From: an uncultured Erysipelotrichaceae bacterium
GTDB taxonomy: Bacteria; Bacillota_I; Bacilli_A; Erysipelotrichales; Erysipelotrichaceae
DNA: 61,692 nucleotides
NCBI GenBank assembly: GCA_945877405.1
Contig: CAMCSA010000008.1
Location: 1 to 61,692, forward strand
Direction: 5' to 3'
Shown here: positions 1 through 61,692 of the stretch, in pieces
Position numbering within the stretch: the stretch's first letter is position 1
How the letters are laid out: every line of letters starts with the position of its first letter
Program-made: the position numbers and the translations under genes
The notes under the pieces: generated by a model
What the model was told of the DNA's origin: nothing
The model's input: the letters and a program-made list of their open reading frames with translations, nothing else
Databases searched by the model: none

Positions 1-67
1 TTGTAATGACGTTAGGACCATATGAGTGAGTTACAAGCCTCGACTCTTTAGAGTCTGGGTAATTGAC
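1..67 (+). mobile_element. Right end of an IS605-type element (body outside window)
   Basis: The first 67 bases are about 85% identical, by eye, to the reverse complement of 27059-27125. They end in AAGCC, a short hairpin and GGGTAATTGAC. That layout matches the right end of IS200/IS605 elements, where the 3' part of the TnpB guide RNA scaffold sits, and it parallels the end of the intact element at 47118-47138. The transposase itself would lie to the left of the window. That it is an IS end is inferred; the repeat is seen directly. Confidence 0.55.
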
Positions 68-72
68 GTGTC

Positions 73-100
73 TTGACGAATATGTGATCTGCGATACAAT
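73..100 (+). promoter_or_regulatory. Promoter of queT-like gene
   Basis: TTGACG at 73-78 and TACAAT at 95-100 are separated by 16 bases. This predicts a transcript start near 107 and a leader of about 64 bases before the start codon at 171. It lies just outside the IS605-type end at 1-67. Confidence 0.6.
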
Positions 101-106
101 AGTGGT

Positions 107-163
107 CGACACAAAACGTGTCCGTCAGTAGCGGCTACCTGACGTAAAGCGAAAATAAGGAGA
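107..163 (+). promoter_or_regulatory. Structured leader of queT, possible preQ1 riboswitch
   Basis: The short leader folds into two hairpins, GACAC-aaaac-GTGTC at 108-122 and CGTCAGTAG-cgg-CTACcTGACG at about 123-145. An A-rich stretch follows that runs into the Shine-Dalgarno sequence AAGGAGA at 157-163. Genes of this transporter family are often under preQ1 riboswitch control, and the size and SD placement fit. I could not match the class I, II or III consensus base by base, so the ligand is inference from the gene alone. Confidence 0.35.
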
Positions 164-170
164 TTTACAA

Positions 171-680
171 ATGAACAAAAACACGCAGACGTTTGCGAAG
201 ATCGCGATGATTGCGGCAATCTACACTGTCGTATCACTCGTACTGGCACCATTTACCTATGGAAATATTCAGGTGCGTATTGCAGAGGCATTAACTCTAT
301 TGCCTTTAATCTATAAGCCATCTATTACTGGTGTTACCCTTGGTTGCTTTCTGACTAATCTCATCGGGGCAATGATCGGTGTCAATCCAACCGGAATGAT
401 TGATTCTGTGGTAGGTACAACAGCCACACTTCTGGCGGCGTTATTGACCTATTATCTGAGGAATCGTAAGCTTGCAGGAATTCCTGTATGGTCCATTCTG
501 ATGCCGGTAGTCTTCAATTTCTTCTTTGTTGGCATGGAACTGTCCGTTCTGTTTTTTGACGGGAATGTCTGGCTTGGATTACTGATCATGGGAACTGAAG
601 TGGCAATTGGAGAACTGATTTCTGTTATTCTTGGCTACTTCCTGATCAGAACACTGGAAAAAACAGATATATTCAGATAA
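171..680 (+). CDS. queT: QueT-type queuosine precursor transporter
   Basis: Probable S-component (substrate-binding membrane subunit) of an energy-coupling factor transporter importing a queuosine precursor such as preQ1 for tRNA modification. The 169-residue protein has about five hydrophobic segments and carries the typical QueT/PF06177 features: an early ATYTVVSLVLAPF-like segment, NIQVRIAEALTLLP, then GCFLTNLIGA and GTTATLLAALLTY. Length fits the family. The ATG at 171 has AAGGAGA seven bases upstream. It is a single-gene transcript with its own promoter, structured leader and terminator at 707-731. ECF energising subunits are not in the window and are usually shared and encoded elsewhere. 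The exact substrate is inferred from the family. Confidence 0.85.
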   Translation: MNKNTQTFAKIAMIAAIYTVVSLVLAPFTYGNIQVRIAEALTLLPLIYKPSITGVTLGCFLTNLIGAMIGVNPTGMIDSVVGTTATLLAALLTYYLRNRKLAGIPVWSILMPVVFNFFFVGMELSVLFFDGNVWLGLLIMGTEVAIGELISVILGYFLIRTLEKTDIFR

Positions 681-706
681 CGGAATACACATATCACAGC
701 CGCAGG

Positions 707-731
707 CATGTCGTAACTGACATGTCTTTTC
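707..731 (+). terminator. Terminator after queT
   Basis: A hairpin CATGTC-gtaact-GACATG (707-724) is followed by the T-rich run TCTTTTCTT. It lies 27 bases after the queT stop codon. Confidence 0.6.
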
Positions 732-747
732 TTATGAAATAACAAAA

Positions 748-775
748 AGAAAACCCATCAGAAAGATTGATGGGT
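748..775 (-). terminator. Terminator of the MupG-like gene
   Basis: CCCATCA/TGATGGG (754-760 with 768-774) is flanked on the left by an A-rich run. Read on the minus strand it is a hairpin followed by TTTTCTTTTTG, just after the stop codon at 790. Confidence 0.7.
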
Positions 776-789
776 TCAATAGGGAATGA

Positions 790-1962
790 TCAGCACATGA
801 TGCAGAAACGTGTACCTGGTACAAAGTGATCCAATAATACCATTTCTGCTTCCGGAATTCTGCCGATGAGGTTTCTTTGACCATCGTTTTTCATGTCTTT
901 GAGAACAATCTGCAGTTCACCATGATAATGGCGGCAGTTGTCATTGACAATGACGACATCGCCTCGATGGAACATATCCTGATCACATGGGCGGGCAGGG
1001 AAGTCTTCCTTTTTGTAGATCATACGAGTTGCACGTGATCTGATCATGTAATAGACATACTCACCTGCACTGTGTAACGGGAAGTCCAGAACTTTTCTTT
1101 CCAGATCCGTTACACCATCTGCCATTTCAATCGAGAATGGAACGCGTGTGATATCACCATGAGGCAGAAAATGAGATAAAGGACCGAAGGCATCATCTGT
1201 TCCTTCATAAACAGGTACATTGATATAGGCAGCTTTCATGACTTCATCGATCTGTTCGAATTCTTCTTTGGATGCAAAGGCATTACCGAACAGCACTTCA
1301 TCGCAGTTATCCATCGCAATGATGTGTTTGAGCTGCTGGGCAGGGGTAATCCATCGATGATCTTCCAGTGTCGGTAATCCATCCTGGATCGGCCATGGGC
1401 CATGGGCACCTTCCACATTGGAAGAAATGAACATGGCAACCTTAATACCTGCTTTCTTCCAGTGGTTGTTGACTGTCATTGTTGATACAAGATCTGCCCC
1501 TGTATAGCGCTCTGGATAGAAGTTGTGGCAGCAGACAAGATTGTCTGTATGTGCACCACCAGCAATCGCAGCATCGATCGGCTTTACAAATGCAGCGGAC
1601 ATTTCCACACCGATTCCATAGGAATTGTTGATTAATGTAATATCTCTTTCGTCCCCATAGCACAGATCCATGCGGATGATGTCGATTCCCATATCGACAA
1701 ACGGCTGCAGATTATTTTCATCTGCTCCGATCTTTTCCAGGAAAAAGGTATTGCAGTCACCGGATACCTTCATTCCATACTGATGAGCAATGCCTGTCAG
1801 TTTTCTGAAATAGTCTGCGACCTCTTCTTTTGTTCCAGGTACGGAAAACATGCTTGTAAATACTTTCGTAAAGCCATGGCTGCTGGCAAGTTTCAGATAA
1901 TCATCAATCTGCTGTAATGTTTCCTGCTCTGGATAAACGGATACACCTAAAGTAATAGACAT
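790..1962 (-). CDS. MupG/DUF871 family TIM-barrel protein
   Basis: A 390-residue protein of the DUF871 family, whose characterised member MupG is a 6-phospho-N-acetylmuramidase. That enzyme splits MurNAc-6P-GlcNAc during cell-wall recycling in the cytoplasm. The N-terminus (LGVSVYPEQETLQQIDDYL), the DYFRKLTGIAHQYGMKV segment and RMDLCYGDE are typical of the TIM barrel, and a smaller C-terminal beta domain follows. The ATG at 1962 has a purine-rich stretch (AGGAGGAAT) upstream. No MurNAc phosphotransferase or other recycling genes sit beside it, so the exact substrate is not confirmed by context. It is transcribed alone and divergently from the GrpB gene. Confidence 0.8.
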   Translation of the reverse strand: MSITLGVSVYPEQETLQQIDDYLKLASSHGFTKVFTSMFSVPGTKEEVADYFRKLTGIAHQYGMKVSGDCNTFFLEKIGADENNLQPFVDMGIDIIRMDLCYGDERDITLINNSYGIGVEMSAAFVKPIDAAIAGGAHTDNLVCCHNFYPERYTGADLVSTMTVNNHWKKAGIKVAMFISSNVEGAHGPWPIQDGLPTLEDHRWITPAQQLKHIIAMDNCDEVLFGNAFASKEEFEQIDEVMKAAYINVPVYEGTDDAFGPLSHFLPHGDITRVPFSIEMADGVTDLERKVLDFPLHSAGEYVYYMIRSRATRMIYKKEDFPARPCDQDMFHRGDVVIVNDNCRHYHGELQIVLKDMKNDGQRNLIGRIPEAEMVLLDHFVPGTRFCIMC

Positions 1963-2120
1963 AAAATGATTCCTCCTATGGGCATTATACTATGTGTTAT
2001 TATGATTTGAAACATGTTGGTAAGTTGTACCTGAATCAGAAACATGTATCAAAAACAGGAATTATGCATGATTGACTACCAAAACAGTTCAGATTGGTCT
2101 ACAATACTAGTGGGTAGGTT

Positions 2121-2690
2121 ATGAAAAGAATACTTGATAAAATGACCATCAAGGAACTGTGGGGCCTTTATCCGGTTGCGTTAGTCGCTCCTAAAAGCAA
2201 TTGGAAGACATGGTATCGGGAAGAAGAAACAGAGCTCAGAAAGGTCATTCCTGCATCCGTGATCTATCGGATCGAGCACGTCGGTTCAACCGCACTTTCC
2301 AATATATGGGCAAAGAATATTGTGGATATCATGCTGGAAGTACGCACTCAGGATGATCTTCTCAAGGTCAGAAATATTCTTCTGGGGCATGGATACAGAT
2401 GCATGTCACAGGGAGCACATCGCATCTCTTTGAATAAGGGGTATATGACAGATGGTATCACGACAAGGGTCTTCCATCTGCATGTCCGTCTTGTCGGAGA
2501 TCATGATGAACTGTATTTCAGAGATTATCTGAATGAGCATCCGGAAGCTGCCAGGGCATATGAAAAACTGAAGCTTGAGTTGTGCCGACAGTTTGGTAAC
2601 AACAAGGAACAGTATATTGCGCATAAGACTGAGTTTGTACAGAAGTATACTGCCATTGCAAAGCAGCTGTACAAAAACAGGTATGAGTGA
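2121..2690 (+). CDS. GrpB family nucleotidyltransferase-like protein
   Basis: A 189-residue GrpB/UPF0157 protein, a nucleotidyltransferase-fold family whose cellular role is not firmly established. The sequence contains the family signature RIEHVGSTALSNIWAKNIVDIML, in which canonical members read HVGSTAVPGLxAKPIIDI, and a later FHLHVRLVGDHDELYFRDYLNEHPEAA motif. Length is normal. The start at 2121 has only a weak Shine-Dalgarno (GTAGGT). Transcribed alone, divergent from the MupG-like gene. Confidence 0.85.
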   Translation: MKRILDKMTIKELWGLYPVALVAPKSNWKTWYREEETELRKVIPASVIYRIEHVGSTALSNIWAKNIVDIMLEVRTQDDLLKVRNILLGHGYRCMSQGAHRISLNKGYMTDGITTRVFHLHVRLVGDHDELYFRDYLNEHPEAARAYEKLKLELCRQFGNNKEQYIAHKTEFVQKYTAIAKQLYKNRYE

Positions 2691-2835
2691 GTAAGAGATC
2701 AGTGAATAAACAGGATTGCCAATCATCAGCAGTCCTGTTTTTGATTTCATTTCCGATTTTTGTGGCAAATCACTTCCGGTTTTTGTGGTAACTCTGGAAA
2801 AGTGAAGTTCGAGAACAGTTCGTACAGTATCTGAA

Positions 2836-2860
2836 ACAGAAAAAACCGCTGATGCGGTTT
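2836..2860 (-). terminator. Terminator of nnr
   Basis: AAACCGC-tgat-GCGGTTT (2843-2860) gives, on the minus strand, a hairpin followed by a run of T and lies 30 bases past the nnr stop codon. Confidence 0.75.
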
Positions 2861-2892
2861 ATCTGATCACGTGTCATTTTGGTAAAAATGAT

Positions 2893-4350
2893 TCAGATAT
2901 GATGTTTTCTGAACAGTTCGTCGGAAACAGATGGATAGCATTCCAAAGGGAAATTCTGGATGGAATGGTACTGCAGGCCGTATTCACTCAGATAGCCATG
3001 GAACCATACAGCCATGCATAATCCCTGAAAGAGATCTCTTTTCAGAGTCAACATCCCTGCAATCATTCCTGTCAGAAGATCTCCACTTCCTGCCTGAGCC
3101 AATGCTGCGCATCCACTCTGGTTGATATATACATCACCTTCAGGTGAAACGACGATCGTATTTGCTCCCTTGAGGACAACATACATGTGGTATTTTTCAG
3201 CAAACTGCAGTGCACATTCCTGTCGATGGGAGATGATGTATTCTACCGGTTTCCCGGTTAATGCGGCAAATTCACCAATGTGTGGTGTAATGACCATCGG
3301 AACATTGACAAAGCGGAACAGATACGTGTTATTGACAAGCATACGCAATGCTTCCGCATCCAGAATCACAGGGCCTGTAGCATTCTGCAGAATGGTTTCC
3401 AACACATCATTTTTACAGTCCAGATTGTTCCATCCACTTCCACAGGCAACTACTTTTGCATTTACGACAGCATTTTTCAAAGTGTGTGACTGGTTTTCCT
3501 TATGGAACGGAAGGAAAACCGGCGTGATGAACTTTGAAGCAACAATCGGATAGATGCAGTCATGCAATCCCACCATCAGATAGGAAGTGCCAATCGTTTT
3601 TGCACCAAGGATATTCAGGCATAATGCACCTGCCATCCCGTAACTGCCGCCGACAATCAGTGTTTTGCCATGGGTTCCTTTATAGTCAGATTCCTGTCTT
3701 GCAGGGAAGGATGAGAAAAACAGCTGTTCATTCATTTCTGCATATGGAGAAGTGATATTGTGACTGATACCTAAGGGAAGAAGAACGCAATGATCAAACA
3801 TATGATGTTCCTTGCGCAACATATGGAATGGTTTATAACATTCAAGTGCACATGTATATGCAGAAGCAAGTCCATCCCGATCACAGGCACCACTGTCACA
3901 TTCACACCCTGAATTGATATCGATGCTGACAGTTTTATGGCGGTATGCATTCAGTTTTCGGAAGATGGAACGTGTAGAGGAATCCAGTACGCCATGGTAT
4001 CCGAAACCATACACGGCATCGACAATGACATCTGCAGATTCAGCAGGACTGATGTCTTCAACAAATAAAGAAGGATCCAGTTTTGCATATGCGTGCTTTG
4101 CTTCATCAGTTTTCGGTAATCCATGCAAAAGGAGTACATGAACGTCCATGGAATCTGAAAGAACATCCGCAACAACAAATCCATCACCGCCATTGTTTCC
4201 ATTTCCGCATAGAATGAAAACAGAACGTGCATCCGGGAATGTTTCCTGTATGAACTGAGCAGTTGCCTTGCCTGCCCGATCCATGAGCTGCTGATTGTTG
4301 AGGCCACAAGCTGCCTCGATTTCCTTCATTCCTTCTTTATGTATGATCAT
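2893..4350 (-). CDS. nnr: Bifunctional NAD(P)H-hydrate epimerase/dehydratase
   Basis: Metabolite repair enzyme that restores damaged (hydrated) NADH and NADPH. The N-terminal YjeF-type epimerase (about residues 1-205) has the phosphate-binding GNGNNGGDGFV loop and DAVYGFGYHG. The C-terminal ADP-dependent dehydratase (ribokinase fold, about 220-485) has KTLIVGGSYGMAGA and the QAGSGDLLTGMIAG anion-hole motif. I chose the ATG at 4350 (MIIHKEGMKEIE) over one 12 codons upstream because it has AAAAGAG in place and matches where family members begin. The 485-residue length fits the two-domain form. Single gene, housekeeping function. Confidence 0.93.
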   Translation of the reverse strand: MIIHKEGMKEIEAACGLNNQQLMDRAGKATAQFIQETFPDARSVFILCGNGNNGGDGFVVADVLSDSMDVHVLLLHGLPKTDEAKHAYAKLDPSLFVEDISPAESADVIVDAVYGFGYHGVLDSSTRSIFRKLNAYRHKTVSIDINSGCECDSGACDRDGLASAYTCALECYKPFHMLRKEHHMFDHCVLLPLGISHNITSPYAEMNEQLFFSSFPARQESDYKGTHGKTLIVGGSYGMAGALCLNILGAKTIGTSYLMVGLHDCIYPIVASKFITPVFLPFHKENQSHTLKNAVVNAKVVACGSGWNNLDCKNDVLETILQNATGPVILDAEALRMLVNNTYLFRFVNVPMVITPHIGEFAALTGKPVEYIISHRQECALQFAEKYHMYVVLKGANTIVVSPEGDVYINQSGCAALAQAGSGDLLTGMIAGMLTLKRDLFQGLCMAVWFHGYLSEYGLQYHSIQNFPLECYPSVSDELFRKHHI

Positions 4351-4538
4351 ATGTTTTCTCTTTTCTGCGTGCGAATATCTTAACATGAAATGGTTCTGAT
4401 GGTACAGCAGTATCGATATTACATATTTTTTGTTTGAACACTGTCGTATTTTTAATGCACAGATTTACCAATTTGTATACCAGAAGCACAAAAAGTGACG
4501 ATTTTGTGTAACTGAAAGCCCTTAATAGTGAAATTTTG

Positions 4539-4567
4539 TGATAAATATGCCAAATCAATGCTATAAT
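4539..4567 (+). promoter_or_regulatory. Promoter of Lys/Thr-rich protein
   Basis: A perfect TATAAT at 4562-4567 has TGATAA 17 bases upstream, or TTGTGA at longer spacing. It precedes a strong AGGAGG at 4581-4586 and the ATG at 4596, suggesting strong expression. Confidence 0.6.
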
Positions 4568-4595
4568 GTGGTTGTTATCAAGGAGGATACGTTAC

Positions 4596-5165
4596 ATGCC
4601 AACAAAGAAAGCCGTTGCAACTGAAGAAACAGCTGCAACACCAAAGAAGAGAACATGTAAGAGAAAGACTACAACAGCTGCTGCTGAAAGCGCAACTGAA
4701 ACTACAGAAACAGTCGCTAAGAAGACAACAGCGAAGAAGACAGCTACTAAGAAGACAACAACTGCTAAGAAGACAACAACAAAGAAGACTGCAGCCAAGA
4801 AGGTTGAAGAACCTGCAAAGGTTGAAGCTCCTGTTGTTGAAGAAACAGTTAAGGTTGAAGAACCTGTTGTTGAAGTTGCTAAGAGAACTGTCAAGGACTA
4901 TGAAGACATCATCAACTGGAAGAAGGGCGAAGCTCATGCGATGGACTGGTTATATATCGAAGTCAATGCAGGTGACCTTCTGACAGAAGTTGAAGCAGGT
5001 GTTGATAACCTGGCTACAACATGTCAGGCAATCCTGAATGTCATGCTTGAAGGTGATGGTTTCATCGTAAGACCTGCAGAAGAAGATATGGTTTCCACAT
5101 CTTTGACTGTACGTTACTACTGCGACAACCTCTCCGCTGACCGCAGAAAGTATTTCGAAAACTGA
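4596..5165 (+). CDS. Lys/Thr/Ala-rich protein with conserved C-terminal domain
   Basis: A 189-residue protein in two parts. Residues 1-about 75 are low complexity, built from repeats of KKTT, KKTA and AKK, and resemble histone H1-like or HU-tail sequences that bind nucleic acid. A Glu/Val/Pro-rich linker follows (VEEPAKVEAPVVEE). Residues about 100-189 form a compact acidic domain (DYEDIINWKKGEAHAMDWLYIEVNAGDLLTE to TVRYYCDNLSADRRKYFE) that I do not recognise by name. The ATG at 4596 is set by AGGAGG eight bases upstream. A nucleoid or RNA-binding role is inference from the basic tail only. Confidence 0.75.
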   Translation: MPTKKAVATEETAATPKKRTCKRKTTTAAAESATETTETVAKKTTAKKTATKKTTTAKKTTTKKTAAKKVEEPAKVEAPVVEETVKVEEPVVEVAKRTVKDYEDIINWKKGEAHAMDWLYIEVNAGDLLTEVEAGVDNLATTCQAILNVMLEGDGFIVRPAEEDMVSTSLTVRYYCDNLSADRRKYFEN

Positions 5166-5179
5166 GATTCTCGATCATA

Positions 5180-5208
5180 AAAGCTCATCTTTACCGGTGA
5201 GCTTTTTT
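5180..5208. terminator. Bidirectional terminator
   Basis: AAAGCTCA/TGAGCTTT (5180-5187 with 5198-5205) is flanked by A and T runs on the two sides. It serves the Lys/Thr-rich gene and overlaps the stop codon of the converging membrane protein gene at 5191. Confidence 0.75.
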
Positions 5209-5727
5209 CGTATATTCAGCAGTCAGAGTAATACTGATTCCCCAGGCATAAACGATCTCACTCAAACCGTTGATCGACATGGTTGACAGAATCAGCAGGA
5301 AGGCAGGTAAGGTGAACATGAAATATAACCTCAGCTTTGAAAGATCATGGATGTGGCTGGCAATGAACACATAATTGAAGATGAATAATGTTCCGTTTGC
5401 ACAAAGTACATGCAGATTGGAAAGTACATCTGCCTGGTTGTGATAGGGGATGATCATTGCCAGTACTGCCAGAAGATCCATGAGGAAAACCCATTGTTTC
5501 TGATGTCTAAGGGAAGTGGTCAGTGGTATGAGTAATACATTGAACCAAGCCCATAGACTAAGTCCACCCAGTTTCATAATCCATCCGTTTTCCTGATTGA
5601 TGACACCGGTAAAATTGATGTCTGACATGTCAAAGATGAAATATGTCAGCCATAACAGAAGCGGGATCAGCCCATATCCGACCAGTTGTATGCATCTTTT
5701 TTTCAGTTGAGAATTCTTTTTGGACAT
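5191..5727 (-). CDS. Hypothetical multi-pass membrane protein
   Basis: A 178-residue hydrophobic protein with about five to six predicted transmembrane segments, a basic N-terminus (MSKKNSQLKKR) and a basic C-terminal tail. I do not recognise the family. The ATG at 5727 is preferred over one 20 codons upstream because the protein then starts with a normal basic leader. Its upstream region overlaps the start region of pheA (5761), so the two genes are divergent with overlapping control regions. No function can be assigned. Confidence 0.6.
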   Translation of the reverse strand: MSKKNSQLKKRCIQLVGYGLIPLLLWLTYFIFDMSDINFTGVINQENGWIMKLGGLSLWAWFNVLLIPLTTSLRHQKQWVFLMDLLAVLAMIIPYHNQADVLSNLHVLCANGTLFIFNYVFIASHIHDLSKLRLYFMFTLPAFLLILSTMSINGLSEIVYAWGISITLTAEYTKKAHR

Positions 5728-5760
5728 AATAGAATAATTATAACTTTGAAGGGGTATTTT

Positions 5761-6594
5761 ATGAAGGTCGGTTATCAGGGAAATCATGGCACATACAGTG
5801 AAATTGCAGCTTTGACTTTTTTTGAAGGTGTGGAATTTGAACAGGTGGGGTTTAAGAATTTTCCATCGTTATTTGAGGCACTGGATACAAAGCAGATTGA
5901 TTATGCGGTGATTCCGGTTGAAAATACGACAACAGGTATCATATCCAGAACATATGACCGGTTCCGTGATTATGACCTTCATGCGGTAGGGGAAATCAAT
6001 GTTCCGATCACGGAAGATCTAATTGTATGCCCAGGAACAACCATTGATGAAATTGAAGAGGTTTACAGTCATCCGGAAGCTTTAAGTCAGTGCGGACGCT
6101 TTTTTGCAGAGCACCCGAAGTGCAGATCCATGGCATATCAGGATACATCTGCTTCTGTTGCCTATGTGAAGGAATGCAATGATCACAGAAAGGCAGCACT
6201 TGCCAGCTGGAGAGCAGCGGAATACTATCAGATGGAATCACTGATGAAATCCGTTCAGGATTCCACAAGGAACATGACAAGATTTCTTGTGATGAGCCAG
6301 TGTGAATCCACAGCAGCGGATGCTGATAAGATTTCGATGATGTTCATTCTGCGCAATCATTCCGGAGCATTATACAATGTACTTGGAATCCTTGCCAAAA
6401 ACGGTATTGATATTGTACGTTTGGAATCACGGCCGATTCCGGATACTCCATTCCAGTATATGTTCTATATTGATTTTAAGGGAAACCTCAGAAACAGAGA
6501 GATCCAGAATGTGATTCATGAGATGGAAGTCAGATGTGAATATACAAAGGTATTTGGCTGTTATAAGTCTCATGAAAATATTTTCAGAAAATAA
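5761..6594 (+). CDS. pheA: Prephenate dehydratase
   Basis: Converts prephenate to phenylpyruvate, the committed step to phenylalanine. The 277-residue protein has the dehydratase domain (MKVGYQGNHGTYSEIAA, PVENTTTGIISRTYD, SHPEALSQC) and a C-terminal ACT regulatory domain from about residue 195 (MMFILRNHSGALYNVLGILAKNGI, LESRPIPDTPFQYMFYIDF). ACT domains of this family bind phenylalanine for feedback inhibition. There is no chorismate mutase domain at the N-terminus. I chose the ATG at 5761, preceded by AAGGGG, over an upstream in-frame ATG at 5686. The gene precedes the aro operon in the same direction but is separated from it by an attenuator. Confidence 0.95.
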   Translation: MKVGYQGNHGTYSEIAALTFFEGVEFEQVGFKNFPSLFEALDTKQIDYAVIPVENTTTGIISRTYDRFRDYDLHAVGEINVPITEDLIVCPGTTIDEIEEVYSHPEALSQCGRFFAEHPKCRSMAYQDTSASVAYVKECNDHRKAALASWRAAEYYQMESLMKSVQDSTRNMTRFLVMSQCESTAADADKISMMFILRNHSGALYNVLGILAKNGIDIVRLESRPIPDTPFQYMFYIDFKGNLRNREIQNVIHEMEVRCEYTKVFGCYKSHENIFRK

Positions 6595-6597
6595 ATG

Positions 6598-6626
6598 TTT
6601 GTTTTGATGTGCTGTTGTGATAGAAT
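6598..6626 (+). promoter_or_regulatory. Promoter of aro operon leader
   Basis: TAGAAT at 6621-6626 preceded by TGA resembles an extended -10 box, with a weak TTTGTT 17 bases upstream. An alternative pair is TTGATG (6604-6609) with TACATT (6627-6632). Either would start transcription just before the leader peptide at 6648. Confidence 0.45.
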
Positions 6627-6647
6627 TACATTGTTCAGGAAAAAGAT

Positions 6648-6692
6648 ATGAAGAGCTATTCTTACAGATATTACTTTTTTTACTTTAGATAA
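6648..6692 (+). CDS. Tyr/Phe-rich leader peptide of the aro operon
   Basis: A 14-residue reading frame, MKSYSYRYYFFYFR, preceded by AGGAAAAAG. Eight of its 14 residues are tyrosine (five) or phenylalanine (three). This is the hallmark of a ribosome-mediated attenuation leader peptide: scarcity of charged tRNA-Tyr or tRNA-Phe would stall the ribosome here. The stop codon at 6690-6692 sits at the foot of a hairpin, and a terminator follows at 6762-6789 before aroB. Attenuation is inference from this arrangement; codon content and spacing are seen directly. Confidence 0.75.
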   Translation: MKSYSYRYYFFYFR

Positions 6693-6789
6693 ACAGGGCA
6701 ACAGATATTGCCCGTTTCATTGTGAATAAAGGCATTATCTGAGATGGACATGCAAACAGAGCCATGTGGATGATGCCACATGGTTTTTT
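6691..6789 (+). promoter_or_regulatory. Transcription attenuator before aroB
   Basis: Three structures lie between the leader peptide and aroB. A hairpin GGGCAA-cagata-TTGCCC (6696-6713), extended by AAAC/GTTT, abuts the leader stop codon. GGCATTATC (6731-6739) can pair over nine positions, one of them G-T, with GATGATGCC (6769-6777). That pairing would disrupt the intrinsic terminator CCATGTGG-atgatg-CCACATGG-TTTTTT (6762-6789). The antiterminator and terminator therefore exclude each other. The exact link between ribosome position and the switch is inferred. Confidence 0.7.
6762..6789 (+). terminator. Attenuator terminator
   Basis: CCATGTGG (6762-6769) and CCACATGG (6776-6783) form a perfect 8-bp stem, followed by six T. 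It lies upstream of aroB, 23 bases before its start codon, so it acts on the operon's own leader transcript. Confidence 0.85.
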
Positions 6790-6811
6790 ATATCTTACCG
6801 GAGGGAAAAAG

Positions 6812-7816
6812 ATGAAGATAGAAGTTCATGCAGCAAGTGCCACATATCCGATTTACATGGAAAGAGGAATCCTCAACCATGCAAAGGAATATATCGGAAG
6901 AGAAGGACATGTGTTCATCGTATCGGATGATGGGGTTCCAAAGCAGTATCAGGATGTATTACAGAAGCAGTATCCTGATGCTGGAATGTATGTGTTTGAA
7001 AACGGTGAGCCATATAAAAACTTTGATACATTACAGGAAATACTCAAAGCCATGCAGCAGGCACACCTTTCACGCAAGGATACCGTGATTGCCTTAGGCG
7101 GTGGGGTAGTCGGCGATATGGCAGGATTTGCTGCGGCGATCTACATGCGTGGCATTCACTACATCAATATTCCGACAACTACTTTGTCTCAGATTGATTC
7201 GAGCATCGGAGGAAAGACAGCCATTGATTTCAATGGTGTGAAAAACTGTGTTGGTGCCTTCCTGCAACCGGATCTGGTGCTTGTAGATCCGGATCTTTTA
7301 TCCACATTGACACCAAGGCATTTCCATAATGGACTTGCAGAAGCTGTTAAAGAAGGGCTGATCGCAGATGCAAAGCTGTTTGAACTGTTTGAAACAGATA
7401 CGTGGGAAGATCATCTGGATGAGATCATTGAACGATGTCTTCTGATCAAGAAAAACATCGTTGAACATGATGAAAAAGAAACAGGGGAAAGAAAACTGCT
7501 GAATTTCGGTCATTCCTACGGGCATGCTTTTGAATCTTCATTTGGAATGAATGGTTATTACCATGGAGAATGCGTAGGCCTTGGCATGTTGACAGTCATG
7601 GAAAACCCTGAACTGACTGAAAGAGTGAAAAAAGTTCTGCGCAGGCTTTCCTTACCGGTCGAATGCCAGTATGATCCGAAAGAAATCATCTCTTTGATGA
7701 AATCGGATAAGAAAAGCAATCACGATACAATCACCATTGTACAGGTAGATGAGATCGGTCATGGTTACCTGCAGGAGTGGACATATGAGAAGGCGGGGAA
7801 GAAGATCGGTTTATGA
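6812..7816 (+). CDS. aroB: 3-dehydroquinate synthase
   Basis: Second step of the shikimate pathway, converting DAHP to 3-dehydroquinate with NAD and a divalent metal. The 334-residue protein shows the NAD-binding GGGVVGDMAGF, the SQIDSSIGGKTAID motif, and metal ligands in EAVKEGLI, NFGHSYGHAFE and YHGECVGLG. The ATG at 6812 has GGAGGG upstream; an in-frame ATG at 6764 lies inside the attenuator and is not used. First gene of the operon. Its end overlaps aroC by four bases (ATGA). Confidence 0.95.
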   Translation: MKIEVHAASATYPIYMERGILNHAKEYIGREGHVFIVSDDGVPKQYQDVLQKQYPDAGMYVFENGEPYKNFDTLQEILKAMQQAHLSRKDTVIALGGGVVGDMAGFAAAIYMRGIHYINIPTTTLSQIDSSIGGKTAIDFNGVKNCVGAFLQPDLVLVDPDLLSTLTPRHFHNGLAEAVKEGLIADAKLFELFETDTWEDHLDEIIERCLLIKKNIVEHDEKETGERKLLNFGHSYGHAFESSFGMNGYYHGECVGLGMLTVMENPELTERVKKVLRRLSLPVECQYDPKEIISLMKSDKKSNHDTITIVQVDEIGHGYLQEWTYEKAGKKIGL

Positions 7817-8916
7817 AAAATATCATAGGTAATAATCTGACATTGACACTGTTCGGGGAATCTCATGGAAAGGCCATTGGCGGCGTACTGGATGGATTTC
7901 CTGCAGGTGTCACAATTGATGAAGCACTGATTGAGGCTATGATGTCAAAGCGCAGAGCTGCAGGTACGATATCAACAGGAAGGCAGGAGGCAGATATCCC
8001 GGAATTTCTGTCCGGCATTAAAAACGGTGTGAGCGAAGGAACACCGATTGCCTTTATCATCGCAAATAAATCACAGAGGTCCAATGACTACAATGCCCTG
8101 ACCGGTATTGCAAGACCTGGTCATGCTGACTATACAGGTCATGTTCACTATCTTGGGTTTGAGGATGCCAGTGGTGGAGGTCATTTTTCCGGAAGGCTGA
8201 CGGCTGTTATGGTGGCAGCTGGTGCATTATGCATGTGCATGTTACGGGAAAGAGGCATTTCCATTGGAACCCATATCGCATCTTTGCATGGAATCCTGGA
8301 TCGTAAATGGAATGAAGATGATCTTGATCATGAGATTGCATTGATCAATGAAAGAAAGTTTGCTGTGCTGGATGAAACAAAAGAAGAATCCATGATTGCT
8401 GAAATCAATGCGGCAAGAATGGAACTGGATTCCGTTGGAGGAATTCTTGAAACAGCAATCGTACATCTGCCAGCAGGATTAGGTGATCCTGAATTTGATT
8501 CTCTGGAAAGCCAGCTTGCCCATGCCATGTTCTCCATTCCTGCTGTAAAAGGCATTCAGTTTGGAAAGGGCTTCGGCTTTGCGGATCTGAAAGGATCTGA
8601 AGCAAATGATCCATTTGAAATGAAAGATGGTAAGGTAACAACCGTTACCAACAATAATGGTGGAATCAATGGTGGTATCACCAATGGTATGCCGGTATTA
8701 TTCTCAACGGTCATCAAACCGACTCCTTCCATTGCCCAGAAGCAGAAAACAGTCAGCTTTGTGGAAGGAAAAAATGTGGAAGTGGAAATCCATGGCAGAC
8801 ATGATCCTGCCATCATCCATCGGGCAAGAGTTGTACAGGATGCCATGAGTGCAATTGTGATTGCGGATGCGCTGATCACAAGATATGGGCAGATTGACTG
8901 GAGGGAAGGTGAATGA
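7813..8916 (+). CDS. aroC: Chorismate synthase
   Basis: Makes chorismate from EPSP using reduced FMN, the last shared step of the pathway. The 367-residue protein contains GESHGKAIGGVLDGFPAG, ARPGHADYTGHVHYLGF, the GGGHFSGRLTA segment seen in the clostridial-type variant of this family, and a C-terminal HRARVVQDAMSAIVIADAL. Length is normal. It overlaps aroB and the aroE-aroK fusion by four bases on each side, so translation is probably coupled. Confidence 0.95.
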   Translation: MKNIIGNNLTLTLFGESHGKAIGGVLDGFPAGVTIDEALIEAMMSKRRAAGTISTGRQEADIPEFLSGIKNGVSEGTPIAFIIANKSQRSNDYNALTGIARPGHADYTGHVHYLGFEDASGGGHFSGRLTAVMVAAGALCMCMLRERGISIGTHIASLHGILDRKWNEDDLDHEIALINERKFAVLDETKEESMIAEINAARMELDSVGGILETAIVHLPAGLGDPEFDSLESQLAHAMFSIPAVKGIQFGKGFGFADLKGSEANDPFEMKDGKVTTVTNNNGGINGGITNGMPVLFSTVIKPTPSIAQKQKTVSFVEGKNVEVEIHGRHDPAIIHRARVVQDAMSAIVIADALITRYGQIDWREGE

Positions 8917-10163
8917 AACTTGGTTTGATTGGTATGCCTTTAGGTCACAGCTGGTCACCTTCCATTCACGGCTGGCTGATTCATGAAGACTATTCCCTGA
9001 TTCCATTAGAAAAGGAAGAACTTGGACCGTTTCTGAGCAGTAAAAACTTTGATGGGCTGAATGTGACCATTCCCTATAAACAGGATGTCATCCCGTATCT
9101 GGATGAGATCGAAGAAGGGGCAAAGAAAATCGGTGCGATCAACTGTATTGTAAACCGCAGCGGGAAACTGATCGGCTATAACACGGATTATGAAGGCTTC
9201 CGTGACATGCTTGTGGTGCATGGTGTTCCGGTAAATGGTTCTAAGGTGGCAGTTTTGGGAACCGGTGGTGCATCGAAAGCGGTTGTTGAGGCAATCATCA
9301 GTCTTGGTGGAAACCCTGTGAGTGTTTCAAGAAACGCAAAAGCCGGTTCGATTACCTATGAAACACTTCTGGAAACACAGGATGAATATGAAGTGCTTGT
9401 CAATGCTACACCAGTCGGTATGGCACCGGATGTGGATCGTACACCAGTGGAGCTGTCGCAGTTTACAAAGCTGAAATATGTGATTGATATCATCGCCAAT
9501 CCATTATGTACAAAGCTATGCTTTGAAGCAAAACGCTTTGGCATCCCTTATCTTGGCGGGTTTGAGATGCTTGTAAGACAGGCGATTGCGGCCGACAGGT
9601 ATTTCCTTGGCAGGGACATGGACATGCAGTTGTGTGAGCCATGCATGAACGCATTGCTGGAAGAAAGAAGAAATATTGTTCTGATCGGTATGCCGACATG
9701 TGGGAAATCGACGATTTCAGCTTTACTTGGTGAAATCACAGGAAGGCATGTCGTGGAAATGGATCAGGAAATCGTTGAAAGGATCGGAATGCCGATTGCA
9801 GACTGGTTTGCATTGCATGGGGAAGCAAGCTTCCGGAAAATGGAAATGGAAACAGCCGAAGCACACAGTACAGGTACAGGTGAAATCATCAGCTGTGGCG
9901 GAGGTGTCATTAAAACAGAAGCTACGATGGAGGCATTAAGCAGAAATGGTATCGTTGTCTGGATTGATCGTGATCTGGATAAACTGTATTCCACAAGTGA
10001 TCGACCGCTAGCCTCAAACAATGATCAGCTGAAAACGCTGTATGAACAAAGACGTCCACTGTATCGGATGTACAGTGACATCATCGTAGAAAATAACGGA
10101 ACAGTGGAAGACTGTATCCGTACAATCATGGACAAAACAGGATTAAAGGAGAAAAAATTATGA
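8913..10163 (+). CDS. aroE-aroK: Shikimate dehydrogenase-shikimate kinase fusion
   Basis: A 416-residue fusion of two consecutive pathway enzymes. Residues 1-about 245 are shikimate dehydrogenase: GMPLGHSWSPSIHGWL, NVTIPYKQDVIP, INCIVNRSGKLIGYNTDYEGF, the NADP-binding VLGTGGASKAV and NATPVGMAP. Residues about 253-416 are shikimate kinase: Walker A GMPTCGKST, DQEIVERIGMPIADWFALHGEASFR, CGGGVI and the lid/adenine region SDRPLAS...RRPLYRMYSD. All key residues look intact in both halves. Fusion may aid transfer of shikimate between sites, which is inference. Overlaps both neighbours by four bases. Confidence 0.93.
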   Translation: MKLGLIGMPLGHSWSPSIHGWLIHEDYSLIPLEKEELGPFLSSKNFDGLNVTIPYKQDVIPYLDEIEEGAKKIGAINCIVNRSGKLIGYNTDYEGFRDMLVVHGVPVNGSKVAVLGTGGASKAVVEAIISLGGNPVSVSRNAKAGSITYETLLETQDEYEVLVNATPVGMAPDVDRTPVELSQFTKLKYVIDIIANPLCTKLCFEAKRFGIPYLGGFEMLVRQAIAADRYFLGRDMDMQLCEPCMNALLEERRNIVLIGMPTCGKSTISALLGEITGRHVVEMDQEIVERIGMPIADWFALHGEASFRKMEMETAEAHSTGTGEIISCGGGVIKTEATMEALSRNGIVVWIDRDLDKLYSTSDRPLASNNDQLKTLYEQRRPLYRMYSDIIVENNGTVEDCIRTIMDKTGLKEKKL

Positions 10164-11176
10164 TTATTACAATGAAGAAGGATGCTTCTGCAAAGGAACT
10201 GGAAAGACTGCGCGAAGGTTTTGATGAAAAAGGATTACGTGTCAATGTCATTGAAGGTGAAGAATATAACGTATGGGGTATTGTAGGTGATACAGCACAT
10301 ATCAATGATCGAGACATTCTGGCAAACCGTTGTGTTGCCAATGTACAGAGAGTTTCTGCACCATATAAACTGGCAAACAGAATGTTCCATCCGGAAGATA
10401 CGGTTGTTGATGTGGGTGGTGTCAAAGTTGGTGGCACATCACCGATTGTTGTGATCGGTGGCCCTTGCTCAGTAGAAAACAGGGATATGATCTGCAGGAT
10501 TGGTGAAGAAGTAAAGGAATGTGGCGCAAAGATGATCAGAGGTGGTGCATATAAGCCAAGAACTTCTCCATATGCATTCCAGGGCCTTGGATATGAAGGT
10601 ATTCTTGATATGGCCGAAGCAAGAAACAGAACTGGGTTACCGATTGTATCTGAACTGATGAGTGCAGATAAGATTGATGAATTCGTTGAGAATGTGGATC
10701 TGATTCAGATCGGTGCAAGAAACATGCAGAACTTTGATCTTCTCAAAGCGGTAGGTCATGTCAATAAGCCGATTCTTCTCAAGCGTGGCATGTCAGCAAC
10801 CATTGAAGAATGGATCATGTCTGCAGAATATATCATGGCTTCCGGTAATCCGAATGTCATTCTGTGTGAAAGAGGAATCCGTACATTTGAAAAATATACA
10901 AGAAATACAATGGATCTGGCAGTCATTCCAATCATCAAGGAAAGAACACATCTGCCGATCATCATCGACCCATCTCATGCAACGGGTGATTGGAAACTGA
11001 TTGAATCCGTGTCACTTGCTGCAGTGGCAGCTGGCACTGATGGACTGATCATTGAAGTACATGATCATCCGGATCAGGCATGGAGTGATGGTGCACAATG
11101 TCTCAAACCGGAGAAGTTCCAGGAACTCATCCGTAAGTGCCGTAAGGTAGCTGAAGCAGTTGGAAGGCAGATGTAA
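10160..11176 (+). CDS. aroF: 3-deoxy-7-phosphoheptulonate (DAHP) synthase, type I-beta
   Basis: Entry enzyme of the pathway, condensing phosphoenolpyruvate and erythrose 4-phosphate. The 338-residue protein has an N-terminal ferredoxin-like domain (about residues 1-70). In the Thermotoga-type enzymes this domain binds tyrosine or phenylalanine for feedback control. A KDO8P-synthase-like barrel follows, with GGPCSVENRDM, GAKMIRGGAYKPRTSPYAFQG, QIGARNMQNFDLLK and IDPSHATGDW. There is no chorismate mutase domain at either end. Overlaps the aroE-aroK stop by four bases and aroA by one (TAATG). Confidence 0.92.
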   Translation: MIITMKKDASAKELERLREGFDEKGLRVNVIEGEEYNVWGIVGDTAHINDRDILANRCVANVQRVSAPYKLANRMFHPEDTVVDVGGVKVGGTSPIVVIGGPCSVENRDMICRIGEEVKECGAKMIRGGAYKPRTSPYAFQGLGYEGILDMAEARNRTGLPIVSELMSADKIDEFVENVDLIQIGARNMQNFDLLKAVGHVNKPILLKRGMSATIEEWIMSAEYIMASGNPNVILCERGIRTFEKYTRNTMDLAVIPIIKERTHLPIIIDPSHATGDWKLIESVSLAAVAAGTDGLIIEVHDHPDQAWSDGAQCLKPEKFQELIRKCRKVAEAVGRQM

Positions 11177-12444
11177 TGCGGGCACAGATCAGTCATTCCA
11201 ATGTGAAGGAGGGAGCCTTTATCAGCCTTCCTTCTTCCAAATCATTGTCTCATCGAGCTCTGATTACTGCAGCTTTGGCAACAGGGGTATCGAAGATCGA
11301 TGGCGTTGCCATCTCAAAAGATATTGAAGCTACGATGCGTGCGATGTCTGCTTTGGGAGCATCCTTTACAGTAAAGGGAAATACCATTACGGTCAAAGGG
11401 GCAGGCAGTCTTCTGAAGAGTGATGGTGTTGTGGATTGTGGGGAGTCAGGCAGTACATTGCGCTTTCTGATTCCATTGTTTGCTTTGCTGGAAAAGGAAA
11501 CGGTATTTACAGGTCATGGCAAACTGATGGAACGTCCACAGAGTGTATATGAAGAGCTGTTTGAAAAGCAGAGTCTGCAGTTTGAAAAGGATGGATCCTT
11601 CTTAAAGTTGAAAGGTCCTTTACATGGTGGTTATTTCAGCCTGCCAGGTGATGTTTCATCACAGTTTTTCAGCGGACTTCTGTTTGCCTTACCGTTATGC
11701 AAAGAAGATTCTGTTATTGAGATTCTGGCTCCATTTGAATCAAGTTCCTATGTTAATCTCACTATTGAAGCATTACGGAAAGCAGGAGTTCAGGCAACGC
11801 TGAAAGATGATATCCTCCATATTCCTGGTAATCAGACATACCACAGTTTTGAAACAACGGTGGAAGGGGATGATTCCCAGATGGCATTCTATGCGGAAAT
11901 GGCACTGATTCATCAGGCAGAAGTAGAAGTCGGTAACGTATCGCATGATTCCATGCAGGGAGATCACATCATCATTGATTTTGCATGTCAGTCCGGGGCA
12001 AAAGTGATTGAAACCGAAAAAGGGTATCTGTTTGCAGGTGGTCATGGTAAGGCGATCACTGCGGATCTTTCCAACTGCCCGGACCTTGGACCTGCTTTAT
12101 TTGCACTGGCAACACAACTGGAAGGGACTTCCGTATTTACAGGTTGCGGTAGATTACGGATCAAGGAAAGCGATCGTATTGCATGCATGGAAGAAGAACT
12201 TCGCAAGCTTGGTTGTGATATCAGCTCAAAGGGGGATCGGGTTACAGTAAAAGGGAAAACAGAACTGAACAGGAATGTGATTCTGCATGGTCATAATGAT
12301 CATCGTATTGTCATGGCATTAGCAGTTCTGGCATCCATCAGTGATGGATGTATCATTGAAGATGGACAGGCTGTATCAAAGAGCTATCCACACTTCTTTG
12401 ATGATTTCAGGGCCTGTGGAATGGAGTGTGAATGTCATGATTGA
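11176..12444 (+). CDS. aroA: EPSP synthase (3-phosphoshikimate 1-carboxyvinyltransferase)
   Basis: Joins phosphoenolpyruvate to shikimate 3-phosphate. The 422-residue protein shows LPSSKSLSHRALITAAL, CGESGSTLRFLIPLFALL, LPGDVSSQFFSGLLFALP, RLRIKESDRIACMEEEL and HGHNDHRIVMALAVLA, all landmark motifs of the family. Two-lobed fold and length are normal. The start shares one base with the aroF stop, and the end overlaps tyrA by eight bases. Confidence 0.95.
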   Translation: MRAQISHSNVKEGAFISLPSSKSLSHRALITAALATGVSKIDGVAISKDIEATMRAMSALGASFTVKGNTITVKGAGSLLKSDGVVDCGESGSTLRFLIPLFALLEKETVFTGHGKLMERPQSVYEELFEKQSLQFEKDGSFLKLKGPLHGGYFSLPGDVSSQFFSGLLFALPLCKEDSVIEILAPFESSSYVNLTIEALRKAGVQATLKDDILHIPGNQTYHSFETTVEGDDSQMAFYAEMALIHQAEVEVGNVSHDSMQGDHIIIDFACQSGAKVIETEKGYLFAGGHGKAITADLSNCPDLGPALFALATQLEGTSVFTGCGRLRIKESDRIACMEEELRKLGCDISSKGDRVTVKGKTELNRNVILHGHNDHRIVMALAVLASISDGCIIEDGQAVSKSYPHFFDDFRACGMECECHD

Positions 12445-13291
12445 TGCAAAGACGAAATTTGCTGTGGTGGGACTTGGAGTGCTTGGTGGAAGCTATATAC
12501 AGGCTCTGTCAAAGCAGGGGTATTCCATCATCGGAATCGATACAGATGAAGAAACACTTGCTTATGCAAAAGAAAACGGATGGATTACTGAAGGAAGCAC
12601 AAATCCTTCAACAGTCAAGGATGCCGACCTTGTCATCTGCTGCCTGTATCCGCATGTCTTTGTGGAATGGGTCAAAGAAAACGGGAAATATCTGAAACCG
12701 GGATGCCTATTAAGTGATGTGACGGGTGTCAAGCAGAAGATCATCGGTGAAATCAATGCACTGTTACCGGAAGGTGTGGAATTCATTGCATGTCATCCGA
12801 TGGCTGGTAGAGAACTGCGAGGTATTCACTATGCGGATTCTTCCCGTTTTGAAAATGCGAACTTCATCATTGTTCCATGTGAAAACAACAGTCAGGATGC
12901 AATAGATACAGCTCATCAGCTTGCGGAAATACTGGGCTTCAGAAAGATTTCACAGCTCAGTGGACAGGAACATGACCAAATGATCGGTTTCCTTTCACAA
13001 TTGACCCATGTCATTGCGGTATCGCTCATGAATGCATCGGATAATACGCATCTGAAGGAATATACGGGAGACTCCTTCCGTGATCTGACACGCATTGCCA
13101 AAATCAATGAGGATATGTGGCCGGAACTGTTCATCCTCAACAAGGAAAACCTGATTCATGAAATCAGAGTGTTTACGGATGAGATGAATGCATTTGCGAA
13201 ACTGATCGAAGAAGAGGATGTGGATACAATGAAACAGAAGATGATCATTTCCACACAAAGAAGAAAACAGTTTGATCCTAAGGGAGAATGA
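12437..13291 (+). CDS. tyrA: Prephenate dehydrogenase
   Basis: Oxidises prephenate to 4-hydroxyphenylpyruvate for tyrosine. The 284-residue protein has the NAD-binding VVGLGVLGGSYIQALSKQGY, ACHPMAGRELRGIHYAD and SQLTHVIAVSLMNASD. No ACT domain and no chorismate mutase domain are present. The ATG at 12437 (MIDAKTKF) overlaps the aroA stop by eight bases; an in-frame ATG at 12341 lies deep inside aroA and would add 32 unrelated residues. Confidence 0.92.
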   Translation: MIDAKTKFAVVGLGVLGGSYIQALSKQGYSIIGIDTDEETLAYAKENGWITEGSTNPSTVKDADLVICCLYPHVFVEWVKENGKYLKPGCLLSDVTGVKQKIIGEINALLPEGVEFIACHPMAGRELRGIHYADSSRFENANFIIVPCENNSQDAIDTAHQLAEILGFRKISQLSGQEHDQMIGFLSQLTHVIAVSLMNASDNTHLKEYTGDSFRDLTRIAKINEDMWPELFILNKENLIHEIRVFTDEMNAFAKLIEEEDVDTMKQKMIISTQRRKQFDPKGE

Positions 13292-13294
13292 AAA

Positions 13295-13747
13295 ATGAAA
13301 AAAAGAATCATGGTACTCAATGGGCCGAATCTGAATATGGTCGGTATCCGGGAAAAGAATATCTATGGCACACTTTCATATCAGGGAATCATTTCCCTGA
13401 TTCAAAAAGAGGCAGCAAAAAGAGATGTAGAAGTGGATTGCCGTCAATCTAATCATGAAGGAGACCTTGTAGACTGGGTACAGGAAGCATATTTCCGCCA
13501 GTATGATGGCATTGTCATCAATCCTGGTGCCTATACCCATACAAGCATTGCCCTGGCGGATGCGGTAAAGGCGATTGCACCATTACCGGTTGTGGAAGTT
13601 CATATTTCGGATATCAATGCAAGAGAGCAGTTCCGTCATGTTTCCTATGAAGCCCCTTACTGCATTGCCCAGATCAAGGGACATGGGCCGATCGGCTATG
13701 TGGAAGCAATGGATGAAATACTGAATTATGTCAAAGAACAGGGATGA
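13295..13747 (+). CDS. aroQ: Type II 3-dehydroquinate dehydratase
   Basis: Dehydrates 3-dehydroquinate to 3-dehydroshikimate. The 150-residue protein is a standard type II enzyme: VLNGPNLNMVGIREKNIYGT with the active-site tyrosine loop, CRQSNHEGDLVDWVQEA, NPGAYTHTSIALADAV and VHISDINAREQFRHVSY. It starts three bases after tyrA with a GGGAG Shine-Dalgarno (AAGGGAGAATGAAAA) and closes the operon, so all seven shikimate steps are encoded from aroB to here. Confidence 0.95.
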   Translation: MKKRIMVLNGPNLNMVGIREKNIYGTLSYQGIISLIQKEAAKRDVEVDCRQSNHEGDLVDWVQEAYFRQYDGIVINPGAYTHTSIALADAVKAIAPLPVVEVHISDINAREQFRHVSYEAPYCIAQIKGHGPIGYVEAMDEILNYVKEQG

Positions 13748-13789
13748 CCTGTTCTTTATTTTGGAAAACAGTGTTAGAATGGACACGTT

Positions 13790-14188
13790 ATGAAAAGAAA
13801 AGAAATACTGATGATCGCAGGCATTATCATTGTGTGCCTGTGCGCCGTACTTGGCATGAAACTGTTGAATCAGGAAACGGAAAGTGATCCGAATGTTGCA
13901 CCGAAGGAAACACCGGTGGGACAGTGGGTTGCGATCGTTCATCGTAATGGTGTTGCCCAGTGGTTTGACTCTGGTGTGGATGCTGAATATACAGTGACTG
14001 GTGATTATGGTGAAATGACAGTGGAAGTCAAGGATGGTAAATGGCATGTTGAACATGTTGAATGTCCGAACCAGAACTGTTTCCAGATGGGATGGGATGA
14101 TGGTACAAGCTTCATGCCGATTACGTGCATTCCAAATAACATCTTCATCGCAACGTCACAATGGGTGGAAGGATATCTGGAACAATGA
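13790..14188 (+). CDS. NusG domain II-containing membrane-anchored protein
   Basis: A 132-residue protein with one N-terminal transmembrane helix (about residues 5-25) and an extracellular domain resembling the NusG II family (PF07009): QWVAIVHRNGVAQWFDSG and EHVECPNQNCFQMGW with two cysteines, followed by ITCIPNNIFI. Members commonly sit next to Gx-type transporters, as here, and are thought to accompany redox or quinone-related membrane functions, but a role is not proven. It overlaps the next gene by four bases. Confidence 0.8.
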   Translation: MKRKEILMIAGIIIVCLCAVLGMKLLNQETESDPNVAPKETPVGQWVAIVHRNGVAQWFDSGVDAEYTVTGDYGEMTVEVKDGKWHVEHVECPNQNCFQMGWDDGTSFMPITCIPNNIFIATSQWVEGYLEQ

Positions 14189-14688
14189 ATACACTGCATA
14201 AAAACAGACATCTGACATACCTGGCATTGCTTTCTGCCATGGCAATTGCCCTGAATCTGCTGGAAACCGCAATGATTCCACCGTTATTTGGTGTATTTCG
14301 TGTTGGCCTTGCCAATATCATTGCCTTAATCACATGGAAGGTACTTGGCGTAAAATCCATGATTGTTGTCAACCTGATGCGTGTTATCATCGGATCACTG
14401 TTATCCGGTACATTCCTTGGTTCTACCTTCTGGATTTCTCTTGGTGGGGTATGCCTGTCCACACTGGCACTGTTGCTTGGCAATATGCTGAAAAGCTCCG
14501 TGATCTTCACCTCAGTACTGAGTGCGATTGCTCACTCGAGCGGGCAGGTACTTGTTGTGATGAATTTCTATAAACAGGCAATGATGCTGACAACTCTGCC
14601 TTATTTTATTCTGTTATCCGTACCGGTTGGTATTCTGACAGGCTATGTGGCAACGGTAGCCATCAAGCGGGTCAGACCATTACGATGA
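14185..14688 (+). CDS. Gx transporter family membrane protein
   Basis: A 167-residue membrane protein with about five transmembrane helices, matching the family once named heptaprenyl diphosphate synthase component I (PF07456, now Gx transporter). Diagnostic stretches are LLSAMAIALNLLETAMIPP and GLANIIALITWKVLG. The ATG at 14185 overlaps the preceding stop codon (ATGA) and has GGAAGGA upstream. It pairs with the NusG-II gene. Transport substrate is unknown; an S-component-like fold is suggested by the family. Confidence 0.82.
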   Translation: MNTLHKNRHLTYLALLSAMAIALNLLETAMIPPLFGVFRVGLANIIALITWKVLGVKSMIVVNLMRVIIGSLLSGTFLGSTFWISLGGVCLSTLALLLGNMLKSSVIFTSVLSAIAHSSGQVLVVMNFYKQAMMLTTLPYFILLSVPVGILTGYVATVAIKRVRPLR

Positions 14689-14696
14689 GGTGATCT

Positions 14697-16067
14697 ATGA
14701 GTGCTGTTAAATCTCTTACAAAGGGTTCACCGGCAAAACTGATCTTTCTGTTTGCGTTACCACTGATGGTTGGTAACGTTTTTCAGCAGTTTTATACAAT
14801 CACGGACTCTCTGATCATCAGCCGCTCGTTAGGAATGAATGCGTTATCGGCTTTAGGCAGTGCAGACTGGTTTGACTACATGATCATTTCCATCATTCAG
14901 TCAGCCGGTCAGGGGTTTGCAATCCTGATGGCACAGCAGTTTGGTGCAGGGGATGATCGGGCCTTGCAGAAAACGATTGCGCACAGTCTGATTCTTGTCA
15001 CGATCATTACAGTACTTGCTACCATGATTTCGGTAGGAAGCCTGGATCTTGTGATTTCACTTCTGCAGACGCCATCTGAAATTGCACCGATGACAAAGGA
15101 ATATCTGTTTTTCAAGTTTTCTGGTCTTGCGATGGCAATGCTTCTGAATTACTGTTCTGCGGTATTGCGTGCCTTCGGTAATTCCCGTACTCCTTTATTT
15201 GCAATGGTCATGGCTGCATTTGTCAATATCGGTCTTGATCTTCTGTTTGTGCCTGTACTTGGATTTGGAATCGCTGGAGCTGCTGTGGCAACGGTCATTG
15301 CCCAGGGTTGTGGAGGACTTGTATGTCTATTTACAATGCTGAAGCTGTCCTGTTTCCATCCGAAAAGAGAAGATTTTGATCATGTTGAAGGGTTGAATGT
15401 CAGGCTGCTATCTCTATGCATCCCGATGATGCTTCAGAATATGATGATCTCTGGTGGAGGTATGATCATTCAATCGCGTGTCAATCTGAATTCCATCAGT
15501 TTTATTGCAGGCTATACTGCAACAAACAAGCTGTATGCAGCATTGGAACTTGCTGCAGTTGCCTATGGCTTTGCGATGGTTACCTACATTGGCCAGAATG
15601 CCGGAGCAAGGCAGTACAGGCGTGTGCGGAAAGGTTTTGTGGATGCTGTATGGATTGCCTTAGTGACTTCAGTATTTATTGGTGTCACAATCATACTGTT
15701 ACGCTATCCATTAACCAATATGTTTCTGAATGGAGAAGGACAGAGCGTAATAGAGGCAGGCATTTATGCCAGAAAGTATCTTGTCATCCTGAATCTTGGA
15801 TTGCCGATCCTGTATACACTGCATATCGCAAGATGTACATTACAGGGTTTTGGGGATACAGTGACACCAATGTTATCAGGCCTTGCAGAACTGGCAGGCA
15901 GAGTTGCGACTGTATTCCTCGGTATTGCCATCTTTGGTACAGATGCATTCTTTATTGCGGAAATCATCGCTTGGCTTGCTTCGGATTGCGTACTGCTTGG
16001 AAAGCTGTTTACAACATTCAGGGCTTTGCCAAAGGAAGATGCACCATTAGAAACCGTATATGAGTAA
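14697..16067 (+). CDS. MATE family efflux transporter
   Basis: A 456-residue protein with 12 predicted transmembrane helices in two repeats, typical of MATE cation-coupled drug or metabolite exporters. Recognisable parts are LPLMVGNVFQQFYTITDSLI, the FGNSRTPLFAMVMAAFVNI stretch in the first half and ALQGFGDTVTPMLSGLAEL-like CTLQGFGDTVTPMLSG in the second. It starts eight bases after the Gx transporter gene and is likely cotranscribed. The substrate cannot be told from sequence. Confidence 0.92.
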   Translation: MSAVKSLTKGSPAKLIFLFALPLMVGNVFQQFYTITDSLIISRSLGMNALSALGSADWFDYMIISIIQSAGQGFAILMAQQFGAGDDRALQKTIAHSLILVTIITVLATMISVGSLDLVISLLQTPSEIAPMTKEYLFFKFSGLAMAMLLNYCSAVLRAFGNSRTPLFAMVMAAFVNIGLDLLFVPVLGFGIAGAAVATVIAQGCGGLVCLFTMLKLSCFHPKREDFDHVEGLNVRLLSLCIPMMLQNMMISGGGMIIQSRVNLNSISFIAGYTATNKLYAALELAAVAYGFAMVTYIGQNAGARQYRRVRKGFVDAVWIALVTSVFIGVTIILLRYPLTNMFLNGEGQSVIEAGIYARKYLVILNLGLPILYTLHIARCTLQGFGDTVTPMLSGLAELAGRVATVFLGIAIFGTDAFFIAEIIAWLASDCVLLGKLFTTFRALPKEDAPLETVYE

Positions 16068-16072
16068 AGTAA

Positions 16073-16098
16073 AAACAGAGCAGACCGCTCTGTTTTAA
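16073..16098 (+). terminator. Terminator after MATE gene
   Basis: AAACAGAGC-agacc-GCTCTGTTT (16073-16095) followed by TTAAAA, directly after the MATE stop codon at 16067. Confidence 0.8.
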
Positions 16099-16222
16099 AA
16101 TACTTCAACGAAATGATCCGGATGTATGTGAAACGGGTGCGGTGGCAGGTCACTCTGATATCGGCGTCTTGGATCAATCCTGATACAGCAAATGGGCAAA
16201 ACTGCGTATCAGATGATGCAGT

Positions 16223-16579
16223 TTATGAAAGAAACACGAGAAGGATGGTACCATCGGAACCACTTGCTTCTACAATGAGTTCATATTCACCACTTGTGGT
16301 ACTCTGGCATGTAAAGTCATGGACGGCAGTACCATTTCCTTCATAGATGACGTGATCTTTGGGATCAATGAGTTGAACCTGTGTATTTCCACTCAGATCG
16401 ATGAAGGAGATACGGATATCCTGATCACTGTTCAGCCGGAAACACTGCCTGGCAGTGCCTGTGGCATGATTCATTTCAACCATGATGCGATCAGGGGTCG
16501 TGGTAATATCCATGGAGCCTGTAAGAAATGTACATCCAGCCATAAGGGAAGAAACAAACAGTATGATTGCCTTATACAT
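16223..16579 (-). CDS. Small lipoprotein
   Basis: A 118-residue secreted lipoprotein: a short basic start, hydrophobic core IILFVSSLMAGC with a lipobox-like SLMAGC, then a beta-rich domain (DITTTPDRIMVEMN to SGEYELIVEASGSDGTILLVFL). I do not recognise the family. The start at 16579 overlaps the permease stop by eight bases; an ATG at 16594 is also possible, and neither has a clear Shine-Dalgarno, so translational coupling is likely. Last gene of the ABC exporter operon, so it may be an accessory to it. Confidence 0.65.
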   Translation of the reverse strand: MYKAIILFVSSLMAGCTFLTGSMDITTTPDRIMVEMNHATGTARQCFRLNSDQDIRISFIDLSGNTQVQLIDPKDHVIYEGNGTAVHDFTCQSTTSGEYELIVEASGSDGTILLVFLS

Positions 16580-17471
16580 TCTGATATGTGACATGTCGTA
16601 CTACCATGTATGCAAGTAACAGAACGATAATCGAAATGGAAACAATCATGACCATGGAAGATGTGGAAACAGCAGTTCCATTGAAATACAGATTGACATC
16701 AATACTGTCTTTGAGACCGTTGATCATTGCTTCTGGTACATGCATGTTTTCCATCTCAAGGAATACACCATGCATGATTCTGTTACGGATGAGGGATGTT
16801 CCATAGGTGCCTGGTAACAAAGTAACTGCATCACGAATGCCCTGTGAAAACTGGGAAATCGGCATATAGGCACCACAGATGAAACCGTATCCTGCAGAGA
16901 TGATCGTTCCCAAAGCTGATGCCTGCCCCTGTGTCTTTAATGGTGCACTGCATAAGGAGGAGAGGGCAGTGCCGAAAAGGACAAGCAGGGTGACATCAGC
17001 TGTCACAAGAACGATATCCATTATGGACATATACCAGCCTGTATAGTACAGATAGATCAGACAGAACAACTCAGCACAAAGGCAGATCAGCCATGATGAG
17101 ATGAATGCGGCAAGGAAATAGGATAAAGCGATAGTACCAGAGGAAACCGGTGATATTTTCAGATCACGATCGGTTCCGTTGGCACGATCCTGTACCATCA
17201 GCAGATTACAGCAGAATACCACTGTAACACAGCTGACCGAAAGCAAAGAGGATACCATCTGTCCTCCTGAGCACCCGTTGATCAGCTGATCCGATACCTG
17301 CATGCCAGCATTAGCAAATACATCTGCAAATGTCTGATCAAAGATGTTTTTCAGAAATGTGCTGTACAGTACAAGCAGGATAAGTGGTGTAATCAGAGAA
17401 GTCAGAAACATACCCTTATCTTTGAAATACATGCGGATGTTCCGCATTGTTAATGCCTGCAGTGTCTTCAT
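16572..17471 (-). CDS. ABC-2 type transporter permease
   Basis: A 299-residue permease with one N-terminal transmembrane helix, a large outside loop (about residues 45-95) and five further helices, the layout of ABC-2 exporters of drugs, lantibiotics or polysaccharides. LTSLITPLILLVLYSTFLKNI and the VVFCCNLLMVQDRANGTDRDLKISPVSS region are typical. It works with the ATPase encoded at 17644-18549 and overlaps the small membrane protein gene by four bases. Confidence 0.88.
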   Translation of the reverse strand: MKTLQALTMRNIRMYFKDKGMFLTSLITPLILLVLYSTFLKNIFDQTFADVFANAGMQVSDQLINGCSGGQMVSSLLSVSCVTVVFCCNLLMVQDRANGTDRDLKISPVSSGTIALSYFLAAFISSWLICLCAELFCLIYLYYTGWYMSIMDIVLVTADVTLLVLFGTALSSLCSAPLKTQGQASALGTIISAGYGFICGAYMPISQFSQGIRDAVTLLPGTYGTSLIRNRIMHGVFLEMENMHVPEAMINGLKDSIDVNLYFNGTAVSTSSMVMIVSISIIVLLLAYMVVRHVTYQNV

Positions 17472-17647
17472 GAAATCCTTTCATCCTTTCTGCGATAGTG
17501 GATATTCAGAAGATTGCCCAGTGCACATAAGCCAAGTCCCAGCGGCAGAAACAGGCCATCATTGAGATCTGTAAAGATACATAATCCCATGCATACAAGT
17601 GCACTTAACAGAATGATCAGAATGAATATCATTGATCTGTTCATCAT
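17468..17647 (-). CDS. Small two-helix membrane protein
   Basis: A 59-residue reading frame starting MMNRSMIFILIILLSALVC and ending HYRRKDERIS. It has two hydrophobic stretches separated by a short DLNDG turn. Its ATG overlaps the ATPase stop (ATGA), has AGGAGG upstream, and its TGA overlaps the permease start, so it is clearly a coupled operon member. No family recognised; it may be an exporter accessory. Confidence 0.75.
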   Translation of the reverse strand: MMNRSMIFILIILLSALVCMGLCIFTDLNDGLFLPLGLGLCALGNLLNIHYRRKDERIS

Positions 17648-18549
17648 TTACCTCCTGGCAGGGATGAGCCTGTAACCGCAAGGAATACATCATCCATTCT
17701 GCCTTTGATCAGTTCATAGTCATGAAATACTTCCGGGTGGGCACAGATCAGCTGTGTTGCCAATGAAGTGTGTTCAACAGGGATGTCCCAGCCATCGGGA
17801 ATCGCTGTATACGGGATATTAAGTGTTCGTACGGTTTCCTCATCGATTCCATACAGGCTGATATGGTCTTTCACATATGTGTTTTTCAGCTGTAATGGTG
17901 TACCTTCAGCAATCTTTTCGCCATGATCAATGATGACGATGTGATCGCATCCGGCAGCTTCTTCCATGTAGTGGGTTGTCAGGATGACTGTCATATCTTC
18001 TTCGTTTCGTACTTCCTCAATCATGTTCCATATGATGGTACGGGTAGAAGGATCCAGTCCGGTTGTCGGCTCATCCAGGATGAGAAGCTTCGGGTGATGA
18101 AACAGGGCTCTTGCGATATCGATTCTGCGTTTCTGACCACCGGACAGCCTGTTGAGAGGACGATCCAGATAATCGGTAAAATCCATCTTTTCTGCAAGAT
18201 CTTCCAGTCGATGGGTAAAAGCCTTTCCATGAATGCCATAAAGGGCAGCTCTGCTTTTCAGGTTTTCCCTGACTGTTAATGGTCCATCCAATGCAGAATA
18301 CTGGTAGACTGCACCAATCAGATGATGAAGGATTTCTCGGTTATGATCCGGTTCCATACCGTTGATCCGGATGGTTCCTTCATCCTTGCTGATCAAACCG
18401 CAGATCATATTGAGAACAGTAGATTTGCCAGCACCATTGACGCCAAGAAAGCCGAACATCTGACCTTTGGAAACGTTAAATGACAGATCACTTACAGCTT
18501 TCAGCTTTCCATAGCTTTTACTCAGATGTGTGATTTCAATCATTTCCAT
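17644..18549 (-). CDS. ABC transporter ATP-binding protein
   Basis: A 301-residue ATPase of the ABC-2 exporter class. It has Walker A GVNGAGKST, the Q-loop region, signature LSGGQKRRIDIARALF, Walker B LLILDEPTTGLD and the switch histidine in TTHYMEEA. A C-terminal extension of about 75 residues follows the nucleotide-binding domain, as in DrrA-like ATPases. It partners with the permease at 16572-17471. Preceded in the operon by the PspC gene. Confidence 0.92.
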   Translation of the reverse strand: MEMIEITHLSKSYGKLKAVSDLSFNVSKGQMFGFLGVNGAGKSTVLNMICGLISKDEGTIRINGMEPDHNREILHHLIGAVYQYSALDGPLTVRENLKSRAALYGIHGKAFTHRLEDLAEKMDFTDYLDRPLNRLSGGQKRRIDIARALFHHPKLLILDEPTTGLDPSTRTIIWNMIEEVRNEEDMTVILTTHYMEEAAGCDHIVIIDHGEKIAEGTPLQLKNTYVKDHISLYGIDEETVRTLNIPYTAIPDGWDIPVEHTSLATQLICAHPEVFHDYELIKGRMDDVFLAVTGSSLPGGK

Positions 18550-18558
18550 GATGACTCC

Positions 18559-18750
18559 TTAAAACTGCGAGCTGGATGGAATGATGATCATTGCCAGCAG
18601 ATAAGCAATAAAGCCACTTCCACCCACGGCACAGAATGCGACCAAGCCCAATCTGACAAGTGTGGAATCAATCTCAAAATATTCCGCAATACCACCGCAT
18701 ACGCCATCAATCATGCGGTCATTTCTGGATTTATAGAGTTTACGTGTCAT
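18559..18750 (-). CDS. PspC domain protein
   Basis: A 63-residue PspC-domain protein: KLYKSRNDRMIDGVCGGIAEYF, then EIDSTLVRLGLVAF and a hydrophobic helix ending IIIPSS. PspC domains associate with cell-envelope stress sensing. It starts one base after the preceding small gene's stop and is followed closely by the ABC ATPase, so the operon may respond to membrane stress; that link is inferred. Confidence 0.9.
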   Translation of the reverse strand: MTRKLYKSRNDRMIDGVCGGIAEYFEIDSTLVRLGLVAFCAVGGSGFIAYLLAMIIIPSSSQF

Positions 18751-18751
18751 A

Positions 18752-18925
18752 TCAGTTACCTTCCTTTTTCATGTTGTATGCCGCAAAGAACATTGTTGAA
18801 GCACCAGCCCATAACATGCCTCCATAAGCAAGACGGACAGAGATGCCCATCAGTACACCGGCAATCAATAACAGTGTTCCCGCGCATGTCAATAATGCAG
18901 AAGCCTTTGTTCTGTTTTCTTCCAT
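18752..18925 (-). CDS. Small membrane protein
   Basis: A 57-residue reading frame, MEENRTKASALLTCAGTLLL to AAYNMKKEGN, with two hydrophobic helices. GGAGACGACC lies upstream of its ATG and it ends one base before the PspC start. It is the first gene of the PspC-ABC operon. No family is recognised. Confidence 0.65.
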   Translation of the reverse strand: MEENRTKASALLTCAGTLLLIAGVLMGISVRLAYGGMLWAGASTMFFAAYNMKKEGN

Positions 18926-19032
18926 AAAGGTCGTCTCCTTTTGTGATGATTACAGTTTACAGAAAACATGGATCAGCCAACAGGCAGGATTTACAGCGGG
19001 ATGTGTCAGTTTTTAAGAAACTGAATGCAGTA

Positions 19033-19057
19033 AAAAAGAACATCATTTCTGATGTTC
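19033..19057 (-). terminator. Terminator of the two-component operon
   Basis: GAACATCA-tttc-TGATGTTC (19038-19057) read on the minus strand is followed by TTTTTTA. It overlaps the stop codon of the response regulator gene at 19043. Confidence 0.8.
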
Positions 19058-19795
19058 CAAAGGATGGGAAAATTCATGGCGGTAGCGGGAAGGGGTGATT
19101 CCTTCAGATTTTTTGAATACTTTTGTAAAGACGCGATAATCGCTGTATCCAGATTCCATCGCAATATCTGTGATGGAAAGATCTGTTGAGATCAACAGTT
19201 TTTTTGCATGTTCCAGACGGATATCGGTTAGGTAGGTCAGAAAGTTGACACCGATTTCTGATCGGAACAGTTGTGAAATGTATTGTGGGTTCAGATGGAA
19301 CTGCTGAGAAAGAAGTGAAAGAGATATTTCTTCTGAAAGGTGGTCCTGCAGATAGGATGTGATCTTCAGAATCGGCCTTGGTTCACCTGTGGCAGTTTCG
19401 TGGTGAGAAATCCTGTTTTCAAAAAGAGAAATCTTGAGGCGGTCAATGCATTGTCCGAATTCTTCATAATCAACCGGTTTGAGAATGTAATCGGTAATCT
19501 GCAGTCTGAGTGCTTCTCTGCACCATGCAAAATCATCATAGCCGGAAACAATGATGAATGCCATGTCAGGGTATTTTGCTTTAGCCTGCTGGATGACTTT
19601 GAGTCCATTCATGATCGGAATATTGATATCCATGATGACAAGATCCGGTACAAGGCAATCGATTTTGTTGAGTGCCTGGGCACCATCGGCGGCTTCATCA
19701 ATCACCTGACAGTCATGCCCTTGCCAGTCAAAGAGCTTTTTGAATCCTTCCCGGATCATGATTTCATCATCAACAAGTAATACACGCAGTTTCAT
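19043..19795 (-). CDS. Response regulator with AraC-type DNA-binding domain (YesN-like)
   Basis: A 250-residue regulator: an N-terminal receiver domain with the acidic pair DDE, phosphorylation site in LVIMDINIPIMNG and the conserved KPVDYEEF lysine, then a C-terminal AraC-type double helix-turn-helix (LSLLSQQFHLNPQYISQLFR and ITDIAMESGYSDYRVFTKVFKKSEGITPSRYR). It pairs with the histidine kinase gene just upstream, with a one-base overlap. Target genes are unknown; the ABC operon immediately downstream is a natural candidate. Confidence 0.93.
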   Translation of the reverse strand: MKLRVLLVDDEIMIREGFKKLFDWQGHDCQVIDEAADGAQALNKIDCLVPDLVIMDINIPIMNGLKVIQQAKAKYPDMAFIIVSGYDDFAWCREALRLQITDYILKPVDYEEFGQCIDRLKISLFENRISHHETATGEPRPILKITSYLQDHLSEEISLSLLSQQFHLNPQYISQLFRSEIGVNFLTYLTDIRLEHAKKLLISTDLSITDIAMESGYSDYRVFTKVFKKSEGITPSRYRHEFSHPLEHQK

Positions 19796-21114
19796 TACAA
19801 TTCCTCCATTGTCAATGGCAGTATGATATGTGCAATTACACCACCATCTTCATTCTCACTGTAGCTTAAACCATATTCACTTCCACATAGCAGATGGATT
19901 CTTCTCTGTACATTGGAAATACCGATATGGTTTCCTTCTGTTTTCTCACTCTGTTTTTTCCATAACAGCAATGATCCATTGATCTTCTGCCTGACTTCAT
20001 CTGTAAAACCGGTGCCTGTATCTTCAATCCGGATTTCCATTCTGATTTCATCAATCTGCTCTACAGCAACTTTTACAGTTCCTTCATATCCTTTATTCTT
20101 CAATCCATGCAGTAAAGAGTTTTCAACAAGTGGCTGCAGAATGAAGTTCGGTACGACATAGTCCAGCAGTTCTTCCGGGCATTCGCTGATATAGGTGATG
20201 GACGGGTAACGTGTACACATCAGTTCCATATAGGCGTCAATCAGTTCCATCTCATGGTCCAGTGTGACCATCTGCTGATCTGACCGTATATTCAAACGGA
20301 AAAAGTCAACCAGTCTCATCAGCAGATGCGCAACTTTTTCATCGCCATCCAGCTGTGCCTGAATGCGTATGGAATCAAGAGTGTTATAGAGAAAATGCGG
20401 GTTGACCTGGCTTTTCAGATACAGCATTGACATTTTCTGTTCAATTAATTCCGCACGTAGTTTATCTGGGTTTTCCAGGATGAGATAGAATGTCATCGTT
20501 ACAAGGGTAATACCCATACCGCTGATCAGCCATGAAGGATGCAGTCCCTGAATAATGCATACAATGATTTCAATCAGCAATGCTGCAGTGATGGTACTGC
20601 CTGCAATCAGACGGATCTTTTTGTGATGTCGAATGAGCATCCAGATACATAGTGTGATATAAAATGCGACACCGATATAACACAGGTTGGCATGAATTCC
20701 ATCGGAATAGTTGCCTTCTGGTGTGACTGCATAATGAATCGGAAGGGTTAATACACCGGTTTCAAAGATGATCAGAAAAAATCTTGCGATATGGTCAAGG
20801 AATGTCAGTTGTCCGGCGTCTTCCTGAATCAGGTTGGACATGTACTGATAGAACAGATATTCCACGATGATCAGAGTACCGATAAACAGCCTGTGTATCG
20901 TATCGTTGAGAAATACAGGTACAAGATCGAGATTGTTGACGGTAAAAACCGTAATGGTATCCAATACCAGATGGAACAGTACCGCAACAAGAAGGATGGA
21001 GAATGTTTCATGTAAAGGCGAATGTATGCGAGGGGTAGAAAAATAGAAGGCTGCGACCATGGCAAGGATCAAAAACAGAGCAATTTCCATTCGTATCATA
21101 AGAATATACCTCAA
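19795..21114 (-). CDS. Sensor histidine kinase, LytS/YesM type
   Basis: A 439-residue kinase with about six to seven N-terminal transmembrane helices (residues about 5-210) and no large outside domain, then a His_kinase domain with the phospho-acceptor histidine in QVNPHFLYNTLDSIRIQ and an HATPase region with NSLLHGLKNKGYEG and EDTGTGF. It phosphorylates the response regulator encoded directly downstream. The signal is unknown; the compact membrane sensor suggests sensing within or near the membrane. Confidence 0.9.
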   Translation of the reverse strand: MRYILMIRMEIALFLILAMVAAFYFSTPRIHSPLHETFSILLVAVLFHLVLDTITVFTVNNLDLVPVFLNDTIHRLFIGTLIIVEYLFYQYMSNLIQEDAGQLTFLDHIARFFLIIFETGVLTLPIHYAVTPEGNYSDGIHANLCYIGVAFYITLCIWMLIRHHKKIRLIAGSTITAALLIEIIVCIIQGLHPSWLISGMGITLVTMTFYLILENPDKLRAELIEQKMSMLYLKSQVNPHFLYNTLDSIRIQAQLDGDEKVAHLLMRLVDFFRLNIRSDQQMVTLDHEMELIDAYMELMCTRYPSITYISECPEELLDYVVPNFILQPLVENSLLHGLKNKGYEGTVKVAVEQIDEIRMEIRIEDTGTGFTDEVRQKINGSLLLWKKQSEKTEGNHIGISNVQRRIHLLCGSEYGLSYSENEDGGVIAHIILPLTMEEL

Positions 21115-21230
21115 TGGTATTGTATCGATACAGGAAAGAAATGAATATACAGGAATGACACAAAATGTGTCAATTCTTGAGGTTGAAATAAAAAATCACA
21201 TCAGAACAAGATTTTTTGTGATATAATCTC

Positions 21231-21259
21231 TTGCGCCAGGTAATTACATGTGGTATATT
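21231..21259 (+). promoter_or_regulatory. Promoter of tRNA-Glu/tRNA-Trp
   Basis: TTGCGC (21231-21236) and TATATT (21254-21259) are spaced by 17 bases. The same -10 region precedes the second tRNA-Glu copy at 28451. A further TATAAT sits at 21222-21227. Confidence 0.6.
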
Positions 21260-21346
21260 ATTTGAGCACCTGGCGAGTTGGTGAAGCGGCTTAACACACC
21301 GCCCTTTCACGGCGGCATTCACGGGTTCGAATCCCGTACTCGTCAC
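21251..21346 (+). repeat. Direct repeat around tRNA-Glu, left copy
   Basis: About 95 bases from the -10 region (GGTATATTATTTGAGCAC) through the tRNA-Glu body are nearly identical to 28448-28543, with one visible difference before the tRNA. The pair frames about 7.2 kb. Confidence 0.85.
21272..21345 (+). tRNA. tRNA-Glu (anticodon TTC)
   Basis: A cloverleaf with acceptor stem GGCGAGT/ACTCGTC, anticodon loop CTTTCAC and T-arm GGGTTCGAATCCC. The CCA end is not encoded in this copy. A second copy with the same body lies at 28469. Confidence 0.95.
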
Positions 21347-21357
21347 TTTTTATTTAT

Positions 21358-21428
21358 AGGGGTATCGTACAATGGTAGTACATCGGTCTCCAAAACCGCT
21401 GATGGGAGTTCGATTCTCTCTACCCCTG
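21358..21428 (+). tRNA. tRNA-Trp (anticodon CCA)
   Basis: A cloverleaf with acceptor stem AGGGGTA/TACCCCT, discriminator G, anticodon loop containing CTCCAAA and T-arm GGAGTTCGATTCTCT-like sequence. It follows tRNA-Glu by 12 bases and shares its promoter. The CCA end is not encoded. Confidence 0.93.
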
Positions 21429-21434
21429 CTGAAC

Positions 21435-21461
21435 AAGGATGTCTTCGGATATCCTTTTTTA
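21435..21461 (+). terminator. Terminator of tRNA pair
   Basis: AAGGAT-gtcttcggat-ATCCTT followed by a run of T. A near-copy of this hairpin (AGGATGTCTTCGGATGTCCT) ends the 6-phospho-beta-glucosidase gene at 23826. Confidence 0.75.
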
Positions 21462-21563
21462 TTGTATGCTCGATGTTTTATGAATGATACAATGATCTCA
21501 AGAATCATATGGATTGATCGGATTGACTGATTGTCAGATCATGGCGAATGAGGAGATATACCA

Positions 21564-23809
<2,246 letters not shown>

Positions 23810-23825
23810 AACGGAATATGTGTAC

Positions 23826-23851
23826 AGGATGTCTTCGGATGTCCTTTTTTT
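23826..23851 (+). terminator. Terminator after glucosidase gene
   Basis: AGGAT-gtcttcgg-ATgTCCT followed by eight T, 17 bases after the stop codon. Confidence 0.7.
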
Positions 23852-24102
23852 CATGATTCATGGTCGCGTAGCTTTGATTCATTCCGTTCTGGCGAATTTT
23901 GTTGCAATGACAGGCGAGAAGTATTAATCTGAATTTGTCAGTAGAACCTGTTACACAGTTGTAACATGAACGTGATGAACAGATGAATCATATATGTGCT
24001 GATGGTGCATGCATGTATACATTGTTCAAAACCTCGTATTTTGGGGTCCTCATTTCTAAAATCTGTATAGTGCCTGTTACCCGAAAGAGGACAGGTTTTT
24101 AT
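23852..24102 (+). promoter_or_regulatory. Long leader with candidate attenuator before the Wzz/BY-kinase genes
   Basis: This roughly 260-base gap contains no convincing gene. Close to the coding start, CCTGT (24073-24077) pairs with ACAGG (24091-24095) and five T follow, a weak terminator-like hairpin. GTCCTC (24046-24051) can instead pair with GAGGAC (24087-24092), which overlaps the ACAGG strand, so the two pairings exclude each other. A GTTAC/GTAAC hairpin sits near 23950. Attenuation of the exopolysaccharide genes is inference. Confidence 0.4.
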
Positions 24103-24114
24103 ATGGAGTCATGC

Positions 24115-24864
24115 ATGGAAGAAAACAGAAAACTTTTGTTAGAAAATCAGCTGAAAACGGTACAGGAGGAAGATGTCATTGATCTGATGGAGATCGGATA
24201 TATTCTGTGGAATCATATTGTTGAGATCATGATATGCATTCTGTTAGGTGCTGTAGCGAGTTTCGGATATACAAAGGTTTTTGTGCAGAAGCAGTATACC
24301 GCCACATCTGGCATCTATATTCTTTCCAATGCCGATGCAATTGTGGATCTGAGTTCTCTGCAGATCAGTACACAGATCAAGGATGACTACCAAAAGCTGA
24401 TGACAAGCAGAGTTGTCATCAATGATGTTATTGAGCTGTTACAGCTGGATATGTCATATAATCAACTGAAATCCATGGTTTCCATCTATAATCCTTCCGA
24501 TACAAGAATACTTGAAATCAGTGCTACTGATACGGATCCAAGAAGGGCAGCGGATATAGCTAATGAACTTGCAAGGCAATCGCAGATCTATCTTCCTGAA
24601 ATCATGAAGATTGATTCCCCAAGTCTATATGAAGAGGCAATCGTTCCGGAAATTCCATCTTCTCCGGACACGGCTAAAAATACATTGATCGGCGGTCTGA
24701 TTGGTGGAGTATTGTATTGCGGATATCTGATTGTAAAGCATCTGATGAATGACACATTTATGACAGCAGCAGAAATCGAGAAGACTTTTGGCATACAGCC
24801 TTTATCTGTGATTCCGGATGATCGGCTGATCAGGTCCAAAAAAAGAAAGAAGGGAAGAAAATGA
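24115..24864 (+). CDS. Wzz-type polysaccharide co-polymerase/kinase adaptor (CapA/YveK-like)
   Basis: A 249-residue protein with two transmembrane helices (about residues 35-55 and 195-215) enclosing an extracellular chain-length domain, the Wzz/CapA layout. ATSGIYILSNADAIVDLSSLQ, STQIKDDYQKLMTSRVVINDV and ISATDTDPRRAADIANELA are typical. It activates the tyrosine kinase encoded next, with which it overlaps by four bases. The ATG at 24115 has GGAG six bases before it; upstream in-frame ATGs at 24103 and 23983 exist but would add a non-homologous extension. No polysaccharide genes follow. Confidence 0.85.
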   Translation: MEENRKLLLENQLKTVQEEDVIDLMEIGYILWNHIVEIMICILLGAVASFGYTKVFVQKQYTATSGIYILSNADAIVDLSSLQISTQIKDDYQKLMTSRVVINDVIELLQLDMSYNQLKSMVSIYNPSDTRILEISATDTDPRRAADIANELARQSQIYLPEIMKIDSPSLYEEAIVPEIPSSPDTAKNTLIGGLIGGVLYCGYLIVKHLMNDTFMTAAEIEKTFGIQPLSVIPDDRLIRSKKRKKGRK

Positions 24865-25565
24865 AACAGGTACAGATGACAAAACTGCCGGTGTATTCCT
24901 TTGAAACCGCAGAAGCCATTAACCAGTTGCGTGTCAATCTTTCCTTTACTGATCAGGACTGCAGAGCAGTTGTTGTAACAAGTTCTTTACCGGATGAAGG
25001 AAAATCTTTTGTAAGTGTGGCTCTATGGAGAGCACTTTCTGAGGTCGGTAAAAAAACACTGTTAATTGACTGTGATCTGCGCTTATCAAAACTGATGGAA
25101 CGCTATGGGATTATTGCAGAAACTCCATTAATCGGTGTTTCTCATGTTCTTTCAGGTCAGAATGACTGGCAGGATGCAGTATATGAAACTGATGTGATCA
25201 ATGGTTGTATCATGCCTGTGACTTCAATAGTAACAAATCCATCCATTCTCCTTGAAAGCAGAAGGTTGGGAAGAATGATTGAGGAAGCGAAAAAGCAGTT
25301 TGATCTTATTCTGATTGATACACCACCGATCATCAGTGTGGCGGATGCTCTGACTGTATGTAAAAACGCAGATGCATCGATTATGACAGTACGTAGTGGA
25401 AAAACGAAGAAAAGTGTTGTCAAAGACTGCATCAAGAGGTTGCAGATGACAGGGAAACCTGTTCTTGGTGTGGTTTTGAATCGTGTCGATACCGGCAACC
25501 ACCATTACGGTTATTACTATTACGGGTATCGTAATAATCCTTATATTTCTGAAGAAAAGAAGTAA
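24861..25565 (+). CDS. Bacterial tyrosine kinase (CpsD/CapB-like)
   Basis: A 234-residue BY-kinase that autophosphorylates a C-terminal tyrosine cluster and tunes capsule or exopolysaccharide assembly. It shows EAINQLRVNLSF, Walker A in SSLPDEGKSFVSVAL, Walker A' LLIDCDLR, Walker B LILIDTPP and the C-terminal run YGYYYYGYRNNPY. All catalytic motifs look intact. It overlaps its Wzz-type activator by four bases and is followed 12 bases later by an LCP-like gene. Confidence 0.92.
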   Translation: MKQVQMTKLPVYSFETAEAINQLRVNLSFTDQDCRAVVVTSSLPDEGKSFVSVALWRALSEVGKKTLLIDCDLRLSKLMERYGIIAETPLIGVSHVLSGQNDWQDAVYETDVINGCIMPVTSIVTNPSILLESRRLGRMIEEAKKQFDLILIDTPPIISVADALTVCKNADASIMTVRSGKTKKSVVKDCIKRLQMTGKPVLGVVLNRVDTGNHHYGYYYYGYRNNPYISEEKK

Positions 25566-25577
25566 TCTGGAGGACTA

Positions 25578-27035
25578 ATGAAAAACAGAAAGAATGCTGT
25601 GATCATGATGATCATGTTACTGTTACTACTCATATTTTGTTTCTTTTTGTTTACAACACAGATGATTGAAGGAATGATGCGGTATGTCATTGCCTGCATT
25701 GGTTTAGTTGCAGTGGCAGTGGCATTGTATATGTCCTTAACTCAGAAAAAGTATGCAAAGGTTGTGACAATGGTGGTATGTTTTTCCTTACTGTTTGGAA
25801 TCATTGCCTTACCATACCAGCAGAACAGGCTGGACCATTTCTTTACAACTCCAGCCAGAACTGAAATAACAAAAGTCGGATTCTATGTGATGAAAACAGA
25901 TGAGACTGCAGATCGTACTTTGGCAGATTACGAAAATGCACAGTTTATCGTACAGACGGAAGTGGATCTGGAACATGAGTTTTCAGCAGTAGCTGATGCA
26001 TCCAGCAGACTGGATGGAGAAATCAGTACGGTGGAATATGCGACGGTGTTTCATGCATTGGAAGCGTTATATACAGGCAAACAGGAAGTGCTGATCCTTA
26101 ATGAAGCCATTGTGGATCAGGCACGTACATTATCGAAATATCGGAATTTTCTGAATGAAACAGAAGAGATCCATGTCTTTACGAAAGACAGAAATGCGAA
26201 AGAAGTTGTTACCGTAAAAGAAAATGAACCGTTTCTTGTCTATGTTGCCGGTTCATTTACAAATGATGTAAGCCTGACAGCTTCCTGCAGCAATGAGGTC
26301 AATCTTCTGTTAGGAGTAAATCCGAAGGAAAAACAGATTGTCCTTGTTGCGATACCGAATAACTGGTATGTATATGATCAGATTGAAGATGGATATGATT
26401 GGCTGTTCCAACTGGGCAGAAAAGGTATCTCCAATGCAGTAAATGGAATTGAAAAAGCAGTTGATTTGGATATATCCGGATATATGATTACCAACGTATT
26501 GCATTACAGAGATCTTGTGGATGGACTGGATGGAGTCAGGGTAGAGAATCCATATGCCTTTACAGCATCTTTGAGCAATCCGGAATATACGTTTGAAAAA
26601 GGTCAGATTGATCTGGATGGCAGACAGGCACAGGCATACATCAAAGAACGGTTTGTGTATGAAAATGGTGATTATGATCATAATGATCATGAGGCTCTTG
26701 TGATGAAGGCACTTCTGGAAAAATCAAAACAACTTGTCAATGAAGGGAAGAAGGAACAGGTACTGAAGGCATATACAAGCAGTTTTCTGACCAATCTTGA
26801 TTATTCGGATGTTTATAGTATGTATTCTGCAGATTCAGATATCAATCTGGATTGGGACTATGTGCTGTATTCCATGGGTGGTACAAGCAGTCTGGAAGTT
26901 ACGCTTTCCTATGGGGAAAAATATCCGCAGTATGTTATGAAGCCGATTGAATCACAGGTGACCTTTATTCACGATGTTCTGGTTTCCTTATTGAAAGGGG
27001 AACGTGTAGAATATGAGATGTTACCACAGGAGTAA
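25578..27035 (+). CDS. LytR-CpsA-Psr (LCP) family-like protein, divergent active site
   Basis: A 485-residue protein with three N-terminal transmembrane helices and an outside LCP domain (about residues 215-400). LCP proteins attach glycopolymers to peptidoglycan. The frame NEVNLLLGVNPKEKQIVLVAIP and LHYRDLVDGLDGVRVENP is recognisable, and LDGRQAQAYIKERF parallels the usual LNGxQALxYxRxR. However, the arginine in SIPRD is Asn (N261, AIPNNWYV), GRSD reads SCSN, and the late RxxRQ site reads HNDHE. Those residues bind the polyprenyl phosphate and magnesium in studied members, so activity is doubtful or altered. GGAGG precedes the ATG. Confidence 0.82.
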   Translation: MKNRKNAVIMMIMLLLLLIFCFFLFTTQMIEGMMRYVIACIGLVAVAVALYMSLTQKKYAKVVTMVVCFSLLFGIIALPYQQNRLDHFFTTPARTEITKVGFYVMKTDETADRTLADYENAQFIVQTEVDLEHEFSAVADASSRLDGEISTVEYATVFHALEALYTGKQEVLILNEAIVDQARTLSKYRNFLNETEEIHVFTKDRNAKEVVTVKENEPFLVYVAGSFTNDVSLTASCSNEVNLLLGVNPKEKQIVLVAIPNNWYVYDQIEDGYDWLFQLGRKGISNAVNGIEKAVDLDISGYMITNVLHYRDLVDGLDGVRVENPYAFTASLSNPEYTFEKGQIDLDGRQAQAYIKERFVYENGDYDHNDHEALVMKALLEKSKQLVNEGKKEQVLKAYTSSFLTNLDYSDVYSMYSADSDINLDWDYVLYSMGGTSSLEVTLSYGEKYPQYVMKPIESQVTFIHDVLVSLLKGERVEYEMLPQE

Positions 27036-27058
27036 GCAATGCGGCAGAATTCATTCTG

Positions 27059-27290
27059 TTCAATTACCCCGTCTCTAAAAAGTCGAGGCTTTTAACTCAC
27101 TCATATTGTCCTGACGTTATTACAGTGGTAATGCTCCTATATTAGACACCTTGTGTCTCCCTGTTGTAACAGAGGACTGTTGCAACTCGTCGGGTGATTG
27201 ACTTGCGCAGTAATGAGGCTACTATGTTCCTCTACAGTTAAGGGGCTGTTATCATAGCAAGATGCCAGCTGACAGACAGAATATGCTTTC
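27059..27290 (-). ncRNA. Orphan IS605-type right end with guide-RNA-like scaffold
   Basis: Read on the minus strand, the last 67 bases (27125 to 27059) match the window's first 67 bases at about 85% identity and end in AAGCCTCGACTTTTTAGAGACGGGGTAATTGAA, described here as AAGCC, a hairpin and GGGTAATTGA. About 165 bases upstream contain several short hairpins (GACACaaggtGTC, GTTGCAACAG/CTGTTACAAC), as expected of a TnpB guide RNA scaffold. No transposase is attached. Identity as an IS605 end is inferred from form and from the intact element at 45177. The rest of the 27036-27402 gap shows nothing else I can support. Confidence 0.5.
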
Positions 27291-27402
27291 ATACTCCAGT
27301 TAAGAGAAAACGATATACCATGTTTACTACGATATCTGTGTTTATCTGTTCTACTTTCTGGATGAACCGGACCTTTCCATTCGATCTTTCTGATCTGGTT
27401 GT

Positions 27403-28289
27403 TCAGCTGAGTGATAACTTCAGTTCTTCTCTGATTGCGTCAAGCTTGTTCTGCGATAATCCAAGACGACTTACAATCTGTTTATCCGTCTTGGCGAGCT
27501 CAATCAGATTGAAAACAACCGTTTTCAGGCTATTTCTTTCTGCTTCGTATCTTTCTTTGATTTCTTCGTAGTTCTTTCTGTCCATGGAACGTTCTTCTTC
27601 AAATCTCTTTCTATCCGCTATACGTTCTTCTTCCACTGTTGCATTCTGTTTTAAAAGTTCATCGATGTAATCTCTGAGTGTCATTTCCATAACTAATCTG
27701 CCTCCTTCTGTCATTTTGAGTTCCATTGCCCGTTATCTGAATTCTGGAATCACCATCTTCTTTGGATCCGATTCATAAAGGTCATGATACAGAATTCCAA
27801 GTCCAGTATTTGTATTTTTACTGTCTGGCGTAATAAACCTGATCGCAAATCCGTTTCTGACCGGTTCTGGCTCCTTCAAATCATAAGGAACGTAGCTGGC
27901 AAATACAATGCACATAGCCTTGATTTCCTTCTGCAGTAAACTATCTGACACATACAGGTTATCCGCAAGGTTTCCAACATGGATATACAGTGTATGTGCA
28001 GTACGCGCGTTAGATTCATTGAATTCAACATCAAAGATTCTTCCATCCGCTGTATGAACGATCAGATCCGCAGATCCAACCGAATGATCACTGCGCAGGT
28101 ACTTTCTTCCATTCATACAGTTGACAACCTGCAGACTCACATCATCCATCACGATCTGAAGCAGTTTCTGGATTGTCTTTTGGTCTGGAAAAGAATACAC
28201 GTATAATCGTCATATCTGTTGGTCTAACTTCATGGGCGAGTTTTTGATAATCTGTGGTGTCATAATGCGATTTTGCAAAGATGATTTTT
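27403..28289 (-). pseudogene. Decayed Rpn/PD-(D/E)XK nuclease family transposase
   Basis: Pieces of one gene. A short first piece starts at 28289 (MPEKSSLQNRIMTPQ) and stops near 28204. The nuclease core follows in another frame to 27733 (GSADLIVHTADGRIFDVEF, NLADNLYVSD, KAMCIVFASYVPYDL). An in-frame stop then separates it from the C-terminal Glu/Arg-rich helix at 27726-27403 (EERIADRKRFEEERSM and a LAKTDKQIVSRLGLSQNKL tail). Family members are usually about 300 residues in a single frame, and the N-terminal third is largely missing here. It is a remnant near the tRNA-bounded segment. Confidence 0.65.
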
Positions 28290-28427
28290 CAGGCATTTAA
28301 AAGCCTCCCTTCGTATATTGTTATTACCGGTTTTTCCACAGATCATACAAAAAAATATCTGATTTCTGAAAAAATGTTATTGGATCTCAAAAAAGAATTC
28401 GACTGAAAATAAAAAATGAAAAAACTG

Positions 28428-28456
28428 TTGCATCCATCTGTATGCCATGGTATATT
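28428..28456 (+). promoter_or_regulatory. Promoter of second tRNA-Glu
   Basis: TTGCAT (28428-28433) and TATATT (28451-28456), 17-base spacing. From the -10 region on, the sequence matches the promoter of the first tRNA-Glu at 21254. Confidence 0.6.
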
Positions 28457-28543
28457 ATTTGAGCACTTGGCGAGTTGGTGAAGCGGCTTAACACACCGCC
28501 CTTTCACGGCGGCATTCACGGGTTCGAATCCCGTACTCGTCAC
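28448..28543 (+). repeat. Direct repeat around tRNA-Glu, right copy
   Basis: Partner of the repeat at 21251-21346, same orientation. The enclosed segment carries tRNA-Trp, the glucoside genes, the Wzz/BY-kinase/LCP trio, an orphan IS end and a decayed transposase. Confidence 0.85.
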
Positions 28544-28545
28544 CA
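28469..28545 (+). tRNA. tRNA-Glu (anticodon TTC), second copy
   Basis: Identical tRNA body to 21272-21345, but here the 3' CCA is encoded (28543-28545). A strong terminator follows at 28552. Confidence 0.95.
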
Positions 28546-28551
28546 TTGGAA

Positions 28552-28579
28552 AAGATCATCCTTGGATGGTCTTTTTTTT
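28552..28579 (+). terminator. Terminator after second tRNA-Glu
   Basis: AGATCATCC and GGATGGTCT form a stem followed by TTTTTTT. It is unrelated in sequence to the terminator behind the first tRNA pair. Confidence 0.8.
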
Positions 28580-28620
28580 GTCGTCATGCTCCTGTATGAT
28601 AGTAGGACAGGAGATATACT

Positions 28621-30594
28621 ATGAAATCTGAAATTAATGTAAATGATATTATTCTATTAATGCCAGGTCTTTTTTATGATATGGATAATTATATTCGCGT
28701 AACAAAAGTGAAGGGAAAGAAGATCTATGGAGCATCTTTGTCTTTAACATCGCAGTACGATATAAAAGAACCTGTTCCACTGGACGAAATAAGAGAATGT
28801 TTCCCTCCATTTACAATTACCTCTCAACAGGTCGAGGATATTATCTGTGGAAAGATTACGGTGGATGATCTGTTACAGCCATTTCCAGTTTACTGTTTTC
28901 AATACAATCCACAGGATAAAATCATCGTAACACCTGAGCAGATGCTTCAGGGGCTCAATGAAGTACTGGAGCTGGATGAGAAAATTGAGCTGACCGAATA
29001 CCTTGAATTCCTTTCTTTTGGAAAAGGCAGATTCTATGATCTGGTTGATATTAAGAAAGTCAATGGTGGTATCCGTTTCCTTCCGGATAAACTCGAACCG
29101 ATCAGTGAGATTCTGGATGATCTGCACCTTATTGATAATGAGAATGATATGCATGACTTTCTGGATTTCCTGGATGAAGATGAAGATGACTCTATTCCTC
29201 CCGTTTTTTCAGATATCTATGATGATGCATATTCTCTGAAATCTGCTTTGGAAGAACTGATTGAAACAATGTCTCTTCCGGTTGAAGAAAGAGAATATGA
29301 AGACGAAGAGATTGCGGAAATGTTAGATCATTATCTGGAACCGAGAGTTGCTGAAGATGCAAGTGATGCAGAAATCCGATTTGTCAGAAAACTTGTTGAA
29401 GAAGCGATTGATCATGACGATATTACCGGTATGGTGATTAAGGGCAGAGCATGTGCGGGTGGCTCAAGGCTGTATGATTGTGACTGGTTTGAAGCTGAAG
29501 AGCTGTTCTTAAAGGCATATGAAATGACTCACTCTCCAGCAAATGCGATTGATCTTGGATTACTGTACAGTGCTGGTCATACAACCGGTGGTGTACCAGA
29601 TCTGGAAAAAGCATTTTTCTATCTTTGTATTGCAGATCATCTCAGCATGCCTGCTGCCAGCCTGGAGCTGTGCAGACTGTACATGAATGAGAGTTTTAAG
29701 GGTTATAATCCGATGCTTGCATGTCTGAAGGCAGAAAAAGTATGTACAGATACCAGGGACACGTTTTTGATGGGACATGGACAGAGCTATTATCCGGATG
29801 CCATGTTACAGATGTCACAATGCCTGTGCGCGCTACCACCACATCTGCATGATATGTACCATACTGTCAGATGTACGATGATTGCCTTATTCGCTGCACG
29901 TCTGAAAAGCCTGAGTGGCGAAAATGAAAATAATGATCGCATCGTATCTCAGGCACAGCATATGCTTGATCATGTGCTGGACACACTGGATGAAGATGAA
30001 CTGGAAGGTACGGAATTTGACTCCATTGAACAGCTGCTTTCTACTGTCACATCATCTAATGTTGTATTGCATTTCAAGGGAAAAAGAGGCAGGAACGGCA
30101 CCTGGAAAATCACTGTCAGACATATGGAACATGAAGGAGATGCCTATACACGCAGATTCTTCCTGGCATTACCGGAATATGGCTTTACAGGCTTTACCGA
30201 TAAGCTGATCATCCGTGGTGAGGAGCTGCTAGATGCATATGTGGAAGATGAATGGGAGGATGAGTTTGACGTGTATGTCGATGATGTCAGGGATACGACA
30301 CTTTACTATGGTGGACGTGAAGTCCTTGATCTGGTTGGAACCCTGACGATAGGAAGACCGGAATTACCAAAAAACAAGAGGCATATGATGGCAGATGTGT
30401 CTGATGATATACCTGGAGCAACCCTGGAATGTATATGCAGTTCCACATCCATCTGTGTAGGAGACAAGGTGGAAGTTATATCTGAAGATATGAAGATGGA
30501 AGAAGGTATTGTGGAAGCTGTTTACTGGAAAAACGACTGGGAACTGTCACATACCCCAGATGACTATCTGCATGTAAAAAAATTGAGTAACTGA
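28621..30594 (+). CDS. Large acidic protein with Sel1-like repeats
   Basis: A 657-residue cytoplasmic protein without signal peptide or membrane helix. The N-terminal part (about 1-150) is a beta-rich domain followed by a very acidic stretch (FLDEDEDDS). The middle (about 280-400) looks like Sel1/TPR-type repeats: WFEAEELFLKAYEMTHSPANAIDLGLLY and LEKAFFYLCIADHLSMPAASLELCRLYM. The C-terminal part has beta elements (VVLHFKGKRGRNGTWKITVRHM; GDKVEVISEDMKMEEGIVEAVYW). I do not recognise a named family. The ATG at 28621 has AGGAGA upstream. Protein-protein scaffolding is the only role the repeats suggest. Confidence 0.7.
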   Translation: MKSEINVNDIILLMPGLFYDMDNYIRVTKVKGKKIYGASLSLTSQYDIKEPVPLDEIRECFPPFTITSQQVEDIICGKITVDDLLQPFPVYCFQYNPQDKIIVTPEQMLQGLNEVLELDEKIELTEYLEFLSFGKGRFYDLVDIKKVNGGIRFLPDKLEPISEILDDLHLIDNENDMHDFLDFLDEDEDDSIPPVFSDIYDDAYSLKSALEELIETMSLPVEEREYEDEEIAEMLDHYLEPRVAEDASDAEIRFVRKLVEEAIDHDDITGMVIKGRACAGGSRLYDCDWFEAEELFLKAYEMTHSPANAIDLGLLYSAGHTTGGVPDLEKAFFYLCIADHLSMPAASLELCRLYMNESFKGYNPMLACLKAEKVCTDTRDTFLMGHGQSYYPDAMLQMSQCLCALPPHLHDMYHTVRCTMIALFAARLKSLSGENENNDRIVSQAQHMLDHVLDTLDEDELEGTEFDSIEQLLSTVTSSNVVLHFKGKRGRNGTWKITVRHMEHEGDAYTRRFFLALPEYGFTGFTDKLIIRGEELLDAYVEDEWEDEFDVYVDDVRDTTLYYGGREVLDLVGTLTIGRPELPKNKRHMMADVSDDIPGATLECICSSTSICVGDKVEVISEDMKMEEGIVEAVYWKNDWELSHTPDDYLHVKKLSN

Positions 30595-30608
30595 ACAAAG
30601 GAGCTATT

Positions 30609-32363
30609 ATGAAACCGGAAAGAAAGATCAGCACAGGAAACCTTGCGCGGGTAATGTATATACTGGCAGTAGGTATGGTGATCATTCTGACTGGTTTTCT
30701 GTTATGTACCGATAATGTCATCCGTTATCAGGCAAGACAGTCAGATGGCTATCAGATACTGACTGATCTTGAAGACAGTCAGTATGAAGATGAAAGTGCA
30801 CCGATCGGGATTGTACAGGACCATTCCTTCATTTATGAAGGAGATGGGGATACATTGGCGTTTTATACTGTCCATCAGTATGTGGAAGTATGGATGGAAG
30901 ATACACTGATCTACAGCCTGAAACCTGGTGATGGTACATGTATTGAGACGATCGGGTCCAACTGGAATGTTCTGTCTTTGACAGATCAGGATCATGGAAA
31001 ACGGATTACAATCCGAATTATGCCTGTTTATCGCAGTTTTATCAGCAGACAGGTGGACTTCCTGCTTGGGGATGGGATGGAAATCTATGCGGACAGGCTG
31101 ATGATGGATATGCCGCAGATTGTATTGAGCATTGCGGCGATCATCATCGGTGTTCTGTTTATCGCAACGGGTATTTACATGAACATGCGTCAGGATCAGG
31201 AGCAGAATGTACTGTATCTTGGAATGTTTTCTCTGATGCTTGGAATATGGCGTATCTGTGATACAAGGTTTACTCCATTTGTATCACAGGATCGTACTGT
31301 GCTGATGTTCTATTTTTCTGTACTGATGTTAATGGTGGGGACATACCCGATTATCCAGATCGGTCGTAAAAATTCATCTGAACCACTGAAGATCATTATG
31401 GATGTATACTGCATCATTTCCTCATTAACCGCAATCATTCAGATCGGTCTGCAACTGGCTAGAATTGTGGACATCCGTGAATCATTGATGATAACGCATG
31501 TCTTGATTGCAATGACGGCAGTGATCATGGTGATCAATTACATACAAAGATGGAAAAACAACCGGAAAGGCTCATTTGTACCATCACTTCTGATTGTAGG
31601 TATCGTCGGTGATGTTATCCTGTTTTATGTCAGGCACACTTCATCCGGCCTGATATGTACGTTATCCGCATTGATCATATTCCTGATCACAGAAGGAATC
31701 TTTTCCACAATCAGACATTTTGAAAAGGAAAAGAAGATAGCCATGCAGGAAAGAGAGCTGATGGAAGGAAGAATCTCGACAATGATGTCGCAGATACGAC
31801 CGCATTTTGTATACAACACACTTGGCAGTATTGAACAGTTATGTGAAATTGATTCGAAAAAGGCACAACAGCTTGTCCATGATTTCTCATGTTATCTGCG
31901 AGGCTACTTTTCAGAGCTGGATCAGACTGCACTGATTCCTTTATCCAAAGAGATCAGTCATACCGAATACTACGCAAGTATTGAGAAGGTAAGATTTCCT
32001 GATATCGATATCGTCTTTGCGGTACAGTCTGATGATTTCCTTTTACCTGCTTTGACCATACAGCCACTTGTGGAAAATGCCATACGACATGGATTAATGA
32101 AGCGGAAACAGGGTGGTACAGTCATCGTCACAACCTGGCAGGATGAGCAGGCATGGTATGTACGGGTCAAAGATGACGGTGTTGGTTTTGATGTTGATCA
32201 GCTGCTGGATGAGCATGAACATATTGGCATCCGTAATATCAGAGAACGGCTTTCTCTTTTGTGTCATGCAATGGTGAATATTGAAAGTGAAATCGGAAAA
32301 GGAACGGAAGTAACTGTAATCATTCCGTTTGATGGAGGAAGAAATGAAAGTAATCGCAGTTGA
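30609..32363 (+). CDS. Sensor histidine kinase with extracellular domain and multi-pass sensor
   Basis: A 584-residue kinase. One N-terminal helix (about 13-33) precedes an outside domain of about 120 residues resembling 7TMR-DISM-type input domains. About seven helices (160-370) and a His_kinase/HATPase core follow, with the phospho-histidine in SQIRPHFVYNTLGSIEQ and ATP-site segments QPLVENAIRHGLMKRKQGG and KDDGVGF. AAAGGAG precedes the ATG. It overlaps the response regulator gene by 20 bases, forming a two-component pair. The ligand is unknown. Confidence 0.9.
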   Translation: MKPERKISTGNLARVMYILAVGMVIILTGFLLCTDNVIRYQARQSDGYQILTDLEDSQYEDESAPIGIVQDHSFIYEGDGDTLAFYTVHQYVEVWMEDTLIYSLKPGDGTCIETIGSNWNVLSLTDQDHGKRITIRIMPVYRSFISRQVDFLLGDGMEIYADRLMMDMPQIVLSIAAIIIGVLFIATGIYMNMRQDQEQNVLYLGMFSLMLGIWRICDTRFTPFVSQDRTVLMFYFSVLMLMVGTYPIIQIGRKNSSEPLKIIMDVYCIISSLTAIIQIGLQLARIVDIRESLMITHVLIAMTAVIMVINYIQRWKNNRKGSFVPSLLIVGIVGDVILFYVRHTSSGLICTLSALIIFLITEGIFSTIRHFEKEKKIAMQERELMEGRISTMMSQIRPHFVYNTLGSIEQLCEIDSKKAQQLVHDFSCYLRGYFSELDQTALIPLSKEISHTEYYASIEKVRFPDIDIVFAVQSDDFLLPALTIQPLVENAIRHGLMKRKQGGTVIVTTWQDEQAWYVRVKDDGVGFDVDQLLDEHEHIGIRNIRERLSLLCHAMVNIESEIGKGTEVTVIIPFDGGRNESNRS

Positions 32364-33132
32364 TGATGAACCATTGATGTTGTATGCACTCAATAAGGCA
32401 TTAAGCGCTTCAAAGGACGTGGAGTCCATCGTGTGTTTTTCCTGTGCGGCTGACAGCCTTGCATGGATTGAAGAGCATCCGGTGGATATGGTGTTCTGCG
32501 ATATTTCCATGCGTGGCATGGATGGAATGGAAATGGCAAGACAGATTCTGAAACTGCAGCCCGAATGCAGAATTGTATTCTGTACAGGGTATGAAGAATA
32601 TGCTTTGGCTGCCTTATGGATGCATGCCTCCGGGTATCTGCTCAAACCTGTTACAGAAGCCGATGTACAAAGAGAAATCGATTATGCGATGTCCATGATG
32701 GGAAAGAAAAGAAAATCGGTTATGATCCGTTGTTTTGGAACATTTGAAGTATTTGTGGATGATCATCCGATCTCTTTCCGGCGTTCCAGGACAAAAGAGC
32801 TGCTTGCCTTACTTGTTGACCATCAGGGTGCAGGCATGAAGTCAAGGGAAATCATTCCTGTTTTATGGCCACAGGAGTCAGATGAGACCAAAGCGCATAA
32901 TTATCTGCGCCAGCTGTTTCTGGATCTGAGAAAGGGGTTCGAGGAAGCGGGTGTAGAAGATGTTGTTCGTCAGAACAGCTATCAGTATACATTGAATCTT
33001 CAGATTATCAGCTGTGACTATTTTGAATATCTGAAAACCGGAACACCTGATTATAAAGGTGAATACATGAACCAGTATGCCTGGGCACAGGAAAAAAGAA
33101 ATCAGCTGGAGATTTTAAGGAAAAACGGATGA
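32344..33132 (+). CDS. Response regulator with SARP-like winged-helix output
   Basis: A 262-residue regulator: receiver domain (VIAVDDEPLMLYAL, phosphorylation Asp in DMVFCDISMRGMDGMEMA, conserved lysine in LLKPVTEADV), then a winged-helix domain of the SARP/OmpR-like type (IRCFGTFEVFVDDHPISFRRSRTKELLALLV, then a bacterial transcriptional activator-like tail). The ATG at 32344 has GGAGG and gives a normal receiver N-terminus; an ATG five codons earlier is also open. It overlaps the kinase gene, ensuring coupled expression. Confidence 0.88.
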   Translation: MKVIAVDDEPLMLYALNKALSASKDVESIVCFSCAADSLAWIEEHPVDMVFCDISMRGMDGMEMARQILKLQPECRIVFCTGYEEYALAALWMHASGYLLKPVTEADVQREIDYAMSMMGKKRKSVMIRCFGTFEVFVDDHPISFRRSRTKELLALLVDHQGAGMKSREIIPVLWPQESDETKAHNYLRQLFLDLRKGFEEAGVEDVVRQNSYQYTLNLQIISCDYFEYLKTGTPDYKGEYMNQYAWAQEKRNQLEILRKNG

Positions 33133-33172
33133 GCATGCCACTTTATGATGGTGGCGTCTCATCCGTTTTTTT
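33123..33172. terminator. Bidirectional terminator
   Basis: AAACGGATGAG (33123-33133) pairs with CTCATCCGTTT (33158-33168), with an inner GCCAC/GTGGC stem. T runs lie on the right and A runs on the left. It ends both the response regulator gene and the converging mutY, whose stop codon it contains. Confidence 0.85.
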
Positions 33173-34238
33173 CAGTTCGTAAAGCGTATGTATATGTGTA
33201 TGTACGGAAGGCGGAAGGTATTGGCAAATCAGCTAACTGCTTTGCATCAACAAGCAGGAAGTCATCTTTACAGAAGTCGGATGCATCCGCAACGATGATC
33301 TCATATGCCTTCATATGCCACTCCAGATGGGTAAAGATGTGTTTTGAAGAAGGAAGAGAATGAATGGAAAGTGGAAAGAAACCAAGTTCACCAGCTTTCT
33401 CGATTGCCTGTTTGCGGGAAAGGTGTTCATCCACACCATAGAATTCATACATACCGGCAAGCAGTCCGGTAGATGGCCGTTTATGAATCAGGAAACGGTC
33501 GGAATCCCGTATGATTAACAGTGTTCGATTCTGAATCGTTCTTTTACGCAATGGACTGCGGTAAGGAAGCTGTTTCCAGGAACCTGTTTTCATAGCCTTA
33601 CAATAGTGTTGCAGTGGGCACTTATAACAATGTGGTTCACCATTTGGCAGGCATACCGTTTCTCCTAGTTCCATGATTCCCTGATTGAAGGAGGAAACAA
33701 AGTGTGCATCACGGACTGTTGTAAACAGTGAGGAAATCATTTCTTCGATCATTGCCTTTGTAGAAGGATTGCGGACATCTTCTGTGATTTCAAACAGTCT
33801 TGCGATGACACGCATGACATTTCCATCCACTGCCGGTACCGGTATTCCAAAAGCAATCGAGCTGATTGCACCGGCTGTATATGGACCGATTCCAGGCAGT
33901 TTCAATAACTGCTCATAATCAGCCGGCAGCTTTCCACCATATTGTTCCATCAGTGTAATGGCACATCGATGAAGGTTGCGGGCACGGGTATAATATCCAA
34001 GTCCTTCCCATAAGCGCAGCAGTGTCTGCTCATCACATGCTGCCAAAGAAGCGATATCAGGTAATGTATTGTGAATCAGAATGTATTTTTCTCTGACAGC
34101 TTCAATCCTGGTCTGTTGCAGCATGATTTCAGAAAGCCATACATCATATGGATTACCTGTATCCCGCCATGGTAAGGGTCGTTTATTTGTGTCATACCAC
34201 TGTACTAAGCCTGTGGCAGCTTCTATGCTCAATTTCAT
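33159..34238 (-). CDS. mutY: A/G-specific adenine glycosylase
   Basis: DNA repair enzyme that removes adenine mispaired with 8-oxoguanine. The 359-residue protein has RPLPWRDTGNPYDVWLSEIMLQQTR, the helix-hairpin-helix LPGIGPYTAGAISSIAFG with catalytic aspartate in VDGNVMRVIARLF, an iron-sulfur cluster signature with cysteines in ETVCLPNGEPHCYKCPLQHYC, and a C-terminal NUDIX-like 8-oxoG recognition domain. The ATG at 34238 matches the family start. Transcribed alone, divergent from the lactonase gene. Confidence 0.95.
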   Translation of the reverse strand: MKLSIEAATGLVQWYDTNKRPLPWRDTGNPYDVWLSEIMLQQTRIEAVREKYILIHNTLPDIASLAACDEQTLLRLWEGLGYYTRARNLHRCAITLMEQYGGKLPADYEQLLKLPGIGPYTAGAISSIAFGIPVPAVDGNVMRVIARLFEITEDVRNPSTKAMIEEMISSLFTTVRDAHFVSSFNQGIMELGETVCLPNGEPHCYKCPLQHYCKAMKTGSWKQLPYRSPLRKRTIQNRTLLIIRDSDRFLIHKRPSTGLLAGMYEFYGVDEHLSRKQAIEKAGELGFFPLSIHSLPSSKHIFTHLEWHMKAYEIIVADASDFCKDDFLLVDAKQLADLPIPSAFRTYTYTYALRTEKNG

Positions 34239-34341
34239 GGATGTAATTGTAACAGAAATGGTGCAACTGTTCCATTTTCCGCAAAAAACACATCCTGACA
34301 GGAACAGTCATGATAGAATGCCTTCAGAGGATTTGATCTAT

Positions 34342-35565
34342 ATGAATCAGAATGAATATGTGTATATCGGTACGGTCAGAAATGGTGGCAGTATCAAAGG
34401 AAACGGGCAGGGTGTATATTGCCTGCAGGAATTACAGGATGGAAGTGTGGTTGAAAAGGATCTTCTGAAAGCTGACAGCATCAGCTTCATCTGTAAGGGA
34501 AATCACAATGTACTGTATGGTGTCAGTGAAACAAAAGACTTTACTGGGCTTAATGGTTCTGGTGGAGGTGTGGTATGTGTCAGATGTAATGAAGATGGAT
34601 CCTTATCATTATTGAACAGTTCCATCTCCTATGGCTCCAGACCATGTTATATCAGTATGTCCGACAGTGGGAAGTATGTGCTTGTTGCCAATCACGGCTC
34701 CCATACAACAGTCACATGTTCCTATCAGAAAATGGAAGATGGCAGCTATGGCCTTGTACGTGGATTTGATGAATCATCAGTTGCGTTGTTTGCCCTCAAT
34801 GAAGATGGTTCCATCGGTTGCCTGTGCGATTTATTCAAAATGGAAGGGAAAGGGTACTGGTGCCATGGTGGTGGGCAATCCACATCACATATTCATTGCG
34901 TTATTGAACATGGTGGAACTGTGGTTGCTTGTAATCGGGGAACCGATGAGATTGCAGTAGGAAAACTGGATGAAGGAAACGGAAAGCTCATCTTTTTATC
35001 AAAGTACCATGTACGCAATGGCTATGCACCAAGACATGCCGTATTCCATCCTTCACTTCCATTTGTATATGTTGTGTTTGAAAACTATCCATGTGCTGGG
35101 GTGTATCAGCTGCATGAAGATGGGACTTTATCAGAAAAGCAGATCATTGGAACAATGGAGCCATCCTTCTATGATGCTCATCCATTGCCTGTATTTGAAA
35201 AAAGGCACGCAGAGGAAAAAGAAGTCAATACGTGTGCCATGATGGATCATGCATTGCCGATGGGATCGGATCTGCATGTCACATCTGATGGTAGAATTCT
35301 GTATGTTTCCAGCAGGCATTTTACCGGCCAGGGAATGATCAGCGTGCATCGGATCGATGAAGATGGTACGCTGCATCTTTTACAGGTCAAGCGGTTATCC
35401 GGAAGTGATATCAGAGGCTTTACGATTGATGAAAAACAAAGACGGATCATTGCAGGAATCATGGATCACAATGTGATTGTAAGTGTGCCATATGAAGAAG
35501 ATGGAAGGCTGATGGAAGAAAAAAGTCTGCATTCAGTAAGTGCACCATCCTGCATCGTCATCTGA
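34342..35565 (+). CDS. Lactonase-family beta-propeller protein (6-phosphogluconolactonase-like)
   Basis: A 407-residue protein of the lactonase (seven-bladed beta-propeller, PF10282) family, members of which hydrolyse 6-phosphogluconolactone in the cytoplasm. Repeated blade motifs include YVYIGTVRNGGSIKGNGQGVYC, PCYISMSDSGKYVLVANHGS, YAPRHAVFHPSLPFVYVVFE and DLHVTSDGRILYVSSRH. The ATG at 34342 has AGAGGA about ten bases upstream; the longer open frame back to 34081 runs antisense to mutY and is unlikely. Slightly longer than usual because of inserted loops. Single gene. Confidence 0.82.
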   Translation: MNQNEYVYIGTVRNGGSIKGNGQGVYCLQELQDGSVVEKDLLKADSISFICKGNHNVLYGVSETKDFTGLNGSGGGVVCVRCNEDGSLSLLNSSISYGSRPCYISMSDSGKYVLVANHGSHTTVTCSYQKMEDGSYGLVRGFDESSVALFALNEDGSIGCLCDLFKMEGKGYWCHGGGQSTSHIHCVIEHGGTVVACNRGTDEIAVGKLDEGNGKLIFLSKYHVRNGYAPRHAVFHPSLPFVYVVFENYPCAGVYQLHEDGTLSEKQIIGTMEPSFYDAHPLPVFEKRHAEEKEVNTCAMMDHALPMGSDLHVTSDGRILYVSSRHFTGQGMISVHRIDEDGTLHLLQVKRLSGSDIRGFTIDEKQRRIIAGIMDHNVIVSVPYEEDGRLMEEKSLHSVSAPSCIVI

Positions 35566-35571
35566 ACTTTT

Positions 35572-35596
35572 TACCCTGAATTTCAGGGTATTTTTT
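35572..35596 (+). terminator. Terminator after lactonase gene
   Basis: TACCCTGAA-t-TTCAGGGTA followed by six T, seven bases after the stop codon. Confidence 0.85.
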
Positions 35597-35656
35597 ATCG
35601 GATTGAGAAAAAACGGTAATAAGTATACATGAGGGACCTTTGAAAGGAGGAAATTC

Positions 35657-38600
35657 ATGAACGTATTACAGTTTTTATCAGCCATGGGAAGAAAAGTGAT
35701 GACTGTTGTAACAGTGATTGTGTTACTGGCAGAATCATGGCTTTTCCCATCAGTACCTGTCAATGCAGAAAGTGATACTGTCAATGCACAGGTAGACAAC
35801 TCGCAGACATTCAATGTCAATGTGGACTGCAGGTTTACGGATCATAGTGGAAACTACTGGATCAGCATGTATGGTGAACAGGGAATTATCTATGATCAGT
35901 ATACTGGTAACCGGATGTTCTGTATTGAACCAGGACCGACAATGAATGAAGGTATTCATACTGCAGTAGGATCCTTGCAGAGTTATTTCGGCAAGGATAA
36001 GGGGGATCAGATACAACTGATTGCTCATTATGGTTCCATCAGTGGAAATCCGATTGACTATATGGCAGCGCAATGTCTGATCTGGGAAACAGGTTATGGT
36101 GCAGTGATAACACAGAAAGGAGCTAATGGACCTGCGATCAATGCCGCAAAGGCAGTCATTGCCACAAAAGTCAGGGAATATCTCAATTCCGGAAAGCAGG
36201 TCAAAGGGACATCCAAAGTCTATCGCTCAACCGGACAGGATGTCATGAGCATCGGCACGGTGATCATGGATAAACAGATTGAAGTGTCGGTACAGAAAGC
36301 ATCCGCACAACTTCATATCACACAACAGGATTCATCCTACAGCCTGAGCGGGGCGGTATATCGTGTGTATGAAGGTGACAGCACAAATGGAAAGGTGCTG
36401 TGTGATCTGGTAACCGATGAATCCGGCTATGCCAGCAATACAAAACTCAAAGTGGACCAGGATGTCAGTCATGTCACATTTTTGGAAATCCAGGCACCAC
36501 AGGGGTATATCAGAGATGATACACCGGTAACAGTCACACTTACATCGGATGGAAAAGCACATCTGCATGTCAGCGAGATGCCTTTAACAAAAGATATTTC
36601 CGTAAGCATTACAAAGTCTTCATCCAATCCGGGTATTTCCGGCAACAATGCCATGTATGATCTGTCTGGCGCCATATTTGAGGCATATTATGAAAGCTCA
36701 GATGGAAATCGACATGTTCTCGGACAGCTTGTAACGGATGGTTCCGGAAAGGCATCGAATACATATACCGGTATCCCTCTTGGCGTCAATGAAGTGAAAC
36801 TGAAAGAACTGAGTGCTCCAAAAGGATATTACAGAAGTGAAACAGAGTGGAAGCAGACCATTACAGATGGGAAAGTTCATTTTGATGTACGTGATACACC
36901 AGCCCTTGGGCAGGTATCGCTATGCATAGAAAAAACAGCTGTGGAGCCGGTTGGAAACCCTGCACCATTAAGTGGAGCACAGTTTACCATCTGTTATTAT
37001 GATGTACCTGGCGGTACATCCCTGTTTGGATTGACCCCGGAAAGAACATGGGTAATTGAAACAAAGCAGGTGGATGGTACATATGTAGCAAAGCTGGATT
37101 CATCTTTTCTTGTTGGTGGGGATCCATTGTATACGGATGAAAAGGGGAAGATCGGCATTCCATTAGGTGTAGTGACAATTGAAGAAACAAAGGCACCGGA
37201 AGGATATGTAAACAGCCATGTTGTGACTGATGGAAGCATGCAGACCATCATGGAAGAAAATGGAACTGTCATGATCGTATGTACGATGAACAGTGATCAT
37301 TCTGCATCCTTACTGATGGAAGAAAAATACATCTATCATGAAAACAGGGCAGAAGGAGGACTGAAGATCCGTAAAAATGATACAGACCTTGGAAATATGG
37401 TACAGGGAAATGCAGAATCTCTTTCTGCAGTGTATCGGATCATCAATCTGAATCCATATGATGTTGCGATGAAGGTAAATGGAAGCATTGTATCCATTGC
37501 TTCTAAGGATCAGCCGTTTGACTATGAGATTGTGACAGATCACAATGGGCTCTGGCAGTCGGATTTATCCTTCCTGCAGACCGGTACTTACCGGATTGAA
37601 GAAATTCAATCACCGACAGGATATCTTGTTTCTTCGGATCGACCTGCCTATGTGACTGCGGTGGATTTTACGATTACAGCGCATCAGCAGACTGTGATCC
37701 TGCAACAGCAACTCGGAGATGAAATCATCCGAGGTGGTTTTCAGATACGGAAACAGGACAGGGAAACAGGCAGACCACAGGGAGATTGTGATCTTTCAAC
37801 TGTATTTACCATGTATAACAGGTCTTTGCATCCGGTTATGGTAAATGGAAAACTTATTGATGTGGATGCACCGGTGGATGTTGATGGGGATGGAGATGCC
37901 TACTTTACGACAGACAGGAATGGCTTATATGAAAGCCATGATCAGCTGTTACCTTATGGCAGCTATGAGATTGTAGAGGTACAGGCACCAGTCGGATATC
38001 AGAAAACGGATCATACATCCGTCAGTTTTACCATTACTCAGGATCATCAGATGATCGATTTATGTGATGCCATCAAAGATGAGGTTGTAACAGGAAGGCT
38101 CAGCATCTATAAACACTATAATGCAAAGCCATCTTCTGAGTGGGATGATAGACCAGAGCAGGGAGCCGTATTCCTTGCGGTATTAAAGAAGAAACTGGTG
38201 GAACAGTTTGATGATCAGATGATGGATGCCTATAACGCATTGACTTCTTCGTCAGATCATGGTTTCAGCAATCACGAATACAGCATCATCACTACAGATG
38301 AGTATGGAATCGGTACATCGGGTGATCTTGCTTATGGTACATATGTCATCGGCCAGATCAAAGGGGATCCAAGTACGGCTATAATCGAAGACCGATATGA
38401 ATTTACGGTAAGTGGCACAACACAGAAAACCGTGGATGTATTCGGCAGGGAAGTCATTCTGTATGAAGATCAGAAACCGCTGTTCATATCTGCGACAAAT
38501 GATGAACAGACATATCAGATCATGATTGTCAAAAAGGATGGCGATACAGGGAAAACAGTCACATTCAACAGTGCATCCTTCATGATCGGCTATGACTGTG

Positions 38601-41491
38601 ATCAGGATGGCAGATGGACACAGGCAGATCAGAATTACAGCAGTACAACTTCTGTTGCGGGAAACCGTATCGTAAACGGCTTTGTCACACAGAAACTTGG
38701 TACACACAGCTATGATGTATTCCGAACCTATAGTGGTAAGGATGAAAAAGTAGAAAAAGGAACATTCATTGTGGATACAGGCAATGGAGAAGCAGAAGAA
38801 GCCGGTACTGTTGTCACTCCATTACATGTCAGCAAAGGCAGTTACTTCATCTTTGAAATGGATCACGATACAAAGACTGTAAAAGAAATTCCGGAAGGGT
38901 ATGTACAGGCAGGATCTGATACAGTGGAAGTCAATGGTGTGATGTTTACACAACTGCATGTATCAGGCAATACACATTATCAGATCATCAGTGATAGTGA
39001 ACTGATGGAGAAAACATACAGAGTCACAAAGGAAGTGAATAACCATCGTGCACTGGGCAGTCTGACATTGCATAAATCCATTCTGCATACGATTCATGAT
39101 ACGTCATTGATCGATGTGATGGACTGTTCCATCTTCGGATTTTCACTGCAGGCAAAGGAAGATATCATCGATCCTGCCGATGGCAGTGTGATTGTAAAAG
39201 CGGGTGAAAATGCAAAGCTGTTACAGGATGGTACATACCGGAAAACAGATGTTCTGTATCCGGATGCTGGTGGAATACTGCAGATCGATGGCATTCCTCT
39301 TGGTACATACATCTTATCGGAAACAGTGATTCCAGATGGATTTGTAGATCAGGGATGGAAACGGGAAGTAACCTTTGAACAGATGGAAAATGATCGCAGT
39401 ACGCAGGTCTATTCCACTTCCATGAATCTGATCAACCGCCCAACCCGTATATCCATTTCCAAAATCAGTATTACCGATGGTAAGGAACTGCCAGGAGCAT
39501 CCATGAAGATCAAAGATCTGGATGGTAATATCATAGATAGCTGGACTTCAGGTAACAGTCCGCATATTATTCTTGGCCTGAGTGCTGGAAAGACATACAT
39601 TTTGCAGGAAGATCTTGCGCCACTTGGTTATGTCAGAGCATCCGCAATCCCGTTTACCGTAGAAAATTCAGGTACAACGCAGAAAATTACAATGGTGGAT
39701 GAGGTCGTATCCGTGTATAAGCAGGATGCATCCTTTACGGGAATCAAAGGGGCTGTGCTTTGTGTCAAAGATGAAAACGGGAATGTCGTGGATCAGTGGA
39801 CAGGTGATGGCAGCGGGCATCGTGTGAATCATTTGGAAGAAGGAAAGACATATGTCCTTCAGGAAGTACAGGCACCTTCCGGTTATGTCAAGGCAAAGGA
39901 TCTGACCTTTACCGTTCATCCAGAAGGTAAGGTACAGGAAGAAATCATGGTTGATACACAGGTTTTCTTCCATAAAACAGATGAGGATGGAAATCTTCTG
40001 TCCGGGGCAAAGATGCAGGCAGTGGATCTGAATGGTAACATCATTGATTCCTGGACAACCGATGGAACAGTACGGGCAATGGAAAATCTAACCAGTGGGG
40101 AAACTTATATCGTGCAGGAAATCAAAGCACCAGATGGGTATGTCAAAGCGGAAGATCAGCTGTTTACCGTACAACAGAATCAGAACATGGATGTAACCAT
40201 GGTGGATCATCAGATCACAGTCAGTAAAACAGATGAAACTGGGAAACCGGTCATCGGTGCATCCTTACAGGTGGCAGATGAAAACGGTGAAGTCAAAGAT
40301 GCATGGAAGAGTGATGGAACAGCCCATCCTGTATCCAATCTGCAGGCAGGAAAGAAATATGTCCTGCAGGAATTGCACTCAGATCATCTGAAAGGATATT
40401 ATCTGTGCAAAGATCAGGTGATTGATCTGAAAGATGTGCAGGAAGACATGGAAATAACCATGATTGACGATACGATTACCGTATCACTGCAGAAAAATGA
40501 TGAAGAAGGAAACCCGGTAACAGATATTCTGCTGCAGTTAACTGATTGCGATACAAAAGAAGTGATTCCTTTACCACAGGATGGTAAGACGGGTGATAAA
40601 CCGATTATATTAAAAGGTGTGCTGCAGGCAGGTCATACATATGAACTTGCGGAAATGGAGTGGAAGGAAGGATACCATCCTGCTTCCAGTATCCGCTTTG
40701 AAATACCATTATATGGAACAGCAACACCGATTGTGATTTCCATGGTAGATGAAACGACTGGTATTTCCATCATCAAACAGGATGAACAGGGTAATCTGTT
40801 GGCTGGAGCAAGGCTGCAGATCATAGCAGCAAAGCTAAATGAAGCCGGTGATTATGAGCCGGTACTGGATGAAAACGGAAATCCGAAAATCGTGATGTGT
40901 TTTGATACGGAAGGAAAACCGGCTGATGTTTCAGATCATCTGAAAGGTGGTCAGGCTTACATCATTCAGGAAATCATCACACCAAAGGGCTATGAAACAG
41001 TAAAAGATACAGGTTTTATTGCAACCGGTACAAAACAGAAGCCACAGAGTATTGTGCTTGTGGATCAAAGAAAGGCATACCATGTACAGGTCAGCAAGGA
41101 AGACAAAGATGATCATACACTGTTGTCAGAAGCAAAGATCGGTCTGTTCCATCTGGATGGAACTGTTGTCAAGGATATCCATGGTGAATCGTGTATAGAT
41201 GAAACGGATGAAACAGGTAAGGTCAGCTTTGATGTTCTATATGATCCGGATGGATGTGTCGTAAAAGAAGTACAGGCACCATCAGGCTATGTGAAAACAG
41301 AGCAGTCCATATCTGTATCGTATGTTAACGACAGTGATGAAGCAGGAATGATTGATGTGGTAATTTTCAATGAAAAGATACCGGTCACATCGGATCCGTT
41401 CTCTTTACAGACAATGCTTGTGCTGTTTGGGGGATCGCTGCTGCTGATGGGAGCGGTGATATATTTCGGATCAGATCGATTCAGAAGATAA
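35657..41491 (+). CDS. Giant cell-wall adhesin: thioester domain plus SpaA-like repeats
   Basis: A 1944-residue surface protein. The signal peptide ends near VNA at 37. Residues about 50-200 are a thioester domain: Cys89 in RMFCIEPG and Gln139 in YMAAQCLIWE are placed to form the internal Cys-Gln thioester used for covalent attachment to host surfaces. About 15 SpaA/Cna-B-like beta-sandwich repeats follow. Each starts with a lysine strand (such as ISVSITKSSS, KIRKNDTD or VSKTDETGK) and ends near YxLxExxAPxGY and a TMVD-like strand, and they are probably stabilised by Lys-Asn isopeptide bonds. The C-terminus IPVTSD, a helix and FRR is a non-standard sortase signal. AAAGGAGG precedes the ATG. 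Confidence 0.92.
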   Translation: MNVLQFLSAMGRKVMTVVTVIVLLAESWLFPSVPVNAESDTVNAQVDNSQTFNVNVDCRFTDHSGNYWISMYGEQGIIYDQYTGNRMFCIEPGPTMNEGIHTAVGSLQSYFGKDKGDQIQLIAHYGSISGNPIDYMAAQCLIWETGYGAVITQKGANGPAINAAKAVIATKVREYLNSGKQVKGTSKVYRSTGQDVMSIGTVIMDKQIEVSVQKASAQLHITQQDSSYSLSGAVYRVYEGDSTNGKVLCDLVTDESGYASNTKLKVDQDVSHVTFLEIQAPQGYIRDDTPVTVTLTSDGKAHLHVSEMPLTKDISVSITKSSSNPGISGNNAMYDLSGAIFEAYYESSDGNRHVLGQLVTDGSGKASNTYTGIPLGVNEVKLKELSAPKGYYRSETEWKQTITDGKVHFDVRDTPALGQVSLCIEKTAVEPVGNPAPLSGAQFTICYYDVPGGTSLFGLTPERTWVIETKQVDGTYVAKLDSSFLVGGDPLYTDEKGKIGIPLGVVTIEETKAPEGYVNSHVVTDGSMQTIMEENGTVMIVCTMNSDHSASLLMEEKYIYHENRAEGGLKIRKNDTDLGNMVQGNAESLSAVYRIINLNPYDVAMKVNGSIVSIASKDQPFDYEIVTDHNGLWQSDLSFLQTGTYRIEEIQSPTGYLVSSDRPAYVTAVDFTITAHQQTVILQQQLGDEIIRGGFQIRKQDRETGRPQGDCDLSTVFTMYNRSLHPVMVNGKLIDVDAPVDVDGDGDAYFTTDRNGLYESHDQLLPYGSYEIVEVQAPVGYQKTDHTSVSFTITQDHQMIDLCDAIKDEVVTGRLSIYKHYNAKPSSEWDDRPEQGAVFLAVLKKKLVEQFDDQMMDAYNALTSSSDHGFSNHEYSIITTDEYGIGTSGDLAYGTYVIGQIKGDPSTAIIEDRYEFTVSGTTQKTVDVFGREVILYEDQKPLFISATNDEQTYQIMIVKKDGDTGKTVTFNSASFMIGYDCDQDGRWTQADQNYSSTTSVAGNRIVNGFVTQKLGTHSYDVFRTYSGKDEKVEKGTFIVDTGNGEAEEAGTVVTPLHVSKGSYFIFEMDHDTKTVKEIPEGYVQAGSDTVEVNGVMFTQLHVSGNTHYQIISDSELMEKTYRVTKEVNNHRALGSLTLHKSILHTIHDTSLIDVMDCSIFGFSLQAKEDIIDPADGSVIVKAGENAKLLQDGTYRKTDVLYPDAGGILQIDGIPLGTYILSETVIPDGFVDQGWKREVTFEQMENDRSTQVYSTSMNLINRPTRISISKISITDGKELPGASMKIKDLDGNIIDSWTSGNSPHIILGLSAGKTYILQEDLAPLGYVRASAIPFTVENSGTTQKITMVDEVVSVYKQDASFTGIKGAVLCVKDENGNVVDQWTGDGSGHRVNHLEEGKTYVLQEVQAPSGYVKAKDLTFTVHPEGKVQEEIMVDTQVFFHKTDEDGNLLSGAKMQAVDLNGNIIDSWTTDGTVRAMENLTSGETYIVQEIKAPDGYVKAEDQLFTVQQNQNMDVTMVDHQITVSKTDETGKPVIGASLQVADENGEVKDAWKSDGTAHPVSNLQAGKKYVLQELHSDHLKGYYLCKDQVIDLKDVQEDMEITMIDDTITVSLQKNDEEGNPVTDILLQLTDCDTKEVIPLPQDGKTGDKPIILKGVLQAGHTYELAEMEWKEGYHPASSIRFEIPLYGTATPIVISMVDETTGISIIKQDEQGNLLAGARLQIIAAKLNEAGDYEPVLDENGNPKIVMCFDTEGKPADVSDHLKGGQAYIIQEIITPKGYETVKDTGFIATGTKQKPQSIVLVDQRKAYHVQVSKEDKDDHTLLSEAKIGLFHLDGTVVKDIHGESCIDETDETGKVSFDVLYDPDGCVVKEVQAPSGYVKTEQSISVSYVNDSDEAGMIDVVIFNEKIPVTSDPFSLQTMLVLFGGSLLLMGAVIYFGSDRFRR

Positions 41492-41495
41492 TATG

Positions 41496-41534
41496 AAAAC
41501 AGGAGTGATGTGAAAAACATGACTCCTGTTTTAC
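41496..41534. terminator. Bidirectional terminator
   Basis: AAAACAGGAGT (41496-41506) pairs with ACTCCTGTTTT (41522-41532), between the adhesin gene and the converging DUF1836 gene. Confidence 0.85.
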
Positions 41535-42016
41535 TGATCTGTTTCTGATAACAGATATTCACTGCGGATTTTGTGAATGATACACTGGATGACATGGTCC
41601 ATCAGAATCTGCTCATCACGTGTGATCTGAAATGGAGGTTCTTCTCCGTTATCTTCAAATACGGAATTGAGGGAATCCTCAAACCTCTGCATGAATACAT
41701 CATAGGCAGACTGGATACTGCTGTTATCCATATGTGTCTGAATCTGAATCATACTGTCGATCTGAGACATCGAATAACAGCGCTTCAGTATCGTAACGAC
41801 TATGAAATAAGCAAGATGTGTTCGTGTATAATGCTTTTTTTCCGGACGTCTGACCAAACCAGCCTTGACATAGTTATTGATCATGGAGTTTGTTACAAAC
41901 TTCTCCTGGTTGAAATACAGGCAGGACAGCCTGTCATTGAGAAAAGTGATGACCTGATCCATGTACAGACCCATATCCGGCAGTTCGTTCCATTTTGGAA
42001 ATGTAAATCTGTTCAT
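41531..42016 (-). CDS. DUF1836 domain protein
   Basis: A 161-residue protein of the DUF1836 family. The N-terminal region (KWNELPDMGLYMDQVITFLNDRL; VTNSMINNYVKAGLVRRPEKKHYTRTHLAYFIVVTILKR) looks like a MerR-type winged helix-turn-helix, so it is probably a DNA-binding regulator; targets are unknown. Divergent from the DegV gene. The C-terminal 50 residues are variable. Confidence 0.85.
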   Translation of the reverse strand: MNRFTFPKWNELPDMGLYMDQVITFLNDRLSCLYFNQEKFVTNSMINNYVKAGLVRRPEKKHYTRTHLAYFIVVTILKRCYSMSQIDSMIQIQTHMDNSSIQSAYDVFMQRFEDSLNSVFEDNGEEPPFQITRDEQILMDHVIQCIIHKIRSEYLLSETDQ

Positions 42017-42124
42017 GGTTATAATATAACATTGTTTTTAATAACATTCAACATAGTTTTTATTACCATGTGTATTGACTTTCACTGTTTCCTATACTAA
42101 TCTTATGGCAGAGGTAAATAAACT

Positions 42125-42967
42125 ATGATACATATCGTTTCGGATACATCCACAATGTATACACCAAAGCAGGGAGAGGAGCTTGGCACCACCATCGTTC
42201 CATTGCATGTCACGATCAATGGCAGGTCCTATCGTGATCTGGAAGATATTACGGATAACATGCTTCTTGAAATGATTGCGGATAAGCATGTACCAAAGAC
42301 ATCCCAGCCTGCACTTGGGGAAAAGATTGATGCATATGATGCATTAAGCAGCACAGGAGAAGTACTGGATATTGCCATGTCTTCCGGTCTTTCCGGTACA
42401 TATCAGTCCGCATTACTGGCAAAGGACCAGTGTGCTCGTCCTGAAAAAGTACATGTTTTTGATTCCCGTACGCTGTGTGGACCGCATCGCATCATGTTTG
42501 ATGTTGCCCTCCGTATGGCAAAGGAAGGAAAAAGCATACAGGAAATCATTGCGGTACTGGAAAAAGCAAGAGAAACAGAAGTATCCTATCTTGTGCCATT
42601 TGATTTCGGTTTCCTTGTTAGAGGTGGCAGACTGAATTCCATGGCTGGTGCACTGGGTGGGTTACTCAAGCTGATTCCTGTCATGAAACGTGGAGACAAG
42701 GGGCAGGGACTGGATAAGTTTGCGGTATGCCGTACCTTAAAGAAGGTTGCATCCTCCATTGTGGAAGATCTGCAGAAGGAAGGCGTGGATCATACGTTCC
42801 GTTTCTATGTATCTCATGCACATAATGAAAAGTTTGCTTTACAGATCAGAGATAAACTGCAGGAAGTATTCGGCAACGTGGAAGTACATATATTTCCATT
42901 AACCCCGGCATTCATCTCACAGGGTGGTCCGGAATGTGTTGCGGTACAGGCAATTGCCATTGACTGA
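42125..42967 (+). CDS. DegV family fatty-acid-binding protein
   Basis: A 280-residue DegV protein, the family that includes FakB, which presents fatty acids to the kinase FakA for phospholipid synthesis. It has IVSDTSTMYTPKQGEELG, the TSQPALGE lipid-site motif, SSGLSGTYQSALLA, LVPFDFGFLVRGGRLN and HIFPLTPAFISQGGP. Length and motifs are normal. No fakA is in the window. Monocistronic, with a strong terminator. Confidence 0.92.
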   Translation: MIHIVSDTSTMYTPKQGEELGTTIVPLHVTINGRSYRDLEDITDNMLLEMIADKHVPKTSQPALGEKIDAYDALSSTGEVLDIAMSSGLSGTYQSALLAKDQCARPEKVHVFDSRTLCGPHRIMFDVALRMAKEGKSIQEIIAVLEKARETEVSYLVPFDFGFLVRGGRLNSMAGALGGLLKLIPVMKRGDKGQGLDKFAVCRTLKKVASSIVEDLQKEGVDHTFRFYVSHAHNEKFALQIRDKLQEVFGNVEVHIFPLTPAFISQGGPECVAVQAIAID

Positions 42968-42974
42968 ATCCTGA

Positions 42975-43003
42975 GGACATATGAGAAATATGTCCTTTTT
43001 TTG
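42975..43003 (+). terminator. Terminator after DegV gene
   Basis: GGACATA-tgagaaa-TATGTCC followed by seven T. Confidence 0.88.
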
Positions 43004-43101
43004 CGGACAATATGATAACGTTTTCACGAAATTGCCATTTGGAAAAAAGGGTATACAATGTAGTCGACTGATAACAAAAAACTGTTTTCTGGAGGTAATA
43101 C

Positions 43102-44085
43102 ATGTACGGTTTTGGTGAAATGATTTCTCGTCTGAAAAAGAATCCTAAGACGATTGTCCTGACTGATGGTGAGGATCCAAGAATCCTGGAAGCATCTTCA
43201 AGACTTCTGGCAAGTAACTTTCTGTATCCGATTCTGATCGGTAATCCGGAAAGAGTCATGGCAGCGGCAGAAGAGTCCGGTTTTAACATCCGCGGTGCTC
43301 TGATTTTTGATCCTGAAAGCTATGATGCGATGGATGATATGGTTAATGCTTTCTGTGAACTTCGTAAAAGCAAGGGTGTTACACCTGAAGAAGCAAGAAA
43401 GATACTCAAGGCTCCAAACTATTTTGGAACAATGCTTGTCAAGATGGGCATTGCGGACTGCCTGCTTGGTGGGGCAACATATTCTACAGCAGACACAGTA
43501 CGTCCTGCTTTACAGCTGATCAAGACAAAGCCAGGCAACTCTGTTGTATCTTCCTGCTTCATTCTTGTCAGACCGTCCGCAACTGGTGATAATGAGGTAC
43601 TGGCAATGGGTGACTGTGCCATCAATATCAATCCTACGGAAGATCAGCTTTCTGAAATCTGTGGTGAAGTGGCTGAATGCGCAAAGATCTTCGGTGTTGA
43701 TCCAAAGGTTGCATTCCTGTCCTATTCCACATTAGGTTCTGGTAAGGGTGAAGATGTTACAAAGATGAGAAATGCTGCCGCAAAGGCAAAGGCCAAGTTC
43801 CCTGGTCTGCCGATTGAAGGTGAAATCCAGTTTGACGCTGCGGTTTCTCCAAGAGTTGCACGCACAAAGTGCCCTGAATCTGCAGTAGCAGGTCATGCCA
43901 ATACATTCATCTTCCCGGATATCAATTCCGGTAACATCGGTTACAAGATTGCACAAAGACTCGGTAACTTTGAAGCATATGGTCCGATCCTGTTAGGACT
44001 GAATGCACCGATCAACGATCTGTCCCGTGGATGTAATGCGATTGAAGTTTACTCCATGGCAATCATTACAGCTGCACTGGCATAA
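43102..44085 (+). CDS. pta: Phosphate acetyltransferase
   Basis: Interconverts acetyl-CoA and acetyl phosphate in fermentation. The 327-residue protein is the short, single-domain Pta: TIVLTDGEDPRILEASSRLL, MLVKMGIADCLLGGATYSTADTVRPALQ, SYSTLGSGKGEDVTKMR, EGEIQFDAAVSPRVA and the C-terminal FPDINSGNIGYKIAQRLGNFEAYGPILLGLNAPINDLSRG. GGAGG precedes the ATG. Acetate kinase is not adjacent. Monocistronic. Confidence 0.95.
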   Translation: MYGFGEMISRLKKNPKTIVLTDGEDPRILEASSRLLASNFLYPILIGNPERVMAAAEESGFNIRGALIFDPESYDAMDDMVNAFCELRKSKGVTPEEARKILKAPNYFGTMLVKMGIADCLLGGATYSTADTVRPALQLIKTKPGNSVVSSCFILVRPSATGDNEVLAMGDCAININPTEDQLSEICGEVAECAKIFGVDPKVAFLSYSTLGSGKGEDVTKMRNAAAKAKAKFPGLPIEGEIQFDAAVSPRVARTKCPESAVAGHANTFIFPDINSGNIGYKIAQRLGNFEAYGPILLGLNAPINDLSRGCNAIEVYSMAIITAALA

Positions 44086-44093
44086 CTTATTAC

Positions 44094-44125
44094 AGATCAT
44101 CTGAAATATTCAGATGGTCTTTTTA
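44094..44125 (+). terminator. Terminator after pta
   Basis: AGATCATCTGA/TCAGATGGTCT stem (44094-44104 with 44110-44120) followed by TTTT. Confidence 0.8.
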
Positions 44126-44171
44126 CATGCTTGGGTATAAAATATTCCAAAATGAAAAAGGGGAAAGAAGT

Positions 44172-45029
44172 ATGATCAATATCGGTTATTACAATGGTGT
44201 GATGGGTCCGGTGGATGAAATCCGGATTCCGATGAGAGATCGGGCAATGTTTTTCGGGGATGGCGTTTATGATGTTACTTTCGCCAACAATCATCAACTG
44301 TTTGCGATGGAAGATCACCTGGATCGTTTCTATCGCAGCTGTGAAATGATGCACATTGCTTTTCATCTGAGCAGAGAAGAGCTGACATCAGAGATTCAGA
44401 AGTGTGTGGATGCGGCTGAAACAGATGGACCTGTTGTGATTTACTGGCAGACAAGCAGAGGCAATGGACCAAGAAACCATGAGTTTCCGGATGCTTCCGT
44501 AAAACCGACACTTCTGATCATGGTTACACCGGCGAAAAGCCTGAATCATGAAGAGGCAATGAAACTGTCGGAATGTGAAGATACAAGATTCTTCCACTGC
44601 AATATCAAGACAGTCAATCTGATTCCAAATGTCATGGCTGCCCAGAAGGCAAAGGAAGAAGGATGTGGGGAAACTGTCATGCATCGTGGAAATCAGCTGA
44701 CGGAATGTGCTCACAGCTCGCTTCTTTTACTCAAGGATGGAAAGCTGATTGCACCGGTTCTCAATGAACTGATTCTGCCATCCATCTCCAGAAAGCATAT
44801 CTTTGAGATTGCCAAAGAGCTTGGTATTCCGCGTGAAGCAAGAGATGTGGCGATGGATGAAGTATACGATGCGGATGAAGTCATTGTATGTTCTACAACA
44901 AAGCTGTGTGTGGCAGCAGATACACTGGATGGTAAACCGGTAGGTATGAAAGACAGGGAACTGTTCCATAAAATCCAGAAAACATATATGGACAGAGTTG
45001 AAAAGGAAATTGGCTGGAAAATGTATTAA
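44172..45029 (+). CDS. dat: D-amino acid aminotransferase (class IV)
   Basis: A 285-residue pyridoxal-phosphate enzyme of the class IV fold, closest in style to D-alanine transaminases that make D-amino acids for peptidoglycan. It has RDRAMFFGDGVYDV, the PLP lysine in HCNIKTVNLIPNVMAAQKAKEEGC and HRGNQLTECAHSSLLLLKDGKL. Canonical Dat reads TEGSHSN, so the ECAHSS variant may shift specificity. The ATG at 44172 has AAAGGGGAAAG upstream. A branched-chain or aminodeoxychorismate lyase activity cannot be excluded from sequence. Confidence 0.85.
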   Translation: MINIGYYNGVMGPVDEIRIPMRDRAMFFGDGVYDVTFANNHQLFAMEDHLDRFYRSCEMMHIAFHLSREELTSEIQKCVDAAETDGPVVIYWQTSRGNGPRNHEFPDASVKPTLLIMVTPAKSLNHEEAMKLSECEDTRFFHCNIKTVNLIPNVMAAQKAKEEGCGETVMHRGNQLTECAHSSLLLLKDGKLIAPVLNELILPSISRKHIFEIAKELGIPREARDVAMDEVYDADEVIVCSTTKLCVAADTLDGKPVGMKDRELFHKIQKTYMDRVEKEIGWKMY

Positions 45030-45030
45030 G

Positions 45031-45054
45031 ACAGAGTCTATGGGCTCTGTTTTT
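45031..45054 (+). terminator. Terminator after aminotransferase gene
   Basis: ACAGAG-tctatggg-CTCTGT followed by TTTT. Confidence 0.7.
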
Positions 45055-45083
45055 CCATGGTATACTTGATGCAGGTGGTTGAT

Positions 45084-45176
45084 ATGAAGTTAGTACAATT
45101 TGATCAGCTGAATGGATCTGTGGAATATGAGCAGATTGCCTATCAGCTTCAGAAGTCCATACACATGGTGGAATAA
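45084..45176 (+). pseudogene. Short 5' gene fragment cut by the IS element
   Basis: A 30-codon frame, MKLVQFDQLNGSVEYEQIAY to SIHMVE, with AGGTGG upstream, ends exactly where the IS605-like element begins. It looks like the start of a gene whose continuation was separated by the insertion. The frame across the element, into the fragment at 47142, can be read as compatible, but the joint is not certain. No family recognised. Confidence 0.4.
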
Positions 45177-45219
45177 TTTCCGACGCATTCCCCGTCCATA
45201 ATCTATAATTTGGGCGGGG

Positions 45220-45580
45220 TTAGTCGGCTTTGTTTCCCTGGGACTGAATATACTGTTCAATCATTTTCTATGATGTATCCGATACAGAACTGATGAAGTA
45301 CGTATCAGACCAGAAATACGGTTTCCAGTAATATGGTCGTAATTCCTCAGAGAACTCTTATCAGTCTGAATGTTACGGTTTTGCAGTTATCGATCAGTTT
45401 GGTCAGCTATGTCTGCGGTGAAACCTCAAGCAGTATATGGACGGGATCGTGATCTCTGTTGATCTTTAGAATCTCGCCTTTCCAATGACCTTCAACAATT
45501 TTATGACTGAAAGATATGAGCCTGTCCTTCAGGTTGTCTTTATTATGTGGCAGTAACTAAATAGTACTGCAGGTGTTGTA
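45220..45580 (-). pseudogene. tnpA: Decayed IS200-type Y1 transposase (tnpA)
   Basis: Minus-strand reading gives recognisable but broken pieces of TnpA: LKINRDHDPVHILLEVSPQ, LTKLIDNCKTVTFRLIR and, after a frame change, YYWKPYFWSDTYFISS and IEQYIQSQGNKAD. The His-hydrophobic-His metal motif has Pro in place of the first His (DPVH). There are several stop codons and at least one frameshift, and the N-terminal third is missing. The catalytic tyrosine (EQYIQ) is still readable. This copy cannot move the element on its own. Confidence 0.8.
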
Positions 45581-45670
45581 CTGCTGTCTGTTTCTATGTG
45601 CATTAGCCTGATAATCCAAATTTTTCTGATTGATACAGAATCAATACTGCAGATACTGTATGATACTCAT

Positions 45671-46981
45671 ATGAAGATAACAGCCAGTTATTCCGTTGCA
45701 TTCAAAGGCGGATATGATGCCATCAGAAGAACAGTAACAATCTACAATGAATCAGTCAGATATCTGACTGATGTTGTTCAGCAGAATTGGGATGAAATCG
45801 AAAAGATTGACCAGTCAAAACTGCGTATGAACTATGTGGAAAGACTTGTTCATAACACAAAAGACAATCATGCTCTGTATGATTTTGATATTGCATTCCC
45901 AAAGTATCCTACGTATTTCAGAAGAAGTGCGATTATGACAGCTATCGGTATTGTGTCTGCCTATATGAGTGCGATTGACAATTGGGTGGCTGGTGAATGC
46001 AAAGGTGCTATGCCAAAGATAGATACAGCTGTTCATCAGATGCCATGCTTTTATCATGGTAACTGCTTCAGAAACATGACAGACGATACAGCTGAAATCA
46101 AGGTGTTCCGCAACAATGACTGGGTATGGCAGACAATCCGTCTGAACCATTCTGATCTGAAGGATCTGAAGAAAAAAGCACCTGTTGATAAATGGTCTGC
46201 TCCATCGCTTGTCAAAAAGCATAGTGGCTATGAACTCAGATTCACTGTCAAAAAGAAGGTTGTTTTATCTTCAAAACCAGTATTTGAGCAGAAAGTGTGT
46301 GCTGTTGATCTTGGCATTACAACAGATGCAACGTGCAGTGTTATTGATGTACATGGAACTGTCCTGTCACGGAAGTTCATCAACTGTGGCAGAGAAAAAG
46401 ACTCTGTATACAATGCACTGCATCGTGTATCTGACTTCCAGAAAGAACATGGTTCTCATGATTCTGGAAGACTGTGGAACATTGCCAAAAGAAGAAACCT
46501 CAATCTTGCTCATATGATTGCACATCGGATTGTTGATTATGCAATCGCCAATGACTGTGATGTGATCGTCATGGAACACCTGGATACAAAAGGCAAAAAA
46601 CGTGGATCTAAGCGTCAGAAACTGACGATGTGGAAACATGCCGATATCCAGAATACAGTCGAATCACTTGCTCATCAGTATGGAATTAGAGTATCCCGTG
46701 TATGTGCATGGAATACAAGCAGACTTGCATATGATGGAAGTGGTATGGTTAACCGTGGCAGGTATGTATCTGAAACAACACCATATGATATGTGTAAATT
46801 TCAAAGTGGAAAGATGTATAACTGTGATCTTTCTGCAAGCTATAACATCGGTGCACGGTACTTCATCCGTGAACTGATTAAAGAAGTACCCGGTATTATG
46901 ACAGAAGCCTCTGGTATCGGGAGTGGAACTACGAGGACTTTGTCGACATTGTGGCATATTAACTCTGCTATGTCGATCTAG
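45671..46981 (+). CDS. tnpB: RNA-guided endonuclease TnpB (IS605 OrfB)
   Basis: A 436-residue TnpB, the RuvC-type nuclease ancestral to Cas12, guided by an RNA made from the element's right end. The RuvC triad is complete: D213 (AVDLGITTDATC), E302 (VIVMEHLDTKGKK) and D386 (NCDLSASYNIGARYF). The usual four-cysteine zinc ribbon is altered: CAWNTSRLAYDGSG, a long spacer, then MCKFQSGKMYNC, leaving three cysteines. This form recurs in a firmicute TnpB subgroup as I recall it. The ATG at 45671 matches the family start; no clear Shine-Dalgarno is seen. Confidence 0.9.
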   Translation: MKITASYSVAFKGGYDAIRRTVTIYNESVRYLTDVVQQNWDEIEKIDQSKLRMNYVERLVHNTKDNHALYDFDIAFPKYPTYFRRSAIMTAIGIVSAYMSAIDNWVAGECKGAMPKIDTAVHQMPCFYHGNCFRNMTDDTAEIKVFRNNDWVWQTIRLNHSDLKDLKKKAPVDKWSAPSLVKKHSGYELRFTVKKKVVLSSKPVFEQKVCAVDLGITTDATCSVIDVHGTVLSRKFINCGREKDSVYNALHRVSDFQKEHGSHDSGRLWNIAKRRNLNLAHMIAHRIVDYAIANDCDVIVMEHLDTKGKKRGSKRQKLTMWKHADIQNTVESLAHQYGIRVSRVCAWNTSRLAYDGSGMVNRGRYVSETTPYDMCKFQSGKMYNCDLSASYNIGARYFIRELIKEVPGIMTEASGIGSGTTRTLSTLWHINSAMSI

Positions 46982-47158
46982 TCTGGCATAAGTCTGTACA
47001 TGTTAATACGGATGGGTTAGGCAGTGCGTGCACTTGCTGTAACTGTGCCGATATTGTATCAATGGCAGACGGAAGTCCGGACGACCACAAACGTCTGGAA
47101 GCCCCACCTATAATTACAATTTAGGTGGGGTGGTTCACAGAGAAACGGAAGAATTAGA
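46982..47158 (+). ncRNA. Putative TnpB guide RNA (omega RNA) and guide
   Basis: The region after the tnpB stop is GC-rich and fold-prone, with GTGCACTTGC and GTCCGGAC-type hairpins, and ends in the right-end hairpin and TGGTTCAC at 47138. In studied elements the scaffold is this region and the guide is the roughly 16-20 bases that follow. Here the guide would begin AGAGAAACGGAAG, inside the gene fragment at 47142. Extent is inferred. Confidence 0.55.
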
Positions 47159-47240
47159 ATTCAAGAAAAGTACTGCAGAACTGGGTAACTATATTGAGCG
47201 TATCGGTTCTAATAAAACCGGCTATTGGAAAGCAAAGTAA
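47142..47240 (+). pseudogene. Internally deleted AlbA_2/ATP-binding protein remnant
   Basis: A 32-codon frame, ETEELEFKKSTAELG followed by NYIERIGSNKTGYWKAK and stop. The first part is the start of the Schlafen-AlbA_2 DNA-binding domain. The second resembles the very C-terminal winged-helix end of the same large proteins, which are usually 400-500 residues. The middle is gone without a frame break, so this looks like a deletion product. It lies directly against the IS right end. Confidence 0.55.
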
Positions 47241-47292
47241 ACAGATCATATCAGAAATCATGTCATAATCTCATTCATAAGTGTACTTGTTT

Positions 47293-47322
47293 TTGACTTT
47301 TGATATTGCAATTCTGTAATAT
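47293..47322 (+). promoter_or_regulatory. Promoter of the SipW/fibre operon
   Basis: TTGACT (47293-47298) and TAATAT (47317-47322) with 18-base spacing, 115 bases before the first gene. It leaves room for the structured leader at 47335-47425. Confidence 0.55.
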
Positions 47323-47334
47323 ATATGAGGAAAA

Positions 47335-47425
47335 GGCAGTACTGTGCACGGACAGTGTGAAAGCCTGCATGATTCACGAAGGTGTTCGGATGCCGATTCT
47401 GTATTTTGAACCGGTATTTTTATAT
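47335..47425 (+). promoter_or_regulatory. Structured leader with competing terminator, candidate riboswitch
   Basis: GGCA (47335-47338) pairs with TGCC (47391-47394), enclosing three hairpins: ACTGT/ACAGT (47341-47356), TGAA/TTCA (47358-47376) and CGAA/TTCG (47377-47388). CCGATTC (47393-47399) can instead pair with GAACCGG after a short loop, one mismatch, followed by TATTTTTAT. That hairpin resembles a terminator and shares bases with the closing stem. This is riboswitch architecture. GAAAGCC and the GGTGTTCGGATGCC end recall the cyclic-di-GMP-I motif only loosely, so the ligand is open. Confidence 0.4.
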
Positions 47426-47436
47426 TTGGAGAATCT

Positions 47437-48288
47437 ATGAGTGATAAGACAAAGATGACAGGTAAGGTATTATCCGCAATGGTTGGAGTGTTAGTGGCAG
47501 TACTTGCTATTACGGCTTCTACTTTTGCGTGGTATTTCTATAATATTAACGGACATACGACAAAAGTCAGAATGGCTGCAGGGTCTGGCACATCCATCCA
47601 GATTGCCAACGCGATTGATGGGCCATATGCATCCTCTGTACAGATGGATGATTTCAATGATTATCTCAATCCTGTCAGTACGGATCAGATTCGAAATGGA
47701 TTTCAGAAAGTAACCGGGTTTGAAGATGATGGAGAAAACATCTGGGCAAGATATTTCTCTACAGCTGACCATGTGGACTACTGTATCCGTACACTGTATC
47801 TGAAAGCCAATGCATCTGAAGATGTGGATGTATATGTATCTGATATTACGGGTGTCAACAGAGATGACAGTAATCCTTTATCATCTGCCATCCGTGTCGG
47901 ATTTGCTGTATATGATGGGGATGAAATCGGAAATGAATTCATATTCGCCATTGATGATCAGGAAAACCCTCAGGGACACTTCAATACATATACCGATCTG
48001 GATTATGAAAACAATACGGATATCGTTCTGGATTCCACAAAACAGGATGGATCAACCGTATATTTCAAGCCATATGATGCAGGCAGTTATGTCAGCTATG
48101 ATGAGGATCTTGGAACAGTCACACTCAAACAGAATTCTCAGGTCATCTGTACATTAAAAGGGGATGGCACCCCTGTCAGAATTGATGTGTATTTCTGGCT
48201 GGAAGGTTGTGATCCTGACTGTTATGGAAATCTGGCTGGACAGTCGTTAGACAGAATGGCGTTAAGCTTTGCGGGGTACATCAAATGA
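47437..48288 (+). CDS. SipW-signal-peptide surface protein, TasA/camelysin-like (1)
   Basis: A 283-residue exported protein, first of the operon. The signal peptide has the SipW-type form: basic start, hydrophobic core, then AITASTFAWYFYN around the cleavage site (about residues 24-36). The mature part is predicted beta-rich and contains two motifs shared by its paralogues: YLNPVSTDQI near residue 70, and VYFWLEGCDPDC near the C-terminus. The GGAG Shine-Dalgarno is well placed. It overlaps the next gene by four bases. Assembly into fibres is inferred from the TasA/CalY precedent. Confidence 0.82.
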   Translation: MSDKTKMTGKVLSAMVGVLVAVLAITASTFAWYFYNINGHTTKVRMAAGSGTSIQIANAIDGPYASSVQMDDFNDYLNPVSTDQIRNGFQKVTGFEDDGENIWARYFSTADHVDYCIRTLYLKANASEDVDVYVSDITGVNRDDSNPLSSAIRVGFAVYDGDEIGNEFIFAIDDQENPQGHFNTYTDLDYENNTDIVLDSTKQDGSTVYFKPYDAGSYVSYDEDLGTVTLKQNSQVICTLKGDGTPVRIDVYFWLEGCDPDCYGNLAGQSLDRMALSFAGYIK

Positions 48289-49079
48289 ACAGGGACAGAC
48301 TGATGCTTGAGTTTTATCTGACATTGATTGGTATTGTATTTGTTCTGCTTGTTCTGAGTGGCTCTACCTTTGCATGGTTTACCCAGACTGCATTTACCAA
48401 TACGGAATTATACAGTGCCAGTGTAGATGGTGGTACATCATCCATTCTGATCAGCTTACAGCAGGATGGAGAATTTGATAAGGAATGCGAATTGATTCCG
48501 GACAATCATCCGGATGCACTGTATCCGGTCTCTACTGCAGATCTGAATACATTTTATCAGGGCAGTGCAGTCAAAGCAGATGGCATCACATATCGATATA
48601 CAGCTGCAGATACGCAAAACAGAATCATCCAGGGAAGGGTGTATCTGAAAAGCATCAATGGCAGCAATGATGTGTATTTTGATGATGAAAAGTTCAGGGT
48701 TTCCATGGTGGATGGAATGGATGCCGGCTTACGGCTTGGACTGATCATCAATGAACAGACATATATCTTCAATCTGGATACGGGTAATGAAGAAGGCAGA
48801 GTGACAATTGAGAGGGAAGAAGACTCAGTTGTATCCGATATTGATGAGCAGGGGAATCCTGTCTATACAGCTGATCCATGCCTGGATGTGGCACTTTATC
48901 AGGCAGATGGAGAAAATGCAGGTACACATGCTCTTGCCAGGATTGAAGAAGATGAGATTGTACAGGTAGACTACTATGTCTATCTGGAAGGATGCGATCG
49001 TAACTGCATCAATCAGATTCAGAATCAGGATCTGACGATTACATTAGGTTTTCAGGGGGTAGAAGTCAATGCAGAATAA
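48285..49079 (+). CDS. SipW-signal-peptide surface protein, TasA/camelysin-like (2)
   Basis: A 264-residue paralogue. The signal segment LTLIGIVFVLLVLSGSTFAWFTQ has the SipW-type AWF around the cleavage site. The mature domain has LYPVSTADLNTFY and, near the end, YVYLEGCDRNC followed by a beta strand (LTITLGFQGV). Overall identity to its neighbours is low, but the order of motifs is constant, suggesting distinct subunits of one structure rather than recent copies. It overlaps the next gene by 11 bases. Confidence 0.82.
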   Translation: MNRDRLMLEFYLTLIGIVFVLLVLSGSTFAWFTQTAFTNTELYSASVDGGTSSILISLQQDGEFDKECELIPDNHPDALYPVSTADLNTFYQGSAVKADGITYRYTAADTQNRIIQGRVYLKSINGSNDVYFDDEKFRVSMVDGMDAGLRLGLIINEQTYIFNLDTGNEEGRVTIEREEDSVVSDIDEQGNPVYTADPCLDVALYQADGENAGTHALARIEEDEIVQVDYYVYLEGCDRNCINQIQNQDLTITLGFQGVEVNAE

Positions 49080-49902
49080 AAAATATGTTTTATCCCTTGG
49101 TTATATGGCAGTTATGATGGTTGTGATTGTCAGTGTGGCCCTTGTTTCGACCTATGCCTGGTTTACATCCAATCAGAACGTATCTACCACAACAGTCAAC
49201 GCAACAACAGGAACGGATGAAATCCGTCTGCTGTTAGGTGCAACGCAGAATTCTCTGAGTGAAGATCCATGTGTGATCACACAGGATAACATGAATGAGG
49301 GAATTGTGTTATATCCTGTATCTAGTGCGGATCTTGTTACCTTTACCGCAATGGAAGGTACGCAAACCAACACGCGATATAGAAAGATCACAGATCAGGA
49401 TCAGTATTATTACCATGGCGTATTCTATCTGAAGGCAGAAGGCAATGAAGAACGGGAAGTAACCCTGTACCTGGATCAAAGGGATAACAGAATTGTTGAA
49501 GCAGTGGGAGAAACGGAAGTGCTCAATGCTTCCAGATTCGGTTTATTAATCAATGGTCAGGGAAGCATCATCACCATCAGTGATGAAGTCAATGCCGATG
49601 AGGATCGGATTGAAAATACAGTTGTCAATGGGGAAGTGGTAACAGGAGAAAAAGTCATTACACTGGATGAAAACGGGAATCCGGAAGCAGTTGCTTTAAC
49701 ACCATTGTATTTACATGATGCATGTATCCGCAATGATGGGGATACTGCCATCTATCCGGATTACATGTATACCATTACAACAAATACGGTCTATACATGT
49801 GATGTGTATTTCTATCTGGAAGGTACGGATCAGGACTGTTCTGATGCGGTATCCTTTGAGCAGCTGGATCTTTCGATTTCACTGCTGGGGGTAGTCGGAT
49901 GA
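49069..49902 (+). CDS. SipW-signal-peptide surface protein, TasA/camelysin-like (3)
   Basis: A 277-residue paralogue with signal MAVMMVVIVSVALVSTYAWFTSN. The mature part contains LYPVSSADLVTF and the C-terminal VYFYLEGTDQDCSDAV. An acidic insert (residues about 170-215, DEVNADEDRIEN and GEKVITLDENGNPEAV) has no counterpart in paralogue 4. Starts inside gene 2 and overlaps gene 4 by four bases, so all four are translated as a coupled set. Confidence 0.82.
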   Translation: MQNKKYVLSLGYMAVMMVVIVSVALVSTYAWFTSNQNVSTTTVNATTGTDEIRLLLGATQNSLSEDPCVITQDNMNEGIVLYPVSSADLVTFTAMEGTQTNTRYRKITDQDQYYYHGVFYLKAEGNEEREVTLYLDQRDNRIVEAVGETEVLNASRFGLLINGQGSIITISDEVNADEDRIENTVVNGEVVTGEKVITLDENGNPEAVALTPLYLHDACIRNDGDTAIYPDYMYTITTNTVYTCDVYFYLEGTDQDCSDAVSFEQLDLSISLLGVVG

Positions 49903-50666
49903 AAGAAGAATACAGAAATACAGTCAGAAGAACAGTACTTCTGTTGTTGATTGCTTTTGTCGGGATTGTCGGTATTTCCTTTGCATGGTTTACACTGGCA
50001 GATTTCACAAAGGTTTCCACAATGAAACTGGATATTACAAACGGTTCCAACCTGCGGTTTGATGTTGTGGCACATGATGATATCGAAGACTACTATAAGA
50101 CATTGAGTGTGGAAAGAATCCGTGATTATGTGCTTGGAGATCATGGATATGATCTGACAACAACACCATTACAGCCCGTTACTACTGCAGATTGTGTGAC
50201 ATATACATTCGAAGATGGGGAAGTGGCTGGAGTCAATACAGGTGTCTATGTCCAGTTTCCATTACATTTTATGGCAGCTAAGGACATGTATGTACATCTG
50301 ACAACTGCAAATTCACCTGGTAATACCGATGGTACGCAGATCACATCAGATGATGCAAGGCTGACAAATGCATTGCGGATCTGCTTTACGGTAAACGGAA
50401 ACAACTATATTTATTCTCCTGGTATGGGGGAAGGAGCAACGCAGACGGCTATTGGCAAAGTGTTTGGCCTCAATGATGCGGATACCATGGTCTATTCCGA
50501 CAACAACAGTCTGTTTTTCATTCCTGCCTTTACCGATCAGCAGGTCGATGTAAAAATCTGGCTGGAAGGTACGGATGAAGGGTGTGTGGATGATATAAAA
50601 AAGCTGAATTTTACAATGAAATTCCGATTTGCCGGTACAGATGAGGATAATGTATTGGTTGAATAG
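49899..50666 (+). CDS. SipW-signal-peptide surface protein, TasA/camelysin-like (4)
   Basis: A 255-residue paralogue with signal RRTVLLLLIAFVGIVGISFAWFT. The mature part has LQPVTTADCVTYTF and the C-terminal VKIWLEGTDEGCVDDI. A 63-base gap separates it from the first SipW peptidase gene, the longest gap within the operon. Confidence 0.82.
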   Translation: MKEEYRNTVRRTVLLLLIAFVGIVGISFAWFTLADFTKVSTMKLDITNGSNLRFDVVAHDDIEDYYKTLSVERIRDYVLGDHGYDLTTTPLQPVTTADCVTYTFEDGEVAGVNTGVYVQFPLHFMAAKDMYVHLTTANSPGNTDGTQITSDDARLTNALRICFTVNGNNYIYSPGMGEGATQTAIGKVFGLNDADTMVYSDNNSLFFIPAFTDQQVDVKIWLEGTDEGCVDDIKKLNFTMKFRFAGTDEDNVLVE

Positions 50667-50729
50667 CATCTATATGCTAAAATTACACAATAGATAGAAG
50701 TATATTTCGGGAAGAATCAGGGGGAAATC

Positions 50730-51428
50730 ATGGAAAAACTCAAAAAAATCGGACTTACTGTCCTCAGTATATGCTTATGGGGTGTCATTCTGATCGCCGC
50801 TTTATTTGCATTTACAACATTGGCAACAAAGGATACGAATTCAGTTGCTTCAATTGCAGGATTTACACCATTAACAGTTGCAACAGAGTCAATGGAACCA
50901 ACGTTCGGTACCAGTGATCTGATCATCATTCAAAAGTGTGATCCTGCTGATCTGAAGGAAGGGGATATCATCACCTTCCATACCATCATCAACAACGAAT
51001 ACGCTCTGAATACCCATAGAATCGTGGATATCGAAGAAAACAACGGATATCGTTCCTATCGTACAAAGGGTGACAACAACCAGATTGAAGATACACATGT
51101 CATCGCTGATGGCGATATTGTTGGCAAGTATGTACTGAAGCTTGCTGGAGTAGGTGCATTGATGACATTCCTTTCTTCCTCAACAGGATTCCTGGTTGTC
51201 ATCATCCTGCCATTGCTGATCTTCTTTGTCATGCAGGTATATCATCTGATCATGGTTGTCATCAAGCTCAAAAAGGCAACCGCAGAAGAAATGGCAAGTG
51301 AAAATGATGCATCCCTGGATGAAGCATTAAAGGCAAAGCAGGAAGCGGAAGCAGCTTTAGCTGAAGCAAGAAGACTGAAAGAAGAAGCTGAAGCTTTAAA
51401 GAAGGCTGCAGAAGAAAACAAGGAGTGA
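50730..51428 (+). CDS. sipW: SipW-type signal peptidase I (1), with coiled-coil tail
   Basis: A 232-residue signal peptidase of the ER/archaeal type, which uses a serine-histidine pair in place of the serine-lysine pair of ordinary bacterial enzymes. The serine is in VATESMEPTF, the histidine in LNTHRIVDIEE and the acidic residue in TKGDNNQIED. One N-terminal and two adjacent C-terminal membrane helices flank the catalytic domain. The last 50 residues form an Ala/Glu/Lys coiled coil (KAKQEAEAALAEARRLKEEAEA), unusual for the family. GGGGGA precedes the ATG. Its likely substrates are the SipW-signal proteins around it. Confidence 0.9.
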   Translation: MEKLKKIGLTVLSICLWGVILIAALFAFTTLATKDTNSVASIAGFTPLTVATESMEPTFGTSDLIIIQKCDPADLKEGDIITFHTIINNEYALNTHRIVDIEENNGYRSYRTKGDNNQIEDTHVIADGDIVGKYVLKLAGVGALMTFLSSSTGFLVVIILPLLIFFVMQVYHLIMVVIKLKKATAEEMASENDASLDEALKAKQEAEAALAEARRLKEEAEALKKAAEENKE

Positions 51429-51432
51429 AACT

Positions 51433-53136
51433 GTGAGTGAATTTCTGAATCTGGCATTTGAGCTGATATCACAGATTATCTATTATCTGAGTGAATGGGT
51501 AGTAGGTTTTTTCACCGGATTTCTGAGAATCTTTGTGACGGGTGTTCCGGTATATATTACGATCTTTGCATCCTACTTTCCTTCTTTAAATCTGTTTTCC
51601 AAAGTACTTGCAGTACTGCTGGCGTTAATTCTGATTGCCATTCCGGTATTACTGCTTGTTATCATCATTCGAAAACTCATTCTGTATATCCGCCTCAAGG
51701 ATACAAAGGAAGATAATGTCGAGCTGTATAAGGAAATCGGAAGACTGAACAGACAGGTATTGAACCTGATGGATGAAAAGAACAAGATTCTTGCCTTAAA
51801 GGTCAATAATACAGGTCTGAACCGTGTATCCTATGTAGGTTCCAGTGGACTCATGGATGATGTACCTGCTTCTGCGATTGCTGGTGGGAATGTAGCTGGC
51901 GCAGCAGAAGGAGGCAGTGTTGAAGGTGGTGTCATTGCAGGAAATGCAAATGTCGGCTTCAACATGAATGAAGATTCCATGGCAAATCTGGCTGGTGGAA
52001 TGGCTGCAGCACAGGTAGCTGCAAAAAGACAGAGCGAGGAAGAAGAAAAGAAGCAGGCAGTCAGATTTCCGAAACTCGATCTTGTTGATCGTAAATACAT
52101 GCATTACGTTGAACCGAAGTTTGACGATGAAATCACACTGGAACAGTTCTGCGAAGGTTATCGTGCCTTTGCCTGTTCGCAGCTGCATTTATATTACACA
52201 ATGGAAATCGTACGTCGATTTGTTGCTGGTATGGCATCCAGCCATATTATGATTCTGGAAGGTATTTCCGGTACAGGTAAAACATCTTTACCATATTCCT
52301 TCTCAAGATATCTCGATAACCCGGCTACCATTGTTTCCGTTCAGCCAAACTTCCGTGATCGTACGGAGCTGCTTGGTTATTTCAACGAATTCTCAAAGCG
52401 TTTTAATGAAACCGAATTCTTAAGAGCTTTATATGAAGCTAACTATCGGGAAGAGCCATGTATCATCGTATTAGACGAAATGAACCTGGCCCGTATTGAA
52501 TACTACTTTGCGGAAATGCTTTCCATTCTGGAAATGCCATCTGTAGATGAGTGGATTATTGACCTTGTTCCAACAGCATGGGAAGGGGATCCGATCAAGC
52601 TTGTCGATGGTAAGATCCATATCAATCCGAATATCTGGTTTGTCGGTACAGCCAACAACGATGACTCCACATTTACGATTACCGATAAGGTATACGATAG
52701 AGCCATGCCGATTGAGCTGAACGAAAGAGCTGCTGCATTTGAAATTGCAGATCAGCCTGCTGTTCATGTCACTGCAGCCCATCTGCATCAGATGTTCAAG
52801 GAAGCACAGGAAAAGTATCCATTGACCGATGCCATGCAGGAAAAGCTGAACAAGCTTGACTCCTACCTGCAGACAAGATTCAAGCTTGCGATCGGTAACC
52901 GTATCATCAAGCAGATGAATGACTTCGTACCTGTTTATGTAGCGACAGGTGGTACGGAACTGGATGCGATTGACTATATCATTTCACGTAAGGTACTCAA
53001 GAAGTTTGAATCTTTGAACCTTTCCTTTGTACGTGATGAAATCAAGGGACTGATTGCCTATATCGAAAAGATTTTCGGTAAGAGCGGTATGAAGGATTCC
53101 AAAGATTATCTGACAAGAATTCAGAATCTGTATTAA
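51433..53136 (+). CDS. Membrane-anchored McrB-like AAA+ ATPase
   Basis: A 567-residue protein. The N-terminus has two to three membrane helices (about residues 12-85), then a short coiled coil (VELYKEIGRLNRQVLNLMDEKNKILAL) and a Gly/Ala-rich linker. The C-terminal AAA+ domain is of the McrB/MoxR kind: Walker A GISGTGKTSL (277-286), Walker B IIVLDEMNLARIEYYFAEM (Asp348-Glu349), sensor 1 GTANNDDSTFTI and arginine finger YDRAMPIEL. GTG start, with AAGGAG overlapping the sipW stop. No restriction endonuclease partner is present; the next gene encodes a DUF2357 protein. Its role in a surface-fibre operon is unexplained. Confidence 0.85.
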   Translation: MSEFLNLAFELISQIIYYLSEWVVGFFTGFLRIFVTGVPVYITIFASYFPSLNLFSKVLAVLLALILIAIPVLLLVIIIRKLILYIRLKDTKEDNVELYKEIGRLNRQVLNLMDEKNKILALKVNNTGLNRVSYVGSSGLMDDVPASAIAGGNVAGAAEGGSVEGGVIAGNANVGFNMNEDSMANLAGGMAAAQVAAKRQSEEEEKKQAVRFPKLDLVDRKYMHYVEPKFDDEITLEQFCEGYRAFACSQLHLYYTMEIVRRFVAGMASSHIMILEGISGTGKTSLPYSFSRYLDNPATIVSVQPNFRDRTELLGYFNEFSKRFNETEFLRALYEANYREEPCIIVLDEMNLARIEYYFAEMLSILEMPSVDEWIIDLVPTAWEGDPIKLVDGKIHINPNIWFVGTANNDDSTFTITDKVYDRAMPIELNERAAAFEIADQPAVHVTAAHLHQMFKEAQEKYPLTDAMQEKLNKLDSYLQTRFKLAIGNRIIKQMNDFVPVYVATGGTELDAIDYIISRKVLKKFESLNLSFVRDEIKGLIAYIEKIFGKSGMKDSKDYLTRIQNLY

Positions 53137-53142
53137 TACTAT

Positions 53143-55158
53143 ATGGCCAATACACTTAATGATCTATATCTGAAATATACCAACAAGGTTGTTTCAAGCC
53201 TGGAAAAAGACAGATACTTTCAGTATATGTTTGAAATGCTGTCGGCGGGGGACAACCGTTTTCAGCATTCTTCTCAGGTCATGCATAAGCAGATCGATGA
53301 AAAATGGCTGAGTATGATTGAGGATTCACTCGATTCCATCAATAACATCATTGAAAAACCAAGACGATTCATCACAACAAAAGAAGAAGTCGTTCCGGTA
53401 TCGTTAGCCAAAAAGATCACAGCAGACTCTGTACGTCATCTCTCACAGAATACGCAGTTTATTGCGGCTAGTGAAGATGGAGATGTACATCCGACTAGAA
53501 TTCTCAATGTGACTGTTGATGAAACCTATGATCTTTATGAAAACAGGTTCATCTATCATCTGATTCAGCGTCTTGTCACATTCATTGATAAGCGTACGGA
53601 TGTACTGTTCTGGTCAACTGGTGATGAAAAGCGCAATGTCATGACCATGGAATCCAAGATTGAGGATGGTTATGAAGAAATCGAGTATAAACTCGAAATG
53701 AAGATCAAAAACAGACAGTCATTTGCGGAAAATGAATCCGATAATATGGCTCTGTTTATGAGAATTGACCGCGTCAGAAGAAGAGTCATGGCTTTAAAGA
53801 CTTCATCTTTCTGTTCCATCATGGCAGGATGTGCAAAGGTCAGAAGCCCGATTCAGCGTACAAACCTCATTATGAAAGATCCGGACTACCGTAATTGTTA
53901 TAAGTTATGGCAGTTTATTGAATCCTATGATGAAGTCGGTTATTCCATTGATATCCGGAATACGAACATTGAATATGATGAAGATTATCTGACAAACATG
54001 TACATCAATCTCATTACAAACTATGTCGTATTCAAATCACTTCTGGAGATGGATAAACGGGATGTGCTGAGTGAAACATTAAAGAAACACAAAGTACTCA
54101 AACCGAAGTTTGTCAAAGTCATCAATGAAGAAGAAGTCAAAGCAGAAGACTTTGATCTTGAGGATGTGGAAGTCCGTCAGGTCATTGTAGAAGAAGTCAC
54201 AAAGGCCCAACTGGAATTACAGAAGAAGTTTGATGAGCTGAATGCAAAATTACAGGATGTAGCTGCACAGCGTGATGAAATGGGATCCCGGCTTGAAACA
54301 CTTGGGTATCAGTTGGAAACACAGCTGGAAGATAGCGAAAGAAAACTGAAAGAGCAGAAAGCAAAGCTTGTGGAAGCTCATAAGCTTAAGGAAGAAAAGC
54401 TGAATGTGCTAAGGCAGGAAGCACTCGATCAGGTAAATGATCTGATGGCTAAGCTTACACAGGCACAGGAAAGTGCTGCAGCAGTTCATCAGGAAAACGA
54501 AAATCTGGCAAGAATCAATGCAACACTGACTGCTGAAAAGCAGGCTGATACAGATAGAAGGCAGAAACTGGAAGAAAAGCTTGCGGAATTGCAGGAAACT
54601 TCACAGCAATTACAGCAGAACAATGCAGCTCTTTCCACTTTGGCAAAACAAAGTCAGGAAGAAATGCAGCAGGCACTTGCTGATAAGGATGCAGCTGTCA
54701 AGCAATGCCAGGAAGCAGTCGATCAGGCAAAAACAGATCGGATGTTACGTGAGGCTGCAGAGTTGAACTTACGTGCACAGATCACAGCAAGGCAGGACGA
54801 AGAAACAAAGAATCTCAAAGCAGAACAGCTCAATGCACAGCTGCAGGAAACCATCAATGCCAAAGATGATGAGATGACTGCATTACGCAGGAAGATCGAA
54901 CAGCTGACAAGTGAAAAATATGCATTGAGTGAAAAACTGGATCGGGAAAAGAAACAGCGAAAAGAAAGTGATGCGAAGGTTCGAGAACTCAGTGCCAGTG
55001 TGAAAAAGAGTGATGCTTTGAATACAAAGCTCAATGATGAACTTGAAGTGGAAAGAAAGAAGAGACTGAAAGCGGAAAAGAAGGCAGAAGGTACTGTTCT
55101 TTCCAGATACATCATCGCAAAACTCAATGGATCAGCCAATGAAGAAAACAATTCTTAA
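53143..55158 (+). CDS. DUF2357-like protein with long coiled coil
   Basis: A 671-residue cytoplasmic protein. The first 320 residues resemble DUF2357 proteins, which act beside McrB-type ATPases: TRILNVTVDETYDLYENRFIYHLIQRL is the telling stretch, and KDPDYRNCYKLWQFIESYD-like sequence follows. Residues about 350-655 form one long Gln/Glu/Lys coiled coil. The C-terminal nuclease domain found in many DUF2357 or McrC-like proteins is absent. There is little Shine-Dalgarno before the ATG at 53143, so translation may be coupled to the ATPase six bases upstream. Confidence 0.75.
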   Translation: MANTLNDLYLKYTNKVVSSLEKDRYFQYMFEMLSAGDNRFQHSSQVMHKQIDEKWLSMIEDSLDSINNIIEKPRRFITTKEEVVPVSLAKKITADSVRHLSQNTQFIAASEDGDVHPTRILNVTVDETYDLYENRFIYHLIQRLVTFIDKRTDVLFWSTGDEKRNVMTMESKIEDGYEEIEYKLEMKIKNRQSFAENESDNMALFMRIDRVRRRVMALKTSSFCSIMAGCAKVRSPIQRTNLIMKDPDYRNCYKLWQFIESYDEVGYSIDIRNTNIEYDEDYLTNMYINLITNYVVFKSLLEMDKRDVLSETLKKHKVLKPKFVKVINEEEVKAEDFDLEDVEVRQVIVEEVTKAQLELQKKFDELNAKLQDVAAQRDEMGSRLETLGYQLETQLEDSERKLKEQKAKLVEAHKLKEEKLNVLRQEALDQVNDLMAKLTQAQESAAAVHQENENLARINATLTAEKQADTDRRQKLEEKLAELQETSQQLQQNNAALSTLAKQSQEEMQQALADKDAAVKQCQEAVDQAKTDRMLREAAELNLRAQITARQDEETKNLKAEQLNAQLQETINAKDDEMTALRRKIEQLTSEKYALSEKLDREKKQRKESDAKVRELSASVKKSDALNTKLNDELEVERKKRLKAEKKAEGTVLSRYIIAKLNGSANEENNS

Positions 55159-55699
55159 GATCATCAATGCCATCTCTGTGGTAATTATCTGTGTGGCATT
55201 ATATGCCATGATCAAGGTCGTATTTACTCCAGGTGGTATGGCACCGGAATTTCTCGGGTATTCTGTATTCAGAATCTCATCCGGATCCATGGAGCCGACC
55301 ATTAAAGTGGATTCCCTTGTTGTTGTAAAACAGATTGAACCACAGGATGTACAGGTTGATGATGTGATTACATTCTATTCCGATGATCCTGTATTACAGG
55401 GATTTCCAAATACCCATCGTGTCAAGGAAATCATTGATGAGGATGGGCATCTGTATTATGTGACACAGGGGGATGCCAATCCGATTGTGGATGCTTACAA
55501 GGCAGATTCCAGTAAGTTAATCGGTGTAGTGATCTATCAATCGCCACTCCTTGGTAAGGCAATGCGATTATTATCCAATCCACTGATCTTTATTCCTGTG
55601 ATTGCCTTACCGTTAGTGTATATTCTGATTTCATCCATAGTCGATACGATCAGAATCGCAGGAAAGATATCCGAAGAAGAGGACAACAGTGATGTTTGA
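55139..55699 (+). CDS. sipW: SipW-type signal peptidase I (2)
   Basis: A 186-residue ER-type signal peptidase: catalytic serine in SSGSMEPTIKVDS, histidine in PNTHRVKEIIDEDG and acidic residue in TQGDANPIVD. One N-terminal helix and two C-terminal helices, with no coiled-coil tail, unlike peptidase 1. The ATG at 55139 lies inside the coiled-coil gene by 20 bases; an ATG four codons earlier is possible. Two SipW enzymes in one operon suggest different substrates, which is inference. Confidence 0.88.
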   Translation: MKKTILKIINAISVVIICVALYAMIKVVFTPGGMAPEFLGYSVFRISSGSMEPTIKVDSLVVVKQIEPQDVQVDDVITFYSDDPVLQGFPNTHRVKEIIDEDGHLYYVTQGDANPIVDAYKADSSKLIGVVIYQSPLLGKAMRLLSNPLIFIPVIALPLVYILISSIVDTIRIAGKISEEEDNSDV

Positions 55700-57617
55700 T
55701 TTCAGATTTGATATTGCTGCACTGGTGATCAGTCTCATCAGTTATGCAATCATTACAATGAAGAGAAACTATCTGACACGTGAATCACGTGTCTTTGTTG
55801 CCTGCATTGTACTCAACATGATTTCAGCCGTATGCAATATCATATCGACAATCGCTGTCGCCTATAACTCAGCTGCACTTGTATCCTTTGCTTTTTTGGC
55901 CAAGTTTATTCATTTTATCCTGATCTTTCTGATGACGGCAGGCTTCTATACAGCCTCCTTGATCCGGGTGAAGGAAAAAGGGTTAGGAAAGATCGATCAG
56001 ATCATACTGATCGCATATCTTGGGATCAATGTCGTATTGTTATGTACTTCATTTTTTACAAAGTTCTATTTCTACTTTGACGGGGAGTATCGGTTACGGA
56101 CAAGTTTCCTGTACTATCTTGCTGTGTTACTGCATATAGTCATGATGGTATATACCGGTATTCTGATCGCAAAAAAGGAAAAGGAAGAAGATAGTGCAAC
56201 AGCAGTATATGTTGTTGTTGCAATGGCAATCTATGTCACTTTGACTCTGGTCAATGCCTTTGTCAAAGGAAGCAATGTATATCACTTTGCAGTAGCAGTG
56301 CTGTTTCTGTGTGTGCATGTCATCCTCAACAATCCGGAAGATTATGTGGCTGCCTATTACAGCTGTTTCAATGATGTGGCATATAAGGATTCTCTGATTT
56401 ATCATCAGAACCGGAATAAGCAGTTACATTCCATCGGCATCAGCTGTGGAGAAATGGATTTTCTCAAATCCACATATTCAGACCTTGAAATCATGACTGC
56501 TTTAAAGCCGTTTACCGAATTTGCAAGGGCAAGATTTGGTGCCTATAACTTCTATGTCATCGGCACAAGCCAGTTTGTTGTACAGGTCAAAGGAAACAAT
56601 TCCCTGATTGAATCCACAATGTCTGAAATCAGGAATTACTTCATGGAACCCATCAGCATTGGTGGTGTGGAATTTGTCATTTCACCACTATTTGCGGTTG
56701 TGGAAGATCGGGAAAAGTTTGACTCAGTGGATTCCTACTTTGAAGTATTGAGTTACTGTATGAACCATACGGAACTGTTTGCCGCAAAGCAGGTATTACG
56801 TGTTACAAGTCAGCATATCACATTTGTCAACCAGGAGCAGGAAATGGTACTGGCAGTCACAAGAGCAATCAAAAATGATGGTGTGCTTATATATTACCAG
56901 CCGATTTATTCCGCTGAGACTGGTGGTTATCCGACCAGTGAAGCACTGGTACGAATCAAAGATGAAAAGCTTGGATTCATTTCTCCTGCTGACTTCATTC
57001 CGATTCTGGAAAGAAACGGAATGATTGTTGAATTAGGAGAACTGATTCTGAAACGTGTTTGTGAAGACTATCAGAAATATGAATTTCCTAAGCTTGGGAT
57101 TGAACGGGTGGAAGTCAATCTTTCCGGAAGGCAGTTAGTCGTTCCGGGGATTTATAAAAAGCTGTTAGGTATTATCAAAGAAAACCAGGTGCCAAAGGAT
57201 GCAATTCTGTTTGAAATTACTGAATCCTATACAAAGGAGTCTGCCCAGGCTTATATCCTGGAAAACATCAAAGGAATAACAGATAACGGCATCAAGCTTG
57301 CCTTAGATGACTTTGGTACAGGTTATTCCACAATGATCAATCTGATCCGCTTACCATTTGAAATCATCAAGATTGATAAATCACTATTGGATAATGCGAT
57401 GGCAGATCTGAAATCCATGGTATTATTGAAAAATAATGTAAACATGCTCAAGGAACTCAAGAAAAAGATTGTTGTTGAAGGTGTTGAAACAAGTGAAGAA
57501 GCAAAGATGCTGAAGAACTTAGGTGTTCACTACTTCCAGGGTTATCTTTACAGTAAGCCTGTCAGTGTAGAAGAATATGTCAGTTTCCTCAAACCAAAGG
57601 AAAGGAGTGCGAAGTAA
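55692..57617 (+). CDS. Membrane EAL-domain c-di-GMP phosphodiesterase, degenerate GGDEF
   Basis: A 641-residue protein. About seven membrane helices (residues 5-215) precede a degenerate GGDEF domain, where the signature reads GTSQF (FYVIGTSQFVVQVKG), so cyclase activity is not expected. The EAL domain (about 390-635) looks active: E417 of SEALVRI, Asn in VNLSGRQL, Glu in FEITES, DDFGTGYST, IKIDKSLLD, VVEGVETSEEA and Gln in YFQGYLYSKP are all present. It would hydrolyse cyclic-di-GMP. I prefer the ATG at 55692 (AGAGGA upstream) over GTG at 55689. It shares one base with the PilZ gene. Confidence 0.93.
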   Translation: MFDFRFDIAALVISLISYAIITMKRNYLTRESRVFVACIVLNMISAVCNIISTIAVAYNSAALVSFAFLAKFIHFILIFLMTAGFYTASLIRVKEKGLGKIDQIILIAYLGINVVLLCTSFFTKFYFYFDGEYRLRTSFLYYLAVLLHIVMMVYTGILIAKKEKEEDSATAVYVVVAMAIYVTLTLVNAFVKGSNVYHFAVAVLFLCVHVILNNPEDYVAAYYSCFNDVAYKDSLIYHQNRNKQLHSIGISCGEMDFLKSTYSDLEIMTALKPFTEFARARFGAYNFYVIGTSQFVVQVKGNNSLIESTMSEIRNYFMEPISIGGVEFVISPLFAVVEDREKFDSVDSYFEVLSYCMNHTELFAAKQVLRVTSQHITFVNQEQEMVLAVTRAIKNDGVLIYYQPIYSAETGGYPTSEALVRIKDEKLGFISPADFIPILERNGMIVELGELILKRVCEDYQKYEFPKLGIERVEVNLSGRQLVVPGIYKKLLGIIKENQVPKDAILFEITESYTKESAQAYILENIKGITDNGIKLALDDFGTGYSTMINLIRLPFEIIKIDKSLLDNAMADLKSMVLLKNNVNMLKELKKKIVVEGVETSEEAKMLKNLGVHYFQGYLYSKPVSVEEYVSFLKPKERSAK

Positions 57618-58291
57618 TGGCAGAACTGAAAATCAAATCCGGTACAAAAATGAAAATGGCCTTTAACAGTGATACACCGGAATTCAATTTTGTAACTACA
57701 TTCAATAAGGCTCTGGATGAATCTGCCTTCCTTGTATCCATTCCTTTAAAAGATGGCAAGGCGTTAACCGTTGCGGATGATCAGAAGCTGTTATTCAAAT
57801 ATGGGGCTGATCAGGACGAGGCAGTCATTGCAGGGTATGTCGATGATATTGTTAAACAGGGTATCAAACGATACTGGAAAATTCGCAGAGTTACGGAAAT
57901 GCGTAACTTTGTACAACGTAGAGATGAACGTATTGATCTAACCTTACCAATCAAATACCTTGATCCGATCTGGAAACCAAACAGTGATGGTGTGATTGAA
58001 AAAGAAGAAGGCACAACACTGAATATTTCTGCCGGTGGTCTTGCGATCAACATCAACTATCACTTTGATGTTGGAGAAGCCATTGAAATTGATCTTCCAA
58101 ATGTTGGCTCAGCAATTGATGGCATTGGCCCTAAGGCAATTACATCCATTATCTGCTGGACAAGAGAAGCTCCGAAGGGTTCGCTTTACAGGCATGTGGC
58201 AGGTGTGCAGTTCCGCTTTGGTGATGATGGAAGCCAAAGAGAAACAATGCAGAACTATGTTGCCTTTGCGAAAAAGAAATACAAGTTATGA
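57617..58291 (+). CDS. PilZ domain c-di-GMP receptor
   Basis: A 224-residue protein of the YcgR-like layout: an N-terminal beta-barrel flagellar-brake-like domain (1-95) and a PilZ domain (97-220). The ligand motif RxxxR appears in QRRDERIDLTLP (R101, R102, R105). The second motif reads NISAGG (136-141), with Asn for the usual Asp of DxSxxG. It should bind cyclic-di-GMP. Its place between the EAL gene and a membrane protein with a long cytosolic tail suggests that it passes the signal to the export machine. It overlaps both neighbours. Confidence 0.88.
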   Translation: MAELKIKSGTKMKMAFNSDTPEFNFVTTFNKALDESAFLVSIPLKDGKALTVADDQKLLFKYGADQDEAVIAGYVDDIVKQGIKRYWKIRRVTEMRNFVQRRDERIDLTLPIKYLDPIWKPNSDGVIEKEEGTTLNISAGGLAININYHFDVGEAIEIDLPNVGSAIDGIGPKAITSIICWTREAPKGSLYRHVAGVQFRFGDDGSQRETMQNYVAFAKKKYKL

Positions 58292-59442
58292 AAAAACTGT
58301 TTACGAAAAAAGAAAAACAGCAGGTACAGGATATTCCGGATCATCTGGAACAGGAAGTCAGTGAGAAACCTGAAAAGAAAAAGAAGTTCAGTTTCAAGCT
58401 GAAAGAAAAAGAGAAAAAAGAAAAGATCCGGTTTAAAAAGGCAATTGTACGATCAGAAGAGATCTCAAAGGCAGGCGCTAAAGAAGATGAACTGGATGAT
58501 AAGATTGTCTCCTCCTATGTCCCATACCGTAGAGCAAAGAGACTTGGTCGATCTTTATTACGACTGGATAAACTTTCCATCTGGTTTTTATCTTTGACAT
58601 TAATTGTAACCATCATCTTCATCTTCTCCTTCATGCAGGAAAAGATGGGCAACTTTACAATCAACCTGAACCGACTGGAACTGTATCGTAAGGGCATTAC
58701 CATTTCTGCTGACTCGGTATTTACAAATCCGACCGCAAGATTGACTGCGAATGCGATCTCAGATGCCACAAACATCTCAGCAAATGACCTGCCAGAGAAT
58801 ATCAATGATATTGATGGTGACCATAATGGGAAAAACTATGTGGCATATACATACTATATCCGTAATGCAGGAAAAGAAGATGTGCAGTATTCTGCAGTGG
58901 TAAACCTGGATTCCTATTCCAAGAATGCAGATGAAGCAGCAAGAGTCATTGTATACCACAATGATGAAAAGACGGTGTATGCCAAAAAGGCTGCCGATGG
59001 TAATCCGGAACCTGGTACAACACCATTTGTATCAGCAAACATCGTATGTGAATATTACAATGATGAATTCCTTGTAGGTAACGTCGATAAATATACGATT
59101 GTCATCTTCTTAGAAGGGGATGACCCTGAGTGTGTGGATGCGATTATTGGTGGATCACTGGAATTCTCCATGAATATCTCAGCAGATGATGAATCTGAAA
59201 CATCGTTATTTGTTAAGTGGGTACAGGATATCATTGATACAATTACTGATAATGATTCCATTGGTACAGCAGGTACGGATGCACCTGACTTCTATATCCA
59301 GAACAAGGATATCACCTATGAAAACAGAAGAAACGGTCCAAATAACATCTATGAGGATAACAGAACTCCTACAGATAACTCCTCACAGATCAAGGAAAGC
59401 TTCGGTCAGTTAGGGGATAAAGTAAAGGAAGACGTAGAATAA
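58288..59442 (+). CDS. Type II membrane protein with TasA-like outer domain
   Basis: A 384-residue protein. Residues 1-about 98 are a very basic cytosolic tail (EKKEKIRFKKAIVR and many KKKK-like runs). One membrane helix (about 98-118, LSIWFLSLTLIVTIIFIFSF) follows. The outer domain carries the family motif YTIVIFLEGDDPECVDAI but no SipW cleavage site, so it should stay anchored. It could nucleate or hold the fibre formed by the cleaved paralogues and receive the PilZ signal through its tail; both are inference. Last gene of the operon. Confidence 0.8.
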   Translation: MKKLFTKKEKQQVQDIPDHLEQEVSEKPEKKKKFSFKLKEKEKKEKIRFKKAIVRSEEISKAGAKEDELDDKIVSSYVPYRRAKRLGRSLLRLDKLSIWFLSLTLIVTIIFIFSFMQEKMGNFTINLNRLELYRKGITISADSVFTNPTARLTANAISDATNISANDLPENINDIDGDHNGKNYVAYTYYIRNAGKEDVQYSAVVNLDSYSKNADEAARVIVYHNDEKTVYAKKAADGNPEPGTTPFVSANIVCEYYNDEFLVGNVDKYTIVIFLEGDDPECVDAIIGGSLEFSMNISADDESETSLFVKWVQDIIDTITDNDSIGTAGTDAPDFYIQNKDITYENRRNGPNNIYEDNRTPTDNSSQIKESFGQLGDKVKEDVE

Positions 59443-59754
59443 ATACACATATGTAACCATATAGATGTGTCTATGGAAGTTACCTATGAAAAAATGCACA
59501 GGAAATACTTAAAATACTAGCTAAACCTATTGTAAAAACAGGTAAATTCATATAAGATTTCTTTGTAGAAAAGCAAAACTAGCGCAAGCTAGTGACGCAA
59601 AGCTAGAGGGGCTCTACGAGTCAGCCAGTTGCTAAAGGTTCTATAGTTGCCTTTGGTATTTATTTTATTGGCAGGCTTGGATAGAAAGATTGGATCAGAT
59701 CTTTCTACCTGTGAGTCGTTGATCATTTCTTAATATGACTAAGGGGGAAAAACA
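59443..59754 (+). promoter_or_regulatory. Control region before the camelysin-like pair
   Basis: This 312-base gap holds a candidate promoter (TTGTAA 59530-59535, TAAGAT 59553-59558, 17-base spacing), the cyclic-di-GMP riboswitch at 59572-59633, a hairpin AAAGG/CCTTT (59635-59655) followed by a T-rich run, and a 9-bp perfect stem TAGAAAGAT/ATCTTTCTA (59682-59707). It ends in the Shine-Dalgarno AAGGGGG. No obvious terminator for the preceding operon is seen. Confidence 0.6.
59572..59633 (+). promoter_or_regulatory. Cyclic-di-GMP class I riboswitch (GEMM-I)
   Basis: The sequence matches the GEMM-I consensus closely. P1 is AGCAA/TTGCT. P2 is ACTAGC-GCAA-GCTAGT with a GNRA tetraloop. GTGACGCAAAGCTAGAGGG is the conserved linker and 5' side of P3, and GTCAGCCAGTTGCT supplies the 3' side. 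The conserved GACGCAAAGC and CAGCCAG blocks are present. It lies 122 bases before a SipW-signal surface protein gene. Whether binding switches expression on or off cannot be told from the platform that follows. Confidence 0.93.
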
Positions 59755-60552
59755 ATGTCAGTAAAAACATTAAGAAAACAATTGTTTGCGGCAATCGCCA
59801 TGGTACTGGTTGCCGCTATTGCACTGGGCAGCTCCACCTACGCATGGTTTGCAAACAACAACACTGTTAAAGCAGACGGGATGAAAATCAATGCGAAAGC
59901 AGAAGGCACCATGCTTGTAATTTCCAACACTGTAGAAGGATTAAACGATAAAAAAACATCTTACACTTTTGATCCGGTTGTAAAAGGAGAAAACTTATAT
60001 CCTGTTCATCCTATTTATACAAGTGTATCAGGAAATGATGTTACTGCTTGGAATCATGCGTATTCCGACAAATTTGATACAGCAATAAGCAACAGTACAG
60101 AAACCGCCGTAAGCACAGATGATTTGAATGCGGGAAAATATTATGTAACTACAGACCTGTATATTGGTTTGGATAATACTCACAATGCAGCTTCTGTTGG
60201 AGCCATTACTGTTACAGGCGTTACTTTAACAAGTTCAGGAAATACCTTGTTAAATTCTGCTCGTGTGCTGATGGTTGATAAAGACGGCAAAGTTATTGGC
60301 TGTTTTGGCAACGGAACTTGTTTAAGTGAAAAAGGAACTGATTATGCAGTGGATACTCCAGCAACAGCCGATACCATGACTGAGCTTTCACCAGCCAATA
60401 CAGGAACTGTTATTGGCGGGTTAACTGCAGGTCAAAATGTAAAAGTAACATTATTTATTTATTTTGATGGTCGTGATAGTTCTTGCACAAGCCAGAATTT
60501 CAAAGCTGATGAAGTAACTTGCTCTTTAGAATTTACTGCTGCAGATGCTTAA
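59755..60552 (+). CDS. Camelysin/TasA-like SipW-signal surface protein (5)
   Basis: A 265-residue exported protein under the cyclic-di-GMP riboswitch. Its signal MSVKTLRKQLFAAIAMVLVA to SSTYAWFANNN is the clearest SipW-type signal in the locus. The mature domain has YPVHPIYTS and the C-terminal IYFDGRDSSC. It is rich in Thr, Ser, Asn and Gly, without the acidic inserts of the operon paralogues. A strong riboswitch leader and AAGGGGG Shine-Dalgarno suggest it is the major, abundant subunit; that is inference. The following hairpin at 60609 separates it from the next gene. Confidence 0.87.
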   Translation: MSVKTLRKQLFAAIAMVLVAAIALGSSTYAWFANNNTVKADGMKINAKAEGTMLVISNTVEGLNDKKTSYTFDPVVKGENLYPVHPIYTSVSGNDVTAWNHAYSDKFDTAISNSTETAVSTDDLNAGKYYVTTDLYIGLDNTHNAASVGAITVTGVTLTSSGNTLLNSARVLMVDKDGKVIGCFGNGTCLSEKGTDYAVDTPATADTMTELSPANTGTVIGGLTAGQNVKVTLFIYFDGRDSSCTSQNFKADEVTCSLEFTAADA

Positions 60553-60608
60553 ATCAAATATTTGTAGGAAGTATTATCAGTTCAAATAATTTCAAAATAG
60601 TCTAAAGT

Positions 60609-60642
60609 ATTTGCCTAGAGTTCGTTAAACATCTAGGCAAAT
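60609..60642 (+). terminator. Strong hairpin, probable terminator
   Basis: ATTTGCCTAGA (60609-60619) pairs perfectly with TCTAGGCAAAT (60632-60642). The T-run after it is weak (ATGACTATCTTAGTTT), so it may instead protect the upstream message. Confidence 0.55.
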
Positions 60643-60728
60643 ATGACTATCTTAGTTTAAAAAATGCTTGATATAATCAGATATCAACTATCTTATTCTA
60701 TGAAGTATTTAAAAAGGAGGTTGCATTA

Positions 60729-61523
60729 ATGATTATTAAAACTTTAAGAAAACAATTATATCTGGCAATTATGTCATTAATGATTGTTGTTTTTTGTATT
60801 ACAACAGCAACCTATGCCTGGTTTTCTATGAATAACTCAGTTTCCGCTGATGGAATAGAGATATCTGCTAAAACAGAAGGAATTAATTTTGAAATCACAT
60901 CTAAAGTTGACTCGTTAGGTAATCCAGTCTTTACGGTTGGACAGATTATAGATTCTACAACCATTTCCGCCATAAATCTGTTACCTGTTCATCCTGTAAT
61001 TACCGACAATAGTTTAACAGGTTGGCAACATGCTGTGTCTGATACATATGATGATGCCAAGATTGATGCCTCTAGAAATGATTTATCACTTGTAGCGAAT
61101 CAAATCAAAGATTCCAACAATATATATCAGTATGAAATTTTATATGATGCAAGTGGCAACTATGTTCTTCATGCAACTTATTATCTAAGACTAAATCCAG
61201 ATACTTCAGCTGATGGAAATAGCCTTAATAACATCGTTGCGCAAAATGTAGTATTGACTGGAATAGATTCCTCAAAGGATTATTCAAAATGTACAAGATT
61301 AGTTGTTGAAGGTCCTGATGGAACATATGAAATTGGTCCCGAAGGTTCCACAGGCGAGGGAAGTATCAAAACATCCGGTACATTAATAACAAAGATTGAA
61401 AAAGGTAACGATTATAGTATTGATGTATATGCATTCTTCGAAGGAATGGATGAAAACTGTAAGAGTAGTTCATTTATCCCTGTGGATTTAGGTATAAGCG
61501 TAGATTTTGCAGAGGGTTCATAA
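60729..61523 (+). CDS. Camelysin/TasA-like SipW-signal surface protein (6)
   Basis: A 264-residue close relative of protein 5: signal IIKTLRKQLYLAIMSLMIVV to TTATYAWFSMNN, then NLLPVHPVITDNS and the C-terminal VYAFFEGMDENCKSS. Base composition is visibly more AT-rich than in the main operon, which may mean different origin or expression. AAGGAGG precedes the ATG. A candidate -10 (GATATAATC) near 60670 suggests its own promoter. No riboswitch consensus is seen ahead of it. Confidence 0.87.
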   Translation: MIIKTLRKQLYLAIMSLMIVVFCITTATYAWFSMNNSVSADGIEISAKTEGINFEITSKVDSLGNPVFTVGQIIDSTTISAINLLPVHPVITDNSLTGWQHAVSDTYDDAKIDASRNDLSLVANQIKDSNNIYQYEILYDASGNYVLHATYYLRLNPDTSADGNSLNNIVAQNVVLTGIDSSKDYSKCTRLVVEGPDGTYEIGPEGSTGEGSIKTSGTLITKIEKGNDYSIDVYAFFEGMDENCKSSSFIPVDLGISVDFAEGS

Positions 61524-61607
61524 AATATAACTCCATCGTTTTAGATGTGAATTAAAATAGATGTTATAAAGTTCGAAGAAAAACCACCACGTTTTAGATA
61601 TCGAAAT

Positions 61608-61673
61608 AAAGTGGTACCCAGGAGATGGACAGAACTCTGACAGTTCTGAGCCCTCAAATGGGGCCACTTTTTC
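61608..61673 (+). terminator. Probable terminator at window end
   Basis: AAAGTGG (61608-61614) pairs with CCACTTT (61664-61670), enclosing a second perfect hairpin CAGAACT/AGTTCTG, and TT CTGTCC follows. GGACAG/CTGTCC offers an alternative pairing. It probably ends the transcript of the gene at 60729. Confidence 0.6.
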
Positions 61674-61692
61674 TGTCCTTGTAACTGATGAT

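What the first reader, a model, noticed from the sequence alone, without database searches (positions are those of the whole stretch)
47437..61523. A cyclic-di-GMP-controlled SipW/TasA-like surface-fibre system with its own AAA machine
Seen: eleven overlapping or abutting genes plus two followers encode six proteins with SipW-type signals, one membrane-anchored relative, two SipW peptidases, an EAL phosphodiesterase, a PilZ receptor, an McrB-like AAA+ ATPase and a DUF2357 coiled-coil protein, with a cyclic-di-GMP riboswitch in front of the follower pair. Known: SipW processes TasA and TapA for Bacillus biofilm fibres; EAL, PilZ and GEMM-I all act on cyclic-di-GMP. Inference: these form one export and assembly system for multi-subunit fibres, regulated at RNA and protein level. 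I know of no described system combining these parts.
Basis: partly seen in the sequence, partly recalled or inferred. Interest (0 to 1): 0.93.

Follow-up and report, generated by a model that had tools for sequence, protein, structure and literature searches.

The report
McrBC-like machine for c-di-GMP-controlled surface fibres
Gut and rumen bacteria carry a conserved gene set that appears to build protein fibres on the cell surface using a membrane-bound motor derived from a DNA-restriction enzyme, switched by the signal molecule cyclic-di-GMP; the machine half had only been named in passing before, and its fibre-like substrates and control by cyclic-di-GMP appear undescribed.

Summary
The linkage is real. 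In 80 loci fetched only by the AAA protein, DUF2357 is adjacent in 73/73 cases with enough contig and SipW in 72/73. In six loci DUF2357 is fused to SipW. The membrane-anchored paralogue S5 always follows a c-di-GMP-domain gene (45/45): PilZ, or an EAL-family gene that mostly lacks its catalytic residues. AlphaFold models of two subunits best resemble donor-strand pilins (TasA fibre, archaeal threads, FimA), with moderate scores. The riboswitch overlaps a terminator and is predicted to turn the follower genes on when c-di-GMP binds. "No described system" is only partly right: the AAA/DUF2357/signal-peptidase half was named CoCoPALM in one paragraph of PMC11090510, without substrates or c-di-GMP. 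Best reading: a restriction-derived, membrane-anchored NTPase that gates processing and assembly of TasA-class fibres under c-di-GMP control. Linkage and control elements are shown; the motor's exact job is inferred. The set is missing from 35 same-genus genomes, so it is probably horizontally acquired.

The parts
47437..48288 (+). S1: SipW-type secreted pilin-like protein (TFAWY site, WLEGCDPDC motif)
   Evidence: orthologues in about 40 loci in fixed order
48285..49079 (+). S2: SipW-type secreted pilin-like protein
   Evidence: TIGR04088 E 2e-4 above cut-off
49069..49902 (+). S3: SipW-type secreted pilin-like protein
49899..50666 (+). S4: SipW-type secreted pilin-like protein; model resembles TasA
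   Evidence: AlphaFold pLDDT 88; VIA top match TasA fibre Z 6.8
50730..51428 (+). SipW1: SipW/archaeal-type signal peptidase
   Evidence: TIGR02228 E 7e-30
51433..53136 (+). Membrane-anchored McrB-like AAA+ NTPase with coiled-coil-like stretch
   Evidence: AAA_5; only McrB among solved structures; Walker A and GTAN[NS]DDST in 81/81
53143..55158 (+). McrC-like DUF2357 protein with long coiled coil and no nuclease domain
   Evidence: PF09823 E 2e-12, 17/17 relatives; fused to SipW in six relatives
55127..55699 (+). SipW2: second SipW/archaeal-type signal peptidase
   Evidence: TIGR02228 E 9e-24
55689..57617 (+). Membrane EAL phosphodiesterase with the expected catalytic residues (lineage-specific addition)
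   Evidence: PF00563 E 2e-61; residues compared; absent from the other window-type loci
57617..58291 (+). PilZ c-di-GMP receptor
   Evidence: PF07238 E 3e-10; RxxxR and NxSxxG present
58288..59442 (+). S5: membrane-anchored pilin-like paralogue with about 95-residue charged cytoplasmic tail, no SipW site
59562..59636 (+). c-di-GMP-I riboswitch aptamer
   Evidence: RF01051 55.7 bits
59630..59669 (+). Terminator hairpin (59630-59658) plus U-rich tail whose 5' arm overlaps the aptamer's P1 3' strand
   Evidence: same layout in L026, L044 and twice in L118
59755..60552 (+). S6: SipW-type secreted pilin-like protein behind the riboswitch; model resembles FimA, TasA and archaeal threads
60729..61523 (+). 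S7: SipW-type secreted pilin-like protein, follower of S6

Best explanation
A c-di-GMP-controlled fibre-biogenesis system of the TasA/SipW class with its own membrane NTPase of McrBC ancestry. Seven pilin-like proteins are exported. SipW1 and SipW2 cut six of them between A and WF, freeing an N-terminal segment that can act as a donor strand in the next subunit. S5 keeps its membrane helix and cytoplasmic tail and serves as the base or anchor. The McrB-like AAA+ protein sits in the membrane as an oligomer and is stimulated by the DUF2357 protein, whose coiled coil tethers or gates a SipW peptidase; NTP hydrolysis thus couples cytoplasmic control to processing and assembly. PilZ (or a degenerate EAL or GGDEF/EAL-type protein in relatives) senses c-di-GMP and acts on S5. 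The riboswitch adds transcription of S6-S7 when c-di-GMP is high, and the EAL enzyme provides negative feedback. Shown by sequence: parts, linkage, fusions, motifs, riboswitch architecture. Supported by predicted models: pilin-like fold. Inferred: donor-strand polymerisation, the motor's action, the PilZ-S5 contact, the ON direction.
For: Gene order conserved across Lachnospiraceae and Oscillospiraceae; DUF2357 adjacent to AAA in 73/73 and SipW in 72/73 loci with room; same core in 15 of 20 regions from an independent class-wide draw. Six DUF2357-coiled-coil-SipW fusions, E 1e-61 to 1e-75, catalytic Ser motif kept. AAA profile finds only McrB among solved structures; Walker A and GTAN[NS]DDST conserved in 81/81; DUF2357 matched in 17/17 members tested, no nuclease domain found. 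S4 model pLDDT 88: best matches are the TasA fibre (Z 6.8, rmsd 3.4, 131 aligned), TasA 5of1 and Sulfolobus threads; S6: FimA Z 7.5, TasA 6.5, archaeal bundling pili 6.2. S5 lacks the canonical cleavage site in 47/47 but keeps the C-terminal motif in 46/47; a c-di-GMP-domain gene lies just upstream of S5 in 45/45. The genome has 12 GGDEF matches. Terminator overlaps aptamer P1. TasA polymerises by donor strand and SipW cleaves it (PMC9674648).
Against: Fold matches have Z below 8, which can reflect only a common beta-sandwich; Foldseek alone gave no E under 0.001 for S4. No experiment shows fibres. TasA fibres form without any AAA motor, so the motor may do something else. Riboswitch and active EAL are not conserved across relatives. 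Three more distant loci have AAA-DUF2357-AAA without a recognisable SipW gene, so the AAA/DUF2357 pair exists in other contexts.
Confidence: 0.62

Rival explanations
1. The AAA/DUF2357 pair is a quality-control extractor: it pulls unprocessed or jammed SipW substrates out of the membrane, and fibres assemble without it, as in TasA.
For: TasA fibres assemble from donor strands with only TapA and SipW as known helpers (PMC9674648); AAA+ proteins often act as unfoldases (general knowledge); fusion to SipW fits a processing checkpoint equally well.
Against: Invariant co-conservation with no degradative protease gene recognised in the operon; a c-di-GMP-domain gene fixed next to S5 suggests regulation of assembly rather than clean-up.
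Confidence: 0.2
2. It is an anti-phage defence system of type IV restriction ancestry, and the surface proteins are neighbours or part of a surface-based defence.
For: AAA matches the PADLOC candidate-defence model PDC-M26A (139 bits); McrBC and CoCoNuT relatives are restriction or predicted defence systems (PMC11090510).
Against: No nuclease domain on the DUF2357 protein; SipW next to the AAA gene in 72/73 loci and fused to DUF2357 in six; c-di-GMP-domain genes fixed beside S5.
Confidence: 0.06
3. An ordinary TasA-type matrix or spore-coat operon in which S proteins act as monomers or coat components, with the AAA pair serving another envelope task such as membrane or division remodelling.
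For: TasA was first described as spore-coat associated (PMC9674648); the AAA N terminus is described as FtsB-like in CoCoPALM (PMC11090510).
Against: Seven paralogues with pilin-like folds plus one fixed membrane anchor fit a multi-subunit filament; FtsB similarity was not detected here.
Confidence: 0.12

Closest known systems
[quoted passage not shown]
   Same: McrB-like NTPase of the NxD kind with N-terminal transmembrane/coiled-coil part, McrC-like DUF2357 protein with coiled coil, linked signal peptidases
   Different: The paper gives one paragraph: no substrates, no SipW/TasA assignment, no c-di-GMP genes, riboswitch or fusion in the main text; its supplement could not be opened here
tapA-sipW-tasA fibre operon of Bacillus subtilis and relatives (B. 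cereus sipW-tasA-calY, C. perfringens sipW-bsaA)
   Same: SipW-type peptidase next to SipW-type secreted beta-sandwich proteins; TasA is the best structural match for S4
   Different: Seven paralogues instead of one to three, two peptidases, a fixed membrane-anchored member, an AAA/DUF2357 machine and c-di-GMP control; no AAA gene in the operon as described in those papers
McrBC type IV restriction
   Same: Homologous AAA+ domain and DUF2357 activator
   Different: No nuclease domain found; membrane-anchored; linked to secretion and pilin-like genes instead of methyltransferases
Archaeal threads and bundling pili
   Same: Donor-strand filament subunits, among the best structural matches for S4 and S6
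   Different: Archaeal; no McrBC-like machine known to me (from memory)

Membership tests
CoCoPALM | McrB-like NTPase with NxD motif (usually followed by D or E) | tested here: met
   GTAN[NS]DDST in 81/81; NNDD satisfies NxD followed by D, though it also reads as NxxD
CoCoPALM | NTPase fused to an FtsB-like transmembrane and coiled-coil domain | tested here: inconclusive
   Hydrophobic helix plus coiled-coil-like stretch conserved, but no FtsB/DivIC match by sequence
CoCoPALM | McrC-like DUF2357 protein with coiled coil | tested here: met
   PF09823 in 17/17; long coiled-coil-type C-terminal part
CoCoPALM | Association with signal peptidase family proteins | tested here: met
   SipW adjacent in 72/73, fused in six
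CoCoPALM | Position inside the CoCoPALM clade of the published tree | not tested
   Tree and supplement of PMC11090510 not available here
TasA/SipW fibre systems | SipW-type signal peptides on substrates | tested here: met
   TIGR04088 for S2; site motif in most S1-S4 and S6 relatives
TasA/SipW fibre systems | Jelly-roll, donor-strand subunit fold | tested here: inconclusive
   TasA is the top VIA match for S4 (Z 6.8, rmsd 3.4, 131 aligned) and listed for S6 (Z 6.5); Z under 8
TasA/SipW fibre systems | Extracellular polymer formation | not testable with these tools
   Needs imaging or biochemistry
McrBC restriction | PD-(D/E)xK nuclease on the DUF2357 protein | tested here: not met
   Pfam finds no nuclease domain on the window protein or on three long relatives
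c-di-GMP-I riboswitch | Aptamer above gathering score with an expression platform | tested here: met
   55.7 bits against 35; overlapping terminator

The most novel reading that the evidence does not exclude
A restriction-enzyme motor (McrBC type) has been turned into an NTP-driven, c-di-GMP-gated assembly machine for donor-strand fibres of the TasA class, widespread in gut and rumen Clostridia, with a c-di-GMP receptor (PilZ, degenerate EAL or GGDEF/EAL type) always paired with the membrane-anchored base pilin.
Probability: 0.5. Interest if true: 0.87.

Novelty: new variant of a known kind. Interest (0 to 1): 0.74.

Why it matters
It would give TasA-class fibres a dedicated energy-using assembly machine, show McrBC proteins working in the cell envelope instead of against foreign DNA, and identify a c-di-GMP-controlled surface-fibre system in common gut and rumen bacteria (Blautia, Ruminococcus albus, Eubacterium ruminantium), some in culture, so it can be tested directly.

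Tried and rejected
Search for the nuclease family PF04411 in the genome: silent in all controls too, so uninformative. Conserved riboswitch in all relatives: rejected; among the 80 loci a covariance scan gave clear hits only in the window, L044 and (cut by the contig end) L026, plus a weak one in L007, with one further SipW-type gene behind a tandem riboswitch in the genome of L033; most c-di-GMP-I riboswitches in these genomes precede other genes. Active EAL as a core part: rejected; the relatives' EAL-like proteins mostly lack the catalytic residues. FtsB homology of the AAA N-terminus: not detected. DUF2357 against solved structures: the full-length profile gives matches led by coiled-coil proteins and the domain alone gives none. 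Synteny around an empty site in a same-genus genome: only the ptb-like gene matched, no usable empty site. First riboswitch alignment was spoiled by unoriented loci and redone. The SipW-adjacency script flagged L014, L022, L024 and L027 only because of over-extended AAA starts; L010 is the one true exception. A Foldseek search with the S6 model was started but its result was not collected; S6 was judged by VIA-align only.
Full report
OBSERVATION. The eleven-gene run and the two followers are exactly as described, and domain searches confirm every named family. Six secreted proteins carry an AW[FY] SipW-type site. All seven related proteins, including the membrane-anchored S5, share an invariant GxDxxC motif near the C terminus, so they look like one paralogous family. 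The c-di-GMP-I aptamer at 59562-59636 scores 55.7 bits and is the only one above cut-off in the genome. The only two SipW-type peptidases above cut-off in the genome are the two in this cluster. The genome has 12 GGDEF matches, so a source of c-di-GMP exists.

LINKAGE. A scan of one genome per species with the AAA protein alone returned 80 loci from Lachnospiraceae, Oscillospiraceae and unclassified Clostridia, including Blautia sp. MSJ-19, Eubacterium ruminantium and Ruminococcus albus 8. Two architectures emerge. Type A, like the window, is S1-S2-S3-S4-SipW1-AAA-DUF2357-SipW2, with PilZ-S5 following, or in some loci preceding, and in others not on the stretch held. Type B, in Ruminococcus and Eubacterium, is EAL-like-S5-SipW1-AAA-DUF2357-SipW2. 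Where the contig allows, DUF2357 follows the AAA gene in 73/73 and SipW precedes it in 72/73; four loci flagged by the script are start-codon over-extensions and one, L010, is real. In an independent draw of 80 genomes from the class, 22 have a related AAA. Of the 20 regions fetched from them (two of which overlap in one genome), 15 show the same core (AAA with DUF2357, SipW or S5); three have AAA-DUF2357-AAA without a recognised SipW gene, and two have a signal peptidase followed by the AAA gene, one of them also with SipW-like exported proteins.

GENE FUSION. In six of 76 DUF2357 proteins (L055, L059, L065, L075, L079, L080) the coiled coil runs directly into a complete SipW domain with its catalytic TGSM[ED]P motif (E 1e-61 to 1e-75, first seen). 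One of these is R. albus 8, an isolate genome. Gene fusion is strong evidence that the DUF2357 protein and the signal peptidase work together at the membrane.

THE MACHINE. The AAA profile finds only E. coli McrB among solved structures (E 0.0016). Walker A is GISGTGKTS in 81/81, and the signature stretch is GTANNDDST or GTANSDDST in 81/81, compatible with the NxD clade (NxD followed by D) defined in PMC11090510. Its N terminus has a hydrophobic helix and a conserved coiled-coil-like stretch. All 17 DUF2357 domains tested match PF09823; no nuclease domain was found.

THE SUBSTRATES. S4 was predicted at pLDDT 88. Aligned to the 1000 best Foldseek chains, its top matches are the TasA fibre (Z 6.8), TasA 5of1 (6.3), Sulfolobus threads (6.0) and TasA 5of2 (5.8), then other pilins. 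S6 (pLDDT 71) gives FimA (7.5), TasA (6.5), Sulfolobus threads (6.3) and Pyrobaculum bundling pili (6.2). These Z values are moderate and Foldseek alone is not significant for S4, but the recurring class is donor-strand filament subunits. TasA polymerises by an N-terminal donor strand after SipW cleavage (PMC9674648), and the predicted mature N termini here begin at the same kind of site.

C-DI-GMP CONTROL. S5 lacks the canonical SipW site in 47/47 family members but keeps the motif in 46/47, so it should stay in the membrane with a cytoplasmic tail. In all 45 S5 genes with room upstream, the gene immediately before is a c-di-GMP-domain gene: PilZ in 18, EAL-like in 27. The PilZ proteins keep RxxxR and nearly always [DN]xSxxG. 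The EAL-like proteins mostly lack the catalytic residues (EAL glutamate replaced by Q in 23 of 27, the next asparagine by Y in 24 of 27), as in receptor-type EAL proteins. In a third lineage EAL-type genes, at least one with a GGDEF-like stretch by eye, precede S5. Different c-di-GMP domains beside the same anchored pilin argue for control of the machine through S5. In the window the aptamer's P1 3' strand is also the 5' arm of a 10-pair terminator with a U-rich tail; the same overlap occurs in L026, L044 and both tandem switches of L118. Binding would close P1 and block termination, predicting an ON switch for S6-S7. The catalytically complete EAL enzyme in the window would lower c-di-GMP (feedback), but it is specific to this lineage among the type A loci seen.

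MECHANISM. Inferred: SipW frees donor strands; S5 is the base; the AAA ring, stimulated by DUF2357, gates or drives processing and assembly; PilZ or its replacements license S5 when c-di-GMP is high. That these genes form one system I hold at about 0.85; that the product is a fibre at about 0.75; that the AAA directly gates or drives assembly at about 0.55.

WHAT IS KNOWN. Only PMC11090510 names a matching combination, CoCoPALM, in one paragraph that defers it to a later paper; its main text has no mention of TasA or biofilm. A search for SipW together with McrB found one paper, a functional-metagenomics methods study by its abstract. I could not open the supplement of PMC11090510, so membership is well supported but not closed.

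ORIGIN. A full-length match is absent from 35 same-genus genomes (one has only a distant partial match) and from one genome each of six other genera of the family, while the closest homologues, in Clostridia MAGs, are about 65% identical: probable horizontal acquisition. GC content is uniform across the window.

Noticed in passing
window 45596-46981 and about 47000-47150: A TnpB/OrfB-like transposase ORF (weak OrfB_IS605 and Cas12f1-like matches) followed by a hairpin-rich stretch ending GGTGGGGTGGTTCAC sits just upstream of the operon; it may mark its insertion.
   Followed up: no
L148:5430-11556 (contig C10 of the same genome): A second, unlinked three-gene set of apparent SipW substrates, including a 1360-residue protein with a GTFAWYY site and no Pfam match: a candidate tip adhesin or matrix protein for the same machine.
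   Followed up: partly
L184, L185, L186: Tandem AAA-DUF2357-AAA loci in more distant families, without a recognised SipW gene; in L184 followed by a 1676-residue ORF that looks like a surface protein.
   Followed up: partly
L187:5288-9882: Signal peptidase followed by an AAA-like gene, preceded by two exported proteins with FATW/FSAW sites: apparently a further variant of the system.
   Followed up: no
L118:1501-1740: Tandem c-di-GMP-I riboswitches, each with its own overlapping terminator, in front of a SipW-type gene.
   Followed up: partly
L175:7852-19001: Downstream of SipW2 in a distant family lies a long run of further SipW-type exported proteins with a third signal peptidase and an ORF of over 1150 residues.
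   Followed up: no

Follow-up and report, generated by a model that had tools for sequence, protein, structure and literature searches.

A membrane-anchored McrBC-type pair encoded among signal peptidases and surface-protein genes in an uncultured Erysipelotrichaceae bacterium

The SipW-dependent fibre operon of Bacillus subtilis is tapA-sipW-tasA. The corresponding SipW-type operon of Clostridium perfringens is sipW-bsaABCRSD, and BsaA made in E. coli polymerised (PMC7395162). The CoCoPALM class was named, but not described, in eLife in 2024 (PMC11090510); c-di-GMP, GGDEF and TasA are not mentioned in that article's main text, and a fusion of a signal peptidase to the DUF2357 partner does not appear in its text on CoCoPALM. 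The article left the class unexplained, yet a close relative of the AAA protein analysed here turned up in 138 of 395 sampled genomes of the source organism's taxonomic class; Ruminococcus flavefaciens and Eubacterium ruminantium are among the named carriers. Here we analyse an AAA/DUF2357 gene pair within a window of 61,692 nucleotides (the whole of the stretch studied, contig CAMCSA010000008.1). The pair fits the CoCoPALM class, an assignment made by shared features (PMC11090510).

An McrB-type NTPase and a nuclease-free McrC-type partner

The two open reading frames lie on the same strand, separated by 6 bases, and contain the following features.

51433..53136, +, McrB-type AAA+ NTPase, membrane-anchored (567 aa, GTG start)
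51574..51699, +, N-terminal hydrophobic stretch of the NTPase, residues 48-89 with its core at 61-79
52261..52287, +, Walker A, residues 277-285 (GISGTGKTS; family alignment)
52474..52485, +, Walker B, residues 348-351 (DEMN; family alignment)
52654..52665, +, NxD signature, residues 408-411 (NNDD; family alignment and hhalign)
52699..52701, +, R423, putative arginine finger acting in trans (assigned by homology)
53143..55158, +, McrC-type partner (671 aa)
53143..54048, +, folded DUF2357/McrC-finger head of the partner, residues 1-302 (AF2 model)
54172..55128, +, coiled-coil part of the partner, residues 344-662, in place of the McrC nuclease (AF2 model)

The AAA protein scored above the Pfam cut-offs for both AAA_5 and AAA. 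Among PDB sequences, McrB chains were the sole significant matches to its profile (E 6e-6 to 1e-5), and hhalign paired it with E. coli McrB at a probability of 96%, aligning N408 to the Asn of MNTADRS; roles for residues of the NxD region were taken from the treatment of that region in PMC7680126. G277-S285, D348-E349-M350-N351, N408/D410/D411 and R423 were invariant in 51 of 51 aligned AAA sequences, and in a set of 154 AAA sequences Walker A was kept in 150 and NxDDS in 148. As judged from sequence, the AAA protein is an McrB-type NTPase with a predicted complete active site, in agreement with the intact Walker A, Walker B and arginine finger of a preliminary description, the last of these being R423, a finger by homology only.

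That description had also placed membrane helices at the N-terminus. The most hydrophobic run of 19 residues spans residues 61-79 (Kyte-Doolittle 3.6) and falls within a helix modelled at residues 54-126, as expected of an N-terminal anchor; a second, weaker hydrophobic segment starts at about residue 22. In the model the N-terminus forms a membrane and coiled-coil helix followed by a low-confidence linker, and these stand where McrB carries its modified-DNA-binding domain, which was not found in the AAA protein. An N-terminal hydrophobic segment is present in 137 of 138 AAA proteins. In our own tree, 57 of 57 sampled anchored AAA rows fell on one side of a branch whose support was only 80/35.

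The partner matched Pfam DUF2357 (PF09823) at residues 23-185 (E 2e-12, 47.3 bits against a cut-off of 23.3). In its AF2 model residues 1-302 are well folded (pLDDT about 90), and in a structure search the four best matches, all over residues 47-267, were McrC (Z 8.3-8.9), followed by an unrelated protein at Z 7.4. Comparisons by hhalign, first with one McrC and then with an alignment of 14, gave no significant sequence match, so that the activating Lys/Arg of the partner is left unnamed. Kinship of the partner with McrC is accordingly a predicted one, resting on the structural model together with Pfam DUF2357. Residues 344-662 are modelled as almost wholly helical, a coiled coil of about 320 residues with parts at low confidence. 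Length varies widely across relatives, up to 1089 aa, and the shortest partners (362-378 aa) have little room past DUF2357.

A hidden nuclease in the partner was considered and found no support. Nothing besides DUF2357, and no nuclease family, was matched in the Pfam scan at E<=1, and the AF2 model is devoid of strands beyond residue 275. The fold library showed no nuclease either, but it can miss one and its silence was not counted as evidence. The 25 Pfam families listed of 64 in a further scan were DUF2357, signal peptidase and, for the most part, families of coiled coils. The DUF2357-like N-terminus and the coiled coil of some 300 residues at the nuclease site, both anticipated from the sequence, were thus borne out. 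Of the checks proposed alongside them, structure and profile searches returned McrB and McrC kinship, and the search for a PD-(D/E)XK fold found none within the scope just given. The identity of the pair as an McrBC derivative is close to certain, and from sequence and model it has lost its cutter and gained a membrane anchor.

Surface-protein, signal peptidase and c-di-GMP genes around the pair

The pair lies within a tightly packed series of same-strand genes.

47437..48288, +, surface subunit 1 (283 aa; hydrophobic helix at the N-terminus, 'AWY' motif, WLEGCDPDC motif at the C-terminus)
48285..49079, +, surface subunit 2 (264 aa; TIGR04088 SipW-dependent-type signal peptide, 21.3 bits, cut-off 19)
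49069..49902, +, surface subunit 3 (277 aa; family of subunits 1 and 2)
49899..50666, +, surface subunit 4 (255 aa; family of subunits 1-3)
50730..51428, +, signal peptidase A, ER/SipW type (232 aa; TIGR02228 103.9 bits, cut-off 51.85)
55127..55699, +, signal peptidase B (190 aa; TIGR02228 84.2 bits, cut-off 51.85)
55689..57617, +, membrane EAL-domain protein, c-di-GMP turnover or sensing (642 aa; Pfam EAL 2e-61)
57617..58291, +, PilZ-domain protein, predicted c-di-GMP receptor (224 aa; Pfam PilZ 3e-10)
58288..59442, +, further surface-type protein (384 aa; own profile only, no Pfam match at E<=0.01)

Signal peptidase A has a charged C-terminal tail beyond its final membrane helix, and its closest solved structures are SEC11A/SEC11C; the first 32 bases of the signal peptidase B gene are shared with the end of the partner gene. 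Against the strict Bacillus SipW model NF046067 a peptidase of the window scored 97.7, below the cut-off of 190. TIGR04088 matched one of the four window subunits and 2 of 120 related subunits; the TasA/camelysin model PF12389 matched none of the four at E<=1 and one of the 120, which were scanned from 293 eligible (145 sampled, 120 passed on). Searches of the subunits against solved structures returned at best one chance match (E 0.42). The locus had been described as a matrix operon; the TasA-like nature of the subunits is weakly supported (TIGR04088 1/4, TasA/camelysin 0/4).

A Pfam scan of the twelve genes between 47437 and 60552 found no nuclease or HEPN gene. The sole nuclease-type candidate nearby is a TnpB-like gene at 45596-46981, which has the look of a mobile element. 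A promoter scan gave fewer sites than in shuffles and was given no weight. At 43102 lies an acetyltransferase gene that is conserved at 72-82% identity in five congeners, which favours the authenticity of the contig. Congener stretches around it share almost nothing else with the window, and an empty site could not be demonstrated there; the gene at 25578 is too variable for such a comparison.

Comparative gene context and the roles considered

The comparison covered 141 loci; one was dropped, and the other 140 each contained an AAA ORF of 350 aa or more. Sixty places were picked from the matches listed, for contig room and spread of genera, and 80 loci, being the best 80 of 590 confirmed matches, are near relatives. 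Sixteen NxD McrBC pairs, CoCoNuT-like in general look and not typed, served as controls. Gene calls were longest ORFs, among which spurious ORFs between true neighbours occur. Of the 140 loci, 123 had a SipW-type signal peptidase no more than five same-strand genes away (48/61 + 75/79, leaving aside AAA rows that scored weakly as peptidases), and 17 had none nearby; one of the 16 controls had a peptidase, and that one adjoined a second pair of the anchored kind. Genes for EAL, GGDEF or PilZ proteins lay within the same distance in 56 of 140 loci versus none of 16 controls; because the loci are not independent, Fisher values for these comparisons are descriptive only. Of 84 c-di-GMP genes, 82 were on the same strand as the pair. 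Surface subunits were found near none of the 16 controls, three of which, on plasmids, had kinase and phosphatase genes alongside. Five AAA genes had no adjoining DUF2357 gene.

The peptidase is also physically joined to the pair in some species. In 13 of 131 partners a signal peptidase is fused after the coiled coil, as confirmed by Pfam in the single one scanned alone; all 13 are in close relatives and may represent one event. Where the peptidase gene lies downstream of the partner gene (52 cases), the genes overlap in 30, and peptidases encoded just upstream of the AAA gene extend at least 40 residues past their last membrane helix in 93 of 100. The peptidase, fusion and c-di-GMP counts uphold the suggested link to surface-protein export. 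Gene context of this kind speaks of association rather than action.

An alternative is an anti-phage role, in which the pair, as a membrane-based relative of McrBC, would detect infection at the surface and respond through some effector, its place in the operon being incidental or serving to guard the surface structure. McrBC kin and the NxD CoCoNuTs are predicted defence systems in the part of PMC11090510 that treats them. Among PADLOC candidate models, PDC-M26A matches the AAA protein (4e-41), and the module is patchy, as is usual of defence genes, being absent from 35 congeners searched bar one weak AAA match. The PDC-M26A match is general to NxD AAA and stronger in two control pairs (1e-46 and 1e-51), so assignment to defence by this model's name was rejected; no account of PDC-M26 was found in the literature searched. 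Against this alternative, too, the AAA gene is near-core in two other genera (4/4 and 7/8 genomes), the partner is fused to signal peptidase in relatives, and no nuclease was found in the partner or among 25 listed of 102 Pfam families in 140 sampled neighbours (of 309 eligible unlabelled proteins). We consider a defence role unlikely, and the comparative evidence, drawn from sequence, points to the cell surface rather than to defence.

The loss of the cutter, the gain of an anchor and the flanking peptidase and surface-protein genes make it most likely that the role of the pair is to drive or gate the formation of a structure at the cell surface. In the mechanism that we favour, at a probability of roughly 55%, the AAA protein would assemble into an NTP-driven ring at the cytoplasmic side of the membrane, and the DUF2357 head would plug this ring and stimulate hydrolysis, as McrC does for McrB. 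Hydrolysis would move the head, and the coiled coils would relay this motion to the signal peptidases in the membrane. In this way the cleavage, release or transfer of surface subunits would be driven or gated, under c-di-GMP control exerted via the EAL and PilZ proteins. The loci without a nearby peptidase, the AAA genes without an adjoining DUF2357 gene, the weak TasA likeness of the subunits and the SipW-type fibres reported to lack such a pair count against this mechanism.

Two other roles compatible with a surface location are each improbable. Membrane AAA+ rings often extract proteins, and the ring could pull out misfolded or uncleaved subunits stuck in the membrane, or pass them to the peptidase, instead of driving assembly. 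The same genes and topology would serve such quality control, and the AAA model resembles MoxR/RavA/MCM-type AAA as well as McrB. As reported for this one subunit (PMC7395162), BsaA polymerised alone, so help would more likely be needed before assembly, which also suits extraction; a stalk like that of McrC, which blocks the ring pore in the McrBC structures described in PMC6624300, would hinder threading, and no recurrent protease or chaperone was found among the 25 listed of 102 neighbour families. The second role is that of a pure switch, in which nucleotide-dependent assembly of the pair on the peptidases toggles processing under c-di-GMP and performs no mechanical work. The recurrence of EAL, GGDEF or PilZ genes fits this idea, as do six peptidase-less loci in which a c-di-GMP gene directly precedes the AAA gene. 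A conserved hydrolysing active site and long coiled coils, in partners of up to 1089 aa, would be costly for a switch, an objection weakened for the coiled coils by the partners of 362-378 aa.

Beyond the favoured mechanism lies a more specific and more tentative possibility, namely that an AAA+ ring of restriction type now serves Gram-positive surface biogenesis as an NTP-driven motor controlled by c-di-GMP. The McrC-type plug would turn within the ring, and its coiled coil, one chain with the peptidase in some species, would pass force on to the peptidase, so that subunit cleavage and hand-over keep step with hydrolysis. If true, such machines would make up a class of powered surface assembly separate from chaperone-usher systems and from type IV and sortase pili. 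The surface reading in general, if true, would mean that a DNA-restriction motor has been reused for surface structures in gut and rumen bacteria.

Comparison with known systems

The window pair shares with McrBC of E. coli and Thermococcus gammatolerans the AAA+ core with its Walker motifs and sensor Asn and Asp, and the finger-domain fold of McrC. Unlike McrBC, it is without nuclease, DNA-binding specificity domain and restriction context, its AAA protein is membrane-anchored, and it carries NxD where McrB has NxxD. With CoCoNuT types I-III it has in common an NxD AAA with coiled coil and a DUF2357 partner. In CoCoNuT a nuclease or HEPN gene accompanies a nuclease-less McrC, whereas none was found in the twelve genes scanned around the window pair, and the surface-subunit and c-di-GMP context of the pair sets it apart from the CoCoNuT-like controls (0/16 for each).

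As in SipW-dependent fibre operons, a dedicated SipW-type signal peptidase adjoins secreted subunits; unlike in SipW/TasA operons, none of the four subunits here is matched by a TasA or camelysin model at E<=1. In its account of the operon, PMC7395162 names no AAA/DUF2357 pair in sipW-bsaABCRSD, and since BsaA polymerised in E. coli, SipW-type fibres do not in general require such a pair.

The closest likeness is to CoCoPALM, as far as the class is characterised in PMC11090510: an NxD McrB-type NTPase with a fused membrane and coiled-coil N-terminus, a coiled coil on the McrC homologue (here residues 344-662) and an associated signal peptidase family protein, of which the window has two TIGR02228 members. 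The N-terminal segment of CoCoPALM is described there as FtsB-like, and the likeness here is that of a membrane helix and coiled coil only. The view that the pair had been repurposed holds for its McrBC descent and surface context; the repurposing is not new to this locus, and the pair fits this widespread class. The kind of system is already known as CoCoPALM, as named in that article, and the peptidase fusion and the link to c-di-GMP are what the present analysis adds to it.

The AAA protein, its partner and their gene run

The genes for the AAA protein and its partner are adjacent on the same strand, inside a tight run from 47437 to 59442.

Gene run in the window (coordinates, strand, feature, basis)
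47437-50666, +, four related surface subunits (ORF call, family alignment)
50730-51428, +, signal peptidase A (profile match)
51433-53136, +, AAA protein, 567 residues (ORF, Pfam)
53143-55158, +, partner of the AAA protein, 671 residues (ORF, Pfam DUF2357)
55127-55699, +, signal peptidase B, overlapping the partner gene by 32 bases (profile match)
55689-57617, +, EAL protein (Pfam)
57617-58291, +, PilZ protein (Pfam)
58288-59442, +, further surface-type protein

Pfam assigned the AAA protein to AAA_5/AAA, and a profile of 51 sequences, run against solved sequences, had significant matches to McrB alone (E 6e-6 to 1e-5). Aligned with E. coli McrB by hhalign (96% probability), N408 falls on the McrB sensor asparagine. 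Walker A, Walker B, N-x-D-D and R423, the presumed arginine finger by homology, are invariant in the 51-sequence alignment, and among 138 AAA proteins whose Walker A could be read, 137 have a hydrophobic N-terminal segment; the intact motifs and membrane segment reported in the preliminary description are thus borne out. The predicted model begins with a long helix, which a low-confidence linker joins to the AAA core. In the structure search proposed in that description, the matches included MoxR-type 2r44 (Z 14.6), RavA, MCM and McrB (Z 12.3 and 11.3).

The partner, which had been described as a DUF2357-like N-terminus with a coiled coil in place of a nuclease, carries Pfam DUF2357, and its model has a folded head (residues 1-302) followed by a coil (residues 344-662), with no nuclease domain seen by Pfam or in the model. 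Four McrC chains rank top (VIA-align Z 8.3-8.9; 133-147 residues superposed at rmsd 4.6-5.7), the next, unrelated match having Z 7.4. A Z near 8 for a predicted model would be modest evidence of McrC kinship by itself; combined with DUF2357 and the McrB-type neighbor it is convincing.

The window subunits and their counterparts in the nearest relatives belong to a single family. Its marks are a hydrophobic stretch at the N-terminus, an A-W-[FY] motif and, at the C-terminus, EG-D-C; R156, E251, G252, D254 and C257 are invariant in 19 aligned subunits. Because known models barely detect them (TIGR04088, 2/120; PF12389, 1/120), they are called surface subunits here and not TasA; the matrix (TasA-like) character originally proposed for the operon is weakly supported. 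Just upstream of the first subunit lies a TnpB/IS605 OrfB-like protein (45596-46981), whose OrfB_IS605 and Cas12f1-like TNB matches (E 0.001-0.004) are below Pfam cut-offs. A giant surface protein of 1,944 residues (35657-41491) contains 13 SpaA repeats and weakly matches a thioester domain.

Neighbors of the pair across loci

Two sets were compared: 61 loci (60 picked stretches plus the window) and 79 named loci from the best 80 of 590 confirmed matches. The AAA ORF is directly followed on its strand by the DUF2357 gene in 60/75 and 69/79 cases, the exceptions being partly due to ORFs called between both genes. In 48/61 and 75/79 loci there is a signal peptidase gene no more than five same-strand genes away. 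The 16 controls, NxD AAA/DUF2357 pairs of another kind, comprised 12 larger pairs found in the window's class and four on plasmid or phage records. Near them, neither surface subunits nor c-di-GMP genes were found (0/16 each), and the one control with a signal peptidase (1/16) lies beside another pair, which is of the anchored kind, with an N-terminal membrane segment on the AAA protein. Both kinds co-occur in some control genomes. In a tree, all 57 sampled anchored AAA rows fall on one side of one branch, whose support is weak (80/35; 82% of bootstrap trees). L211 (MT835511.1), an unverified phage record whose source is human faeces, has genes for an 824-aa NxD AAA and a DUF2357 protein; this AAA clusters with the control pairs.

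In 13 loci from Ruminococcus and relatives (13/131 partners of at least 340 residues), the partner has 973-1053 residues and carries a full signal peptidase C-terminal to the coiled coil (profile E 1e-46 to 1e-53; confirmed by Pfam S26 on one, L136). The fusion is located at the gene border, because close relatives have a partner of ~750 residues adjoining a separate peptidase gene. The 13 fusions may represent one event; even so, they link the partner physically to a signal peptidase.

Profiles for EAL, GGDEF and PilZ, with seeds taken from the window and L050, detected 84 such genes in 65/140 loci, 82 of them on the AAA gene's strand. Their frequency peaks at a distance of 3-4 genes from AAA (48/457 genes) and is 6/264 at eight or more; 56/140 loci have one within five same-strand genes. 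A Pfam scan of 140 neighbors, chosen randomly from 309, gave EAL 13, GGDEF 3 and PilZ 2. Six loci without a signal peptidase (L050, L067, L074, L083, L091, L092) run from a surface protein of 2,000 residues or more, with a membrane helix and charged tail at its C-terminal end, through a c-di-GMP gene immediately upstream of the AAA gene, to AAA and DUF2357.

Other arrangements also occur. AAA-AAA-DUF2357-AAA loci without a signal peptidase (L064, 5626-7011; L071, 7463-8806; L073, 6555-7736; L047, 13487-17203) begin with an AAA protein lacking all four catalytic motifs, a sequence pattern that suggests one ring mixing dead and live subunits. In L049, L068, L076, L077 and L078, AAA genes have no adjoining DUF2357 gene; L068 and L076-L078 contain a second AAA with DUF2357 ~15 kb off, and one partner may be common to two rings. 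The variant AAA of L085-L090, L093 and L095 is about 600-660 aa long; downstream of it in L085 come an ABC ATPase, a membrane protein and a large protein without a match.

Distribution

AAA relatives were found in 138/395 genomes of the window's class (E<=1e-20) and 79/392 of a phylum sample sharing part of its genomes with the class sample (E<=1e-60). E. coli McrC, nuclease included, matched in 12/296 genomes (E<=0.001). The pair is present in 4/4 and 7/8 genomes of two other genera, both picked because their centres carry it, and no close copy was found in 35 other genomes searched in the window's genus, where G013 has a weak copy. The pair is therefore near-core in certain lineages and was probably acquired in the window's.

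Relation to known systems

Literature searches on CoCoPALM, DUF2357 (alone or with SipW), McrB with SipW, and McrBC with signal peptidase and pilus assembly listed nothing on this class beyond the eLife paper (PMC11090510) and its preprint. Section 7 of that paper names the CoCoPALM class and defers its description, so the window pair belongs to a named, unexplained kind. Its main text makes no mention of c-di-GMP, GGDEF or TasA; as far as these searches go, the peptidase fusion and the c-di-GMP link are additions to the published picture. Formation of SipW-type fibres has been reported in the absence of such a pair (PMC7395162), which argues against a general need for it in those fibres.

In published accounts of McrBC (PMC7680126, PMC6624300), McrC stimulates hydrolysis by pushing its finger into the ring, where a basic residue comes to lie close to the signature-motif Asn and Asp; a rotary cycle is proposed. 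Both halves required for such stimulation are present in the window pair. In the simplest mechanism, a cytoplasmic ring would have its plug mechanically tied to a membrane peptidase, and its output could be driven cleavage, release or extraction, or mere gating of the peptidase. The two systems differ at the output end, which is a nuclease in McrBC and a coiled coil with a signal peptidase in the window pair.

What the first reader, a model, noticed from the sequence alone, without database searches (positions are those of the whole stretch)
59572..59633. GEMM-I riboswitch directly controls a camelysin-like gene
Seen: all conserved GEMM-I blocks with a GNRA loop in P2, then hairpins and a SipW-signal gene. 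Known: GEMM-I binds cyclic-di-GMP and often controls adhesion or motility genes in Bacillota. The nearby EAL and PilZ genes make a closed loop: the operon can lower cyclic-di-GMP, and the riboswitch reads it.
Basis: partly seen in the sequence, partly recalled or inferred. Interest (0 to 1): 0.8.

Follow-up and report, generated by a model that had tools for sequence, protein, structure and literature searches.

The report
c-di-GMP riboswitch gating fibre-subunit gene
A real RNA sensor for the signal molecule cyclic-di-GMP sits directly in front of two genes for likely surface-fibre subunits, the same pairing recurs in eight other gut and rumen bacteria, and it therefore looks like a genuine way of tying fibre production to cyclic-di-GMP levels.

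Summary
Confirmed. Rfam RF01051 matches window 59562-59636 (+) at 55.7 bits (cut-off 35). The next gene, 119 nt on, has a SipW-type signal (SSTYAWF), and a paralogue follows. A weak intrinsic terminator (59630-59669) uses the aptamer's 3' strand, so bound ligand should switch the genes ON; the same overlap recurs in most related leaders.

Upstream lies a SipW pilus cluster with an McrB-like NxD ATPase and a DUF2357 partner (the CoCoPALM type), plus EAL and PilZ genes. In 50 genomes carrying its ATPase, 11 of 87 GEMM-I aptamers, in eight genomes, directly precede the homologous gene; two keep the order PilZ-gene-riboswitch-subunit. Clusters with a c-di-GMP phosphodiesterase beside PilZ had SipW-linked GEMM-I in 7 of 7 genomes, those without in 0 of 15 (post hoc, not corrected for phylogeny).

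Corrections: the EAL gene is upstream of the switch, so a strictly closed loop is not shown. Ligand position 20 is A, so the ligand is less certain, though c-di-GMP stays likelier than cGAMP. 'Camelysin' is not supported by Pfam; a TasA/FimA-like fold is compatible.

By-product: an Rfam-unclassified covarying 90-nt RNA in the same gene's leader in about 20 relatives. No binding or expression was tested.

The parts
59562..59636 (+). c-di-GMP-I (GEMM-I) riboswitch aptamer; Vc2-equivalent positions: A20 = 59572, A47 = 59599, C92 = 59632
   Evidence: RF01051 55.7 bits; own model R1 71.0 bits (but this sequence is in the model's training set)
59563..59570 (+). 5' strand of P1, pairs with 59639-59646; forms only while the terminator is unmade
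   Evidence: stepwise folding, transcript ending at 59650
59630..59669 (+). intrinsic terminator: stem 59630-59639 / 59649-59658, 9-nt loop, tail UUUAUUUUAUU; its 5' arm contains C92 and the P1 3' strand of the aptamer
   Evidence: -10.3 kcal/mol hairpin overlapping the aptamer reached in 4 of 300 shuffles of the downstream sequence
59682..59707 (+). second hairpin, 9 perfect pairs, no U-tract; role unknown
   Evidence: -12.9 kcal/mol
59740..59757 (+). ribosome-binding site (AAGGGGG) and ATG of the first subunit gene
   Evidence: sequence
59755..60552 (+). Cam1: 265-aa SipW-signal (SSTYAWF) putative fibre subunit, directly behind the riboswitch
60729..61523 (+). Cam2: paralogue of Cam1 (about 30% identity), TATYAWF signal
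58288..59442 (+). TMsip: 384-aa membrane-anchored protein, last gene before the riboswitch, conserved neighbour
57617..58291 (+). PilZ-domain protein with intact RxxxR and NxSxxG motifs
   Evidence: Pfam PF07238 E 3e-10; motifs
55689..57617 (+). membrane protein with EAL phosphodiesterase domain, catalytic motifs present
   Evidence: Pfam PF00563 E 2e-61; motifs
55127..55699 (+). SipW-like signal peptidase 2
   Evidence: TIGR02228
53143..55158 (+). McrC-N-like DUF2357 protein
   Evidence: PF09823 E 2e-12
51433..53136 (+). McrB-like AAA_5 ATPase, Walker A GISGTGKT, NxD signature TANNDD
50730..51428 (+). SipW-like signal peptidase 1
   Evidence: TIGR02228 E 7e-30
47437..50666 (+). four SipW-signal secreted proteins (SipPil1-4), conserved start of the cluster

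Best explanation
A genuine c-di-GMP-I riboswitch acts as a transcriptional ON-switch for two SipW-processed fibre-subunit genes at the end of a CoCoPALM-type pilus cluster. While the leader is being transcribed the aptamer folds first; bound c-di-GMP holds its 3' strand (C92 and P1), so the terminator at 59630-59669 cannot form and the subunit genes are read. Without ligand the terminator takes that strand and transcription stops. The EAL protein encoded in the same cluster can lower the signal and the PilZ protein can sense it at the protein level, so c-di-GMP would act on both assembly and subunit supply. Shown: aptamer, terminator overlap, gene order, recurrence. Inferred: ligand, direction of switching, fibre function.
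For: Aptamer: RF01051 55.7 bits. Overlap: stepwise folding gives the aptamer with P1 up to 59650 and the terminator from 59656 on; overlap reached in 4 of 300 shuffles; hairpins that begin in the aptamer's UGCCG/UUGCC end and run into a U-tract are also seen in L170, L175, L179, L208, L226 and L109. Recurrence: GEMM-I directly before the homologous gene in G316, G318, G324, G325, G333, G340, G347 and G358; 11 of 87 aptamers; order PilZ-TMsip-GEMM-I-Cam1 in G318 and G358. Coupling to c-di-GMP turnover: EAL or HD-GYP-like phosphodiesterase beside PilZ in 7 of 7 genomes with SipW-linked GEMM-I, none of 15 without. Canonical GGDEF enzymes in the genome.
Against: Position 20 is A, known to shift ligand preference towards cGAMP in Vc2 mutants and Geobacter riboswitches (PMC7288161, PMC9262584). 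P1 is short and interrupted. The terminator is weak (-10.9 kcal/mol with G-U pairs) and was missed by the stock scan because its loop is 9 nt; in L184 and L198 the overlapping hairpin has no U-tract, so not all relatives need work the same way. No convincing promoter was found just before the aptamer. Many relatives with the same cluster have no GEMM-I there. The phosphodiesterase correlation was noticed after looking and is not corrected for phylogeny.
Confidence: 0.7

Rival explanations
1. The riboswitch senses 3',3'-cGAMP, or cGAMP and c-di-GMP alike, because position 20 is A (GEMM-Ib-like selectivity).
For: A20 at 59572 with C92 kept. Position 20 is the ligand-selectivity base and G20A lets GEMM-I bind cGAMP (PMC7288161, PMC6274999, PMC9262584). 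A20 is commoner among SipW-linked aptamers (10 of 23) than among the rest (25 of 139; Fisher p 0.012).
Against: All GGDEF domains read in the genome have the canonical Asp, none the Ser that marks Hypr cGAMP synthases (reading PMC6456294); no SMODS-type CD-NTase. G and A both occur before the same gene and even within one tandem pair (L185, L199), so A20 alone does not mark another pathway. EAL and PilZ in the cluster are c-di-GMP proteins.
Confidence: 0.1
2. The switch works the other way (OFF) or at translation, through the hairpin 59682-59707 and ribosome-binding-site access, rather than through the 59630-59669 terminator.
For: The terminator is weak; the stronger 59682-59707 hairpin has no U-tract; two relatives (L184, L198) have an overlapping hairpin without U-tract; known GEMM-I switches of both signs exist (PMC9262584).
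Against: No stable pairing of the AAGGGGG site is seen in the leader fold; the aptamer-overlapping terminator with U-tract recurs in most related leaders.
Confidence: 0.15
3. The aptamer is a decaying or constitutive relic: A20 and a short P1 leave it unable to bind usefully.
For: 55.7 bits is among the lower scores in the family; position 93 is U and P1 is interrupted.
Against: All the other core blocks, the GNRA loop and C92 are intact; A20 is a common natural state (35 of 162 aptamers); the overlapping terminator is kept.
Confidence: 0.07

Closest known systems
c-di-GMP-I riboswitches of Bacillota with transcription terminators (Cd1 of Clostridioides difficile; PMC9262584)
   Same: same aptamer family, transcriptional control by a terminator next to the aptamer
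   Different: Cd1 is an OFF-switch with an antiterminator; here aptamer and terminator share a strand, as in the pilM switch of Geobacter, which is an ON-switch. The target gene class (SipW-signal fibre subunit) is different.
GEMM-Ib (3',3'-cGAMP) riboswitches of Geobacter (pilM, pgcA; PMC6456294, PMC9262584)
   Same: A at the Vc2 position-20 equivalent; ON logic with mutually exclusive aptamer and terminator
   Different: no Hypr GGDEF recognised here; the cluster carries c-di-GMP-specific protein domains
[quoted passage not shown] PMC11090510)
   Same: McrB-like NxD ATPase, DUF2357 partner, signal peptidases
   Different: the paper does not mention c-di-GMP, EAL or riboswitches in the passages found; here EAL, PilZ and a riboswitch are part of or next to the cluster
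SipW-TasA/CalY and SipW-BsaA fibre operons (Bacillus; Clostridium perfringens, PMC7395162)
   Same: SipW-type peptidase and secreted subunits with a TYAWF/TFAWF-like signal; predicted TasA-like beta-sandwich
   Different: C. perfringens sipW-bsaA is controlled by a two-component system, and no GEMM-I control of such a subunit was found in the papers searched

Membership tests
c-di-GMP-I riboswitch (RF01051) | covariance-model score above the curated cut-off | tested here: met
   55.7 bits against 35, full length
c-di-GMP-I riboswitch (RF01051) | GNRA tetraloop on P2, conserved GACGCAAAGC / CAGCC core, A47 and C92 equivalents | tested here: met
   GCAA loop 59584-59587; A59599; C59632
c-di-GMP-I riboswitch (RF01051) | G at position 20 (commonest ligand-contact state; not required by the model, so not a bar to membership) | tested here: not met
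   A at 59572; A20 also in 35 of 162 related aptamers
c-di-GMP-I riboswitch (RF01051) | binds c-di-GMP and changes gene expression | not testable with these tools
   needs in-line probing and transcription assays
c-di-GMP-I-UAU subfamily (RF03168) | score above its cut-off | tested here: not met
   54.9 against 65.9 bits
GEMM-Ib / cGAMP riboswitch | A at position 20 | tested here: met
   A59572, spacing 27 to A59599 as in 4YAZ (PMC7288161)
GEMM-Ib / cGAMP riboswitch | a cGAMP synthase (Hypr GGDEF or CD-NTase) in the genome | tested here: not met
   the GGDEF domains that could be read all have canonical Asp (not every one of the 12 hits could be read); no SMODS hit; the assembly is 95.6% complete
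CoCoPALM | McrB-like ATPase with NxD instead of NxxD | tested here: met
   GTANNDD after Walker A/B, criterion from PMC11090510
CoCoPALM | McrC-type DUF2357 partner and signal-peptidase genes | tested here: met
   PF09823 E 2e-12; two TIGR02228 peptidases
CoCoPALM | FtsB-like transmembrane/coiled-coil domain on the ATPase; coiled coils on both partners | tested here: inconclusive
   N-terminal hydrophobic segments and a long charged helical tail are visible in the sequence, not computed; only weak SMC/MukB-like coiled-coil matches for the DUF2357 protein
camelysin (Peptidase_M73, PF12389) | Pfam match | tested here: not met
   no hit for Cam1 or Cam2; 3 of 28 homologues at E 0.08
SipW-dependent fibre subunit (TasA/CalY type) | SipW-type signal with AWF motif and SipW peptidase genes nearby | tested here: met
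   SSTYAWF, TATYAWF; two SipW-like peptidases in the cluster
SipW-dependent fibre subunit (TasA/CalY type) | TasA-like fold | tested here: inconclusive
   AlphaFold2 pLDDT 70, pTM 0.70; TasA fibre 8aur Z 6.6 ties with FimA Z 6.7, below the level that stands out; no Foldseek match under E 1e-3

The most novel reading that the evidence does not exclude
C-di-GMP controls a CoCoPALM (McrBC-linked) pilus system at three layers - phosphodiesterase (EAL or, in relatives, HD-GYP-like), PilZ protein and GEMM-I riboswitch - and the leader of the fibre-subunit gene is a plug-in site for RNA sensors: GEMM-I alone (window, G318, G358), a second, Rfam-unclassified covarying 90-nt RNA alone (many Lachnospiraceae), or both in tandem (G316, G340, G347).
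Probability: 0.4. Interest if true: 0.75.

Novelty: new member of a known kind. Interest (0 to 1): 0.55.

Why it matters
The riboswitch class is known, but its target is not: it would put a widespread, uncharacterised pilus/fibre system of gut and rumen Clostridia, whose ATPase pair is related to the McrBC restriction family, under direct c-di-GMP control. That gives a testable signal and a reporter handle for CoCoPALM systems, and the co-occurrence with a phosphodiesterase and PilZ suggests which second messenger to vary.

Tried and rejected
- Promoter scan: no convincing sigma-70 site right before the aptamer, fewer sites than in shuffles. - Family-wide search: no other family genome has GEMM-I before a SipW-signal gene among the loci inspected, so the context is not a family-wide trait; in 315 order genomes only G182, G204 and G297 have clear orthologues of the ATPase. 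- c-di-GMP-II (RF01786) as a replacement in relatives: only G358 has it. - PDB sequence search with the Cam1 profile: nothing; Foldseek: nothing under 1e-3. - Rfam on the conserved leader element of relatives: no family at gathering, only a chance-level match at E 1.4. - T-box-like look of 61565-61692: no Rfam match even at E 1. - Literature: no paper in the library links GEMM-I to SipW/TasA/camelysin genes or to CoCoPALM; subscription papers, including the original cGAMP riboswitch paper, are not held.

Full report
OBSERVATION. cmscan finds RF01051 (c-di-GMP-I, GEMM-I) at window 59562-59636, + strand, 55.7 bits against a cut-off of 35. It is the only GEMM-I above cut-off in the 2.1-Mb assembly; a second, weak one (29.8 bits) is on contig C29. 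P2 carries a GCAA (GNRA) tetraloop. In the clan-wide look at the leader alone the subfamily RF03168 (c-di-GMP-I-UAU) scores 54.9 bits, below its own cut-off. The window is the whole contig C8 and ends 169 nt after the second subunit gene.

LIGAND SITE. The base just before the G21-C46 pair is Vc2 position 20 (Vc2 numbering partly from my own knowledge); here it is A (59572). The spacing to the A47 equivalent (59599) is 27, the same as Vc2 G20-A47 and as A14-A41 in the cGAMP riboswitch 4YAZ (contacts listed in PMC7288161). Position 20 is described as a selectivity factor rather than a hard filter (PMC9262584), and a G20A mutant of the c-di-GMP-I riboswitch binds cGAMP (PMC7288161). Among 162 related aptamers 35 have A20. 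Both G and A occur before the same gene type and even within one tandem pair (L185, L199), so A20 alone does not define another pathway, though it is commoner in SipW-linked aptamers (10 of 23 against 25 of 139, p 0.012). The genome's GGDEF domains that could be read have the canonical Asp, not the Ser of Hypr enzymes (criterion from PMC6456294), and there is no SMODS-type nucleotidyltransferase. C-di-GMP is therefore the likelier ligand; this is inference.

EXPRESSION PLATFORM. Stepwise folding: up to 59650 the best fold is the aptamer with P1 (59563-59570 with 59639-59646); from 59656 the hairpin 59630-59639/59649-59658 followed by UUUAUUUUAUU takes over. With transcripts ending at 59668 the terminator state is -29.1 and the aptamer state about -24.4 kcal/mol, a gap that ligand binding could plausibly close (inference). 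A hairpin at least this stable that starts in the aptamer and runs into a U-rich tail arose in 4 of 300 dinucleotide shuffles of the downstream sequence. The same arrangement, with the aptamer's UGCCG or UUGCC end as 5' arm of a strong terminator, is seen in L170 (twice), L175, L179, L208, L226 and L109; L184 and L198 have the overlapping hairpin without a U-tract. Ligand should thus prevent termination: an ON-switch. A further hairpin, 59682-59707, has no U-tract and no assigned role.

GENE CONTEXT. The cluster upstream (47437-59442) holds four SipW-signal proteins, two SipW-like peptidases, an AAA_5 ATPase, a DUF2357 protein, an EAL protein, a PilZ protein and a membrane protein. The ATPase has the NxD signature (TANNDD). 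Bell et al. (PMC11090510) named NxD McrB/McrC pairs with signal peptidases and coiled coils CoCoPALM and deferred them; a text search found no mention of cyclic di-GMP there. One genome scan gave 80 loci with the same ATPase, mostly Lachnospiraceae, Oscillospiraceae and Ruminococcus, with conserved order. In the window's own family the system is rare, and a TnpB-like gene sits at 45596-46981, so it may have been acquired; this was not tested further.

RECURRENCE. RF01051 occurs in 33 of 50 genomes that carry the ATPase. Of 87 distinct aptamers, 11, in eight genomes (G316, G318, G324, G325, G333, G340, G347, G358), have as next gene a homologue of Cam1 with an N-terminus like KALRKQLxAAIAMxLVAAIALGSSTYAWF. 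Assuming about 15 such genes among 2300 per genome, chance gives P about 1e-11 (the 15/2300 is my rough assumption, and tandem aptamers are not independent). In G318 (contig of L087) and G358 (contig of L127) the order PilZ - TMsip - GEMM-I - Cam1 is the same as in the window. Further GEMM-I precede other SipW-signal genes (L127, L185, L186, L199, L205, L206, L207).

PHOSPHODIESTERASE. The gene before PilZ is EAL in the window, HD_5 (HD-GYP-like) in G322, G324, G339, G347 and G358 and, by its sequence, in G318. All seven genomes have SipW-linked GEMM-I. In 15 clusters where PilZ has no such neighbour (L089, L095, L096, L097, L099, L100, L101, L107, L113, L114, L115, L118, L124, L126, L128; for L100, L113, L118 and L124 judged from the sequence only) none of the genome's GEMM-I found was SipW-linked. 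Fisher p 6e-6, but the split was seen before it was tested, follows phylogeny in part, and some genomes are incomplete.

THE SUBUNIT. Cam1 has no Pfam or NCBIfam match. AlphaFold2 on 28 homologues (pLDDT 70, pTM 0.70) gives a beta-sandwich with an N-terminal signal helix. The second-look aligner lists FimA (Z 6.7), the TasA fibre (8aur, Z 6.6) and the archaeal 0406 filament and bundling pili (Z 5.4-5.5); all below the level that stands out. 'TasA-like fibre subunit' is a reasonable working name; 'camelysin' is not established.

BY-PRODUCT. The leaders of the homologous subunit gene in many Lachnospiraceae hold another RNA of about 90 nt (consensus ...CCUCACCGG...ACUCUU..AACCGGGCCCGGUGGGAGUAUGAUCUG..). 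On 12 sequences 93.6% of cells pair and 9 pairs change on both sides, far above both controls. Rfam has no family for it at gathering score. A model finds it in 20 of 51 genomes, one copy each, and in all 19 with enough sequence it lies 19-188 nt before the subunit gene, including genomes not used to build the model. It is absent from the window's genome. In G316, G340 and G347 it follows a GEMM-I in the same leader. Its inner strand CUCACCGG can pair with CCGGUGGGAG or, in many copies, with a nearer partner, which would suit a switch; that is inference.

VERDICT.

Noticed in passing
L089:16337-16427, L097:18564-18653, L115:16068-16156, L109:265-354, L179:1647-1735, L208:2280-2369 (-) and about 14 more: Rfam-unclassified 90-nt structured RNA with strong covariation, one copy per genome, always directly before the camelysin-like subunit gene; in three genomes in tandem behind GEMM-I. 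Not in the window.
   Followed up: partly
L259:9561-9644, L259:17021-17104, L260:2684-2758, L260:10109-10185: One 45-kb contig (G358:C106) carries two c-di-GMP-II and two c-di-GMP-I riboswitches in front of successive genes of one SipW/CoCoPALM region.
   Followed up: partly
L093, L108, L116, L257, L260, L285 against window 55689-57617: The c-di-GMP phosphodiesterase next to PilZ is EAL in some clusters and HD-GYP-like in others: non-homologous replacement at the same position.
   Followed up: partly
L011, L012, L015, L017, L019 (G256-G260): Arrays of three to four tandem GEMM-I aptamers about 125-135 nt apart before one secreted-protein gene.
   Followed up: no
L004:5953-6032 (G000:C29:14952-15031, -): Weak second GEMM-I (29.8 bits) before a lipoprotein/solute-binding-like gene in the window's own genome; a GGDEF gene lies just upstream.
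   Followed up: no
L086, L089, L095, L101, L115, L125, leaders of the subunit gene: Short conserved hairpin of the type CGGUGCCACAACCACCG followed by UUUGUAUAA in the leader.
   Followed up: no
L177, L180, L209: GEMM-I before genes whose N-terminus resembles polyphosphate-polymerase (VTC) domains; family not tested.
   Followed up: no
window 45596-46981: Divergent TnpB-like RNA-guided nuclease gene (NF040570 E 3e-18, below cut-off; no Pfam hit) just upstream of the SipW cluster.
   Followed up: partly
window 21272-21345 and 28469-28542: Two identical tRNA genes 7 kb apart.
   Followed up: no
window 35657-41491: 1944-aa surface protein with a dozen SpaA prealbumin-like repeats.
   Followed up: no
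window 61565-61692: Hairpins with a GUGGUACC segment and a terminator-like end at the contig edge, T-box-like by eye, but no Rfam match.
   Followed up: partly
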